Shown here: piece by piece, positions 1 through 41,923 of the stretch
Layout: every line of letters starts with the position of its first letter
How positions within the stretch are numbered: position 1 is the first letter of the stretch
IMG/VR virus record: IMGVR_UViG_3300043219_000202
Coordinates: 1-41,923 of that record
DNA from: a virus
Length of the DNA stretch: 41,923 nucleotides
Reading direction: 5' to 3' (one strand)
Position numbers and translations under genes: made by a program
The notes under the pieces: model-generated
Databases searched by the model: none
The model's input: the letters and a program-made list of their open reading frames with translations, nothing else
Told to the model about the DNA's origin: nothing

Positions 1-78
1 AGACATGGTACGAGTCATCTTCATGACGAGTGTCATCGACGGTACCACTATCTACATTACCAGTGATAACATTAAAGG
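1..78. repeat. Terminal direct repeat, left copy (circular overlap)
   Basis: These 78 bases are identical to 41846-41923. A coding frame passes through the join without a stop, so this looks like the overlap left when a circular assembly is linearised. A physical terminal repeat of the virion DNA is less likely, because the repeat lies inside an adhesin gene. Confidence 0.95.
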
Positions 79-2407
79 TGTCTGCTTCCCACCAGGGTGG
101 GTAGGTAGAAGTTGTAGTACTAGACGACGATGACGTTGAAGTGCTTGTTGAGGTGGACGTACTCGTTGAAGTTGATGTACTTGTTGATGTAGTTGTTGAT
201 GAGGTACTTGCAGTCGCAGTAGTCGATGTAGTGGAAGTACTGGTAGAAGTTGAAGTTGAGGTTGTAGTTGAGGTTGTAGTCGATGATGTAGTTGTGAAGC
301 CGGGGATGTCTACGAAAGACATACCCCGACATGGATGATCCAGATCTACACGTTCTACAACCGTACCGAGATTTTTATGGATCGACCTTAATTGATCGTC
401 TCCGGCTGCGTCTGAATAGGCTACATATATGAGGTTATTGGTGGAGTCGACGAAATCTGCCATCCAGGTAGGGCCGAAGTTCCCTGCTGCCAAGCCGGTA
501 GTTATTGTGGTCAGATTACTGCCATCTAAATCACACCTTTTCAGACTATATGAATCAGCTGTGTTAATGAAATAGACATGATCATTGACCAAGTCCAGAC
601 ATGGACCTGCGGCCACATTAGTAGTGCTAAAGATCCTTTCTTGACTAGAACCATTTACATTTGCTCTCCAAACACCCTTGTGAGTTGAGCCAGTGGTCGC
701 GGTAGTCCAATAAACCTTACCCCCACTTGCATCTATCACTATACCCCTAAAGGAGTAGCCTATACCAGGTTCATTCCAAAAAGAAGAGAGGGAGTCGCCA
801 TCGTAAGTGATTTTAACGATCTCTTCATTGAAGCTATCCCAATAATAGATAGTGCCCGAGAAATTGACTGCAAGACCTCCATGTTGGTTGCCAGTTACAA
901 TCTTAAGAGTACTAGCGGATGATCCATCGAGAAGCGATCTCTTTAAAAGATTCCCTTCGAACCAGAACATCCATCCATCACTATAGTCAACAGCTATGCC
1001 TCTTCGAGCATTAGACCCAGTAGGAGCTAAATCTTCTCGATGGGTAAGTCCGGGTGCTCTCCTACGTTGTACGTAATCTGCACCACCATGGATCGTAAGA
1101 AATAGATACCCAGAATCCACAGGAGGCTGTGTACTAGTTGTTGAAGTACTGGTAGATGTTGAAGTCGAGGTACTGGTGCTGGTTGACGAAGTTGTACTTG
1201 CCGTAGCGGTCGTAGAAGTGCTAGTCGAAGTGGAAGTTGAGGTACTTGTGGATGCCGTGGATGCCGTGGTAGATGTACTGGTAGATGTAGAGGTAGATGT
1301 AGAGGTAGTTTCTGTCGTGCTCGTAGTCGACGTTGTGGTTGTGGTTGTAATAACTGCCCATCCACTGAAGTCTACGAGACAGACCGCATGATTGACATCA
1401 AGGGCTATTCCGGTGCCGGACTTGAACGTAACATGCGTAGAATCTGTGATCTCACAGGTCCACTGATCAAAAGAGTCATCACGGTAGTCGTTATTCTCGT
1501 CCTGAGATGTACGATAACAGATAGTGTCTGCGGTGGAGATTGGACTAATGGTTGCAGCTATTGTATTATAGGGTGTGCCTGTACCATCACCCTGTACTTC
1601 TACGTGCTGGACGACTATGCCAGAGTCAGATGGGAAGCTTACCAACCACCATACAAAGTTGAAGTCTTCGGCGTTGGTTTCAGTACCCCTGTCAGAGGTA
1701 ATCTCTTCGGTACCGGTTAATCTATGTCTTGTACCTCGAGATCTGTCGTAATCGGACGTGAGGTCCTTTTCATGTTGAAAGTAGAACCAGGTTTCGGCGA
1801 GAACAACGGCATCCCCGGGATCGAATGTATCCGGAGTCGTCAAGTCTTGGTTAAGACTCTCCTCACCGGTCTGTACCGTAACACCTAGGCCAGCAGCCCA
1901 CTCAACTACCTCCCAACAGGTGCGGGTATTGTAGTTGCTATTACCACGCTCGAACTCAACCTCTGTATTAGAGTTGAATCTGGCTACCCAATAAGCAACC
2001 TTAAAATAAACCTCACCGATACCTTCATCCATACGAGCATTGACAAGGATATGGGAGCGAGACTGATCTATCTCAGAGATAGTCTCTTGGAAGACAGCAG
2101 TATCTAACTTGTCGGTTTGACCCCTCTGGACTGTAAATTCACCGTTTAAGGCTTCAACCACATACCATCTGACTGTAAGGATGGTAGCGCCAGCTAATGC
2201 GCGCTCAAATGTTATCTGTGTAGTGCTGGAGATGTAACCACAAGGATGGTTATAGGAGGCAGAACGAGGGTTTCCATCGTGCCTATGATCAAAGACTAAG
2301 AAGGCAGCAGCGGTAGAGCTTAGCTCTGTATCTAGAGTTGCAACCTTAGAGGTATCGCCTGACCCAAATACTACCTCACCAGTTTGTACTCGTATACGCT
2401 TAACCAT
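1..2407 (-). CDS. Giant modular adhesin / tail fibre, N-terminal 802 codons (continues at 41845 across the circular join)
   Basis: The ATG at 2407 follows an AAGGAG site eight bases upstream. The frame is open to base 1 and continues at 41845, giving a 1446-residue protein that ends at 39912. Residues 1-350 hold four related modules of about 90 residues, each with an (I/V)Q-x-G start, an FERG-like strand and a W-x-VVE-(F/W) end; the same modules occur in the neighbouring 674-residue protein. Residues 351-425 are a Ser/Thr tract. Residues 430-700 form a likely six-bladed YWTD/NHL-type beta-propeller: blades read like IYYWDSFNEEIVKITYDG and VYWTTAT...GVWRANVNG. A second Ser/Thr tract covers 704-765, and a beta-rich domain with WW and HEDDSYHVLDEVTG-like residues begins near 766. 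It lies downstream of the other tail fibre genes, so host recognition is a reasonable inference. The enzymatic role, if any, is unknown. Confidence 0.85.
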   Translation of the reverse strand, partial: MVKRIRVQTGEVVFGSGDTSKVATLDTELSSTAAAFLVFDHRHDGNPRSASYNHPCGYISSTTQITFERALAGATILTVRWYVVEALNGEFTVQRGQTDKLDTAVFQETISEIDQSRSHILVNARMDEGIGEVYFKVAYWVARFNSNTEVEFERGNSNYNTRTCWEVVEWAAGLGVTVQTGEESLNQDLTTPDTFDPGDAVVLAETWFYFQHEKDLTSDYDRSRGTRHRLTGTEEITSDRGTETNAEDFNFVWWLVSFPSDSGIVVQHVEVQGDGTGTPYNTIAATISPISTADTICYRTSQDENNDYRDDSFDQWTCEITDSTHVTFKSGTGIALDVNHAVCLVDFSGWAVITTTTTTSTTSTTETTSTSTSTSTSTSTTASTASTSTSTSTSTSTSTTATASTTSSTSTSTSTSTSTSTSTTSTQPPVDSGYLFLTIHGGADYVQRRRAPGLTHREDLAPTGSNARRGIAVDYSDGWMFWFEGNLLKRSLLDGSSASTLKIVTGNQHGGLAVNFSGTIYYWDSFNEEIVKITYDGDSLSSFWNEPGIGYSFRGIVIDASGGKVYWTTATTGSTHKGVWRANVNGSSQERIFSTTNVAAGPCLDLVNDHVYFINTADSYSLKRCDLDGSNLTTITTGLAAGNFGPTWMADFVDSTNNLIYVAYSDAAGDDQLRSIHKNLGTVVERVDLDHPCRGMSFVDIPGFTTTSSTTTSTTTSTSTSTSTSTTSTTATASTSSTTTSTSTSTSTSTSTSTSTSTSSSSSTTTSTYPPWWEADTFNVITGNVDSGTVDDTRHEDDSYHV
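109..297 (-). repeat. Ser/Thr-coding low-complexity tract (adhesin linker 2)
   Basis: Imprecise tandem repeats made almost only of Ser and Thr codons on the minus strand (on the plus strand, runs of gta-gat-gtt type). Linker between the first propeller and the central domain of the giant adhesin. Confidence 0.9.
1135..1350 (-). repeat. Ser/Thr-coding low-complexity tract (adhesin linker 1)
   Basis: Same kind of degenerate Ser/Thr codon repeat, with a few Ala, Glu and Val codons. It joins the four N-terminal modules to the first beta-propeller of the giant adhesin. Confidence 0.9.
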
Positions 2408-2457
2408 TAGTGCTTCTCCTTGAACATAGTCTTTTCCTTACGGTTCTGTTTAATCCT

Positions 2458-4482
2458 CTAGAAGTTAGGTACTATTGGTTTTACAGTGGGCGATGAAATC
2501 TCATTCCACCCGGCTTCTGGGCTCATGTCGGCCCAGTATGCACGTATCCACTGTTGAGCAACTTCAAACTCGAGGCGGAGCCATATGTATCCTACCCAGG
2601 TAGTGTTGAGACTATACCAGACTTCATCACTGGCGCCATACTTGTCACCAACTAGAAGTCTAATCTTCCAGGTATTATCAGAGTTGTGCCAGTAGAGTCT
2701 GACATCTGCATATGTATTACCATCCTCGTGTTCTACCTTAATGCCGTAGCTAGCATCTTGACCAACTGGTTTGGTGTAGTCCCTGATCAGAGTGTAGACA
2801 TCAAAGTAGCCATAAGCGTCTGGTTGCACCAGACACTTTTGTGATGACCCTGCTGGAGTGATGTGCATGAGCCCTAGTGCGTTCTCGTCTACTGTACCAC
2901 TACCTACTTCCGACCAGAAGGAGGCTACTGCCTGATCATCGAATTCATCGTAGAATAGAGACGTCTTAGTAACAGTAGTTGTAGTAGATGATGATGAACT
3001 TGTCGATGTAGAAGTTGAAGATGTCGAAGATGTAGATGAAGTTGTCGAAGATGTTGTTATAGATGTAGATGAAGTTGATGTACTTGTTGATGTAGAAGTG
3101 CTTGTACTTGTCGATGTACTTGTCGATGTACTTGTCGAGGTGCTACTACTTGTACTCACGGTCGTGCTAGTAGAAGAAGACGTTGAAGATGTAGAGGAAG
3201 TAGAAGTCGATGATGAACTTGTGCTTGTGCTGCTTGAGGTGGAGCTCGTAGAACTGCTCGTAGAGCTAGTAGAAGTAGATGTTGAAGTAGAAGAAGATGT
3301 AGAGGCAGTAGAAGATGAAGAGGTGCTGCTGCTTGTACTTGTGCTTGTGCTTGTGCTTGTGGAGGTAGATGTCGACGTCGTTGTTGTGGTGAAAGTATTG
3401 CTATTAAAGTCTACAATCGCTGCCCAGTAAATAGCGTCATCGGTTGAGAATGTTCCCCTCTCAATCTCTACATAGTCATCTCCAGTAGGAGAAGGGAACT
3501 TATAGCTGGCGTGAGAAGACTCATCATGGGGTGCTCCCGACTTATCTTCATTCGCATTGTATCCATCTACAAATGTGACATCCTCGTCATGGAGACTGAC
3601 GAGAGTCATGTCTGTGGGACCGTGTTGGGCTGTCTCTGATTTGGAACGATGCTCGACTGCAACTTCACTTGGAAATTCTATCACCCACCAACGAACGTAG
3701 GAGTCATAACTAGTCGAATCTTTTCTTGTAAAGCGAAGCTGCTGTGGTGAGTCCTGGAGTCGAGAACCTACAGTACATCCTCCCGCTGTCCCACTAGCAT
3801 GTCTGAAAGAAAAGTGGACCCAGGTTTGTGCATGGGTTACGGCAGAGATGGCCTGAGTCGCATAACCAGCCCCGGAGAGATCTCCAGTAAGGAACAGTTC
3901 ACCAGTCTGTATGGCGGAATCTAGATAGCCACTTGCAAATTCAATTACTTGATAGCGTGCTGCGGCTGTATCATCTGTATCAGTGTCACCACGTTCACAC
4001 TCAATCTGAGTGCTACTATTAAACTTAAATGTAAAGATACCGTGGTGAGAGTTAAGGACCCCAAAGGTTTCATCGCTCCTGCTGATACCACCACTACCGA
4101 CAATGAGTGCATTGTCTAAATCGACCTCATCGATAGTAGCAGTATTAGAGGTTTGAGAATCGGTAAGGGCTATCGCACCGTGTTGAACTGAAAACTTGGG
4201 TGGATGATTTACATTGGAATTGGCTTCAATTACCTGCCATTCTACTGTTACGCCAATATTAAAGCCGGCCCTTCCACGCTCAAACTTAACGGTGTCAACA
4301 TCTTTGATGTGACCCCATACTTGCTGTTCGTTCGTATCACCGCCAGGACCGAACCTAAAGGAAAAGAGGAGGAAGGCCTGATCTACAGACTGCAAAGTAC
4401 TCCCTATAGAGTCTTCGATAGACGTATCGTCGACACCGAAAGCTATTTCGCCGTGATGTACTTTGATGTATTGTTCGGCCAC
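2458..4482 (-). CDS. Modular tail fibre / adhesin with mucin-like Ser/Thr tract
   Basis: 674 residues from a GTG start; an AGGAG site lies nearby upstream. Residues 1-362 are four tandem modules of about 90 residues with recurring signatures: VxHGE or IQTGE at the start, VKFERG or IECERG in the middle, RYQVIEF or RWWVIEF at the end. They match those that open the giant adhesin next door, so the two genes are paralogous at their N-termini. Residues 363-504 are almost only Ser and Thr. Residues 505-674 form a globular domain (starts LFYDEFDD, contains YGIKVEHEDGN and RLEFEV) that resembles concanavalin-like lectin/glucanase folds, an inference from pattern only. It lies 11 bp after the T7-type fibre gene, so the tail fibres are probably built from several proteins. 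Likely role: host surface binding. Confidence 0.8.
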   Translation of the reverse strand: MAEQYIKVHHGEIAFGVDDTSIEDSIGSTLQSVDQAFLLFSFRFGPGGDTNEQQVWGHIKDVDTVKFERGRAGFNIGVTVEWQVIEANSNVNHPPKFSVQHGAIALTDSQTSNTATIDEVDLDNALIVGSGGISRSDETFGVLNSHHGIFTFKFNSSTQIECERGDTDTDDTAAARYQVIEFASGYLDSAIQTGELFLTGDLSGAGYATQAISAVTHAQTWVHFSFRHASGTAGGCTVGSRLQDSPQQLRFTRKDSTSYDSYVRWWVIEFPSEVAVEHRSKSETAQHGPTDMTLVSLHDEDVTFVDGYNANEDKSGAPHDESSHASYKFPSPTGDDYVEIERGTFSTDDAIYWAAIVDFNSNTFTTTTTSTSTSTSTSTSTSTSSSTSSSSTASTSSSTSTSTSTSSTSSSTSSTSSSTSTSSSSTSTSSTSSTSSSTSTTVSTSSSTSTSTSTSTSTSTSTSTSTSTSTSSTSITTSSTTSSTSSTSSTSTSTSSSSSTTTTVTKTSLFYDEFDDQAVASFWSEVGSGTVDENALGLMHITPAGSSQKCLVQPDAYGYFDVYTLIRDYTKPVGQDASYGIKVEHEDGNTYADVRLYWHNSDNTWKIRLLVGDKYGASDEVWYSLNTTWVGYIWLRLEFEVAQQWIRAYWADMSPEAGWNEISSPTVKPIVPNF
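2973..3396 (-). repeat. Longest Ser/Thr-coding tract (about 140 codons)
   Basis: Nearly pure Ser/Thr coding sequence within the 674-residue fibre protein, residues about 363-504. Alternating Thr-Ser pairs dominate. Such DNA is prone to slippage, so length variation between relatives is expected. Confidence 0.9.
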
Positions 4483-4493
4483 TTAGGACTCTC

Positions 4494-5714
4494 CTATTTG
4501 TGTTCTGCGTAGCCGTAGGTAGGATTGAGCATAACGACTGTTGCAGACTGAGCGATACCCATAGGCTGGATGACATTCCCTGTACCACTTGGAGCGGTCT
4601 CTGTTAGCTCTCCTACATCGGTAGATAGGTATAGAAGTGCGCCGACGGTCCAGGACCAACTGTCGTCTCGAGCAAATCCCCGTACAAGGAACTCACCGGA
4701 TGCGTCAGCCGCGATAGTTTCTATGGCCATGTATACACATGGCGCCTTTGTATCATCTGTAGCATCTGCTTTCCAGACCTTACCATCAGACTTCATGTAG
4801 CAGAACGAACCGAAGACTACATTCTCTCCTGCTTGGAGAGAGTCAGTCCTGAAGCCACTCACTGTATGATCTGAATCTGGTGTAGGATCGAGCAAGAAAC
4901 CTGCATCGTGCCATGCCTCTGCTTTAGTGGCGTGATGTAATGCACTGTACTCACCGGGATAGTTATCAACATCATCGTCTTCGGGATTGACTGCCCACTG
5001 ATGGGCTTGCTCAGCCGATGCTAGTGCTTCGGCCGCCGCATCTGATACAGCCTCTACGTCAATGACTAGTACCCACTTGACCGCGGCAAGGTCTGTAACC
5101 CACACACCTGAGGTGTGTACTATGGTAGCCCTATATATATTCTGAGTGTCGGCACCATTAACCCCGTCTATAACAATATCCCCGCCAGTGTACTGTGTAG
5201 CGGTGGTCCAGATATCTCTCCATGTACCAAATTCCTGTGCAAGCACAAGGTCACCGTCAGCATCAAAGCCAAAGAACTGGTTAGCTCTAGCAGCTGCACT
5301 GTAATCTAGCTCCACTCCACCTGAGTCTGTAACGGTCCTAGCCATCTTAAACGATCGATCCACTTCACTCTGTAACTGCTGTACCATTGTAGTCAGCCTA
5401 TCAAGTGCCCGCTCATGTGTCTCCGCGGGGAACTTCTCACCAGCTACATAGTCTACACCCTGAAGCTGAGGCACATTACGATAGATAATTACAGAAGCAC
5501 CATTGATGGGAATGAAACCAGCCTCAAAGATTACATTACCACCAGTAGGACTTCCCACGTTGGTAATAATATAGTGTGTAGTAATTGTCTGGAGTATACT
5601 GTCAACGTAGACTTCGAGGTCTCCCTCATTGAAGACGAGGAAGATATACTGAAAGGTATCATTTACACCGTTGGCAGTATAGCCGATACTATTAATTGTG
5701 CTTGCAATTGTCAT
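4494..5714 (-). CDS. Tail fibre protein with T7 gp17-like N-terminal domain
   Basis: 406 residues when started at the ATG at 5714, which shares one base with the upstream stop (TAATG) and has an AGGAGG site about ten bases upstream; an in-frame start ten codons earlier lacks this. The first 150 residues follow the T7 tail fibre N-terminal family: a beta-rich segment (DTFQYIFLVFNEGDLEVYVD), an FxxP region with NGASVIIYRNVPQLQGVDYVAGEKFPAETHERALDRLTTMVQQL, and a helical QSEVDRSFKMAR stretch. In T7 this part docks the fibre to the tail. The rest is a beta-rich shaft or tip (DADGDLVLAQEF, then ASGEFLVRGFARDDSW) with no recognisable enzyme. It probably anchors the fibre apparatus, to which the two larger downstream adhesins may attach. 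Confidence 0.85.
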   Translation of the reverse strand: MTIASTINSIGYTANGVNDTFQYIFLVFNEGDLEVYVDSILQTITTHYIITNVGSPTGGNVIFEAGFIPINGASVIIYRNVPQLQGVDYVAGEKFPAETHERALDRLTTMVQQLQSEVDRSFKMARTVTDSGGVELDYSAAARANQFFGFDADGDLVLAQEFGTWRDIWTTATQYTGGDIVIDGVNGADTQNIYRATIVHTSGVWVTDLAAVKWVLVIDVEAVSDAAAEALASAEQAHQWAVNPEDDDVDNYPGEYSALHHATKAEAWHDAGFLLDPTPDSDHTVSGFRTDSLQAGENVVFGSFCYMKSDGKVWKADATDDTKAPCVYMAIETIAADASGEFLVRGFARDDSWSWTVGALLYLSTDVGELTETAPSGTGNVIQPMGIAQSATVVMLNPTYGYAEHK

Positions 5715-5911
5715 TAGGAAGTGCCTCCTACAACTTTGGACCAAGGTGGTTTTGCAGTTGCACGCTCTGGATCAATCAGAAAGAACTCAAAGCCCCCACC
5801 ACAAGAGCATATTTCTACAGTGTACAGGTCGTCCTCATTGGGACCAGTGATCTCTCGAAGCTCATTACACAAACTGCAAGGAACTACGTGACCTAATAAA
5901 GAGGTTGCCAT
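5714..5911 (-). CDS. Small Cys-rich protein, probable zinc ribbon
   Basis: 65 residues, with a CSLC pair at positions 12-15 and CSCGGG near 35-40, which could hold one zinc. It sits between the large internal virion protein and the tail fibre and is translationally coupled to the fibre by a one-base TAATG overlap. I do not recognise a family. Synthesis together with the fibre suggests a virion or assembly role, but this is inference. Confidence 0.75.
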   Translation of the reverse strand: MATSLLGHVVPCSLCNELREITGPNEDDLYTVEICSCGGGFEFFLIDPERATAKPPWSKVVGGTS

Positions 5912-5925
5912 AAGGGTGTTTCCTA

Positions 5926-8316
5926 TTAAGGTAACTGATGAGGTTTGATGAGATACTCTTGTTCGTACTCTTCTTCCATACGTCTTTGTCTACGTCTAAG
6001 TCCACCAGGGTTCTGCATCTCAACAAGATGATTAAGAATGAGATAGTGTGCTAGTCCCTGAGCAAGAAAGTGATTGGTGTAGGGCAGATTCTCAAAGACC
6101 TGCTTTCCAAGTCTAGCAAGAGACCTTTCACCTCTTCCTTTCTTAAGATTACTAGGTATACCTCTAAGAGTCTTGGCAAGCCTAACAACCTCACTGGCAC
6201 CAGGACCAGCGATTGCATCTAGGGGACTTCCGCCCCTGTGTACCATAGAACCAAGAAGTAGGTCTCCGTAAATACCCACAGCACCACCATGTATAAAGGC
6301 CTCGTAATATGTTTGAGGCTTCCAGCGACTCTTGGGCTTCTTGCCCAAAGCAAGATCCTTAGCTGTCATGGCAACGTAGCCCCAGCCCCACATCTGAGCT
6401 ATCAGAAGAGCTAAACCAGCCTTGTCTTGTTTCCAACCTCTACCTATAAGCTTCTGTGAGATAGAAGCAGGGAAAGATCTGAACTGTGCCATGTAGCGTA
6501 ATGCCTCACCTATAATTGTACCCGGGCGATGTCCTTGAATAAGAAGTCGTCTAGTTTTAGAGTTGGGCATCAGGACTGCATAGTCTGCTTCACCTTGATA
6601 GATTCGCATGAGGGTCTCGTCGAGACCCGATTCCCTTAGATGCTCAGGTAGCATGTACACCCTACCGTCAGACAGCTTCTCTGCTCCACCTGCTGCCTTC
6701 CATCCTTTACGCATCTTATCCCACTTACCACTGTCTATATCGTATAACTTAAGCAGTCTTTTAACCTTAGGATCCAGACGACTCCAACCTCTTGTTGCAT
6801 GGCTTCCGAGGTGTTCAGCTGTAACCCTAGAGGCAGCCCTACGTATATTGTCGGTCCACCAGTTCAATCCACTCCATCTAAAGAAGCCAGTCTCCATACG
6901 AGATACGAGACTGTGTATACCGGCAGATGGTCGCGTAATGTCGTCTCCAAGGGTCCATTTCTGCATGCTGGCCATCACACCGTCCATACCAACAGCTAGG
7001 TGGTGATTAAATTGCCTGGCCTCAGCGCGGCTGGTTGCCGCCTCTCCTAGCATTTTGAAGAGCCTACCATATGCCTCAAACATGCCTAAGCCTTGAAATC
7101 GCAGGTTATGTGCAGCAGTACCAAGATCAACAATAGAAGCTAGCATAGCCTTACCTAGCTTCGACATGTTTAGAGCTGCTCTAATACTTCTATTAATATG
7201 GGCAGCCTTCAGGTTTGATGGTATATCAGCTACTCCTATACCATAGTCGAATGCTTTACCTATTTTACTGTTAGCAGGGTCGTGGATGAAGTCTGAAAGA
7301 CCCTTCTTTACCTTTGCATTGGTAGCACTATTATGGAGCTTCACTGCTACCCTCTGTAGGTTCTCCTGAGGTGTAGTACCGAGGCGTTCCACAATGGCAA
7401 TGTCTTTAGACATGCCATCTATGTAATTAAAGACTCCCGTGAGAAGAGAACTATTCTTTCTACCAAAGGCTCTAGTAGCGGACATAGAGTGTGCTGCGTC
7501 TTTAAACTTGAAGACACGATGTCTAGCGTTCTTAGAACTTCTCTTGACCTCTGGGGATCCTACAACATCTATTTCTATATCTCTACCGTGGGCAATGTTC
7601 TCCCAACTCCTGCCAAGAACCTCGTCTATCTGCTCGCTTCCGAGACCCTGAAAGGTGTCATTGAGGTCTAGGTGACTCTTCATCTTCTTGACCCAGTTCT
7701 CTTTACCGAAGTCTGCTACTCTCTTTGCATCCCAGTTCTGAGGCAAGTAGTTCTTGATACGCCTCATAAAGATGCCGGCCTTATGGGCACGGGTATGTGT
7801 AGCGTCTAGGACACCTCTGATTGCCTTACCAAATGCATCAATGCGCTTGTCGCCGGAGGCCTTACCATCCTCTAGGTATTGCCTCAGCTTGAGCTGGTTG
7901 TCGTCAGACATTTTACGAATAGTGGTGTGCCAGTCTGGGTCTACGTCATGCAGCTCTTTGAAGAACTTGCTACTAAGCGTGGCGTGTATAGTGTCCCTGT
8001 CACTTCCTAGATCAACCTTGGCTCCTTCTCCACCCCTCTCGCTACTCTCAAGAGACTCTAGTATAGCTGCCTGTTCGTCTGCACCACCATCTATCCTGCG
8101 ACGTATATCTGCTTCTAGCTCTGTCTGCTTCCTAAGATTAAAGATCTGGTCTTGGATCTCTGCCTTGGTGGCCTCTTGCTTACGCTTGAGAAAGGTATCC
8201 CGTGACTCTCCCATCCTAACAGCTTCCAGAGCCTCGTCTGCAAGAACAGCTACCTCAGCTTCATCTAAGCCAGTCTTCTCGCTAATTGTAGTAATACAGA
8301 TTGTCTTCTTAGACAT
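5926..8316 (-). CDS. Internal virion protein, large (T7 gp16-like position)
   Basis: 796 residues. The first 110 are helical and charged (TISEKTGLDEAEVAVLADEA), followed by a long helical body. A hydrophobic stretch near 650-700 (LLIAQMWGWGYVAMTAKDLAL and GAVGIYGDLLLGSMV) and a basic Arg-rich C-terminus (RRRQRRMEEE) are visible. In T7-like phages the last internal protein before the fibre, gp16, is ejected and forms a channel across the cell envelope; position and size fit that role. No lysozyme or transglycosylase motif is visible. It follows a 385-residue gene by 10 bp, and the two together match the size of one gp16-like protein. Confidence 0.7.
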   Translation of the reverse strand: MSKKTICITTISEKTGLDEAEVAVLADEALEAVRMGESRDTFLKRKQEATKAEIQDQIFNLRKQTELEADIRRRIDGGADEQAAILESLESSERGGEGAKVDLGSDRDTIHATLSSKFFKELHDVDPDWHTTIRKMSDDNQLKLRQYLEDGKASGDKRIDAFGKAIRGVLDATHTRAHKAGIFMRRIKNYLPQNWDAKRVADFGKENWVKKMKSHLDLNDTFQGLGSEQIDEVLGRSWENIAHGRDIEIDVVGSPEVKRSSKNARHRVFKFKDAAHSMSATRAFGRKNSSLLTGVFNYIDGMSKDIAIVERLGTTPQENLQRVAVKLHNSATNAKVKKGLSDFIHDPANSKIGKAFDYGIGVADIPSNLKAAHINRSIRAALNMSKLGKAMLASIVDLGTAAHNLRFQGLGMFEAYGRLFKMLGEAATSRAEARQFNHHLAVGMDGVMASMQKWTLGDDITRPSAGIHSLVSRMETGFFRWSGLNWWTDNIRRAASRVTAEHLGSHATRGWSRLDPKVKRLLKLYDIDSGKWDKMRKGWKAAGGAEKLSDGRVYMLPEHLRESGLDETLMRIYQGEADYAVLMPNSKTRRLLIQGHRPGTIIGEALRYMAQFRSFPASISQKLIGRGWKQDKAGLALLIAQMWGWGYVAMTAKDLALGKKPKSRWKPQTYYEAFIHGGAVGIYGDLLLGSMVHRGGSPLDAIAGPGASEVVRLAKTLRGIPSNLKKGRGERSLARLGKQVFENLPYTNHFLAQGLAHYLILNHLVEMQNPGGLRRRQRRMEEEYEQEYLIKPHQLP

Positions 8317-8326
8317 GTGTTAGCCC

Positions 8327-9484
8327 CTATAAGCAATCGAGAAGCTCTTCATAGGCTTGTGCCTTAGCTTCACTCTTTTTGTTGAGCTCTTCCACTTCTG
8401 TGACAGTACGTGCTGTGTCTGCGTCTAGCTCTCCCGCATCTCTACGGGCTACAAGCTCTTCCAGATCTGTTTCTGTACGTGCATCAAACTCTTTCTGTAT
8501 AGGGCCATCTATACCTTCGTCTGTAAAGTTGGCCTTTTCAGTTATGTCTTCCTGTAGCTTCTGCTCTCTGGTAACTTGCTCTGGCAGTACAGGGTCTTCG
8601 TTCTTTTCTTTTAGATAGAGTTCATACTCTTTAGTTGTTTTTGCGATATCCTCTGGAGTGATCTCATCACCAAAGGTCTCGTCTAGATAATCATTAAGTG
8701 CTTTCTGATGTTTCCGGCCGGGAGTGTCTAGATTATTCATATGTCTAGTCATTCTATTCAGACCGTGAGCAGCACTAGTTAGCACTCCAGCTGCACCCAT
8801 GGAGAACATGACATCCCATGCCATTGCAGACCATGGAGTATCTGTACCTTCGGAACGCATCCAGGGGATTAGAGCGGTATCGGCTATCGCTGTACCAACC
8901 GCTGCATCAGCAGCGTTGACCGCGAAGCCACCGATAACAGGGAACTTCTTGACTAGTTTGCTTAGACCGAATATCTTGCCTAGGGCGTTGACCTTTGTAC
9001 CGTAACCAAAGATAGGAATGTGAGCAGTAGGATCAACAGCCTGAGTTGCAAGCATCAGTGCACTACCAGCTATGGTTCTCCATCCACCCTCTCTATGAGC
9101 AAAGATGAAATCTCTTGCACGCCTTCCTTCATCCTTCCTTACTAGATAGTCTGCTTCTAGCTTATTCATTCCCGGCTGCCAGAGATCCTTGAGGTTCTCC
9201 TTTCCAGCCGATATCTCTACCCAATCATCTTTAGATACTTCAGTGTTTCGTTGCTTCTCATATTCCTCAGCAAACTCCACCTCATCAAAGGCACCTTCAG
9301 CGGTGAATTGATAGTCGCCATGTCTGCCTAACCATTCACTAACCCTGACACTAAGATTCCATTCTGCACCCTCAGAGACATAGGCACCTAGCTCATCCTT
9401 CAAGCCAACGGTAGCCTCATCTTTCTTTCTCTGGAGGTATTCACCAGTACTTATCTCTTCAGGAATGTCAAACAGATTCCACAT
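8327..9484 (-). CDS. Internal virion protein with hydrophobic segment (possible N-terminal half of a gp16-like protein)
   Basis: 385 residues. Residues 1-130 are acidic and helical. Residues 135-245 carry Gly/Ala-rich hydrophobic stretches (TIAGSALMLATQAVD, VIGGFAVNAADAAVGTAIADTALI, AMAWDVMFSMGAAGVLTSAAHGL) typical of membrane-active ejection proteins. The C-terminal 100 residues are Glu-rich coiled coil (EVEELNKKSEAKAQAYEEL). It stands between two other internal virion candidates and is read with them. Function inferred from order and composition; no family signature seen. Confidence 0.65.
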   Translation of the reverse strand: MWNLFDIPEEISTGEYLQRKKDEATVGLKDELGAYVSEGAEWNLSVRVSEWLGRHGDYQFTAEGAFDEVEFAEEYEKQRNTEVSKDDWVEISAGKENLKDLWQPGMNKLEADYLVRKDEGRRARDFIFAHREGGWRTIAGSALMLATQAVDPTAHIPIFGYGTKVNALGKIFGLSKLVKKFPVIGGFAVNAADAAVGTAIADTALIPWMRSEGTDTPWSAMAWDVMFSMGAAGVLTSAAHGLNRMTRHMNNLDTPGRKHQKALNDYLDETFGDEITPEDIAKTTKEYELYLKEKNEDPVLPEQVTREQKLQEDITEKANFTDEGIDGPIQKEFDARTETDLEELVARRDAGELDADTARTVTEVEELNKKSEAKAQAYEELLDCL

Positions 9485-9493
9485 AGTCTACTC

Positions 9494-11644
9494 CTAGAAA
9501 TCAAATTCTAAGTCTTCGGCCCCTTTTCCTATTTTCCTACTCTTCTTCTTTCGGGCCTTCATTTCATCACGGTAGTAGTTGATAACCTGATCTGCTGAGA
9601 CTGTAATCTGGTGACCGTTCTGATCTCTAAATGGCCTACCGAATTCATCTACAAGCATGTAGGAACCTAGCCCTTTACTGTTCTGCCATACAGCTTGCTG
9701 GATGCTGTGAGTCTCTGACTCACCCAGGTCTGGCATACCCTCGATGTTTAGTTCGTTCTGTACCCACTTGACGTGGTCAGGCATGACCTTATCCCTGTAC
9801 ATCTCTAAGGCATCAGTCAGTTCGTTCTTAGCTGCAACAGTCATATTGTGCGGAACGAAGATAGAGATACTGTCGTCTTCGTGGATGGCGCCATAGATAC
9901 TACCGAGCCAGTCTACAGCTCCTTGTCCTGCATTCTTTCTATCCGTATAAGCCAGCTTGTAGGCTTTCTTCTCACCTATCTCTAGCATTTGCTTGTAGCG
10001 TTTCATGGTCTCGGCCTGACTACCGGACGATCTCAACATCTGATCTTGCATGACTTTACCGATTGCAGAACCACCAAAGGCAGCCATGTAGTCATCTTCG
10101 ATCTCTTTAGGTCTCTCGAGTCCTGATTTCAGGTCAGCCAGTTTAGCATTCTCTAAGTCCATGGCGTCCTTAGTCTTGTCTTCAGGGGCGTATGGATCCG
10201 AGGCTAGCCGTGAGCCGGCACCTAGCTCTAACTCATCCATCACTTTGTTCTTATACTTACCAAAATGAGAAAGAGCTTGAACCATATGCTGTCTGTCTTC
10301 TGGAGAGCTAGCTTCAGCTCTCTCATTCCAGGCCTTTCTCCAGCCTACTGATGTAGCTTGAGGAACAATTCCACCTATCTCTAGCTGTCGTGCTATATTG
10401 TAATCAATAGCTTGTTCGCTTGTAGGGTCGTCAAAGAGAGCCTTGCCATTTGGATCTATACTGAACTTGGTTACATATCCACTTGGATCCTTTATGAAAG
10501 CCCCGCGTCTGGCTTCAATGACCTTCTTTACGTTGTCCCGTAGACCTGCCTTCATTGCGAAGTCAGGGTCTCCCGCTTTAGGAGTAAAGGAGTCAGCCAT
10601 GTCAAACTGCTCATTGAAAGGCTGTAGTGCCACATGAAGACCTTCCTTGTTGAAGCTGTTCATGGCCTCTCTACTCTTCTCTCCAATCTCAAATGCTGCA
10701 AGTGTCTTTCTATAAACATCGGGACCATGTTCGGCTGCTTTCTTTAGGATCTCAGCCTTATTGGTGTATACACCGGTCTCAACAAACTGTGTAATCTCGT
10801 TACTTATCTTATAGGTAAGGTCTGACTTAGAGATCAAGTCCTTCTTAGCAGCAGCCACCTGTTCCTTCTTCAGCTTTTCAAAGTCTTCATTGGTATACTG
10901 GTTATACTTACTAAAGACCGCTTGCTTGTCAAGGGCCTGAGTTGGATTCTTCAACATGTCTTGCTTGGCATAGTATTGCTGTATGGCATGTATCTTCCTG
11001 TTCAGACTTTGAGATAACTTCGTTTTATCAATACGATCAGGGTTCTTCTCAGCCAGTTCATCCAATGGCTGGTGTGACATCTTCACTATCTGAAGTGCGT
11101 CATTGTAGGTAGGTGCTCGTTGAGCCTTGACAGCGCCCTCGTCAGCAATTGTGGTAGCATCTGTTACCTGCTTATCAAGATCGAGTTCTCCGGCACGCTC
11201 AATAGCAGCGATGTTTGAATTGGAGGTATATGTCGCTAGCCTGAGTTGAAACTTGTTCCTGCCTTTATCGGTACGAAACTCTGTTGCATTGTACTTCTCA
11301 TTGATAGGACCTATGCGATTATCACGTTCTTCTAAATAGGCATCTCCCACAAAACCTTCCGACGTGAGCTGCTTATCGACTTCATTGATCTCACCGTGGT
11401 AGCCTTCCATAGCTTCGATACCAGCTATATTGTCAGCAGCCGTATCTTTCTCGCCCTTCCCAGCCATATACATAGCGTAAGCAGCCATCTCAATGGCTTG
11501 CATATCCTTGCCCATCTGTTCGAAGGCTTTACCCATAGCTGCCCACCGCTCTACATTGGGGCCCTTAATGGGAGATCGACGGGGCAATCCTATCTTACCC
11601 TTTTTATATATTGGAATGTTACCACCCTTTTCTCTTCTAGCCAT
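9494..11644 (-). CDS. Internal virion protein (T7 gp15-like position)
   Basis: 716 residues, strongly helical, Lys/Glu/Ala-rich, without membrane segments, starting MARREKGGNIPIYKKGKIG and ending in a basic then acidic tail (KKKSRKIGKGAEDLEFDF). Gene order (tail tubular B, GNAT-like, gp14-like, this gene, membrane-active gene, large gene) matches the internal core cassette of T7-like phages, in which gp15 spans the periplasm during DNA ejection. No catalytic motif recognised. Assignment rests on position, size and composition. Confidence 0.7.
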   Translation of the reverse strand: MARREKGGNIPIYKKGKIGLPRRSPIKGPNVERWAAMGKAFEQMGKDMQAIEMAAYAMYMAGKGEKDTAADNIAGIEAMEGYHGEINEVDKQLTSEGFVGDAYLEERDNRIGPINEKYNATEFRTDKGRNKFQLRLATYTSNSNIAAIERAGELDLDKQVTDATTIADEGAVKAQRAPTYNDALQIVKMSHQPLDELAEKNPDRIDKTKLSQSLNRKIHAIQQYYAKQDMLKNPTQALDKQAVFSKYNQYTNEDFEKLKKEQVAAAKKDLISKSDLTYKISNEITQFVETGVYTNKAEILKKAAEHGPDVYRKTLAAFEIGEKSREAMNSFNKEGLHVALQPFNEQFDMADSFTPKAGDPDFAMKAGLRDNVKKVIEARRGAFIKDPSGYVTKFSIDPNGKALFDDPTSEQAIDYNIARQLEIGGIVPQATSVGWRKAWNERAEASSPEDRQHMVQALSHFGKYKNKVMDELELGAGSRLASDPYAPEDKTKDAMDLENAKLADLKSGLERPKEIEDDYMAAFGGSAIGKVMQDQMLRSSGSQAETMKRYKQMLEIGEKKAYKLAYTDRKNAGQGAVDWLGSIYGAIHEDDSISIFVPHNMTVAAKNELTDALEMYRDKVMPDHVKWVQNELNIEGMPDLGESETHSIQQAVWQNSKGLGSYMLVDEFGRPFRDQNGHQITVSADQVINYYRDEMKARKKKSRKIGKGAEDLEFDF

Positions 11645-11650
11645 GCTAAG

Positions 11651-12316
11651 TTACTCCTGTGTTCTTGCTTTTAACTCCATAAGTAACAGAACAGAGAGTT
11701 GCGCGTAATCTACGTGTTTAATCATTTCACCATTGATCTCTTTCTCAATCACCAGTGAAGGATGTATCTTCTCTAAGTCTTGCGCCATTACGCCTACGTG
11801 GAGCTGATTGTCATCATCTATATACTCTTGCTTATATCTAAACAGGTATGGAGTCAGGTCGACAATGTCTTTCTTAACTCTTTCGTCTGATGCGGCTACC
11901 ATCATAGCACCAGTCTCTGCACCCTTAGCAACAGTGGCTGTCGCCTGAATCTTAGCTGCCATAAGAGCAACCTTACCTTCGTATTTACGTAATCTGGCTG
12001 ACATCTTGAGACCATCAGAGGCAATCTTACCGCCGTATAGAATCCTCTGTGCATCCATCTCACCTTCATAGGCTGTTGAGGCCATTACCTCAAGCGCACT
12101 ACCTTGGTTTGCATCTATACCACCGGCAGAGTACTGCGCCCTTTGGGACGAGATAAGAGAATGTACGCCTCCCCTGTGCATTAGGGCTTCTTCTTCAGCG
12201 GCCTGCATCTCAAGCTTTGCGTTGTACTTATCTACCGAGGCTTGATAGTTTAGTGCGGCCTTTTGGGCCTTACCAGCCTGATATTGACCGTATGCCTGTA
12301 TGCCATAGCTAGCCAT
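11651..12316 (-). CDS. gp14-like internal virion protein fused to a peptidase S74 chaperone domain
   Basis: 221 residues. Residues 1-140 are Ala/Gln-rich and helical (ASYGIQAYGQYQAGKAQKAALNYQ), typical of gp14-like internal virion proteins. Residues 143-221 match the intramolecular chaperone/S74 autoprotease domain: SDERVKKDI at 143-151 (Ser143 and Lys148 at the dyad positions), HVGVMAQDLEKIHPSLV at 173-189, and VDYAQLSVLLL at 202-212. In tail spikes and fibres this domain helps trimer folding and then cuts itself off. Its presence on an internal protein means the N-terminal part may be released after assembly. It overlaps the upstream gene by eight bases. Confidence 0.8.
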   Translation of the reverse strand: MASYGIQAYGQYQAGKAQKAALNYQASVDKYNAKLEMQAAEEEALMHRGGVHSLISSQRAQYSAGGIDANQGSALEVMASTAYEGEMDAQRILYGGKIASDGLKMSARLRKYEGKVALMAAKIQATATVAKGAETGAMMVAASDERVKKDIVDLTPYLFRYKQEYIDDDNQLHVGVMAQDLEKIHPSLVIEKEINGEMIKHVDYAQLSVLLLMELKARTQE

Positions 12317-12770
12317 TTGTCTTCTCCTCTCCCGGGAGGATCACGTAACAGCACTGTGTCTCTCCATGGGGACCGTACTTGATCATATCGCTCTCATGGT
12401 GGAAACCCATCAGCTCTATGAAACTGATAGCCTCTTCCCAGTCTTTAATTACATTAGTCTCAACACGTCTGAAGTCGTGCATCTCTCTATGAAGTTCTGA
12501 TCTAGTGGTTTCTATAACCATCTTTCCATGGTTATGCATGTGGACGCTAGCGCGCCACCAGACTTGACCTAGTCCAGGCCATACGGGAATGATACCGCCA
12601 CAACAAAGTATCACGTCATCGTATAGTAGAGTGAAGCCATATCCAGACAAGTAGAACTCATTCAGGTCATTGGGATCTAGCCCCATACCTATGAATTCGT
12701 CTAACTCTTCTTTCCTGTGTTCTATCTCAAAGATATCTGAAGCTCTATAATGTCGTACTTCGTAACTCAT
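12309..12770 (-). CDS. GNAT-like acetyltransferase-fold protein (T7 gp13-type position)
   Basis: 153 residues. The pattern fits a GNAT fold: VRHYRASDIFEI at the start, then GFTLLYDDVILCCGGIIPVWPGLGQVWWRA in the middle strands, and HDFRRVETNVIKDWEEAISFIELMGFHHE near the end, the usual late helix with a GF turn. GNAT-like proteins commonly sit between tail tubular B and the internal virion genes in podoviruses, where the role is assembly rather than proven catalysis. The acetyl-CoA binding loop is not obvious, so activity is uncertain. The eight-base overlap with the next gene suggests coupling. Confidence 0.75.
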   Translation of the reverse strand: MSYEVRHYRASDIFEIEHRKEELDEFIGMGLDPNDLNEFYLSGYGFTLLYDDVILCCGGIIPVWPGLGQVWWRASVHMHNHGKMVIETTRSELHREMHDFRRVETNVIKDWEEAISFIELMGFHHESDMIKYGPHGETQCCYVILPGEEKTNG

Positions 12771-12779
12771 ATATCCCCC

Positions 12780-15185
12780 TCACATCTCCTCTGAAATTGC
12801 CATCACGCCTCCAATAGATTGTACACTAAACTGGAATGGAACTTCTTGGAGGAGAGTTATCTGTCCCTTAGCATCCCACCCCAGATCTGTAATATCTATA
12901 TCATCTGTAATGGGATCCTGTGCCTCACCCATCGCTTGCTCTGGATCTATTTGGAGTAAGGTCTCACCGTTGATAATCCCACCAAGGGATTCATACAGGG
13001 TAATTACGATCTTACTAAATGCCTTGGTAAGGTTGTAGGTACTACCATTCTGTAGCATAACCTCGGGCCTGAGGGTTTTTACCTCACCGCTAAAAGGTAT
13101 CCCTACGTGAATCGTCTCGGCTGACTCATCTATCTCAAACCTACCTGCGTCGATTGTCTCATTCGGATAAAGAGCCTCATCACCTACGATAGTGGCTATT
13201 TCTCCTTCTATATGCTCCATACCTGCAATCTTTGTGACAGGAGAGCCATTATAAGAAAGATAGTGGTCCATACCCCAGACATCATCGGTAAGATACTCTA
13301 CATACCGTACAGTATTACCATCAATTGTCATCTTGATAATAGCCCACAGCTCATCTTTAGATTCGTCTGCGCTAGGAATGACAGCAATAGACTCAACAGC
13401 TACATCTGTTCCAGCTATAGTTTGCTTGGCCCAACCTTCAACCTTCTCACGTCTTTCATACGTCATACTGAGAAGAACACCGTCTGCTCTTACCATCCAG
13501 AAGGTAGAGTCAGGTTCCTGCTGATAAGCACACTCAGTCATACCGCCTTCAGTAATATGCTCTGAGATCAAAGAAAGGTTCTTACCTATATAGGCGTCCT
13601 CTTCAAAGTAATACCTAAGCTCAACGAGCTTTCTAGCAGCGGTCTGTGGATATAGGATGACATTGTTCACACGTATACCCTTGATATTAACAAGGCTTCC
13701 TACATTAGAGACGTTCTTAGCCGAGACAGAGGTTGGTGTAAGGATATCGTCACTTCCACCTGAGATTCTAAACTCTCCACTAGAGGTACCGACAAGGAGC
13801 ACTGTAGTAGATGCGATCCAGTTGATCGCATTCATCTGGTCAGACGCAATGGTAATGTTAATAGCATCAGCATCTTCTACTCCAGGGGTGTGATTAGTGA
13901 AGTCCGCGGAGGCTGAGAACCATATATTTTGTGGCTGGAATTCAGTACCGGCCCAGGCTAGACGCTGCTCATGGAAGGTAACTGTCCTAGGAAAGCCGCG
14001 GTAATCAGACCACGCACCTTCACGCCAGAACTCAGTAGCTGTAGTGTCGTCAAGGTCCTCTATGACCGTAGCATTCATTACAGAGGAGCTAGCCTTTGTA
14101 GTCAACTTGACATACCCCCACACAGCGTCGGCCTTAATGCGCCATAAGGCGCCTTCATGACCGTCATCCCACGTAAAGCCAACTGCGGTAACAGTAATGG
14201 TTCCCGTAGTAGCAGAAGCCTGTACAGTTTTACCTGATTCTAGATTCTCTGGTAGGTAGGGACCATTAAAGTAATCGAAATCAGTAAGAGTCCAGCTAGT
14301 ATGACCTGTTCTACTTAATGTCTTAGGATGGTAATCGGGGTGGGCAAGATACAGGATATCAGCAGACTGAGCCCACTGTAGCTTTTCTACATCTGTATCT
14401 TGATATACGGAGGCTATTTCATATGGAAAACCTTCTATTTTAACATTGTCAAAGTACGCTATGTCACCATCTGTACTGCCGGGATAGAACTCAACACGCA
14501 CTTCAACACAGGCAGCAGGAGTTGCAAATACAACCTTTACCCTAGTCCATGCGTCTGCTGTAACGCCCGTAGAGACTCTCGAGGTAATGTATGCAGCACC
14601 AGTAATATCGTAGATAGCATACTCGCCGGCAGTCGCACCATCACCTTTAGTCCAGAGATAGAAGAAGTAGGTTGTCTCAGCGACTGTTGTAAGGCTATCC
14701 TGCGTTATACTTGTATTATTAGTAGCCCCACAAGTAATCTTGAGGCTATTGTCTCCAAAGTAAGGGTCTGTAGTTTCAATCTCAATGGCGCCATCACCAG
14801 CAGTTTCTGCCCAGCTAGCGAATACGTCAGCTCCACCACCGCCTGCAGTTTCAAAGCCTGGATTAACTACACTAGGAGGAACGGCTTCCACTATAATAGA
14901 GTTGTCCCTATAGAAATTGAAATACTCATCCCCTGCCTCTATGATATATGCTTGCTCTCTAGAGAACTGGAATGGTATTAAGCGTGCCTTCTTATCAAAG
15001 TACTTAGTATCGGCTACATACTTGAATCCTGGGCGAAACCTACAACCACCGTGAGGGTATGGGATGAAATTCTCCATCGTCTCACACCCACCTTTATACT
15101 GATCCAAGTCTGTTCTAGCCCGAAGCTTAGGACTAATCTCACCACTCGTGAAATTATTGTTGAACTGATAGGTGCGTACAGCCAT
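12780..15185 (-). CDS. Tail tubular protein B (nozzle, T7 gp12-like)
   Basis: 801 residues, a usual length for the family. The N-terminus is characteristic: FTSGEISPKLRARTDLDQYKGG, then MENFIPYPHGGCRFRPGFKYV and ARLIPFQFSREQAYIIEAGD. Beta-rich modules follow, with a carbohydrate-binding-like insertion near 110-215 (NPGFETAGGG, YFDNVKIEG), and GRTHEQRLAWAG-type sequence at about 400 (FHEQRLAWAGTEFQPQNIWFS). In T7-like phages six copies form the nozzle below the gp11 ring. It lies directly after tail tubular A, as in other podoviruses. Confidence 0.9.
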   Translation of the reverse strand: MAVRTYQFNNNFTSGEISPKLRARTDLDQYKGGCETMENFIPYPHGGCRFRPGFKYVADTKYFDKKARLIPFQFSREQAYIIEAGDEYFNFYRDNSIIVEAVPPSVVNPGFETAGGGGADVFASWAETAGDGAIEIETTDPYFGDNSLKITCGATNNTSITQDSLTTVAETTYFFYLWTKGDGATAGEYAIYDITGAAYITSRVSTGVTADAWTRVKVVFATPAACVEVRVEFYPGSTDGDIAYFDNVKIEGFPYEIASVYQDTDVEKLQWAQSADILYLAHPDYHPKTLSRTGHTSWTLTDFDYFNGPYLPENLESGKTVQASATTGTITVTAVGFTWDDGHEGALWRIKADAVWGYVKLTTKASSSVMNATVIEDLDDTTATEFWREGAWSDYRGFPRTVTFHEQRLAWAGTEFQPQNIWFSASADFTNHTPGVEDADAINITIASDQMNAINWIASTTVLLVGTSSGEFRISGGSDDILTPTSVSAKNVSNVGSLVNIKGIRVNNVILYPQTAARKLVELRYYFEEDAYIGKNLSLISEHITEGGMTECAYQQEPDSTFWMVRADGVLLSMTYERREKVEGWAKQTIAGTDVAVESIAVIPSADESKDELWAIIKMTIDGNTVRYVEYLTDDVWGMDHYLSYNGSPVTKIAGMEHIEGEIATIVGDEALYPNETIDAGRFEIDESAETIHVGIPFSGEVKTLRPEVMLQNGSTYNLTKAFSKIVITLYESLGGIINGETLLQIDPEQAMGEAQDPITDDIDITDLGWDAKGQITLLQEVPFQFSVQSIGGVMAISEEM

Positions 15186-15196
15186 TGCATTTTCCT

Positions 15197-15796
15197 CTAT
15201 CGAGCGATTCTAGCGTACCACAGAACATTACTTTCAAAGACATTGGGAGTGCCTTCCTGTGCATCAATTGCCTTGGCGTCTGAAAGCTTCTGCTCATATA
15301 GCTCTTCCAGTCCCTGCACAATTCCAGGGTTCCTAGTAATAGGGAAAGCTAGTTCAGCAGCCATCTTGGCTGCCATTGCTCTAGACAGTTGGTGAGAGTA
15401 CTGGGTCACATCTGTCACTCTGGCAATATATAAGACATAGACAGCTGTAGCATCGATGAGAAGATAGCGACCTTCAACCTTCCATGGATAAGCTGCATCT
15501 CCTTTTCCATCAGTATACACATCGAGATCGGTCTCTACAACTCTCAAACAGTATGGGTCTGTCGGAAGGACATACCTGTAGGCAAACCCGTATTCTGGTG
15601 CAGTTGCATCTTGACTTAATTCGTCTCTTATCATTGCACAGTTCCAGGGATGATCTGCAAGAACAGCGTCCCGTACTTCAGGCCACAGCAGATTACAAAG
15701 TAAGGCTGCCTTAGTACCGTCGTCAAGAGCAGTAATAGCATCCTCTCCTAGAAAGTATAGGGCCTGGTTACAAATACTTACAACTGAAGTGGCCAT
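15197..15796 (-). CDS. Tail tubular protein A (adaptor, T7 gp11-like)
   Basis: 199 residues from the ATG at 15796, which has an AGGAG site six bases upstream; an in-frame extension further upstream runs through the hairpins at 15815-15872 and is not used here. The start SVVSICNQALYFLGEDAITALDDGTKAALLCNLLWPEVRDAVLADHPWN is the typical gp11/gp4-type head completion signature, and the C-terminal SRAMAAKMAAELAF helix is also usual. Twelve copies form the ring between portal and nozzle in related phages. Confidence 0.9.
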   Translation of the reverse strand: MATSVVSICNQALYFLGEDAITALDDGTKAALLCNLLWPEVRDAVLADHPWNCAMIRDELSQDATAPEYGFAYRYVLPTDPYCLRVVETDLDVYTDGKGDAAYPWKVEGRYLLIDATAVYVLYIARVTDVTQYSHQLSRAMAAKMAAELAFPITRNPGIVQGLEELYEQKLSDAKAIDAQEGTPNVFESNVLWYARIAR

Positions 15797-15814
15797 ATTA
15801 AATCTCCTGAAGAA

Positions 15815-15848
15815 GGCTCTCCGGGACGGGGGAAGTCCCCGGAGAGCC
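15815..15848 (-). promoter_or_regulatory. Stable hairpin before tail tubular A
   Basis: Eleven-base perfect arms at 15815-15825 and 15838-15848, with a short nested stem in the loop. No U tract follows, so it is more likely an mRNA stability or processing element, or a weak attenuator, than a full terminator. Confidence 0.7.
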
Positions 15849-15852
15849 AGAA

Positions 15853-15872
15853 GCAACATCGAGTGATGTTGC
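15853..15872 (-). promoter_or_regulatory. Second hairpin before tail tubular A
   Basis: Perfect eight-base arms (GCAACATC / GATGTTGC) around a four-base loop, immediately beside the 15815-15848 hairpin. The tandem pair lies between the decoration-like gene and tail tubular A and may reduce or stabilise downstream message. Confidence 0.65.
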
Positions 15873-15886
15873 GCGGGGAAACAGGT

Positions 15887-16438
15887 CTAGAACGGAAGGA
15901 TCACGAACAAGCAGAGCTTGACGTCCTTCGCTGTGACGATTACGTTAGTCACGGTTGTCAGCTTGACGCTTCCCCATCCACCTGTTACCAGGTAAGGGAA
16001 AACTGCCACGTCTGCACCGATATGGTATCTTGAACCTGCCGGCAACGCCTCTTGGGCGAGGGGTGAAGTCTGACCATCGTAGATGTCTGCTCCGTCTAGG
16101 AAAGCATCTACGTCATCAGTCCCGTCACCGTCTTCGTAGATCACACCGAGATCGGCTAGATCGCCATCGGTATTACCAAGACCGTCTTCACAGTACAGCC
16201 ATCCGCCTACAACTAGCGTTCCCGGAGGAAGCTTGAAGAAGTTAATCGTGTCACCAGCGCCATTGTCGCCGGCTGTTGCGGAAGCGAGCTCGGAATAAAG
16301 AACCTTCATCACGCCCATGCCATAATTCTGGCCTGAGCCACCTTTAGTCTCATGCTTGAAAACCAGCTGCTTTGCGTTAGCATCGATCGTCTCTTGATAA
16401 TCGAGCAAACTGGCATCAGTTTCGACATTAGCTGCCAT
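15887..16438 (-). CDS. Virion structural protein, probably capsid decoration or head fibre
   Basis: 183 residues, acidic and Gly/Asp-rich. KVLYSELASATAGDNGAGDTINFFKLPPGTLVVGGWLYCED is the pattern often seen in phage head-decoration-like proteins encoded next to the capsid gene. The C-terminal half is beta-rich (GWGSVKLTTVTNVIVTAKDVKLCLFVILPF). It lies just downstream of the capsid gene terminator and upstream of tail tubular A. No catalytic motif. The family is unproven; position is the main support. Confidence 0.65.
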   Translation of the reverse strand: MAANVETDASLLDYQETIDANAKQLVFKHETKGGSGQNYGMGVMKVLYSELASATAGDNGAGDTINFFKLPPGTLVVGGWLYCEDGLGNTDGDLADLGVIYEDGDGTDDVDAFLDGADIYDGQTSPLAQEALPAGSRYHIGADVAVFPYLVTGGWGSVKLTTVTNVIVTAKDVKLCLFVILPF

Positions 16439-16473
16439 TTGTTTAATCCTCTCTTAAGTTAGTTGGTTATGTG

Positions 16474-16505
16474 AAAAACTAGGAGCCTCCGAATGAGGCT
16501 CCTAG
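16474..16505 (-). terminator. Intrinsic terminator after the major capsid gene
   Basis: Eleven-base perfect stem (arms 16479-16489 and 16495-16505, loop CGAAT on the plus strand) followed on the minus strand by five U residues (plus-strand aaaaa at 16474-16478). It lies right after the capsid stop, consistent with a capsid-rich short transcript. Confidence 0.88.
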
Positions 16506-16515
16506 ACTCGAACTT

Positions 16516-17406
16516 CTACGGACTCATGTCACACGCGATTTCCACGACATTGTCGTCATTGATGCGGGTAGCACCAAAGGTCATACATACGAACACCTGG
16601 GTAGAATATGCTTTGTCAGAACGTTCGTCGATACGAACCACCAGGTCTTTCGCAGTTGCTAGGCCCATGCCGTCGCCTTGAATCACGATAGCACCCTTGA
16701 TATCGCTACCTTCGTTGACCCAAGGGATCAACTCAGTGCGTAACCAATAGAAGCCTAGGAATGTATCCAGCTCACCTTGTACGAGAGCTTTAACACTATT
16801 GTAGTCGGAGCTAGCAACCTCAGTGATGCCGAGCATTTCTTCGAGCATCTGAGCGTTGATACAAAGGATACGGTTGTCGAGAGCAGCTTCGTTCGCGTCG
16901 AGTATCTTCTTTCCCCGACGGACCTTAGCTAGCGTGATGCCGATATTGGCGCCACCGAAATCTACAGCAACTTTCTGTCCAGCGGGCAAAGACACGTTGG
17001 ATGCGGTATCGGAAGCGTTCATGGAGACAGCGTTTCCAACCGCAGCGTTAAAGATATCGGTGTCCATCTGACGACCCATAGCAAAGGATGCATTGTTAGC
17101 ATACTCTGACTTCGGGTTGATCAGCATACGAACTTCGTCGACCTTGTCAATCAGGTCGGCCCACTCATAATCACTCAGGCCACATCGCCTACGTGAATGA
17201 TCAGAGCTCACTAAAGGTGTATCACCATGCCGGGTAGTGCGCTTCACAACGGCAGTTGGTCCCAATCTCTCGAAATGGGTATACTTACCGGTGAGATCCT
17301 CTTTCACACGGATGTATGGACGCACTCTTGATCCCTTCTGCTGGTTCAACATTAAGATATTGCTTTTGAACTGCTGAACAAAAGCTACATCTATTTGAAA
17401 GGACAT
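16516..17406 (-). CDS. Major capsid protein
   Basis: 296 residues. Matches the podovirus capsid type by sequence character: FVQQFKSNILMLNQQKGSRVRPYIR at the start, then PLVSSDHSRRRCGLSDYEWADLIDKVDEVRMLINPKSEYANNASFAMGRQMDTDIFNAA, and an IMGVT-like LGFYWLRTELIP stretch near 225. HK97-fold is expected for the family. It stands between the scaffold gene and the decoration-like gene, with its own strong promoter candidate upstream (17441-17470) and a terminator downstream, so it can be made in excess. The start ATG follows a GGAGG site. Confidence 0.88.
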   Translation of the reverse strand: MSFQIDVAFVQQFKSNILMLNQQKGSRVRPYIRVKEDLTGKYTHFERLGPTAVVKRTTRHGDTPLVSSDHSRRRCGLSDYEWADLIDKVDEVRMLINPKSEYANNASFAMGRQMDTDIFNAAVGNAVSMNASDTASNVSLPAGQKVAVDFGGANIGITLAKVRRGKKILDANEAALDNRILCINAQMLEEMLGITEVASSDYNSVKALVQGELDTFLGFYWLRTELIPWVNEGSDIKGAIVIQGDGMGLATAKDLVVRIDERSDKAYSTQVFVCMTFGATRINDDNVVEIACDMSP

Positions 17407-17440
17407 GATTAATCCTCCATTTAGGATTAATAGGGTTAGG

Positions 17441-17470
17441 ATTATACCAGTCAGTGGCTTGTCCTAAGAA
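17441..17470 (-). promoter_or_regulatory. Extended -10 promoter for the capsid gene
   Basis: On the minus strand TGG-TATAAT at 17449-17441 is a perfect extended -10 element; a weak -35 (TTCTTA, 17470-17465) lies 18 bases away. It is 35 bases upstream of the capsid ATG in the only sizeable gap of this gene block. Confidence 0.7.
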
Positions 17471-17564
17471 GGGTCCGGACTGGAAGTGTAGTTGTTTACA
17501 CCTGGTCTGCCCTGCCGATTAAGGCAGTATGGCAACTTATCAGAGGCTTACAACTTTATTTGAA

Positions 17565-18392
17565 CTACCCCTGTTGAGGGTAGGCAATTAAGAACAACTT
17601 ACGCATCTCTTCTGCTGCTGCTTTGTCGCCTGTATGATATGGATGCTTTGTGTCGTTCTGAATCTCTGCGATCTTGTCTAGGGCCTGCTGGTTAGTGGCA
17701 GCACCCTCTACTGTGCTAGGTATGATGTTATCTTCCGCAAGGAGTCTTCCTACTCTAAGGAAGGCGTCTATCATTACGGGGTGATTACCAAGACCTGTAT
17801 CATCGAGCACCTTGTGGAGGTCGTCTCCACCTATCTTGCTAACTGCCCTATAGGCCAGTGAGGAGTTCATTTCAAAGTTAGGGCCCCACTTCTCTTTGAG
17901 GTCAGCTTGAACTTGCCCCAGTTCATGTTCATTCGCTAGAGCTACACCTCGGTGGTGGCCGGCGTAGGCCTTAACGACCTCTTCCAACTGTTGTGGAAGT
18001 ACACCAGCCTTATGAGCGGCGGCCGTAACAGCTGATTGTAGTTCCGGATCAAAGGGAACTCCTTCAATCAACTCTTCGGGCCAGGAGCCAGCATAACCTT
18101 CTGTAGTGTCTGGCCTTCCTAACTTGCCAAAGATCTCGCCCCACTCTTCGGTAGTGGCATTCTCGCCTGGAACTCGAATGGTTTTACTGATGGTCTTCTG
18201 TGAGTGAGCGTAGTTCTTAAGAAGAGTAGCGGTGTCTGGTATTGTTTCCCACACCTTGTCTTCTCTGTGCTCTTCGGGGATCATTTCCTTTACGTGATCC
18301 CATGCACCAAAGTCTAGGTTCTCGATTACATTACGATTACCTTCATCATCAACTACGAATTCACCTGCTTCGTTTACTTCTGCATAACCCAT
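17565..18392 (-). CDS. Capsid assembly scaffold protein
   Basis: 275 residues, acidic and helical, low in Cys, with the composition of podovirus scaffolds. The middle carries PEDTEGYAGSWP-like sequence (GRPDTTEGYAGSWPEEL) and the FDPELQSAVTAAAHKAGVLPQQLEEVVKAYAGHH stretch commonly seen in such proteins, and a C-terminal basic helical end (AAEEMRKLFLIAYPQQG). It lies between portal-side genes and the capsid gene, the standard scaffold place. Its ATG shares one base with the stop of the inserted HNH gene (TAATG). Confidence 0.85.
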   Translation of the reverse strand: MGYAEVNEAGEFVVDDEGNRNVIENLDFGAWDHVKEMIPEEHREDKVWETIPDTATLLKNYAHSQKTISKTIRVPGENATTEEWGEIFGKLGRPDTTEGYAGSWPEELIEGVPFDPELQSAVTAAAHKAGVLPQQLEEVVKAYAGHHRGVALANEHELGQVQADLKEKWGPNFEMNSSLAYRAVSKIGGDDLHKVLDDTGLGNHPVMIDAFLRVGRLLAEDNIIPSTVEGAATNQQALDKIAEIQNDTKHPYHTGDKAAAEEMRKLFLIAYPQQG

Positions 18393-18874
18393 TATTTACT
18401 TCTCCCTGTTCTAGTTGCCAGACTGTGCGAATACTTCATTGTGTAGTGACAGTCACAGCACAAACAGGCCCCATTACTTAATGTATATCTAGCTTCTAGG
18501 GCCACATTCCATGGAAAGATATGGTGGGCATGTAACTTCCCACCTCTAGTTTTGCACTTCTGACAGGTGTAGTCTTCACGTTTAAAGACGTCTTTTTTCC
18601 ATGCCAGCAGCCTTTCCGAACTTCCATCTCTATGGTCGTAGAAATCGGGACCACCATTCCATCTAGGATTGTTGTGCCCGTAGTTATGACATTGTGTACA
18701 CTTCGTAGAGAGACCCGATATTAGATTACAAGACTGTACTGCAACAGTGCTGCCACAGACACACCTGCATAACCACTGGGTTCTCAACCGTCCGGATGGT
18801 TCTCGCCGTCCTTCATGTTCGTAGATAACGATCCACCAGCCGAATGTACGACCTAAGAGATCAAGTTTTCTCAT
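18392..18874 (-). CDS. HNH homing endonuclease
   Basis: 160 residues. The C-terminal half has the full HNH signature: CQKC at 104-107, HAHHIFP at 115-121, Asn134, and LCCDCH at 138-143. The N-terminal half has additional Cys pairs (CRCVCG at 36-41, CTQC at 59-62) and a GRTFGWW start, as in phage homing nucleases with a DNA-recognition region. It sits between the Bbp19-like gene and the scaffold gene, a typical intergenic homing insertion, and is coupled to the gene before and after by short overlaps. Confidence 0.9.
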   Translation of the reverse strand: MRKLDLLGRTFGWWIVIYEHEGRREPSGRLRTQWLCRCVCGSTVAVQSCNLISGLSTKCTQCHNYGHNNPRWNGGPDFYDHRDGSSERLLAWKKDVFKREDYTCQKCKTRGGKLHAHHIFPWNVALEARYTLSNGACLCCDCHYTMKYSHSLATRTGRSK

Positions 18875-18906
18875 GCGACCTCTAGTTTTTTCTGCTTCAT
18901 TTTCAT
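18871..18906 (-). CDS. 11-residue leader peptide upstream of the HNH gene (tentative)
   Basis: ATG at 18906 has an AAGGAG site directly upstream, followed by a Lys-rich sequence (MKMKQKKLEVA) and a TGA that overlaps the HNH start by four bases (ATGA). An in-frame stop lies just upstream. It may be a translational coupling leader, or the remaining tail end of a gene interrupted by the insertion. Confidence 0.4.
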   Translation of the reverse strand: MKMKQKKLEVA

Positions 18907-18990
18907 GTCTCCTTAAGCTTATCCTGCATGAGTTCCCACTGTGGGCTTATCCCATACAAGGTCGTCAGGAGGGATGTATTCCCCCACTGG

Positions 18991-19311
18991 TTAATCCGGG
19001 CTTGATATGCCCATTTTCATCATTGCAATGATCTTCAGGACCACTGCTCTTTCGCCTTCCCTGAAGGCGGTCATGAAGGGATCGGGCTTGCTTGGATCTA
19101 CTGAACCACGTTCCATGTATGATGCATGTAGGTCTTCTAGGACTGCGGCCCCGTCCCCTTCACTAAATACTAGGTAGTACAGGTGGGCTGCTTTTAGGAT
19201 GGCCTTATCTGAGGCCTTCCTGTCTCTTTCCTTTTGCTCTTCTTCTGAGGGTGGCGGTAGAATGACAGTTTCCTCGCCTACTAGCACCCCTGCATGTTCG
19301 CGTTCGTCCAT
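18991..19311 (-). CDS. Bbp19-like small virion protein
   Basis: 106 residues. The central stretch KAAHLYYLVFSEGDGAAVLEDLHASYMERG followed by DPFMTAFREGERAVVLKIIAMMKM fits the Bbp19-like family of small proteins encoded beside the portal in podoviruses of the BPP-1 type; exact function in those phages is not settled (likely structural). It follows the portal gene by 9 bp. An ancestral order portal - Bbp19 - scaffold - capsid would apply if the HNH gene were removed. Confidence 0.7.
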   Translation of the reverse strand: MDEREHAGVLVGEETVILPPPSEEEQKERDRKASDKAILKAAHLYYLVFSEGDGAAVLEDLHASYMERGSVDPSKPDPFMTAFREGERAVVLKIIAMMKMGISSPD

Positions 19312-19320
19312 TTAAACCCC

Positions 19321-20958
19321 CTATTCTTCTTCACTTGCATCAGACACGGCTTTAACAGCAGGAGCCAAGTTCTTTGCGGCCTGAGTTTCAGCCATCATCT
19401 TTTCCTGTTGCTGTATTTCGATTTGTGCCTGTGCTCTGGCCTCACGGATTTCCTTTACTTCTCTTTCACCTCGCATAGTCTTGCTTGGCATACCTCTAAC
19501 TTCTGCTATGGTACGCACAACCTTGTCCATGTCGAAGATATCAAGGACTTCAGGTCTAATCTCTACGAAAGGACCAGTGAATTCCATGACTGCCTGAATG
19601 GCAGTTGCATCACCAGAACGCTGTGCTCTTGCTATTGGTGATTCATACTGGATATCTATATTACCACCCTTGGCTGCATATTCCAACACTTCATGCGGAG
19701 GCTCTACTAATGCTCCCTCACGCATCATCATATTGAATATACGTCTAACGATCGGTGCTAACAGTTCGGATTCCAACCTACCAAGCGTAGGACCTAACAG
19801 GCGCTGCATCAATTCGTAACGAACCATAACCTCGTGAGCAGTCATCTGTGGACCTGTTTGAAGCTCTAGCTGGTTACTCCAATAGATATTCCTAATGGAT
19901 CCTCTCAGCTCTTCTTCTTTAATCTGTGAGAGATCGAATCTTGCGTTGACCTGGAATTGTTCCATTACTTCTTTAGGAAGTCCGCGGGTGTAGTTAATAC
20001 CACCTGGAGTCAACCGCAGGTTGCCTATAATGCCATCATGCTGTATTAGAGTCGGAGGATCAAGTACCTTCGCCCAAGTCTTTAAGCTAAGGTCTTTGAC
20101 CTTGTTGAGCACCTTAATGTCTGGTAGAGCAACGTGGCCTGGGCCACGTCCATACTTCTCTCTGGAAGCTTTAGTCCACCGTGGGACAGCGTAGGGTAAT
20201 TCGAAGAATCCACCCTCACTAAGCATTCCCTTCTCCCTCTCTTCTATATAATAGGAAGCGAAAGGCATTCCCTTAGCAGAGATGCTTCCTCCTCCTCCCG
20301 GACGAGGCATAACAACATGCAGGACCATTCTTAGAGCATCTGGAGTAGCTTCAGCATCCTTCTTCACGGCATCAGATACTCCATTACCCCACTTGGTTAA
20401 GATGTTTCTCGCACTCATAGGAATGCGCCGGAAGACCGTATCAACTATACCCTCTGAATTCTCGTCGATGACATACTCGCCTATATTACAGGCCCTGAAC
20501 TGCAAGCCTGCAAACCCCAGAGTAGTAGCGGGTCTCTCTTCTATGAGGACACAGCCGGTTCCCAACGCTCCCAAATCTAGATAGACTTCTAGGATCTCAG
20601 CAGCGAAATTAGATTCCTGTAATGCACTGTTCATCCTATGGACACAATCTTGTAGCCAGAGCGATACGTTGTGGTTCGTATTCATGTACTCATCACGCAT
20701 CTTGAGCGTGAACCACTTCATTCCCTGGTTGGTAAGACTGCCGGCCATAGAACTAGCCAGGATCTCATTGGAGTGAACGGCTGTAGAGTCGAAGAGCTGT
20801 TCGGTGCGTCTTTGACCTGCAGACATAGACATATATATATCGTTCTTACGAGGAATAATGTAGTCAGAGAGCTCTTGCCATACAGGCCTCCATTGAGTGT
20901 GGGTAGCTTCAAGGGATTGTAGCCGCCTGAAAATACCTTCTAACTTCGGATCATACAT
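19321..20958 (-). CDS. Portal protein (head-to-tail connector, T7 gp8-like)
   Basis: 545 residues, a usual length. It starts LEGIFRRLQSLEATHTQWRPVWQELSDYIIPRKND and continues with QLFDSTAVHSNEILASSMAGSLTNQGMKWF, which is the diagnostic opening of the podovirus head-to-tail connector family. An ALGTGCVLIEE stretch is near 130, and the C-terminus is a Glu/Ala/Gln-rich helix. Twelve copies form the portal in relatives. It lies between the terminase module and the scaffold/capsid genes. Confidence 0.93.
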   Translation of the reverse strand: MYDPKLEGIFRRLQSLEATHTQWRPVWQELSDYIIPRKNDIYMSMSAGQRRTEQLFDSTAVHSNEILASSMAGSLTNQGMKWFTLKMRDEYMNTNHNVSLWLQDCVHRMNSALQESNFAAEILEVYLDLGALGTGCVLIEERPATTLGFAGLQFRACNIGEYVIDENSEGIVDTVFRRIPMSARNILTKWGNGVSDAVKKDAEATPDALRMVLHVVMPRPGGGGSISAKGMPFASYYIEEREKGMLSEGGFFELPYAVPRWTKASREKYGRGPGHVALPDIKVLNKVKDLSLKTWAKVLDPPTLIQHDGIIGNLRLTPGGINYTRGLPKEVMEQFQVNARFDLSQIKEEELRGSIRNIYWSNQLELQTGPQMTAHEVMVRYELMQRLLGPTLGRLESELLAPIVRRIFNMMMREGALVEPPHEVLEYAAKGGNIDIQYESPIARAQRSGDATAIQAVMEFTGPFVEIRPEVLDIFDMDKVVRTIAEVRGMPSKTMRGEREVKEIREARAQAQIEIQQQEKMMAETQAAKNLAPAVKAVSDASEEE

Positions 20959-20972
20959 TATTATGTTTCCTA

Positions 20973-21251
20973 TTACTTCTTGACCTTAGCAGGAGCACCA
21001 AGAAGAGTCTTAGGTCCTAGAGGAGCCTCTTCATCTACAACACCCTTTGGACTCGTAAGAATCGTTCTCTGCCTACTTGACCTTTTCTTAGCTGCCTCTC
21101 TCTGTTCCTTAGCTTCTGCTTCCGCAGCTGCCAAAGCCTCTTCATCTTGTGAAGGAGCTGGAGGAGGCGTACCGGGTTTCTTGGGCTTCTTTGGAGAAGG
21201 AAACAAAGCAGACAAGCCACCCGAGAATATAAAACTACCTACTGAACCCAT
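20973..21251 (-). CDS. Small protein with DEEAPLGPKTLLG tail, paralogue of the next gene
   Basis: 92 residues: hydrophobic start (GSVGSFIFSGGLSALFP), Pro/Lys-rich segment, Ala/Glu coiled-coil, and a C-terminal motif TILTSPKGVVDEEAPLGPKTLLG. The same ending occurs in the adjacent upstream gene (21263-21670). Proteins with this TxLT...KTLLG tail are commonly found beside portal or terminase genes in podoviruses. I infer a small virion or connector-associated protein; function unknown. Confidence 0.7.
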   Translation of the reverse strand: MGSVGSFIFSGGLSALFPSPKKPKKPGTPPPAPSQDEEALAAAEAEAKEQREAAKKRSSRQRTILTSPKGVVDEEAPLGPKTLLGAPAKVKK

Positions 21252-21262
21252 GATCTATCCTC

Positions 21263-21670
21263 CTATTGACCGAGAAGAGTTTTGGAGCCTAAGGGAGCAT
21301 CTTCTGCAAGACCCTGACGACCCGTGAGAAATGTAGCACCGCGACCACCTCTCTTCTTTCTTTGGAACTCTTCTGCTCGAGCTGCTGAAGCTGCAGTTGC
21401 TTTCTTCTCACTTGCAGCTGTTTCTTCGGCTAGAATCCTGTCAGATTCTATCTTTGCTGCTTCTTCCTCTGCCTTTACTCTTGCAGCTTCTTGTGTTGCA
21501 AAGTCTTGCTCTGCACTACTGCCACCACTTTTCTCGCTGCCTCCGCCTATAAGACCTATAGGCGCCGTAGCACCAGATGTGACAAGCTTAGTTGTTTTCT
21601 TAACTGCGTCTGTGCCTGCCTTGGTGACACTCTTCACAGCTTTCTTGAGTTTCTTTCCAGCACCACCCAT
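21263..21670 (-). CDS. Small virion-associated protein with KTLLG tail
   Basis: 135 residues using the ATG at 21670 (MGGAGKKLKKAVKS); an in-frame start 11 codons earlier overlaps the terminase gene and is less likely. The protein is Lys/Ala-rich with a Gly-rich hydrophobic patch near 35-50 and a coiled-coil (QDFATQEAARVKAEEEAAKIESDR). It ends TFLTGRQGLAEDAPLGSKTLLGQ, matching the tail of its downstream neighbour, so the two are probably duplicated genes. Role unproven. Confidence 0.7.
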   Translation of the reverse strand: MGGAGKKLKKAVKSVTKAGTDAVKKTTKLVTSGATAPIGLIGGGSEKSGGSSAEQDFATQEAARVKAEEEAAKIESDRILAEETAASEKKATAASAARAEEFQRKKRGGRGATFLTGRQGLAEDAPLGSKTLLGQ

Positions 21671-21681
21671 AGTACTATCTC

Positions 21682-23094
21682 CTAGTGTTCGAATGGATTC
21701 CATTCGGTGTTATAGTGGGTCTGCCTACCTCTGTCGCTCTGTGGTCTGCGAGGATCCAGAGAGCTGAGTGGGTCGAAGTCGGTAAACGCTTGAGTCTGTA
21801 GATTGTGTGCTGCTACGGGATTCCTCACGCCTAGGGCAAACATCCTGACGGCATCGGCACCGTGTGAGCACCAATCGTGAACCGGTTTCTTCTTAAAACA
21901 TGATTTCTTATCATCCCATTCCTTACTATAACTCTGGAGAGCACTGATACCATTGGCACATTTGAACTTGTCAAACTTGGCAAGCGGTAACGTGCGTCTC
22001 ACAGCATCAATTCCATCTCCTAAAGGTAATTTAGGAACTATGAAATAATGGACCCCAAGCCCTTGTGCAATCTGAAAACGCGTCTTACCGTCACTCCCCC
22101 ACTCACGTACTGCCATATCATGCGGAGCAATGTGACCATGCACCGTGGGATAAACATAGGGTTTATCCTGTAGGAACTTTACGTAATGTTGTAGACCCTT
22201 TCCCTCGTCCTCATAATAATCTATAAAATGATAGTACTCACCTACCTTTTGAACAAACCAGATAGCAGTACCATCGTGCATACCGATATCCCATGCTGTC
22301 ATAACTGGAAGCTCTGGGTGCCATGGAAGATCACAGATCCTGCCTTCCTTCTCTGCGTCGTTCATCTCTTTGCCCCAGAAGAACATATCCTGTTCACCGG
22401 CCCAGCTACAGTAATACTCCTGCTGAATCATGTCTTCTGTGGTGAGTCCCTCTCTCCTTAACTGCTCTATCATCTGTGGGGTATATATCGGTCCACCGTT
22501 CTCTACTGGAGAATCTCTTCTTGTCTGCTCGATTGTAAGGTGACTGTAGTACCATATAGGATCTTTGTCAGCCATCATGGCTAGTTTGTAGCCATGATTC
22601 TTACCACGGGGCGTGTACACATAGACTCCCCACCCGTCGTTCTCCAAAAGCATGGGATCAGTAAGGGTCTTAGCCTTTGGATTCATAAGAGCCCACTCGG
22701 AGTATATGCAACCTATTGGATTGGTACCCACAATACGGTCAAGGTTATCAGCACCTACAATCTGCCAGGCAGAACCATTGGTTAGTTCTATCCTCATATC
22801 GACTTCGCTTTTTCTTTTGATAAGCTCTTTGGGGAAGTGGTCTATAAACTTGGTACCACCACCCGTTATTCCATCCCATAGAATCTTACGGCCCTGATTA
22901 TACGTTGGAAAGATCTCGTAATAAGTACCCACCCTTTTCTGCGTTTGAGTGATGCACCAATTGAGGACTGTAAGGTCTTTACCAGCTCTACGGTGCCATA
23001 CCAGACATGCTCGCTTGTAGCTCTCAACATCCATGGCTTTGAAAAATTCGTACTGATAACTTCGAGGGAAGTAATTATGAGGTAGTTTTATCAT
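21682..23094 (-). CDS. terL: Terminase large subunit
   Basis: 470 residues. ATPase: a variant Walker A, WHRRAGKD at 33-40, and Walker B IGCIYSEWA at 127-135 with Glu133 as the catalytic acidic residue. Nuclease (RNase H-like): TAWDIGMHDGTA around Asp269, APHD at 323-326, and HGADAVRM at 411-418. The order and length are as in podovirus terminases of the Terminase_6 type. It cuts concatemers and drives DNA into the procapsid through the portal. It abuts the putative small subunit gene. Confidence 0.95.
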   Translation of the reverse strand: MIKLPHNYFPRSYQYEFFKAMDVESYKRACLVWHRRAGKDLTVLNWCITQTQKRVGTYYEIFPTYNQGRKILWDGITGGGTKFIDHFPKELIKRKSEVDMRIELTNGSAWQIVGADNLDRIVGTNPIGCIYSEWALMNPKAKTLTDPMLLENDGWGVYVYTPRGKNHGYKLAMMADKDPIWYYSHLTIEQTRRDSPVENGGPIYTPQMIEQLRREGLTTEDMIQQEYYCSWAGEQDMFFWGKEMNDAEKEGRICDLPWHPELPVMTAWDIGMHDGTAIWFVQKVGEYYHFIDYYEDEGKGLQHYVKFLQDKPYVYPTVHGHIAPHDMAVREWGSDGKTRFQIAQGLGVHYFIVPKLPLGDGIDAVRRTLPLAKFDKFKCANGISALQSYSKEWDDKKSCFKKKPVHDWCSHGADAVRMFALGVRNPVAAHNLQTQAFTDFDPLSSLDPRRPQSDRGRQTHYNTEWNPFEH

Positions 23095-23667
23095 CTAACC
23101 CCCTGGTATTAACTTCATTTCATTTTGGATCTGTCTTGAGTACTCTTGAAAGGTTCCTTCACCCAAGGCCAGGATGTACACCTTTGTAGATGTATCTTTC
23201 TCTTCCTCCACCCGCGGATAACCTCTTTCATCTAGCCACTTTAGCGCAGCAAATCTATCTCTAACAGCAACCTGCTTAAGATTTAAGGTGTGGGTTGGGT
23301 GAACACCAGCGATCTTGCTAATCTCAGCTACTATGGATTCACCTCCACGAGTGTATTTCCGTACGATATCACGGATAGGATCATCTGAGTCCACCTCTCC
23401 CACCTTGTCTTTCCAATTGGGATGCAAAGGACCGGGCTTGAACTGGGTATCTTCATTCCCATTTCCATTGTCATCATCTTCGAGGACTTCAGGAACAACT
23501 AGTTTAGTTTCTTGGTTTGTATTCCAAAGGTGCCAACATATCTCGCAGCCGGCAGGATACGCCTTCGTAGGGCGAGGCTCTGTAGTATAGACATACTTCG
23601 GGTGTTTCTTACACCTTACGCCGTTCTTCGTCTCTTTCGTTTTCCTTTTGAATCGTTCAGGATCCAT
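23095..23667 (-). CDS. Putative terminase small subunit (zinc-finger type)
   Basis: 190 residues ending directly before the large terminase start. The first 50 residues carry a Cys/His set (CKKH near 19-22 and CEIC near 41-44) that may bind zinc. The centre has ISKIAGVHPTHTLNLKQVAVRDRFAALKWLDERGYP, helical and possibly DNA-binding. Position beside terL makes a small terminase subunit likely, but I do not see a family-level match. Confidence 0.55.
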   Translation of the reverse strand: MDPERFKRKTKETKNGVRCKKHPKYVYTTEPRPTKAYPAGCEICWHLWNTNQETKLVVPEVLEDDDNGNGNEDTQFKPGPLHPNWKDKVGEVDSDDPIRDIVRKYTRGGESIVAEISKIAGVHPTHTLNLKQVAVRDRFAALKWLDERGYPRVEEEKDTSTKVYILALGEGTFQEYSRQIQNEMKLIPGG

Positions 23668-23675
23668 ACTAGCCT

Positions 23676-24014
23676 CTACAGGTCTGAGTAGTCGTCCTTG
23701 CGTCCCATCTTCTTTAGCGCATCACCGGGCTTGTACGGGTGCTCTGGATCACTCACAGCTTTACGGTATTCATCAATGAACTTCTGTCCGGAGTGTTGGC
23801 CGCCCGGCATGTGCCTAGTGGGATTGTCATAACCATCCTTCGACCATCCTTTACCTTTCAGATGGAAGTTTACAGTAGAGATGACACGCCTGTAGAATCT
23901 GGGCGCCTTCACCGCGGAGCAAAGGACTAGGACTCTATCTGGAGCGTCAGCCATCTTATAGAAGGCTTCCTTTAGCTCCCCGCACTCTTCACACTGAAAG
24001 TCATAATGTGGCAT
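23676..24014 (-). CDS. FmdB-like zinc ribbon protein
   Basis: 112 residues. MPHYDFQCEECGELKEAFYKMADAPDRV is the FmdB/putative regulatory zinc-ribbon start, and FHLKGKGWSKDGY matches its downstream signature. The second Cys pair of the canonical ribbon is reduced to one Cys (VLCSAVKAPRFYRRV), so metal binding may be changed. Phage-encoded copies are common; their role is unknown. Lies within the terminase module. Confidence 0.75.
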   Translation of the reverse strand: MPHYDFQCEECGELKEAFYKMADAPDRVLVLCSAVKAPRFYRRVISTVNFHLKGKGWSKDGYDNPTRHMPGGQHSGQKFIDEYRKAVSDPEHPYKPGDALKKMGRKDDYSDL

Positions 24015-24032
24015 TAAGCTACCTCTTATCTA

Positions 24033-24275
24033 TTATGGTGGTGAAGTGGTTGTTGTTGACGTCGATGTACTGGTTGATGTACTTGTTGAGCTGGTTGTCG
24101 AAGATGTGGTGCTTATATAGCGGTTATCATGCCAATCACCCGCTGGAAGCGGCCATTCTCTAGAAGAGTCAGGCTCAGTCTTCGGTTCCAGGAAGTGAAC
24201 ACCTACCTCATTACCAGCTTCCAACTGCGTACTGTGTTCTGTATCAGCTCTTGGAGCCACATATGGATTAGCCAT
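24033..24275 (-). CDS. Small protein ending in a Ser/Thr tract
   Basis: 80 residues. The first 55 form a short soluble domain (VAPRADTEHSTQLEAGNEVGVHFLEPKTEPD, then EWPLPAGDWHDNRYI), and the rest is a Thr/Ser tract ending SPP. The tract has the same style as the linkers in the two adhesins. No family recognised. It may be a short attachable fibre or a protein modified in the same way as the adhesins. Confidence 0.7.
   Translation of the reverse strand: MANPYVAPRADTEHSTQLEAGNEVGVHFLEPKTEPDSSREWPLPAGDWHDNRYISTTSSTTSSTSTSTSTSTSTTTTSPP
24036..24112 (-). repeat. Ser/Thr-coding tract at a protein C-terminus
   Basis: Short copy of the same repeat type, here forming the last 25 or so residues of the 80-residue protein at 24033-24275. 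It lies far from the tail fibre genes. Confidence 0.85.
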
Positions 24276-24288
24276 TAGTCGTTCTCCA

Positions 24289-24531
24289 TTATAACAGTTT
24301 AACGGTTTCTTCTTTGAACTCAGAGACCAATTCTTCCCATGAGTTCTCTAGGGCGCAAAGGATCTCCTCCCTAGACCATTTCTTCTTGTACCAGCTTTCA
24401 GTCTTTACCAACTGCCTCAGAATACCGCCCTTAAGCTTCTTGACAAGTTGCTCTTCTGAATACTCAAGTATGATGCAGGCAGCATCTTTATTTGAAATCT
24501 CTTTCAATATTGCTAATCTTAATCTACTCAT
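24289..24531 (-). CDS. Hypothetical small protein
   Basis: 80 residues from the ATG at 24531, preceded by GAGGGG; an earlier in-frame TTG has poorer support. Sequence is helical and Lys/Glu-rich (SRLRLAILKEISNKDAACIILEYSEEQLVKKLKGG). No family seen. Confidence 0.65.
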   Translation of the reverse strand: MSRLRLAILKEISNKDAACIILEYSEEQLVKKLKGGILRQLVKTESWYKKKWSREEILCALENSWEELVSEFKEETVKLL

Positions 24532-24542
24532 AGCCCCTCGAT

Positions 24543-25376
24543 CTATTTGGTTACCCAAGCATCATTCTCATAGAAGTTAAATGCGTTAGTTGTTTCATTG
24601 TATACGATCATGCCGTTGACCGCAACCAGGGCATCTCTTTCTGTTGTAGTCATGCTTCCTATCATAATCTCAGCATCCATTGACCTAGTGCCGTCAACTA
24701 ATAGGTACGCACTCTCGTTCACTAACTCAAATCTTGAGGTGCCAGCATTCCATTGATAGAACTGTCCATCAGCAGAAGGAGCTGAGTGATCAACATCACT
24801 CAGCGACTGCAACCTAGGTGCGGATAGCGCCCTTACGAAGAAGATACCATCTTCAGCACTTGAGAAGAGACAGTATCCCGCAACCGATGTAAAGTTCGGC
24901 GAGGCAGGCGGGGTAGGTCTAAGCTCACCGGCTTCTGTCTCAGACAGGAAGCCGATACCACCAGTACTGATATTCGATGTGTCAACTCCCCTGACAAGAC
25001 CACCTACGTTGATGTAACCGCTACCATTATGGTCTATGTTCTCTGTAGCCATTCCGACTAGTACAGCAGTGGATGGCGTATCAGCCCTAGCAAGGGCGAT
25101 AGTAGGCCTATTTCCTATGGCCCCGTCGATGTAAACAGCCTTACCATCTTCGATCGTGCTACCAGTCTTGTTGGTGACCTTTAATAGCTGCTCTTGTCCG
25201 ACCTGTAAAGTTACATTACCACCTGGTAGACCGTACTCGAGAGTACCGTCTGTAGCATTCCATTGGAGCCTACCTTCAACTGCACCGTCTTCATATGTAA
25301 TATCCATCTGCAGCCATTGGAATCTGTTCTTTAGTATATGGAGAACGTCCTTATCTGTTATTATCATTCCGCCCAT
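24543..25376 (-). CDS. Fibre-like or appendage protein
   Basis: 277 residues. Beta-rich Gly/Thr/Asn composition: QVGQEQLLKVTNKTGSTIEDGKAVYIDGAIGNRPTIALARAD is a pattern seen in phage capsid- or tail-appendage proteins, and the last 50 residues (TTERDALVAVNGMIVYNETTNAFNFYENDAWVTK) form a small beta-domain often found at fibre ends. The ATG has a CGGAG site. Its position upstream of the terminase is unusual for a tail fibre, so a head fibre is an alternative. Confidence 0.65.
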   Translation of the reverse strand: MGGMIITDKDVLHILKNRFQWLQMDITYEDGAVEGRLQWNATDGTLEYGLPGGNVTLQVGQEQLLKVTNKTGSTIEDGKAVYIDGAIGNRPTIALARADTPSTAVLVGMATENIDHNGSGYINVGGLVRGVDTSNISTGGIGFLSETEAGELRPTPPASPNFTSVAGYCLFSSAEDGIFFVRALSAPRLQSLSDVDHSAPSADGQFYQWNAGTSRFELVNESAYLLVDGTRSMDAEIMIGSMTTTERDALVAVNGMIVYNETTNAFNFYENDAWVTK

Positions 25377-25399
25377 TATTAAAACTCCGTACTAAAATC

Positions 25400-25816
25400 T
25401 TAAAAGAGGGCTTCCCGGCCGTCCCAGGATCCAACTTCGGGGCCTTGTATGCGCAGTAGATCTCCTGTTGCCCAAGTGTATTTAAAGATATACCAATTTG
25501 CATCGCTAGTCGATGCGTCTGAGCTAGTATGGAGCCCTTTATAAAATAGGTCGTCTCCATCCCAGTCCATACGTTGATCTTTCCAGTAGTTGTCTGCTAA
25601 GAGCCTTTCCACGTCCCCCATGGAGACCGTAAGGTCTGCAGACCCTATATCGATGGTAGGTTGCTTCATTCTCTCCCAGGCCATAGTGGTAGGATTCCAA
25701 ACCCAGTTGTTTATCCTGAGCGATTGAGTAGGCCCGTCAAGCTTTACATTCCTTTCTTGACCTATATCATCATCCTGCCCTGATATGAGTCTACCCTGCC
25801 TGAATTGACCTGTCAT
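25400..25816 (-). CDS. Hypothetical virion-associated protein
   Basis: 138 residues, acidic, Trp/Asp-rich: LRINNWVWNPTTMAWERMKQPTIDIGSADLTVSMGDVERLLADNYW, then RMDWDGDDLFYKGLHTSSDASTSDANWYIFKYTW. This pattern is seen in phage proteins coded next to head- or tail-fibre genes. No domain is assigned. It is next to the fibre-like gene and a 54-residue protein, probably one small operon. Confidence 0.6.
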   Translation of the reverse strand: MTGQFRQGRLISGQDDDIGQERNVKLDGPTQSLRINNWVWNPTTMAWERMKQPTIDIGSADLTVSMGDVERLLADNYWKDQRMDWDGDDLFYKGLHTSSDASTSDANWYIFKYTWATGDLLRIQGPEVGSWDGREALF

Positions 25817-25818
25817 AA

Positions 25819-25983
25819 TTAGGCTCCTGCTACAACCATTACTCCGTCACCTAATTGAAAAATCCCGATCACAGGATGAGTAGTAGCATCCAATGTCAGG
25901 ATATAGGCGGCGATCTGTGTCTCCATTACATCCTTATCAGTTCCGTGAAAGAACCTTACTGCTGAGTTAGCATATACGGCCAT
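25819..25983 (-). CDS. Small hypothetical protein (54 residues)
   Basis: ATG at 25983 shares one base with the upstream stop (TAATG). The protein (MAVYANSAVRFFHGTDKDV..., ending GDGVMVVAGA) is beta-rich, without Cys, and its stop is two bases before the next start. Translational coupling on both sides supports it as a real gene. Function unknown. Confidence 0.75.
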   Translation of the reverse strand: MAVYANSAVRFFHGTDKDVMETQIAAYILTLDATTHPVIGIFQLGDGVMVVAGA

Positions 25984-26150
25984 TAGCCATTCTCCTCTAG
26001 CATGTATTTCTTCTCCATGCGATGTTGGGTCTTATGACAGCCTGAACATAGGAACAGGCCGTGACCGTGTTTCTCCACTCTATAAGGTGAGGAGTGGTAT
26101 TCTATTCTTGCTTCGTCTTCCCCCTTCTCGCAATTTTTGCACTTTCTCAC
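25983..26150 (-). CDS. Small HNH-like or zinc-binding protein (55 residues)
   Basis: Start GTG at 26150 with a GGGGGA site. It has CKNC at 4-7 and LFLCSGCHKTQH near 32-43, and EYHSSPYRVEKHGHG between them. The C-x2-C ... H ... C-x2-C-H spacing resembles a reduced HNH/zinc motif. It is the first gene of the late block, beside the noncoding region. Could be a nuclease relic or a small zinc protein. Confidence 0.65.
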   Translation of the reverse strand: MRKCKNCEKGEDEARIEYHSSPYRVEKHGHGLFLCSGCHKTQHRMEKKYMLEENG

Positions 26151-26743
26151 TTTGTCCCCCTACGTTTCTGGCGTTGTAGCGAGTTGCTAAAGCAACTAGC
26201 GATTGTGAAGCATTTGTTGTTGTATCGTAGACTTACAACTGATTGGTTTTGAGTTGGGAGCGAAGTGCTCCAACTGAGTTTTAACGGGCACTTAGGTGCC
26301 CTCGAAACTTGAAACTGCTGTGGTTGGATGTGAGGGTCGTATATATATACTAGGGACCCTTTCGAACTTTGGGGTGTACCCCCTATCAACTCGTTCAGAT
26401 ATCCGTACTTGAATATATAAATCATTATAAGTGTAGGCTACTGTTGCTGCCGTCTAGTAGTAGGACTGTGAACCCCCATAAGGGGTGAACCCTTCGTGAG
26501 ATTACGTGCTACGCACTAATTAGTGAAGCTTTGCTTCACGAGATTAACCATATAGCTGGCTCTCAGCGTCATTCAGTGTACTATACGGTGTATCCTTCAG
26601 TCTGTAGTAGGGCTTATACTCTACGGTGGAGACATAGCATAATAGGTAATGATAACAACTAAGTACAAATCAGCATCACTCAGTGTATGATCGCTGCCAC
26701 TCGAAGGCTATGGGATAACCAGCTGATGAAAAGACATGGTGAT

Positions 26744-26762
26744 GTGTGGTATAATGCCACAC
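26744..26762 (+). promoter_or_regulatory. 19-bp dyad enclosing a TATAAT box
   Basis: GTGTGG-TATAATG-CCACAC: perfect six-base arms around seven bases that contain a -10 box at 26750-26755, with TGG just before it (extended -10). The -35 is weak. Nearly the same sequence (18 of 19) forms the core of the terminator at 39106-39124 on the minus strand. It may be a promoter with a built-in operator or an RNA hairpin. Confidence 0.55.
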
Positions 26763-26841
26763 TTGTGAGTTCTACTGTGAAAGAATGGCTGTAGATGTAC
26801 AGTATGATTGACTACTATTAGACCGTAGGAAAGTACTACAT

Positions 26842-26860
26842 GTGTAGTATAATCCTACAC
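26842..26860 (+). promoter_or_regulatory. Second 19-bp dyad enclosing TATAAT
   Basis: GTGTAG-TATAATC-CTACAC: same 6-7-6 layout as 26744-26762, with TATAAT at 26848-26853. Two compensating changes keep the arms paired, suggesting that pairing or twofold symmetry is what matters. Confidence 0.55.
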
Positions 26861-27017
26861 CTACTGATATGGGTATGTACTTGGGAGCTTGCGCTCCTAG
26901 CAACATGGATGTCCTTATTCCTCTGTATTGTGAAGGGCTTGTGTATGATACTGGATGTCCTACTGTACTGCTACATAGGCTATATTACTAGGTCTTACGA
27001 TACCTAGATTCAGGTGA

Positions 27018-27254
27018 TCAGAGATCACATGCTACTGGCTTTGTATTGTGGGAAAGAGTAAAGCTTCTCAGCTCATCATGTCTGAGTGTTTCATCTGCGA
27101 AGTGATCGAAGATGATACTGTTCGTTTCATGTATTCGGCTACTCAGGTGGTCACTGCCATCCTCTAGCTTGTTGACTCTCTTATGCAGTGAGTAGTTGTA
27201 CGCAGTCTGAGCTATCAGACCTGCGCTAAGTGCTATGATTAGTATTGTACTCAT
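27018..27254 (-). CDS. Small membrane-anchored protein
   Basis: 78 residues. One N-terminal membrane segment (STILIIALSAGLIAQTAYNYSL) followed by a soluble coiled-coil-like part (HKRVNKLEDGSDHLSSRIHETNSIIFDHFADETLRHDELRSF). This layout is shared by inner-membrane spanins and some phage membrane proteins, but no lysis partner is seen nearby. A GGGGGA site precedes the ATG. Confidence 0.65.
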   Translation of the reverse strand: MSTILIIALSAGLIAQTAYNYSLHKRVNKLEDGSDHLSSRIHETNSIIFDHFADETLRHDELRSFTLSHNTKPVACDL

Positions 27255-27263
27255 TGTTTCCCC

Positions 27264-27347
27264 CTACTGGTTGACTAGACTCTTTATCTGTTGTCTTACT
27301 ACTAAGGTTATAAGAAGGAAGATGATTAACCCGGCGATTAGATACAT
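27264..27347 (-). CDS. 27-residue single-pass membrane peptide
   Basis: ATG at 27347 with an AAGGAG site that overlaps the end of the upstream gene. The peptide is one membrane segment (YLIAGLIIFLLITLVV) followed by a short basic tail (RQQIKSLVNQ). Ends ten bases before the next start. The good ribosome site, tight spacing and composition support it. Confidence 0.65.
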   Translation of the reverse strand: MYLIAGLIIFLLITLVVRQQIKSLVNQ

Positions 27348-27349
27348 CC

Positions 27350-27598
27350 CTACTCCTTATCGTATAAGCACTCTCCGTTCTTGCAGACCATGGGACGCTT
27401 CTCATAGATGCTGCACTCATTGTCCTCTAGGTGAGGGCATGGATACGGCACTTCGACGTACAGTAGCTTGTTCTGCTTGCTGACTCGAGGCTTGAGGCCT
27501 CTCACCATCAACCATTGTATAATGTATTGGTCTGGTTTCCACCCTAAGGGGAGAGTAATGAACTGACAACAGTCACCACAGCGTTTACAGCTACTCAT
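27350..27598 (-). CDS. CxxCxxCC metal-chelating protein (YkgJ-like)
   Basis: 82 residues. Cys4, Cys7, Cys10 and Cys11 form CKRCGDCC; later PCPHLEDNECSIYEKRPMVC places Cys54, Cys62 and Cys72, the order typical of the YkgJ/CxxCxxCC family thought to bind zinc or an iron-sulfur cluster. FliB-like lysine N-methylases contain the same region, but this protein is only the short domain. Overlaps the next upstream gene by eight bases. Confidence 0.85.
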   Translation of the reverse strand: MSSCKRCGDCCQFITLPLGWKPDQYIIQWLMVRGLKPRVSKQNKLLYVEVPYPCPHLEDNECSIYEKRPMVCKNGECLYDKE

Positions 27599-27800
27599 TA
27601 ACTGGAAATTGAGAAAACTTCGAGACTGCCTTCCAGCCGTAGTCTATCTTACAGTTGTCACACCGGAAGATTACAGCTACATAGTACCTCTTCATGGTGT
27701 CAATGCTACAGTAATAGTCGTCGGCGCCGGGAATGATGTCCTCTAGGATGGCATGCTCTCTCATGCAGAGCTCTTGTTTGCACTTACTACAGACGTACAT
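27591..27800 (-). CDS. Small zinc-ribbon protein
   Basis: 69 residues: CSKCKQEL at 4-11 and RCDNCKIDYGW near 46-56, a CxxC...CxxC zinc ribbon with a C-terminal beta strand (VIFRCDNC). Coupled by overlap to the CxxCxxCC gene. No named family. Confidence 0.8.
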   Translation of the reverse strand: MYVCSKCKQELCMREHAILEDIIPGADDYYCSIDTMKRYYVAVIFRCDNCKIDYGWKAVSKFSQFPVNE

Positions 27801-28160
27801 TTATTCTTCCCCTACGGTAAAGCCTACTCCGTCTGGTGTAATGTACACTTTTTGAAAGAGCTTATTGACCTGTTCCACTATCCTCTCGTCACCCTCCCAA
27901 TAGGGATGGGTAGGATCGTGCATAACCTCGAAGATCTTCTCTCTTATAGCCATTTGTTCCAGGAGAGGTTCTTTCTTCTCATCGACTATAATTCTGCCGG
28001 AGTCTTTGAGAAGATCGAGGATGACTCTTGCTTCTGCTAAATTGCCACCTTCGAAGATATTAGGCAGAAGCTTGCCATAATTCTTGAACTGTGCGAGGAC
28101 CATCTTTGCGATCTCGGGTGAAAAGCCTTCTGGTAAATCTCGTGTTGGTAATGTATTCAT
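27801..28160 (-). CDS. Hypothetical helical protein
   Basis: 119 residues. EKIFEVMHDPTHPYWEGDERIVEQVNKLFQKVYITP resembles a stretch found in phage scaffold or assembly proteins (HPYWEGD is a frequent motif there, and the scaffold here ends with a comparable KHPYHTGD sequence). No family assigned. It follows the bS21 gene, 1 bp between. Confidence 0.65.
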   Translation of the reverse strand: MNTLPTRDLPEGFSPEIAKMVLAQFKNYGKLLPNIFEGGNLAEARVILDLLKDSGRIIVDEKKEPLLEQMAIREKIFEVMHDPTHPYWEGDERIVEQVNKLFQKVYITPDGVGFTVGEE

Positions 28161-28161
28161 G

Positions 28162-28389
28162 TTAACCCCCGTGGACTAGTATTGTTGTACTTCTCTTCTT
28201 TGATTCGTTGTGTTTAGTAGCGTTGAATCTGGCCCTGCGCTTCTTGCTCCTTCTCTTCTCAGAAGGCTTAACAAAGCCTCTCTTGCGCTCTACTACAGCT
28301 TTGAGTATCCCGTCCTTATCGCACTTCTTGCGGAACTTCTTGAGGGCTTGCTCGAATGAAGAGAATTCAGAGGGAACTACATATGTCAT
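28162..28389 (-). CDS. rpsU: Ribosomal protein bS21 homologue
   Basis: 75 residues, close to the bacterial length. SFEQALKKFRKKCDKDGILK (11-30) and KPSEKRRSKKRRARFNA (41-57) match the S21 family order: the FE.ALRRFKR..EK.G.L start, then KP..KRKRK basic helix. bS21 contacts the 30S platform near the anti-Shine-Dalgarno site and helps translation initiation. Several phages, mostly larger ones, carry copies thought to replace or compete with the host protein. Here it is in the small-gene block between membrane and unknown proteins, with a hairpin (28406-28430) just upstream of its ribosome site. Confidence 0.9.
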   Translation of the reverse strand: MTYVVPSEFSSFEQALKKFRKKCDKDGILKAVVERKRGFVKPSEKRRSKKRRARFNATKHNESKKRSTTILVHGG

Positions 28390-28405
28390 AGGAGTCCTGA
28401 GAAGA

Positions 28406-28430
28406 GGGGCAGAGCGACCAACTCTGCCCC
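28406..28430 (-). promoter_or_regulatory. Hairpin in the leader of the bS21 gene
   Basis: Nine-base perfect arms (GGGGCAGAG / CTCTGCCCC) around a seven-base loop. On the minus strand it is followed by a pyrimidine-rich run (TCTTCTC), not a clean U tract, and then by the AGGAC/ATG region of the bS21 gene 16 bases away. It may be an attenuator or a translational control element. Confidence 0.65.
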
Positions 28431-28450
28431 ATGGTACGAGGAGGAACGCA

Positions 28451-28645
28451 TTAAAGTATTAAGATGATTATCCCACCAATAATGAAAGGAGAAAGCATTG
28501 GAAGTACTGTCCAGCAGAACTTCTTGAAGGGAGTGAGTCTAGCATACCATGTGTCATAGTCCATACCTTGTCCTGCGCCTGACATGGTCGCGTAGTGCGC
28601 CTTACGTCCTAGGTGTGGCTCTTTACACTGTTGGCATTCTCTCAT
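28451..28645 (-). CDS. Small zinc-binding membrane protein
   Basis: 64 residues. CQQCKEPHLG near 4-13 could form half a zinc knuckle, then a Gly/Tyr-rich linker, and a C-terminal hydrophobic segment (FCWTVLPMLSPFIIGGIIILIL) likely to be a membrane anchor. Family unknown. Confidence 0.65.
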   Translation of the reverse strand: MRECQQCKEPHLGRKAHYATMSGAGQGMDYDTWYARLTPFKKFCWTVLPMLSPFIIGGIIILIL

Positions 28646-28655
28646 TATTACCCCT

Positions 28656-28841
28656 TTAGTGGATGCGCGATATCTTGAGGAGTTCTTTCAGCTTGTGCGT
28701 GACATCTATTGTGCCACCACCCTGAAATATGATCTGAACGTAGCCATTCTTCTCCTCTAACTGTTGCACTAAATCTAAATTGATGTAGATCTGAGCTACC
28801 TGGCCAGAGCCTACTTGTTTTTTAACCTTTACTAAGTTCAT
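28656..28841 (-). CDS. Small hypothetical protein (61 residues)
   Basis: Beta-rich pattern: NLVKVKKQVGSGQVAQIYINLDLVQQLEEKNGYVQIIFQGGGTIDVTHKLKELL. The INLDLVQQLE ... VQIIFQGGGTIDV layout recalls short FlbD-like or DNA/RNA-binding folds, but no firm family. Its ATG lies within the 3' end of the 47-residue gene (20-base overlap), with a GGGGGAAGGT site. Confidence 0.6.
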   Translation of the reverse strand: MNLVKVKKQVGSGQVAQIYINLDLVQQLEEKNGYVQIIFQGGGTIDVTHKLKELLKISRIH

Positions 28842-28965
28842 TACCTTCCCCCTGTTCTATGATTGCTTTAAGTTGTTCTTCTATAGCGCGGAATCTTTCT
28901 TCATACATCTTACGCTCTAAGGCCTTTGTCTTCAGGAAGTACTCTTTGGTTACTACTTCTGCCAT
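28822..28965 (-). CDS. Small helical protein (47 residues)
   Basis: ATG at 28965 with an AGGGGGAC site. Sequence is a long charged helix (EVVTKEYFLKTKALERKMYEERFRAIEEQLKAI), coiled-coil-like, and it overlaps the next gene by 20 bases. First gene after the conserved motif at 29065-29094. Confidence 0.65.
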   Translation of the reverse strand: MAEVVTKEYFLKTKALERKMYEERFRAIEEQLKAIIEQGEGNELSKG

Positions 28966-29064
28966 CTGTCCCCCTTTACACTAAAGTGTTCGGCCTCCAT
29001 CCCGGCCGACTAGGCTACAATGCCCCCAACCCTCCCTCCTCCTGACCTTTCGTAGTCACCACGA

Positions 29065-29094
29065 TGAGAGTGTTTTCCTCTCATAGGCATAACA
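29065..29094 (-). promoter_or_regulatory. Conserved 30-bp leader/promoter motif, copy A
   Basis: On the minus strand it begins TGTTATGCCTATGA and ends AACACTCTCA, and matches 39200-39229 on the plus strand at 29 of 30 positions. Its second half forms a 6-7-6 hairpin (TGAGAG / CTCTCA). Copy A lies in the 140-bp gap between the sigma-like gene and the 28965 gene. Confidence 0.7.
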
Positions 29095-29106
29095 GACCGT
29101 CCACAT

Positions 29107-29622
29107 TTAGAAGTACTTGGAGAGGTCCGTTCCACCTATCATCTCACAGTGTTCTGCAAGCTTTTGTAATCCTTTAGTTATTAGCCTGCCAACAGTCTGA
29201 CGAGAGATATTCATTTGTCTCGCAGTCTCAGCTTTTGTAACCCCCCCCATAATTACAAGCCTTACAGCTTTCTGTTGACGCGGAGGTAATGCCTCTACTG
29301 CTGCTCGCATGAGGTCCTCCATTATTCTGTCTGAGAGTACCTCTTCCTTTCGAGTTAGCTCTTCCTCTATGGTGTCGGCATCCGAGTCTGGCGCACCATA
29401 AGTTGGGGACTTCTTGTTCTTTATAGCATTGTATTCCTCCAACTCATCGAGAGGGACAGTCATCTTAAATGGTGTATTGTAGTTGCGGTCCATATAACCT
29501 AGGACATTTAGCGCGTCGGTAGACTTACACTCTATGAATCCCTTAGGATTCATCTCGTTGTCTTTGTACCACTGCTCTATTTCTGCTTCGGTCATATCTT
29601 CTAGTGGTCTAGGGTTATCCAT
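29107..29622 (-). CDS. Sigma factor region 4-like regulator
   Basis: 171 residues from the ATG at 29622 (GGAGG site in the previous gene's end; overlap of eight bases). Residues 104-157 match sigma region 4 / LuxR-type HTH: LMRAAVEALPPRQQKAVRLVIMGGVTKAETARQMNISRQTVGRLITKGLQKLAEHC, including the ALPPRQ and SRQTVGRL parts that contact DNA or core polymerase. No region 2 is visible, so it is not a full sigma factor. As the phage has no RNA polymerase, it may steer host RNA polymerase to phage promoters; that is inference. Confidence 0.8.
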   Translation of the reverse strand: MDNPRPLEDMTEAEIEQWYKDNEMNPKGFIECKSTDALNVLGYMDRNYNTPFKMTVPLDELEEYNAIKNKKSPTYGAPDSDADTIEEELTRKEEVLSDRIMEDLMRAAVEALPPRQQKAVRLVIMGGVTKAETARQMNISRQTVGRLITKGLQKLAEHCEMIGGTDLSKYF

Positions 29623-30220
29623 CGATCGTTTCCTCCAGGTACATCGTACCATCTTCAGTCTTTACGTGCTTGAACGTACCCTCTGTGGGCTCTATCTTAC
29701 GATAGTTGAGAAGTTCCTTTACATGCTTCCAAGCACGCTTACCTTGAACTGCTTGGTGAACTGTGCCACTGCTTACCCCGTACATTTTGCCTATCTCAAT
29801 ATAGCTCTTGCCCTCGAGGTGGTATAGCTCTCTACATCTTACGACAGAAGGTTCTGTAAGCTTTGATTCTACTCTCCTCCTACCTACAGGCATCCTATTA
29901 TCTCTATGGGACATATGTATATTCTCCTGCTGGGTGATGTAGACGAGGTCATCCACATGAACGCATATAGGATTGTGACACTTGTGAGCGATAACCATCA
30001 GCTTGCCATCTTCGTTCCTCTTAGGTATCTCTACCTTGTGGTGTAGTGAATAGATGATCCGCGCGGCAACGTACCAGGCACCTCTCAAGAAGTACTGCCC
30101 TCTATTCTGCGTATTTACCTTTCCTTTCCAGATGTGGCAGCCTTGAGCGTTGGGAGCACCCGGAAGCCGTTCTTCAAATCGTTCGATCTCTTCATTGGTC
30201 ATTTCTTGATAGAATTCCAT
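29615..30220 (-). CDS. HNH endonuclease with C-terminal helix-turn-helix
   Basis: 201 residues. GCHIWKG at 27-33 and AHKCHNPICVHVDDL at 78-92, with QENIHMSHRDNRMPVGRR after it, form the HNH_3 type of phage homing nuclease. Residues 118-162 (ESKLTEPSVVRCRELYHLEGKSYIEIGKMYGVSSGTVHQAVQGKRAW) are a helix-turn-helix that probably sets DNA site choice. It lies just upstream of the sigma-like gene. Confidence 0.9.
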   Translation of the reverse strand: MEFYQEMTNEEIERFEERLPGAPNAQGCHIWKGKVNTQNRGQYFLRGAWYVAARIIYSLHHKVEIPKRNEDGKLMVIAHKCHNPICVHVDDLVYITQQENIHMSHRDNRMPVGRRRVESKLTEPSVVRCRELYHLEGKSYIEIGKMYGVSSGTVHQAVQGKRAWKHVKELLNYRKIEPTEGTFKHVKTEDGTMYLEETIDG

Positions 30221-30374
30221 GGTCTTTCCTCCTCGTTCGTTGTTGTGTGAGAAAACACTTAAAAGCTTACCTATTCAACCGTAATAGTAAAGGAAGAGCG
30301 ATAGAAAAACTACATATGATAAATTTGACATAAGCAAATAGTTTACCTGGACCCGTACATCTGAGGCTTTGGTT

Positions 30375-30791
30375 TTAGTGTTCCATCCGCCCTTCGGGCT
30401 GCAGTGCTAGCAAAGGTGTTGGGGTGTGCCCCCTTTCCCATGCAAGACAAGCCTCTCTCCACCATGGGAGAGGGTCATTGTGGGTATGGTTCTCTGGAAG
30501 CCTCTGAAAGCAGCCACGGGCCACCTTGTAACGAGTCTCCTCGTCTCCATACCTATACTCTACTATCATTTCACGTATAGCTTCTGCATTCTCGAGCGTC
30601 ATGCCTAGAAACTCATGACAGTACTCAGCAAAGGTATAGCCCTTGTCTAGTCCACCGAACTCCATTAAGGTACGGCCCTTAAACCAGCGGTCAAGGCTAG
30701 CAGAGTCTCCTACGAACTCCTTCTGGCGCTTAATGCTGAAGTAATCTCTAATGGTAGCTAGTAATATGCGGTAAAACAGATTGTCTTCCAT
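30375..30791 (-). CDS. Hypothetical protein (138 residues)
   Basis: Mixed helical sequence with Trp and aromatic residues (RDYFSIKRQKEFVGDSASLDRWFKG, then EYCHEFLGMTLENAEAIREMIVEYRYG). The C-terminus (LPWWREACLAWERGHTPTPLL) is Trp-rich. No family recognised. Downstream lies a 154-bp gap without a gene, which holds an AT-rich stretch but no promoter I would name. Confidence 0.6.
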   Translation of the reverse strand: MEDNLFYRILLATIRDYFSIKRQKEFVGDSASLDRWFKGRTLMEFGGLDKGYTFAEYCHEFLGMTLENAEAIREMIVEYRYGDEETRYKVARGCFQRLPENHTHNDPLPWWREACLAWERGHTPTPLLALQPEGRMEH

Positions 30792-30798
30792 ACGTCAC

Positions 30799-31074
30799 CT
30801 ATATCTTAACACATCGTTTGGGGTCTATATACATTGTTCTACCGTGATCGGTAAGGATGGTGAGTCTGAACCTCTTGGTCTCAGCCTCCCATGTAGCTCC
30901 TACTACTGTGGCCCTGCGTAGCTTCCCACTGGTTGCATATACCACACTGTCATTGGGATCGAGCGATGTACCTGCATAGTCCTTGATGTCATAGTGGCCG
31001 TGAAGCATGTAAAAGACTCTATCTTGGTCTGACATTCCTGCTGCTTTAAGCCTTTCTGACATTGAGTCCTTCAT
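30799..31074 (-). CDS. Hypothetical protein (91 residues)
   Basis: 91 residues. The C-terminal half is beta-rich: VVYATSGKLRRATVVGATWEAETKRFRLTILTDHGRTMYIDPKRCVKI, looking like a small SH3-like or OB-like fold, but no family is certain. It follows the 84-residue gene after a 164-bp gap without a gene. Confidence 0.6.
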   Translation of the reverse strand: MKDSMSERLKAAGMSDQDRVFYMLHGHYDIKDYAGTSLDPNDSVVYATSGKLRRATVVGATWEAETKRFRLTILTDHGRTMYIDPKRCVKI

Positions 31075-31238
31075 TCATTGTCTCCTCCGTCTAGTCCTAC
31101 TGGGCCATCCATTTGTAGCTTAAACTACTCCTGTAGTAAAAGCATCTCCTATCCTATACCATTCGTACGTGTTCTGGTAGTTGGGCTGGTATCTTTTAGT
31201 GCACTTTCTTCTATTAATCGTGTATGGGGCCTGGGGCC

Positions 31239-31493
31239 CTATCCCTCTACTATGCTCTTTAGGTGGTATACATACCCTTCTCGGCTGGGTCCTGTGTATT
31301 CGAAGACTGCTGTCTTGATGGGTACTGGCTCTGCTTCTTCTTCTTCTGCTCTGTGCAGGAAACGTAAACAGGCTCCAACCATGGGTAGTTCTTCCATCAT
31401 AGCTAAGTGATAGAAGGGAGGAGGGGCGGAGAAGGTAGTGGCTATCCTTGTTATCTCGTACTGTCCTAAGCATAGCTTTATTGTTAGTGACAT
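31239..31493 (-). CDS. Hypothetical protein (84 residues)
   Basis: Start chosen at the ATG at 31493 because of an AAAGGAG site; it overlaps the end of the GT4 gene by ten bases. Sequence MSLTIKLCLGQYEITRIATTFSAPPPFYHLAMME, then an acidic Glu-rich centre. No family recognised. Last member of the glycan cluster operon by spacing. Confidence 0.55.
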   Translation of the reverse strand: MSLTIKLCLGQYEITRIATTFSAPPPFYHLAMMEELPMVGACLRFLHRAEEEEAEPVPIKTAVFEYTGPSREGYVYHLKSIVEG

Positions 31494-32575
31494 GATAAGT
31501 ACTCCTTTATAAGTTTCTCTCTGTCCTTTGGGTAAGTAAGAAGAGGTATTAGCCACGCGAAGTTCTGCACAGTCTCCTCTATACTGTTGTTTTTTGCAAC
31601 ACTTTCTGCAATGAGGTCTCTCGGCGTAGGTGTCTGTAGTAACTGATGAATTGCATCTGCTATGTCACTAGGGGTGTTGCTTTTTGCAACACTTCTTGTG
31701 TCTCTGACCCACTGTGGATATCTACCTCCACCATCAGAGATAGATAGAAGTGCTACACCACACGCCATGGACTCTAGTACACAGCGGTCATTGAGACCGC
31801 TTGCATGATGTGCGAATATACGGGACCTCTGGTAGATTTGTGCTAGCTTTGACCTGTCTACATAGCCTGGAAGAGCGACTTTCATTCCTTCTGCCTCTAT
31901 CATCTTGAACATTCTGTCCGTCTGAGTTGACCTACGGTAAGCCCCAGGTATGACACAGCATAGGTCTTTACCATACTTCTTCTTGTATTCCAGAACGGCG
32001 TCTACGGTCCTCCACTGTTGTTTAAGGTCGAATATCTTGGAAGCTCCTATACAGATGTCGTAAGATAACCGTGCGTCTTCTGAGGGTTTGAATACCTCGG
32101 TGTTGATCGGCTTGTTCCATGGAAGGTATAACTTTCCCCTCTTTGACATCAGCTTTCCCTCGTGTAGTATAATATCCCACTGTGGCCAGAATCCTCTCGG
32201 TGTGCCAGCACTGTAGTATATGTGCCAATAGTCTTTTAGATCGTTTAAAGGCTCTATCCACCACCTGTATCCTCCACGCCAATATAGTATATCATCAGGC
32301 CTCAGGAAGTCTTTAAGAATCGCCACAGAAGGCATAACCATGCACTTTAAGCGGCCTAGGTCTCTAAGACCGGCTCCTCTGGCCGACTCGATCACTACGA
32401 GGATCTCGTCTACAACACCACGCTCTAGGAGAGCCTCTAAAAGGAGTGGGTGACCGTCTGTAGCGAAGTCCACTGTGAGCCATGAGTTGACAGCTTCGTT
32501 CTGCAGCCACTTTGTGGCATCTGTCCCGGGCTTGGAGTTCAATGACTTGTGGATGTAGATCAGGCGTTTCCCCAT
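31484..32575 (-). CDS. Glycosyltransferase, GT4-like (GT-B)
   Basis: 363 residues. The C-terminal domain carries NDRCVLESMACGVALLSISDGG at 262-283, the typical E-x7-E nucleotide-sugar binding region of GT4-type enzymes, preceded by VALPGYVDRSKLAQIYQRSRIFAHHASG. The N-terminal part (IYIHKSLNSKPGTDATKWLQ) is divergent. It should transfer a sugar from a nucleotide donor, substrate unknown. Belongs to a run of glycosyltransferases, ten bases from the next one. Confidence 0.85.
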   Translation of the reverse strand: MGKRLIYIHKSLNSKPGTDATKWLQNEAVNSWLTVDFATDGHPLLLEALLERGVVDEILVVIESARGAGLRDLGRLKCMVMPSVAILKDFLRPDDILYWRGGYRWWIEPLNDLKDYWHIYYSAGTPRGFWPQWDIILHEGKLMSKRGKLYLPWNKPINTEVFKPSEDARLSYDICIGASKIFDLKQQWRTVDAVLEYKKKYGKDLCCVIPGAYRRSTQTDRMFKMIEAEGMKVALPGYVDRSKLAQIYQRSRIFAHHASGLNDRCVLESMACGVALLSISDGGGRYPQWVRDTRSVAKSNTPSDIADAIHQLLQTPTPRDLIAESVAKNNSIEETVQNFAWLIPLLTYPKDREKLIKEYLSCH

Positions 32576-32584
32576 GTTCTCCTC

Positions 32585-33559
32585 CTATGGCAGTCCACAA
32601 TAATACCCTATCAGTTCAGTAAGCTCTTGTATCCGTATCTTGTCAGTGTGACGTTCTTCTATTAGCTCTCTACCATTGCTAGCTACTCGCTCAAGGTCGT
32701 TTGGATTGTCAAGATACCACTTTACTTTGCCTTCCATTTCTACTATAGATTCGAAGGTCTCATAATTGTGACCCTCTACAAACCCTAACCATTCTTCACT
32801 ATCTGCTGGAGTTGTCATTAGTAGGCTGCCACAGGCTGCCACTTCAAAGAACCTTGGATTGACAAAGCAGTGATCTCCGTATTTGAGGATATTGGTGTTT
32901 AGGGAGATCTTCGATCTTGCCATTACATCTACATAATCGTGCACTGGTAATTGAGGACGGCGTTTCCCGTGTCCGCCAAAGGCGTATCCTTTAGGCATCT
33001 TAGCTACGGTATCGTGGAGGTCTTGCCTCATCGTATAGTAACGAGGGTCAGTACACATGCTACAGGAGATATCAATATCTCTTTTCTGACTAACGCTCTG
33101 GAAGATGTCCGTATTAATGGAAAAGGGTAATACTTCGATATTGGTATTGGGGTGCTGCTCTTCTAGTTCTTCTTTTTGGGAGTGGTTTGGTACCAGAACG
33201 AGATCTGGCTTATTTGCCTCGATGAATGGATCCTCGTCTCTGCCGATCCAGAGGATCCTTTTACCATCTTTATATATAGGGCAATAATCTGCTATGTAAT
33301 GTACTTTGGGAATCCCACAATTAGCCAGGCCCTGTACTGTGGCATTGTGTTTAGCAAGATATGTCAGTATGACATCTGGCTTGAAATCTAGGACATCTAT
33401 GATATCACTAATGTGATATATCTTCCTAGCTTGAAAGGAGCGAAAGTAGCCCGGGCCGTAGAAGCATACTTCGTGCTGTCTAGTAATCTCTTGCTTGAAG
33501 AACTCGTGCCTACGGTTGTGCTTCTTCCATTGGTTCCAGCTTAGGATTAGGATCTTCAT
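32585..33559 (-). CDS. Glycosyltransferase, CgeB/DUF3880-like
   Basis: 324 residues from the ATG at 33559; an in-frame GTG 23 codons earlier lies inside the frameshifted gene upstream and is less likely. The start MKILILSWNQWKKHNRRHEFF, the VILTYLAKHN and KVHYIADYCPIY parts, and RFFEVAACGSLLMTTPADSEEW at 236-257 match the glycosyltransferase family with a CgeB-like C-terminal domain. Donor and acceptor unknown. Part of the same cluster. Confidence 0.8.
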   Translation of the reverse strand: MKILILSWNQWKKHNRRHEFFKQEITRQHEVCFYGPGYFRSFQARKIYHISDIIDVLDFKPDVILTYLAKHNATVQGLANCGIPKVHYIADYCPIYKDGKRILWIGRDEDPFIEANKPDLVLVPNHSQKEELEEQHPNTNIEVLPFSINTDIFQSVSQKRDIDISCSMCTDPRYYTMRQDLHDTVAKMPKGYAFGGHGKRRPQLPVHDYVDVMARSKISLNTNILKYGDHCFVNPRFFEVAACGSLLMTTPADSEEWLGFVEGHNYETFESIVEMEGKVKWYLDNPNDLERVASNGRELIEERHTDKIRIQELTELIGYYCGLP

Positions 33560-33709
33560 GATTTGGGAAAGTCTCCCATAGAGGGCACTATAACGAGGTG
33601 AGGGGCTATCTGACGTCTTAGGTCGCACATGAGGTCTAGAACGTCCTGACGGGCCTGTATGAGCCTCCTATGGGGTAAATCGTACGAGGAGTAGCATACG
33701 TTTCTTCAT
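33556..33709 (-). pseudogene. Small 50-residue gene interrupted by a +1 frame change
   Basis: ATG at 33709 shares one base with the upstream stop (TAATG). The frame then reads MKKRMLLLVRFTP and stops at 33668. The +1 frame continues at once and runs HRRLIQARQDVLDLMCDLRRQ through to PSMGDFPKS, ending in a TGA that overlaps the next gene's ATG (ATGA). The whole stretch is 154 bases, i.e. 51 codons plus one base. The slip lies in ACC-CCA-TAG, with an AGGAGG just after it. It may be a programmed +1 shift, a natural frameshift mutation, or a one-base assembly error in a four-C run. Confidence 0.65.
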
Positions 33710-33975
33710 TAGTTGTTATCTTCTGTTGGAAATGGTTCATCTAATCGGGGCCGGAGTGCCTCCAGATACATCACGAGTGTGTTGTATATTCTGCTGGAGA
33801 CCTCACAGATGGATACTATGATAAGTAGATCGTCATAGTCTATTTCACAGAGAATCGTATTGAGCTGGTGTGTATTTGCTCTTTGTAGCCAGTTGAGTCG
33901 CTTCTCCGCAAGATCAAAGTAACGATCTACCTCCGGTACCTGCCTCTTTGGTTTATTCTTAAGCCATTTAAACAT
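33709..33975 (-). CDS. Hypothetical helical protein (88 residues)
   Basis: Basic start (MFKWLKNKPKRQVPEVDRYFDLAEKRLNWLQ), then helical and acidic. No transmembrane part. Translationally coupled by TAATG to the 50-residue gene. No family. Confidence 0.65.
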   Translation of the reverse strand: MFKWLKNKPKRQVPEVDRYFDLAEKRLNWLQRANTHQLNTILCEIDYDDLLIIVSICEVSSRIYNTLVMYLEALRPRLDEPFPTEDNN

Positions 33976-34009
33976 CTTGTCCTCCTTCTACTTGCACTTT
34001 ATGAAGTCC

Positions 34010-34405
34010 TTATTTATCTGCTCCATCCTCTTGTCCATATTCTCTTGCCGTTTTGTCCCAGTATTCCTTACGAGCCTCGTCGCTTCTCCAGCGTCTGGTG
34101 AGTCTTCTCCAACCAAACCATACTGGGAACGTGATCACAGCTACGGCTACATATTCCCACCAGGGGCCTTCGAAGAACATTCCTGTCTTAAAGTACTCTA
34201 CTGCTATACCTACACAAGACAGAAAGAAGGTAGCTATGAGGGTCCTGAGTTCCCATATCTCAAATCGTGTCCTGGGAGGTTCATTGGCATATACTTCGTC
34301 ATAGCGTTGGTTCCATTCACGATCAAACCAAGCTTCCCATTCACTGAACTGTTTCACTCGATCGCCTAAAGTGTAGTATAGTCCGTTTGGATACCAAATT
34401 CTCAT
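34010..34405 (-). CDS. Membrane protein with two hydrophobic segments
   Basis: 131 residues. A soluble N-terminal part (GDRVKQFSEWEAWFDREWNQRYDEVYANEPPRTRFEIWE) is followed by two segments: LIATFFLSCVGIAVEYF and WEYVAVAVITFPVWFGWRRL, then a basic/acidic tail. Function unknown; in a phage, superinfection exclusion or lysis-related roles are possible guesses only. Confidence 0.65.
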   Translation of the reverse strand: MRIWYPNGLYYTLGDRVKQFSEWEAWFDREWNQRYDEVYANEPPRTRFEIWELRTLIATFFLSCVGIAVEYFKTGMFFEGPWWEYVAVAVITFPVWFGWRRLTRRWRSDEARKEYWDKTAREYGQEDGADK

Positions 34406-34417
34406 GTTATTCTCCTT

Positions 34418-34618
34418 CTATAGGAATAAAAACCGTATACTTACATAGAACAAAAAGCCGACTACACCGAGCATTACTCCAATGGCAAATACATGTCCAA
34501 GTACTGTGAGTGCCTTCTGGAAGTGAACATGGGACTGTGACGCATTATATCGTGTCCCGAAAAAGTTCTGGTAGACCGCAACGGGCTCTGTAAAGTAGGT
34601 CTTAACTCTCTTGAACAT
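34418..34618 (-). CDS. Small single-pass membrane protein (66 residues)
   Basis: Start at the ATG at 34618 with an AAGGAGG site that lies over the previous gene's end; the longer frame upstream is not used. C-terminal segment ALTVLGHVFAIGVMLGVVGFLFYVSIRFLFL is strongly hydrophobic. The basic N-terminus (MFKRVKTYFTEPVAVYQNFFG) would stay in the cytoplasm. No family. Confidence 0.7.
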   Translation of the reverse strand: MFKRVKTYFTEPVAVYQNFFGTRYNASQSHVHFQKALTVLGHVFAIGVMLGVVGFLFYVSIRFLFL

Positions 34619-34619
34619 C

Positions 34620-34865
34620 TTATCCTCCTTCGGGGTTAATATTCCCCAACATCTTCTGGTTGTGAATATCGACGACGCCTTCAATAACCTTATGGGCAAG
34701 AAGGTGCTGGAGATCATCTGTACCAATCCCACCACGCATAATGAATACCTCTGCAATCTCTGGTTCTATTTTGCCTTCCTCTTGGGCGGTCATAAGGACT
34801 CTGTACATTTTGTATGGTGCATCATCCTCCTGCATTGGAGTTACTGCTATGCTTGTGATCTTCAT
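34620..34865 (-). CDS. Hypothetical protein (81 residues)
   Basis: MKITSIAVTPMQEDDAPYKMYRVLMTAQEEGKIEPEIAEVFIMRGGIGTDDLQHLLAHKVIEGVVDIHN: mixed alpha/beta. Its end contains the ribosome site for the next gene, so the two are coupled. No family. Confidence 0.65.
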   Translation of the reverse strand: MKITSIAVTPMQEDDAPYKMYRVLMTAQEEGKIEPEIAEVFIMRGGIGTDDLQHLLAHKVIEGVVDIHNQKMLGNINPEGG

Positions 34866-34877
34866 CTTATTCCCCTC

Positions 34878-35162
34878 CTAAATAGACATCAATGTAGCAC
34901 AGGCCGGACAATATCTGTCATATTTTGTACCTTCGTCTGGATCGCCGTGAGAGTAAAAGTCATTGAGATCAATTAGGTCTTGCTCCCAAACTGTATGACA
35001 ACACTTCTTCCAGTGCTTCGCCTTCAGATGATCGTTGACCGTGTCTTTGACAATCTCCACGGCAGCAAAGGCAATTTCTTCACCATGCTTCTCGAAGAAA
35101 TCACCAAACTGAAGATCGCTAAGGCCATCTTCTAAATACGCTAACAGTTTGTTGATATCCAT
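34878..35162 (-). CDS. Hypothetical Cys-containing protein (94 residues)
   Basis: Helical start (DINKLLAYLEDGLSDLQFGDFFEKHGEEIAFAAVEIVKD), then CCHTVWE and YCPACATL near the end, which may bind zinc. No family recognised. Confidence 0.65.
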   Translation of the reverse strand: MDINKLLAYLEDGLSDLQFGDFFEKHGEEIAFAAVEIVKDTVNDHLKAKHWKKCCHTVWEQDLIDLNDFYSHGDPDEGTKYDRYCPACATLMSI

Positions 35163-35163
35163 G

Positions 35164-35364
35164 TTATTCTCCTTCTTTCGGAGTTACTACATCCTTTAAA
35201 GTGACGTGAGGTACGTCGTGCTCCATACCGTACACAACTGCTAGAGCCATCTGTTGTACTGGGTTCTGGTCGGGCATGAAGTGGCCTGTCATCCCTTCGA
35301 TTGACATCCAGTACTTGATATCTTTGAGCTTCTGTTCTGACATCTGTAGTATGACGATAGGCAT
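35164..35364 (-). CDS. Hypothetical small protein (66 residues)
   Basis: MPIVILQMSEQKLKDIKYWMSIEGMTGHFMPDQNPVQQMALAVVYGMEHDVPHVTLKDVVTPKEGE; one base from the next gene. No family. Coupled spacing supports it as real. Confidence 0.6.
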   Translation of the reverse strand: MPIVILQMSEQKLKDIKYWMSIEGMTGHFMPDQNPVQQMALAVVYGMEHDVPHVTLKDVVTPKEGE

Positions 35365-35367
35365 AGT

Positions 35368-35994
35368 TTAGGTTGACCTCTGGAAGATGACCATATTGTT
35401 ACCAAGCATTCTTAAGTTTCCCGCGCGGTGATCCCATCCACCCTTATCTATATAGGGTCTGCCGGCGAGCTCTCTAAAGAGCTCTTCGTCACCTGTATGT
35501 CTAAAGCCTGCGGCTTTGAAGTGGGAGAGCCACCAAGGAAGTTCCCGTACTGTGCAGTGATATCTGCCCGCTAAGGTGCAGATACTCATAGCTAGGACTC
35601 CATCATCCTCTACAAACTTGGCTAGGTTCTGTATAAATGGGACCACATATTCACGTTCGATGTGCTCTGCCACTTCCCAACAGGTGATAAGGTCATACTT
35701 CTGCGGGACATTAACTGGTAGGTTGATTGGAAAGCGGAGATCGGCTATGATCATTCTTTCCCTTGGAATAACTATCTTAGAGAGACACTCCTTGCTACCC
35801 TCTAATGCGTAGGCATCTACTCCACGTTTTAACCATGCCGCGGTAAAGTCGCCTATTCCTGCTCCTACGTCGAGGGTGTGTTGGGGTGTGCCGTACATGA
35901 CATCGAGATGTTTGGTCATCTCTCGACTGCGACCCCTGAGCCACTCCCTTCCTGTGAAGAACTTGGTATTGTACACTTTCTTTAGGTCTAGCAC
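35368..35994 (-). CDS. SAM-dependent class I methyltransferase
   Basis: 208 residues from the GTG at 35994, which has an AGGGG site just after the previous stop; the ATG seven codons earlier overlaps that gene and lacks a site. Motif I is LDVGAGIGDF (41-50), motif II ALEGS (63-67), motif IV YDLITCWEVAEHI (100-112). Resembles Methyltransf_11/23-type enzymes, often acting on sugars or small molecules. It follows a GT2 gene and may methylate a sugar made by the cluster; acceptor unknown. Confidence 0.85.
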   Translation of the reverse strand: MLDLKKVYNTKFFTGREWLRGRSREMTKHLDVMYGTPQHTLDVGAGIGDFTAAWLKRGVDAYALEGSKECLSKIVIPRERMIIADLRFPINLPVNVPQKYDLITCWEVAEHIEREYVVPFIQNLAKFVEDDGVLAMSICTLAGRYHCTVRELPWWLSHFKAAGFRHTGDEELFRELAGRPYIDKGGWDHRAGNLRMLGNNMVIFQRST

Positions 35995-36004
35995 TGTGTT
36001 TCCC

Positions 36005-36952
36005 CTATTTAACATCTATTTGAATGTACTCTGGCATTTCGCGTCGCACCTTCTCCATCCACGTTTCCGGAGTATATAGCCTCTGACTCTCAATATGCTC
36101 TTTCTGCTCGGAGCACTTGACCATGATGTCTTCTTTCATCTCATTAAGAATTTCAAACTTATCGCCCTTGGTTTTTATCTTCCACTTGATAAAGCGATCT
36201 ACCCACTCTACTCCGCCCCAATGGTATGCTGCTATGATGTGGTTGCGCTGGAAATTATCATAGTTCCAGCCATACCCGCGCTTATAGGCATAGTGGTGTA
36301 TAGGGTTGAAGGGCCAAATGTTGATATCTCTACCTATCATGGCCATAGTGAAATTTAACCAATTCTCGCCTCCACCATAGATACCTAATTCTGCTGGCCA
36401 CATACCTAACTCATCCACCAGGATCTCTTTAGAGATCATCATGCCACACGTACTCATACAGGGCACCTTGTGGATCTTCTTATACTCAGTCATCCTGCGG
36501 AAGGAGTAGAGCATTAGACCATCAGGCTTGTTATACGTGTGCTGGTAAACAAGTTCTCTACCCGGGACGTCTAGCAGGTACCTTATCGGCATGTGGAGCG
36601 AGCCATTGAGTGTCGTGTACTTGGTCTTATAGTCCTTGAACATATTGACCAGAGCATTAGGCTCAACGATACAATGGGCGTCCATAAAGAATAGGGTATC
36701 AGCCTTCGCATTCTCTATGCCAACATTCTTAGCACCCCAATGACCTTCATGGTCATCGTGGTGAAAGACCCTCAGACGATGTCTTGCCTTTCCATCTAGC
36801 CAGTGCTTCTCCACCGTGCTCATGTTGTCAATAAGGAGTACTTCATAATCTAATGGAGTACACTCCAGAGTAGTGATCACATTCTGAATAGTGAAAGCCA
36901 CTTGAGGAAACTCGTTTCGAGATGGAATTATAATACTCAGTGCTTTACCCAT
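36005..36952 (-). CDS. Glycosyltransferase, family 2 (GT-A)
   Basis: 315 residues. LSIIIPSRNEFPQVAFTIQNV is the GT2 start; EVLLIDNMS, AKNVGIENAKADTLFFMDAHC (DAH at 91-93 in the DxD position), GIYGGGENWLN (GGGEN at 193-197) and HHY at 219-221 complete the fold, with the GGEN loop like that of polypeptide GalNAc-transferases and related enzymes. This likeness is notable because the phage has Ser/Thr tracts. Shares one base with the GT4 gene (TAATG). Confidence 0.9.
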   Translation of the reverse strand: MGKALSIIIPSRNEFPQVAFTIQNVITTLECTPLDYEVLLIDNMSTVEKHWLDGKARHRLRVFHHDDHEGHWGAKNVGIENAKADTLFFMDAHCIVEPNALVNMFKDYKTKYTTLNGSLHMPIRYLLDVPGRELVYQHTYNKPDGLMLYSFRRMTEYKKIHKVPCMSTCGMMISKEILVDELGMWPAELGIYGGGENWLNFTMAMIGRDINIWPFNPIHHYAYKRGYGWNYDNFQRNHIIAAYHWGGVEWVDRFIKWKIKTKGDKFEILNEMKEDIMVKCSEQKEHIESQRLYTPETWMEKVRREMPEYIQIDVK

Positions 36953-38232
36953 TACTCTTCCTCCAAGAGACTGAGCATGGCAGGTTCTAGTTGCGTCCGC
37001 CAGATGTAATCAAGGTTGTAATGCTTTCTGTAGTATGTCTTAGCTCTGACACCGATGTCTTGATCCATCTTGTGCGAGATGACCTTTGCAACTTCAGTGA
37101 AGTGCTCCTTCTCGTCATCACAGTTCCAGTCTACGGTATTAGAGGCCAATGGCCAGAAGAGGCCGATATTCCCACTAATCTCACGCATCATGTCAACATT
37201 ACCGTTTAACACCACCAAACAGCCTCCCATAAGGGATGCCTCAGGCAAAATCAAACCGAAGGACTCATGGTTAGTTGCGAACATGAAAAGATTACCTAGC
37301 TGCATCAGTTGGGCAACCATCTTCTCGGGTATACCTACCTCATACTCTGGAGGCTCAAAGCGACTAGTGAAGATGAAGTCCACGTCAGGCGTAAGCCCAA
37401 GCTTCTGTCCTAGCTCTAGGAGTTTCTCCACTGTCTTCCTGTGTCTGGGATCGTTGCACCACTGATTACAGATCACGAGCCTTACACTCTTACGCAGGAC
37501 ATTCTTAAGGCTAGCAAATACCCTCATTACGTAGCGAATACCCTTAGCTTCGATACGATCTATGGAGCAGGGGTATATCTGGATTACGTCTGCTTCCATC
37601 AGCCGATACTTATCTATAAATCTGTTAGTGACGTTGTCAAACTGTGCGAACTCTCGGATGTCCTTTACGTGGTGGATGCTCACGACTTGCTCGTGCCATC
37701 CCCTGAACTGCTCTGCCACTTTGAGAGAGTCTGTTCTGTTGGGAAATACCACACGGTGAGCTGGCCCATAGCGATTTATGTCCCAGATGCCGCACATACC
37801 TGTCGGCACGCTGTGAACCCAATGGAGCCATTTCACGGCAGGACGTTGCTTAGAGATTTCTTGTATAGCGAGACCGTATGGGGTGTGGGACTGAAGAAAG
37901 ATCAGGTCGTGGGTGAGGATGATATCGATCTCATACTCGTCGATGAAGTTCTTGATACTCTCGACGGTCTTGTCCTTGAGCTCGACATGCTTTTCGGAGA
38001 GGTTAAAGTCAGTGTACTGCTTGTCTAGGTGTCCTTGTGGGCAAATCTTGTGGAGAGTTGCCTCTCTGTAGTGGACGTCATCCTTCTCTGGATAGCCCGT
38101 ACAGACGATAAGATGCGGCTTGTGGCCGCCTCTGTGTAGCATACGTACCTGGCTACGGACGACATTGACTAGGCTGTAACCAGGCTGAAAGAACGTAAAA
38201 CTAGTGAATACTGCAACATTCGCTTTGCTCAT
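36952..38232 (-). CDS. Glycosyltransferase, GT4 family (GT-B)
   Basis: 426 residues. NHESFGLILPEASLMGG at 321-337 is the typical GT4 E-x7-E donor region, with LGNLFMFAT before it; ILTHDLIFLQSHTP and LHWVHSVP occur in the N-terminal domain; LVICNQWCNDPRHRKTVEKLLELGQKLGL is the linker region. First gene of the glycan cluster; a variant of the leader motif (38275-38286) lies 43 bases upstream. Acceptor unknown. Confidence 0.9.
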   Translation of the reverse strand: MSKANVAVFTSFTFFQPGYSLVNVVRSQVRMLHRGGHKPHLIVCTGYPEKDDVHYREATLHKICPQGHLDKQYTDFNLSEKHVELKDKTVESIKNFIDEYEIDIILTHDLIFLQSHTPYGLAIQEISKQRPAVKWLHWVHSVPTGMCGIWDINRYGPAHRVVFPNRTDSLKVAEQFRGWHEQVVSIHHVKDIREFAQFDNVTNRFIDKYRLMEADVIQIYPCSIDRIEAKGIRYVMRVFASLKNVLRKSVRLVICNQWCNDPRHRKTVEKLLELGQKLGLTPDVDFIFTSRFEPPEYEVGIPEKMVAQLMQLGNLFMFATNHESFGLILPEASLMGGCLVVLNGNVDMMREISGNIGLFWPLASNTVDWNCDDEKEHFTEVAKVISHKMDQDIGVRAKTYYRKHYNLDYIWRTQLEPAMLSLLEEE

Positions 38233-38274
38233 TCTGTCCCCCTACTATTACTTCTCATTAAACAATCCCCCTGT

Positions 38275-38286
38275 ATAGGTATAACA
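38275..38286 (-). promoter_or_regulatory. Partial copy of the leader motif upstream of the glycan cluster
   Basis: On the minus strand TGTTATACCTAT differs at one position from the TGTTATGCCTAT that opens the motif at 29065-29094 and 39200-39229. It is followed by ACAGGGGG. Probably part of a promoter for the glycosyltransferase operon. Confidence 0.5.
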
Positions 38287-38318
38287 CTTTGTCACCCCCT
38301 ATCCTTATGTCAGGCTTA

Positions 38319-38756
38319 TCATGCTGCTATCCTAATGTAGAATTCAGGTTCGTAGTCTAGCTTGGTGTGTTTCCTTCGATTCTCTGTCTTAGTAAGGATC
38401 TGAAGATTATCCGGATGATGGAGACCACCCTTACCGAGAGGAACAATATGATCTACTTCAAAACTAGGGCCTAGCTCGTGTGCAAAACTGTAGACCCTCA
38501 GCATCTGCTCTTTTTCCGCATTGGAAAGATCTGGTGACTGGTTGCGCTTGCGAGCATCCATGCGGGCCCTGTGGGCTCTTGCTTTTTCTGGATTCTTTCT
38601 TTGCCAGTCTCTATTCCAGGCAGCTTTCTTCCCAGGGTTCCTCTCGTGAAAGCGGCGAGACCATTCGGCAAACTTGTGAGGATTAGCTTTACGGTATTTC
38701 TCTTTGGAAGCCTTCCGCCTTTCTAATCGAGTACGATCATCCAGTTTGACCTTCAT
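38319..38756 (-). CDS. HNH endonuclease
   Basis: 145 residues starting at the ATG at 38756, which has a GGAGGG site; a TTG four codons earlier is not needed. The N-terminal half is Lys/Arg-rich helical (RRKASKEKYRKANPHKFAEWSRRFHERNPGKKAAWNRDWQRKNPEKARAHRARM), the C-terminal part has VDHIVPLGKGGLHHPDNLQILTKTENRRKH, the HNH signature. Third HNH gene of the genome, alone at the head of the early block. Confidence 0.9.
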   Translation of the reverse strand: MKVKLDDRTRLERRKASKEKYRKANPHKFAEWSRRFHERNPGKKAAWNRDWQRKNPEKARAHRARMDARKRNQSPDLSNAEKEQMLRVYSFAHELGPSFEVDHIVPLGKGGLHHPDNLQILTKTENRRKHTKLDYEPEFYIRIAA

Positions 38757-38773
38757 TTGTCCCTCCAAGATTA

Positions 38774-38800
38774 ATTATACTACAGGGTCTCACTTGTCAA
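38774..38800 (-). promoter_or_regulatory. Promoter upstream of the HNH gene
   Basis: On the minus strand TTGACA (38800-38795) and TATAAT (38779-38774), both perfect, are separated by 15 bases, which is short for sigma70. It lies 18 bases upstream of the HNH ATG and would drive the early/accessory block. Confidence 0.7.
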
Positions 38801-38891
38801 TGGTGTGTCATTTATGCAACACTTACTTATTAAAGGAACGCGCCTACGTGCGTGGTAGTTCTTTAGTAATACTAGCACTACAGTCTTGTAG

Positions 38892-38942
38892 TACAGGTAG
38901 GCTTTAAAAGCCCTTAGGCTTTTAAAAGCCGTACTGCCTGTA
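38892..38942. repeat. Long imperfect inverted repeat
   Basis: Outer arms TACAGG/CCTGTA and inner arms GGCTTTAAAAG/CTTTTAAAAGCC around an eight-base loop, with a few unpaired bases between. The arms are AT-rich next to the loop. No U tract for a terminator on either strand. Function unknown. Confidence 0.7.
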
Positions 38943-39092
38943 TATCTACTACACTAGGACAGCTATATAGACTGCCGTAGGACTTTGTTGTACTTAGGGC
39001 CTTTTGAAGGCCCTTAGATATTTCTTCAGCGAGAGTATTCCTCCCTAGTACGTAGTGAAGAGTATTTGGTTGTCCTACGTAACATCTTGCAG

Positions 39093-39129
39093 AAAGAAAA
39101 AGAGAGTGTGGCGTTATACCACACTCTCT
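39093..39129 (-). terminator. Intrinsic terminator of the late unit
   Basis: On the minus strand an 11-base perfect stem (AGAGAGTGTGG / CCACACTCTCT) with loop TATAACG is followed by TTTTCTTT. It lies downstream of the holin-like gene. Its 19-base core (39106-39124) is almost identical to 26744-26762 in opposite orientation. Confidence 0.9.
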
Positions 39130-39199
39130 CTCTGTACAAACTATAGAGTGTCCGGAATCCGTACACTATACTGTAGGATTCTACTACAGGGGTTACAAT

Positions 39200-39229
39200 T
39201 GTTATGCCTATGACAGGAAAACACTCTCA
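39200..39229 (+). promoter_or_regulatory. Conserved 30-bp leader/promoter motif, copy B
   Basis: Matches 29065-29094 (opposite strand) at 29 of 30 positions. It ends one base before the AGGAGGG ribosome site of the only plus-strand gene (39245), so it is most likely the promoter or leader of that gene. Confidence 0.7.
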
Positions 39230-39244
39230 CAGGAGGGACAAAAT

Positions 39245-39367
39245 ATGCAATGTAGGAAATGTCTATCTACCAATATCGAATGTTGGGTGTTTGGAGGGAA
39301 GGTTACTAGGTCTGGTAAGCAGGAGACCATTCTAGTGTGCAGTCGGTGTGGGGCTCCTCTAAAATAG
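39245..39367 (+). CDS. 40-residue zinc-ribbon protein, the only plus-strand gene
   Basis: ATG at 39245 has a strong AGGAGGG site about eight bases upstream. MQCRKCLSTNIEC and ILVCSRCGAPLK give two CxxC pairs, a full zinc ribbon; Lys/Arg-rich sequence lies between. Ends TAG at 39367 and overlaps the tail of the holin-like gene by nine bases on the opposite strand. A likely regulator by type and place. Confidence 0.8.
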   Translation: MQCRKCLSTNIECWVFGGKVTRSGKQETILVCSRCGAPLK

Positions 39368-39601
39368 TCCTGCTATGGCCTTAATGGCAGCTATAAACAT
39401 AGCCACACAGATGACTATAAGGGCTCCTATGGTCTTCTTACGGGAGCCTTTGAGAGATTCTACCTCGGTCCCAATGACGCCTCTCCACGCTGGATCCTTC
39501 GCACATGGTAGGTTGTCTTGATTCTTAACGACTTGGGTTAAGAGGGTCTCTGTCCGTACCGCTCTCGCTCTATCTTCTTTAGTGAAGTCTCCGTTGGACA
39601 T
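39359..39601 (-). CDS. Holin-like membrane protein (XhlA-type layout)
   Basis: 80 residues. An acidic helical N-terminal half (KEDRARAVRTETLLTQVVKNQDNLPC...GTEVESLKGSRKK) followed by one C-terminal membrane segment (TIGALIVICVAMFIAAIKAIAGLF). Layout as in XhlA/hemolysin-type small phage membrane proteins that act with holins. No endolysin gene was found next to it. Last gene of the late unit before the terminator. Confidence 0.65.
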   Translation of the reverse strand: MSNGDFTKEDRARAVRTETLLTQVVKNQDNLPCAKDPAWRGVIGTEVESLKGSRKKTIGALIVICVAMFIAAIKAIAGLF

Positions 39602-39605
39602 TTTA

Positions 39606-39866
39606 CTATCTCTCCTTGCGCTTTTCCTTCCTAGCCCTGTGTATGGTTTTAGCCTTATTTTCTATGTGCCGGTTGCGTTGGTAGTCTTCCTCTGTCACAA
39701 CTACCTTGTAGATTAAGGCGCCACACTCCTTACAGATACGCATATGTCTAGTGTTAATGTTATTCTTCCAAGCGCGCCGCGGGAAGGTAACACTACAGTG
39801 GTCCTTATCTCGCCGGCCACAAAGATCACATAGTCCTCTAGTTGCATTTAACTTAAAGTTTGCCAT
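39606..39866 (-). CDS. Small zinc-binding protein (86 residues)
   Basis: CDLCGRRDKDHC near 13-24 and ICKECGALIYK near 44-54 form two CxxC pairs, with a basic C-terminus (KAKTIHRARKEKRKER) that could contact nucleic acid. Four bases from the holin-like gene. No family. Confidence 0.75.
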   Translation of the reverse strand: MANFKLNATRGLCDLCGRRDKDHCSVTFPRRAWKNNINTRHMRICKECGALIYKVVVTEEDYQRNRHIENKAKTIHRARKEKRKER

Positions 39867-39911
39867 AGTCTCCCTTCCTTTCTAATGGTCCGTTTGGCAT
39901 ACTCTTTTCCT

Positions 39912-41923
39912 CTAATCGTTAATCTCATAAAACCTCTTAACAGTGAGGAGTGTAGTCCCGGCCATAACTGAATATTCATTTCTCTTGTAGACTCCGTAGA
40001 TCTTAGCGATCTGGCCTGGACCAGGATAAGTTGTTGTTGTAGTTGAAGAAGAACTGGTAGAAGTCGAGGTTGAACTACTGCTCGTGGTGCTCGTAGGCGG
40101 ATAGACGTTATGATTACGGAAGTAATCAAACTGTGCATCCGCTCCACCTGCTTCAGATGTCTCTGCACATAGCCCAAGCTGCCGCCATGAGTAGTTAGGC
40201 ACAGGTATCGTGGTTGTTGTTGTGGATGAAGAAGAACTCGTGCTACTACTCGTAGAGACCGTAGATGAGGTAGTGCTACTGCTTGAGGAAGTACTGCTAG
40301 TGCTCGAAGTTGAAGAGGTTGAGCTACTAGTTGAGGCCGTGGTACTCGTTGAACTTGTTGAACTTGTTGTAGAACTTGTCGACGTCGTTGTAGATGAAGT
40401 AGTGAAGTCACTGGTACTATAGAGATCTATACCCTTGTGAGCCGTAAGGGTATTGTCACTCCACACCAGAGACTGGTTTACACCAGACTTGTGGACCCTG
40501 TAGATAGTCCTCCGATCTGGAGAAGAGTTGTAAGACCCGAAGTAAATAAAGTTGTCTACCGGGTCTGTCCTTACTGCTATCTCTGAGATAATGAGATTGG
40601 GTGTGCTCAGAGTGGTGATAAGCTGATCGTCACTGCCGTCTAGATCTACACGACGCAGGGTATGGGCGGAAGAATGGATGTAGTAGATATGACCATTCGG
40701 GAGGTCATAGCCTACTACCGTGTTGGTGGAAGCAACAAGCTGCTCTAGGTTGGAGCCGTCATTGTCAGCCCGATAGATACCTGCACCGGATGGACCAGTA
40801 GCACAGAAGAAGTAAACCTTGCCACTATATCCCCTTAGATGACGGGCATGATCTATACCGTCGTCTCCCAGTGAGAGGATGGCGGTCTCAGAGCCACCGT
40901 CGTAGTCTGATCTATTAAGGACATCATTGGTAAGGTCATACCAGAACAGATATAGAGCTGCTTCATCGAGACCAATAGAGATGACATTTTCAGTGTTAAT
41001 TGTGATGTTAAAGTTACCGTCTCTATCACACCTGCGTATACCGTTAGCAAGATAGAAGATCCAACCCTGGGTGTAGTCTACCGTAAGATCTCCACCAAAT
41101 GTACCTGTATCTGCAATGATAGTGGTCTCATTGTCAGCATCCGGGAGATCTCTCCTCTTGATCCAACTGGTAAAACCAATACCTGACCCGTCTCTAGCTG
41201 TGTAGTACAAGTAGCCATGATCAAATGGAGGTGCTGTGGTTGAAGTGCTAGTCGACGTCGATGATGTAGTCGAGGCCGTCGAACTCGTAGTGCTGGTAGA
41301 CGAACTCGTAGATGCAGTCGTAGAGGTAGTCGTAGACGTCGAGCTAGTACTGCTTGTAGTCGAGGTCGAAGAAGAAGTCGTAGTCGAAGTGCTAGTGGTC
41401 GACGTAGATGAACTCGTAGACGCAGTCGTAGAGGTCGAAGTGGAAGTCGAGGTAGACGTCGATGTACTGGTTGAAGTCGTAGAAGATGTTGTGACACCCT
41501 GATCATCTAGCCATAGGTGATCTATGGCAAAGACATGATTCTGATTACCAGCAGACTCATGGACGAACCGGACCCAAAGCTCATCTCCACCACTGACGTA
41601 ATCACCTACCGTGAAGGCCCAGCTATGATCTTCGTCTTCTCCACCCGTATCAGGAATATCATCCTCTGAAGTAAAATGTACCCAGGCTAAAGTATCGAAG
41701 TTCCATAGGCATACCCTGATAGTGTGAGTCGGACTACCATCATAGAAACCATGGAATCTAAGGACTAATACATCTTCAGGGGCCGAGGGGACATTAGCAA
41801 ACTTGTACTCATATTCGAAGCCCGGAGTGCCAGTGACTTCATCTAAGACATGGTACGAGTCATCTTCATGACGAGTGTCATCGACGGTACCACTATCTAC
41901 ATTACCAGTGATAACATTAAAGG
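39912..41923 (-). CDS. Giant modular adhesin / tail fibre, C-terminal part (start of the gene is at 2407)
   Basis: This is the same gene as 1-2407, read on from 41845; bases 41846-41923 duplicate 1-78. In full-protein numbering, residues 766-921 are a beta-sandwich-like domain, possibly jelly-roll. Residues 921-1007 are a Ser/Thr tract. Residues 1008-1285 are a second YWTD-like propeller, with blades such as GWIFYLANGIRRCDRDG and HIYYIHSSAHTLRRVDLDG. Residues 1285-1346 are another Ser/Thr tract, then comes a short segment with a third short Ser/Thr run and a small C-terminal domain ending KRFYEIND. The stop is TAA at 39912. The gene lies between the tail fibre genes and the holin-like gene, which fits a tail adhesin. 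I infer a long, flexible, multi-domain fibre. The fold assignments rest on motif reading only. Confidence 0.85.
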   Translation of the reverse strand, partial: FNVITGNVDSGTVDDTRHEDDSYHVLDEVTGTPGFEYEYKFANVPSAPEDVLVLRFHGFYDGSPTHTIRVCLWNFDTLAWVHFTSEDDIPDTGGEDEDHSWAFTVGDYVSGGDELWVRFVHESAGNQNHVFAIDHLWLDDQGVTTSSTTSTSTSTSTSTSTSTSTTASTSSSTSTTSTSTTTSSSTSTTSSTSSTSTTTSTTASTSSSTSTTSSTASTTSSTSTSTSTTAPPFDHGYLYYTARDGSGIGFTSWIKRRDLPDADNETTIIADTGTFGGDLTVDYTQGWIFYLANGIRRCDRDGNFNITINTENVISIGLDEAALYLFWYDLTNDVLNRSDYDGGSETAILSLGDDGIDHARHLRGYSGKVYFFCATGPSGAGIYRADNDGSNLEQLVASTNTVVGYDLPNGHIYYIHSSAHTLRRVDLDGSDDQLITTLSTPNLIISEIAVRTDPVDNFIYFGSYNSSPDRRTIYRVHKSGVNQSLVWSDNTLTAHKGIDLYSTSDFTTSSTTTSTSSTTSSTSSTSTTASTSSSTSSTSSTSSTSSSSSTTSSTVSTSSSTSSSSSTTTTTIPVPNYSWRQLGLCAETSEAGGADAQFDYFRNHNVYPPTSTTSSSSTSTSTSSSSTTTTTYPGPGQIAKIYGVYKRNEYSVMAGTTLLTVKRFYEIND
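40022..40088 (-). repeat. Ser/Thr-coding tract (adhesin linker 5)
   Basis: Short Ser/Thr run just before the small C-terminal domain of the giant adhesin. Confidence 0.8.
40215..40404 (-). repeat. Ser/Thr-coding tract (adhesin linker 4)
   Basis: Ser/Thr codon repeat following the second beta-propeller of the giant adhesin. Confidence 0.9.
41231..41490 (-). repeat. Ser/Thr-coding tract (adhesin linker 3)
   Basis: Long Ser/Thr codon repeat (about 87 codons) between the central beta-rich domain and the second propeller of the giant adhesin. Confidence 0.9.
41846..41923. repeat. Terminal direct repeat, right copy (circular overlap)
   Basis: Exact copy of bases 1-78. Removing one copy gives a 41,845 bp circle. 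The frame of the adhesin gene that starts at 2407 continues in register into the frame ending at 39912. Confidence 0.95.

Follow-up and report, generated by a model that had tools for sequence, protein, structure and literature searches.

The window analysed here is a stretch of 41,923 nucleotides of viral DNA, and an exact 78-bp repeat common to both of its ends indicates a complete circular genome of 41,845 bp, which belongs to a podovirus-like, uncultured bacterial virus. Almost all genes are placed on the minus strand, including those of a T7-type virion module composed of portal, tubular tail proteins, internal virion proteins and a tail fibre (4494..5744, minus strand; phrog_1640, 6e-29). 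We found on this strand a run of enzymes encoding a GT4-type glycosyltransferase, GT4a (31484..32575; PF00534, E 7e-10), a CgeB-like glycosyltransferase that is an optional member (32585..33628; PF13524, E 6.5e-20), a SAM-dependent methyltransferase (35368..36015; PF13489, E 7.6e-9), a GT2 enzyme of 315 aa (36005..36952; PF00535, E 1.7e-16), and a second GT4-type enzyme of 426 aa, GT4b (36952..38232; PF00534, E 3e-5, under the Pfam cut-off). An earlier note on this DNA had described four glycosyltransferases and one methyltransferase on a single strand, and all five open reading frames (ORFs) were recovered on the minus strand; small ORFs without known function interrupt the run at 33709-35364.

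The same note had pointed to three proteins with Ser/Thr tracts in this phage, and all three were found. Directly after the tail fibre gene lies the gene for a candidate substrate of 674 aa (2458..4482, minus strand), in which globular parts flank a single tract of some 156 residues, among them 141 Ser/Thr. The second protein is an adhesin of 1446 aa that runs across the circular join, with its first part at 1..2407 (minus strand, ATG at 2407) and its second part at 39912..41923 (minus strand, stop codon 39912-39914), the last 78 bases of which repeat window positions 1-78. It had been described as a split giant adhesin with five tracts; the five tract segments are present, but the protein is not split, being encoded by a single intact ORF through the contig join. 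The protein also contains a propeller-like DUF5050 domain. The third, also a candidate substrate, measures 80 aa and ends in a Ser/Thr tail (24033..24275, minus strand). Within the tracts, the six Ser codons and the four Thr codons all occur in mixture, which shows that the tracts are maintained as protein sequence and do not stem from DNA microsatellites.

A loop in GT2 had been taken as a hint at polypeptide GalNAc-transferases (GalNAc-Ts); the motif YGGGEN is indeed present, and the hint was backed by both sequence and structure. The best PDB sequence matches of GT2 were polypeptide GalNAc-Ts (E 2.5e-6), and these were again the best matches of a profile built from 21 GT2 homologues (E 3.5e-8). 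With the AlphaFold model, which is of high confidence (pLDDT 88.7), the best 50 Foldseek matches were all GalNAc-T chains. The 29 best structural matches in VIA-align were likewise all GalNAc-Ts (Z 24.1-27.5, rmsd about 3), covering 276-290 of the 315 residues, with the next family following at Z 19.7, a gap of more than 4 Z units; matches in BFVD were weaker than those to GalNAc-Ts. Residues D91, H93 and H220 align with the metal ligands of GalNAc-T2, its Asp-x-His motif and distal His. The motif reads D91-A-H93 in GT2, and E196 is positioned within the GGEN-type loop. D91, H93, E196 and H220 are invariant in all members that cover these positions (28-29 homologues), as are R225 and Y227 in the members covering them, and the invariance of all six residues extends to six divergent members found via tracts alone. 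No C-terminal ricin-type lectin domain is present, the 315 aa stopping where the catalytic domain ends, and no membrane anchor was found (top Kyte-Doolittle 19-residue mean, 1.05); hence, we call the enzyme GalNAc-T-like and do not file it as a member of GT27. A specific family name was sought in Pfam and NCBIfam, which gave generic GT2 only and no named equivalog above cut-off. A GalNAc-T-type fold alone fixes neither donor nor acceptor; GT2 is a soluble GalNAc-T-like catalytic domain and is likely to serve as the initiator.

The earlier assignment of the ORF at 36952 as GT4-like was confirmed: its Pfam match is below cut-off, yet the predicted model has a clear GT-B/GT4-type fold, and its nearest structures include MshA and BshA. 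PHROGs gave no match for the GT4 enzymes, INPHARED gave none for GT2 or GT4b of the window, and a PDB sequence search of GT4b, GT4a and the CgeB-like enzyme was uninformative.

Around GT2 homologues on viral contigs, GT4b was encoded in 19-20 of 21 loci, GT4a in 16 and the methyltransferase also in 16, with the CgeB-like gene in a minority of cassettes. The common order, on one strand, is tract gene, GT4b, GT4a, methyltransferase, GT2. A further glycosyltransferase-like protein, judged by sequence and lacking a Pfam match, occurs in 19/24 such loci, and other recurrent cassette genes encode a second methyltransferase (PF13578), a hexapeptide acyltransferase (PF00132) and an NDP-sugar epimerase (PF01370). 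The tract ORF ends at most 10 bp from GT4b in several relatives (L006/L454, L476 and G035/L515). The C-terminal domain of the window's tail fibre is common to proteins that adjoin tracts and cassettes in relatives L005-L007. The gene set also occurs on two genome contigs that have Deltaproteobacteria and Desulfobacteraceae in their titles; they may be phage contigs that were binned with their hosts, and L252 encodes tail proteins homologous to those of L005-L007. At 55%, the closest GT4b is encoded on a contig that was considered as a close relative and set aside, since it comes from an otherwise unrelated phage and its cassette reaches the contig end. A distant GT2 homologue (23%) is encoded between the terminase and portal genes of the cultured Tunturiibacter phage Tunturi_4; since tracts and GT4b are both absent there, it was left out of the system.

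If the enzymes act on the tracts, the two should be gained and lost together, a check that had been proposed beforehand and that was positive from three entry points: GT2, the tract and GT4b. Starting from GT2, tracts were found in 17 of 22 records and in 14 of the 15 records of at least 40 kb, always mainly on the strand of GT2. A tract-first sample, blind to the enzymes, was drawn by two DNA pattern scans with one rarer pattern added, and long-tract records were defined as those of at least 20 kb with at least 80 Ser/Thr within the tracts of one ORF (n = 21). The GT2 family was present in 13 of these 21 (nine strong matches, four weak or partial) and in none of 63 pattern-matching records without in-frame tracts (Fisher 3e-10; p-values are guides only, because the samples share a few records and relatedness is uncorrected). 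All six of the long-tract GT2 records examined at full length also had GT4b. A dose effect was observed, with GT2 in 8/9 records having at least 130 tract Ser/Thr per ORF and in 1/19 having fewer than 60. Starting from GT4b, a tract was encoded on the same strand in 46 of 80 loci and on the opposite strand in 3, and GT2 was found in 50 of the 80. Control scans with unrelated phage GT2 families gave no comparison, each matching only its own source record.

Eight of the 21 long-tract records are without this GT2 family, and another GT2 is present in four of the eight, vs 3/34 controls. Many relatives that keep the tracts and lack every glycosyltransferase would have spoken against the reading of the earlier note; only 4/21 long-tract records were without both PF00535 and PF13692, and these are 21-44 kb in length and possibly incomplete. 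One record of 94.9 kb (G119) has GT2 and GT4b with no tract, which counts against glycosylation of tracts. This record, and the Tunturi_4 homologue without tracts or GT4b, would fit the alternative that virion proteins are glycosylated elsewhere, the tracts being flexible linkers that are merely common in the same environmental phages. The dose effect of tract length, the strand bias of 46 to 3 at GT4b loci and the tract ORFs adjoining GT4b at several loci argue against this alternative, as do the terminase relatives of this phage: no tracts were found around 80 such loci, and no GT2 in the 24 records of at least 30 kb. A single terminase relative (G080) had appeared as a tract carrier through six loose pattern matches, which a stricter scan did not confirm. 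On balance, glycosylation away from the tracts seems unlikely.

Where tract proteins of relatives have a domain that can be recognised, they belong to the virion. Tracts are borne by tail proteins in L005 and L297, by a tail assembly protein in L285 and by a tail-tip protein in L021, and the major head protein of G120 (L283) ends in a C-terminal Ser/Thr tail. The earlier note had proposed that the enzymes decorate tail adhesins; the virion as target is supported by the genetic linkage and by the tracts on virion proteins, but restriction to adhesins is not, given the head protein.

A second alternative is that the enzymes alter glycans on the host surface (O-antigen, capsule), perhaps as a block to superinfection, like GtrA/GtrB/Gtr clusters. 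GtrB-type enzymes are membrane-bound, with C-terminal membrane helices, whereas no membrane segment was found in any of the five enzymes here. GT2 shares a glycosyltransferase family 2 domain with the GtrB-type enzymes of O-antigen conversion and has weak GtrB-like matches in PHROGs (4e-5), and such roles are held by many phage glycosyltransferases (PMC12619734). Unlike the GtrB type, however, GT2 is soluble and nearest in fold to a peptide-acting family, no flippase-like gene or GtrA/Gtr partner was recognised among the ORFs scanned, and the cassette is linked to Ser/Thr tracts; modification of host glycans therefore appears quite improbable. Addition of sugars to modified bases of phage DNA, for which DNA-hypermodifying phage glycosyltransferases offer a precedent (Pyle et al. 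2024, as cited in PMC12619734), is very improbable, since GT2 has the fold of a protein-acting GalNAc-T, the tract linkage would be left unexplained and, in agreement with what had been noted before, no base-hydroxylating or hydroxymethylating gene was recognised among the ORFs scanned in this complete 41.8-kb genome.

Taken together, these data make it quite probable that the run is a phage-encoded O-glycosylation cassette for the phage's own virion proteins, with the mucin-like Ser/Thr tracts as substrates, and the earlier reading of the run as glycosylation of the phage's own virion is well supported. GT2 would initiate on tract Ser/Thr in the host cytoplasm, before or during assembly, by metal-dependent transfer of GalNAc or a different HexNAc from a UDP donor. 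GT4b, the most constant partner of GT2, would then likely extend the chain, assisted by GT4a and the CgeB-like enzyme in cassettes that have them, and the methyltransferase likely caps or decorates the glycan. In this phage, the tracts, once densely glycosylated, would provide the tail adhesins of the virion with mucin-like linkers or C-terminal tails that are stiff and resist proteases; in some relatives, tracts on tail-tip or major head proteins may play the same role. What the phage gains is a matter of conjecture, and by analogy with mucins and mycobacteriophages, stiffness, shielding from proteases or antibody-like molecules, or altered binding may be considered.

Dozens of otherwise different phages have, as this one does, genes that probably sugar-coat the long Ser/Thr stretches in proteins of their own tail and shell. 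More tentatively, and with somewhat less than even confidence, we suggest that widespread uncultured phages have truly mucin-type virions, on which a viral enzyme belonging to the polypeptide GalNAc-transferase lineage would start dense O-HexNAc on tail and capsid tracts, with a mobile, swappable kit for extension and methylation. If so, mucin-type O-glycosylation would reach beyond eukaryotes. If the main reading is right, virion glycosylation would be a common, horizontally shared phage strategy, and there would be an explanation for the giant Ser/Thr-tract proteins that are so puzzling in environmental phages. A compact, soluble GalNAc-T-like enzyme, expected to express in bacteria, would also become available.

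In the systems that glycosylate serine-rich repeat adhesins, the first enzyme is the GT4-type GtfA/GtfB pair, which works with accessory secretion. Unlike those systems, the phage cassettes would start with a viral GT-A, GalNAc-T-like enzyme and have no export. The structural matches listed for GT4b include no GtfA/GtfB structure, although GT4b may still be related to them. Both kinds of system include extension and acetylation enzymes, and, as is proposed for the phages, the Gram-positive adhesins are O-glycosylated in their Ser/Thr-rich regions by dedicated cytoplasmic enzymes (PMC6973325, PMC7948813). Compared with eukaryotic GalNAc-transferases (GT27), GT2 has a near-full-length catalytic fold, the DxH motif and distal His, a GGEN-like loop and Ser/Thr-rich acceptors in common; unlike them, the phage enzyme is viral, is without lectin domain or membrane anchor, and shows 15-21% identity in structural alignments.

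To our knowledge, virion glycosylation has so far been described in few phages, chiefly actinobacterial. According to Freeman et al. 2023 (doi 10.1016/j.chom.2023.05.028), as cited in later papers, mycobacteriophages (Che8 and others) encode glycosyltransferases that O-glycosylate their own capsid and tail proteins at the C-termini, with glycans reported on the C-termini of capsid and tail tube proteins. Similarly, some relatives examined here have C-terminal Ser/Thr tails on tail and major head proteins. Unlike in mycobacteriophages, up to five conserved genes including a methyltransferase are shared here by unrelated uncultured phages, and the accessible parts of the mycobacteriophage accounts do not mention long mucin-like tracts or a GalNAc-T-like initiator. 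The literature searched, the coverage of which is incomplete, yielded no account of a polypeptide GalNAc-transferase in a phage or of this cassette. The phage-encoded glycosyltransferases studied here show genetic linkage to virion proteins that offer plausible acceptor sites. By this genetic evidence the cassette belongs among the phage virion glycosylation systems, and it probably works like mucin-type O-glycosylation. Virion O-glycosylation itself is known from mycobacteriophages; the GalNAc-T-like initiator, the long tracts and the shared cassette look new.

Cassette genes seem to be mobile between phages, since a homologue of GT4b, the GT-B/GT4-type glycosyltransferase of the cassette, was found with 54-55% identity to that of the window in record G176 (29510-30826; loci L524-L525), a phage that is otherwise unrelated to that of the window despite sharing this gene. 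The neighbour of the G176 homologue looks like a baseplate J gene. The cassette is also present in record G120, a phage whose major head protein (L283:16288-17658, minus strand; phrog_29, 6.8e-50) carries a C-terminal Ser/Thr tail of approximately 30 residues.

In the window itself, three HNH endonuclease ORFs were located on the minus strand (18392-18874, 29615-30220, and 38319-38768), one of which sits between scaffold and portal-side genes and another immediately precedes the cassette. The ORF at 11651-12316 (minus strand) combines an internal-virion-protein-like N-terminus (phrog_418) with a Peptidase_S74 chaperone domain of the kind commonly seen in tail fibres. In the complete 41.8-kb genome (window 1-41923), none of the ORFs scanned could be identified as a DNA polymerase, RNA polymerase, primase, or helicase, and numerous small ORFs of unknown function occupy 25-31 kb. 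A Sigma-70 region 4-like protein (29107-29652, minus strand; PF08281, 5.5e-11) is possibly a phage sigma factor.

Both GT2, the proposed initiator, and GT4b were found in the 94.9-kb record G119 (L291-L295), in which no Ser/Thr tract was present. Neither tracts nor GT4b were found in the cultured Tunturiibacter phage Tunturi_4 (PP885687.1), where a distant GT2 homologue (L430:1567-2565) lies between the terminase and portal genes.
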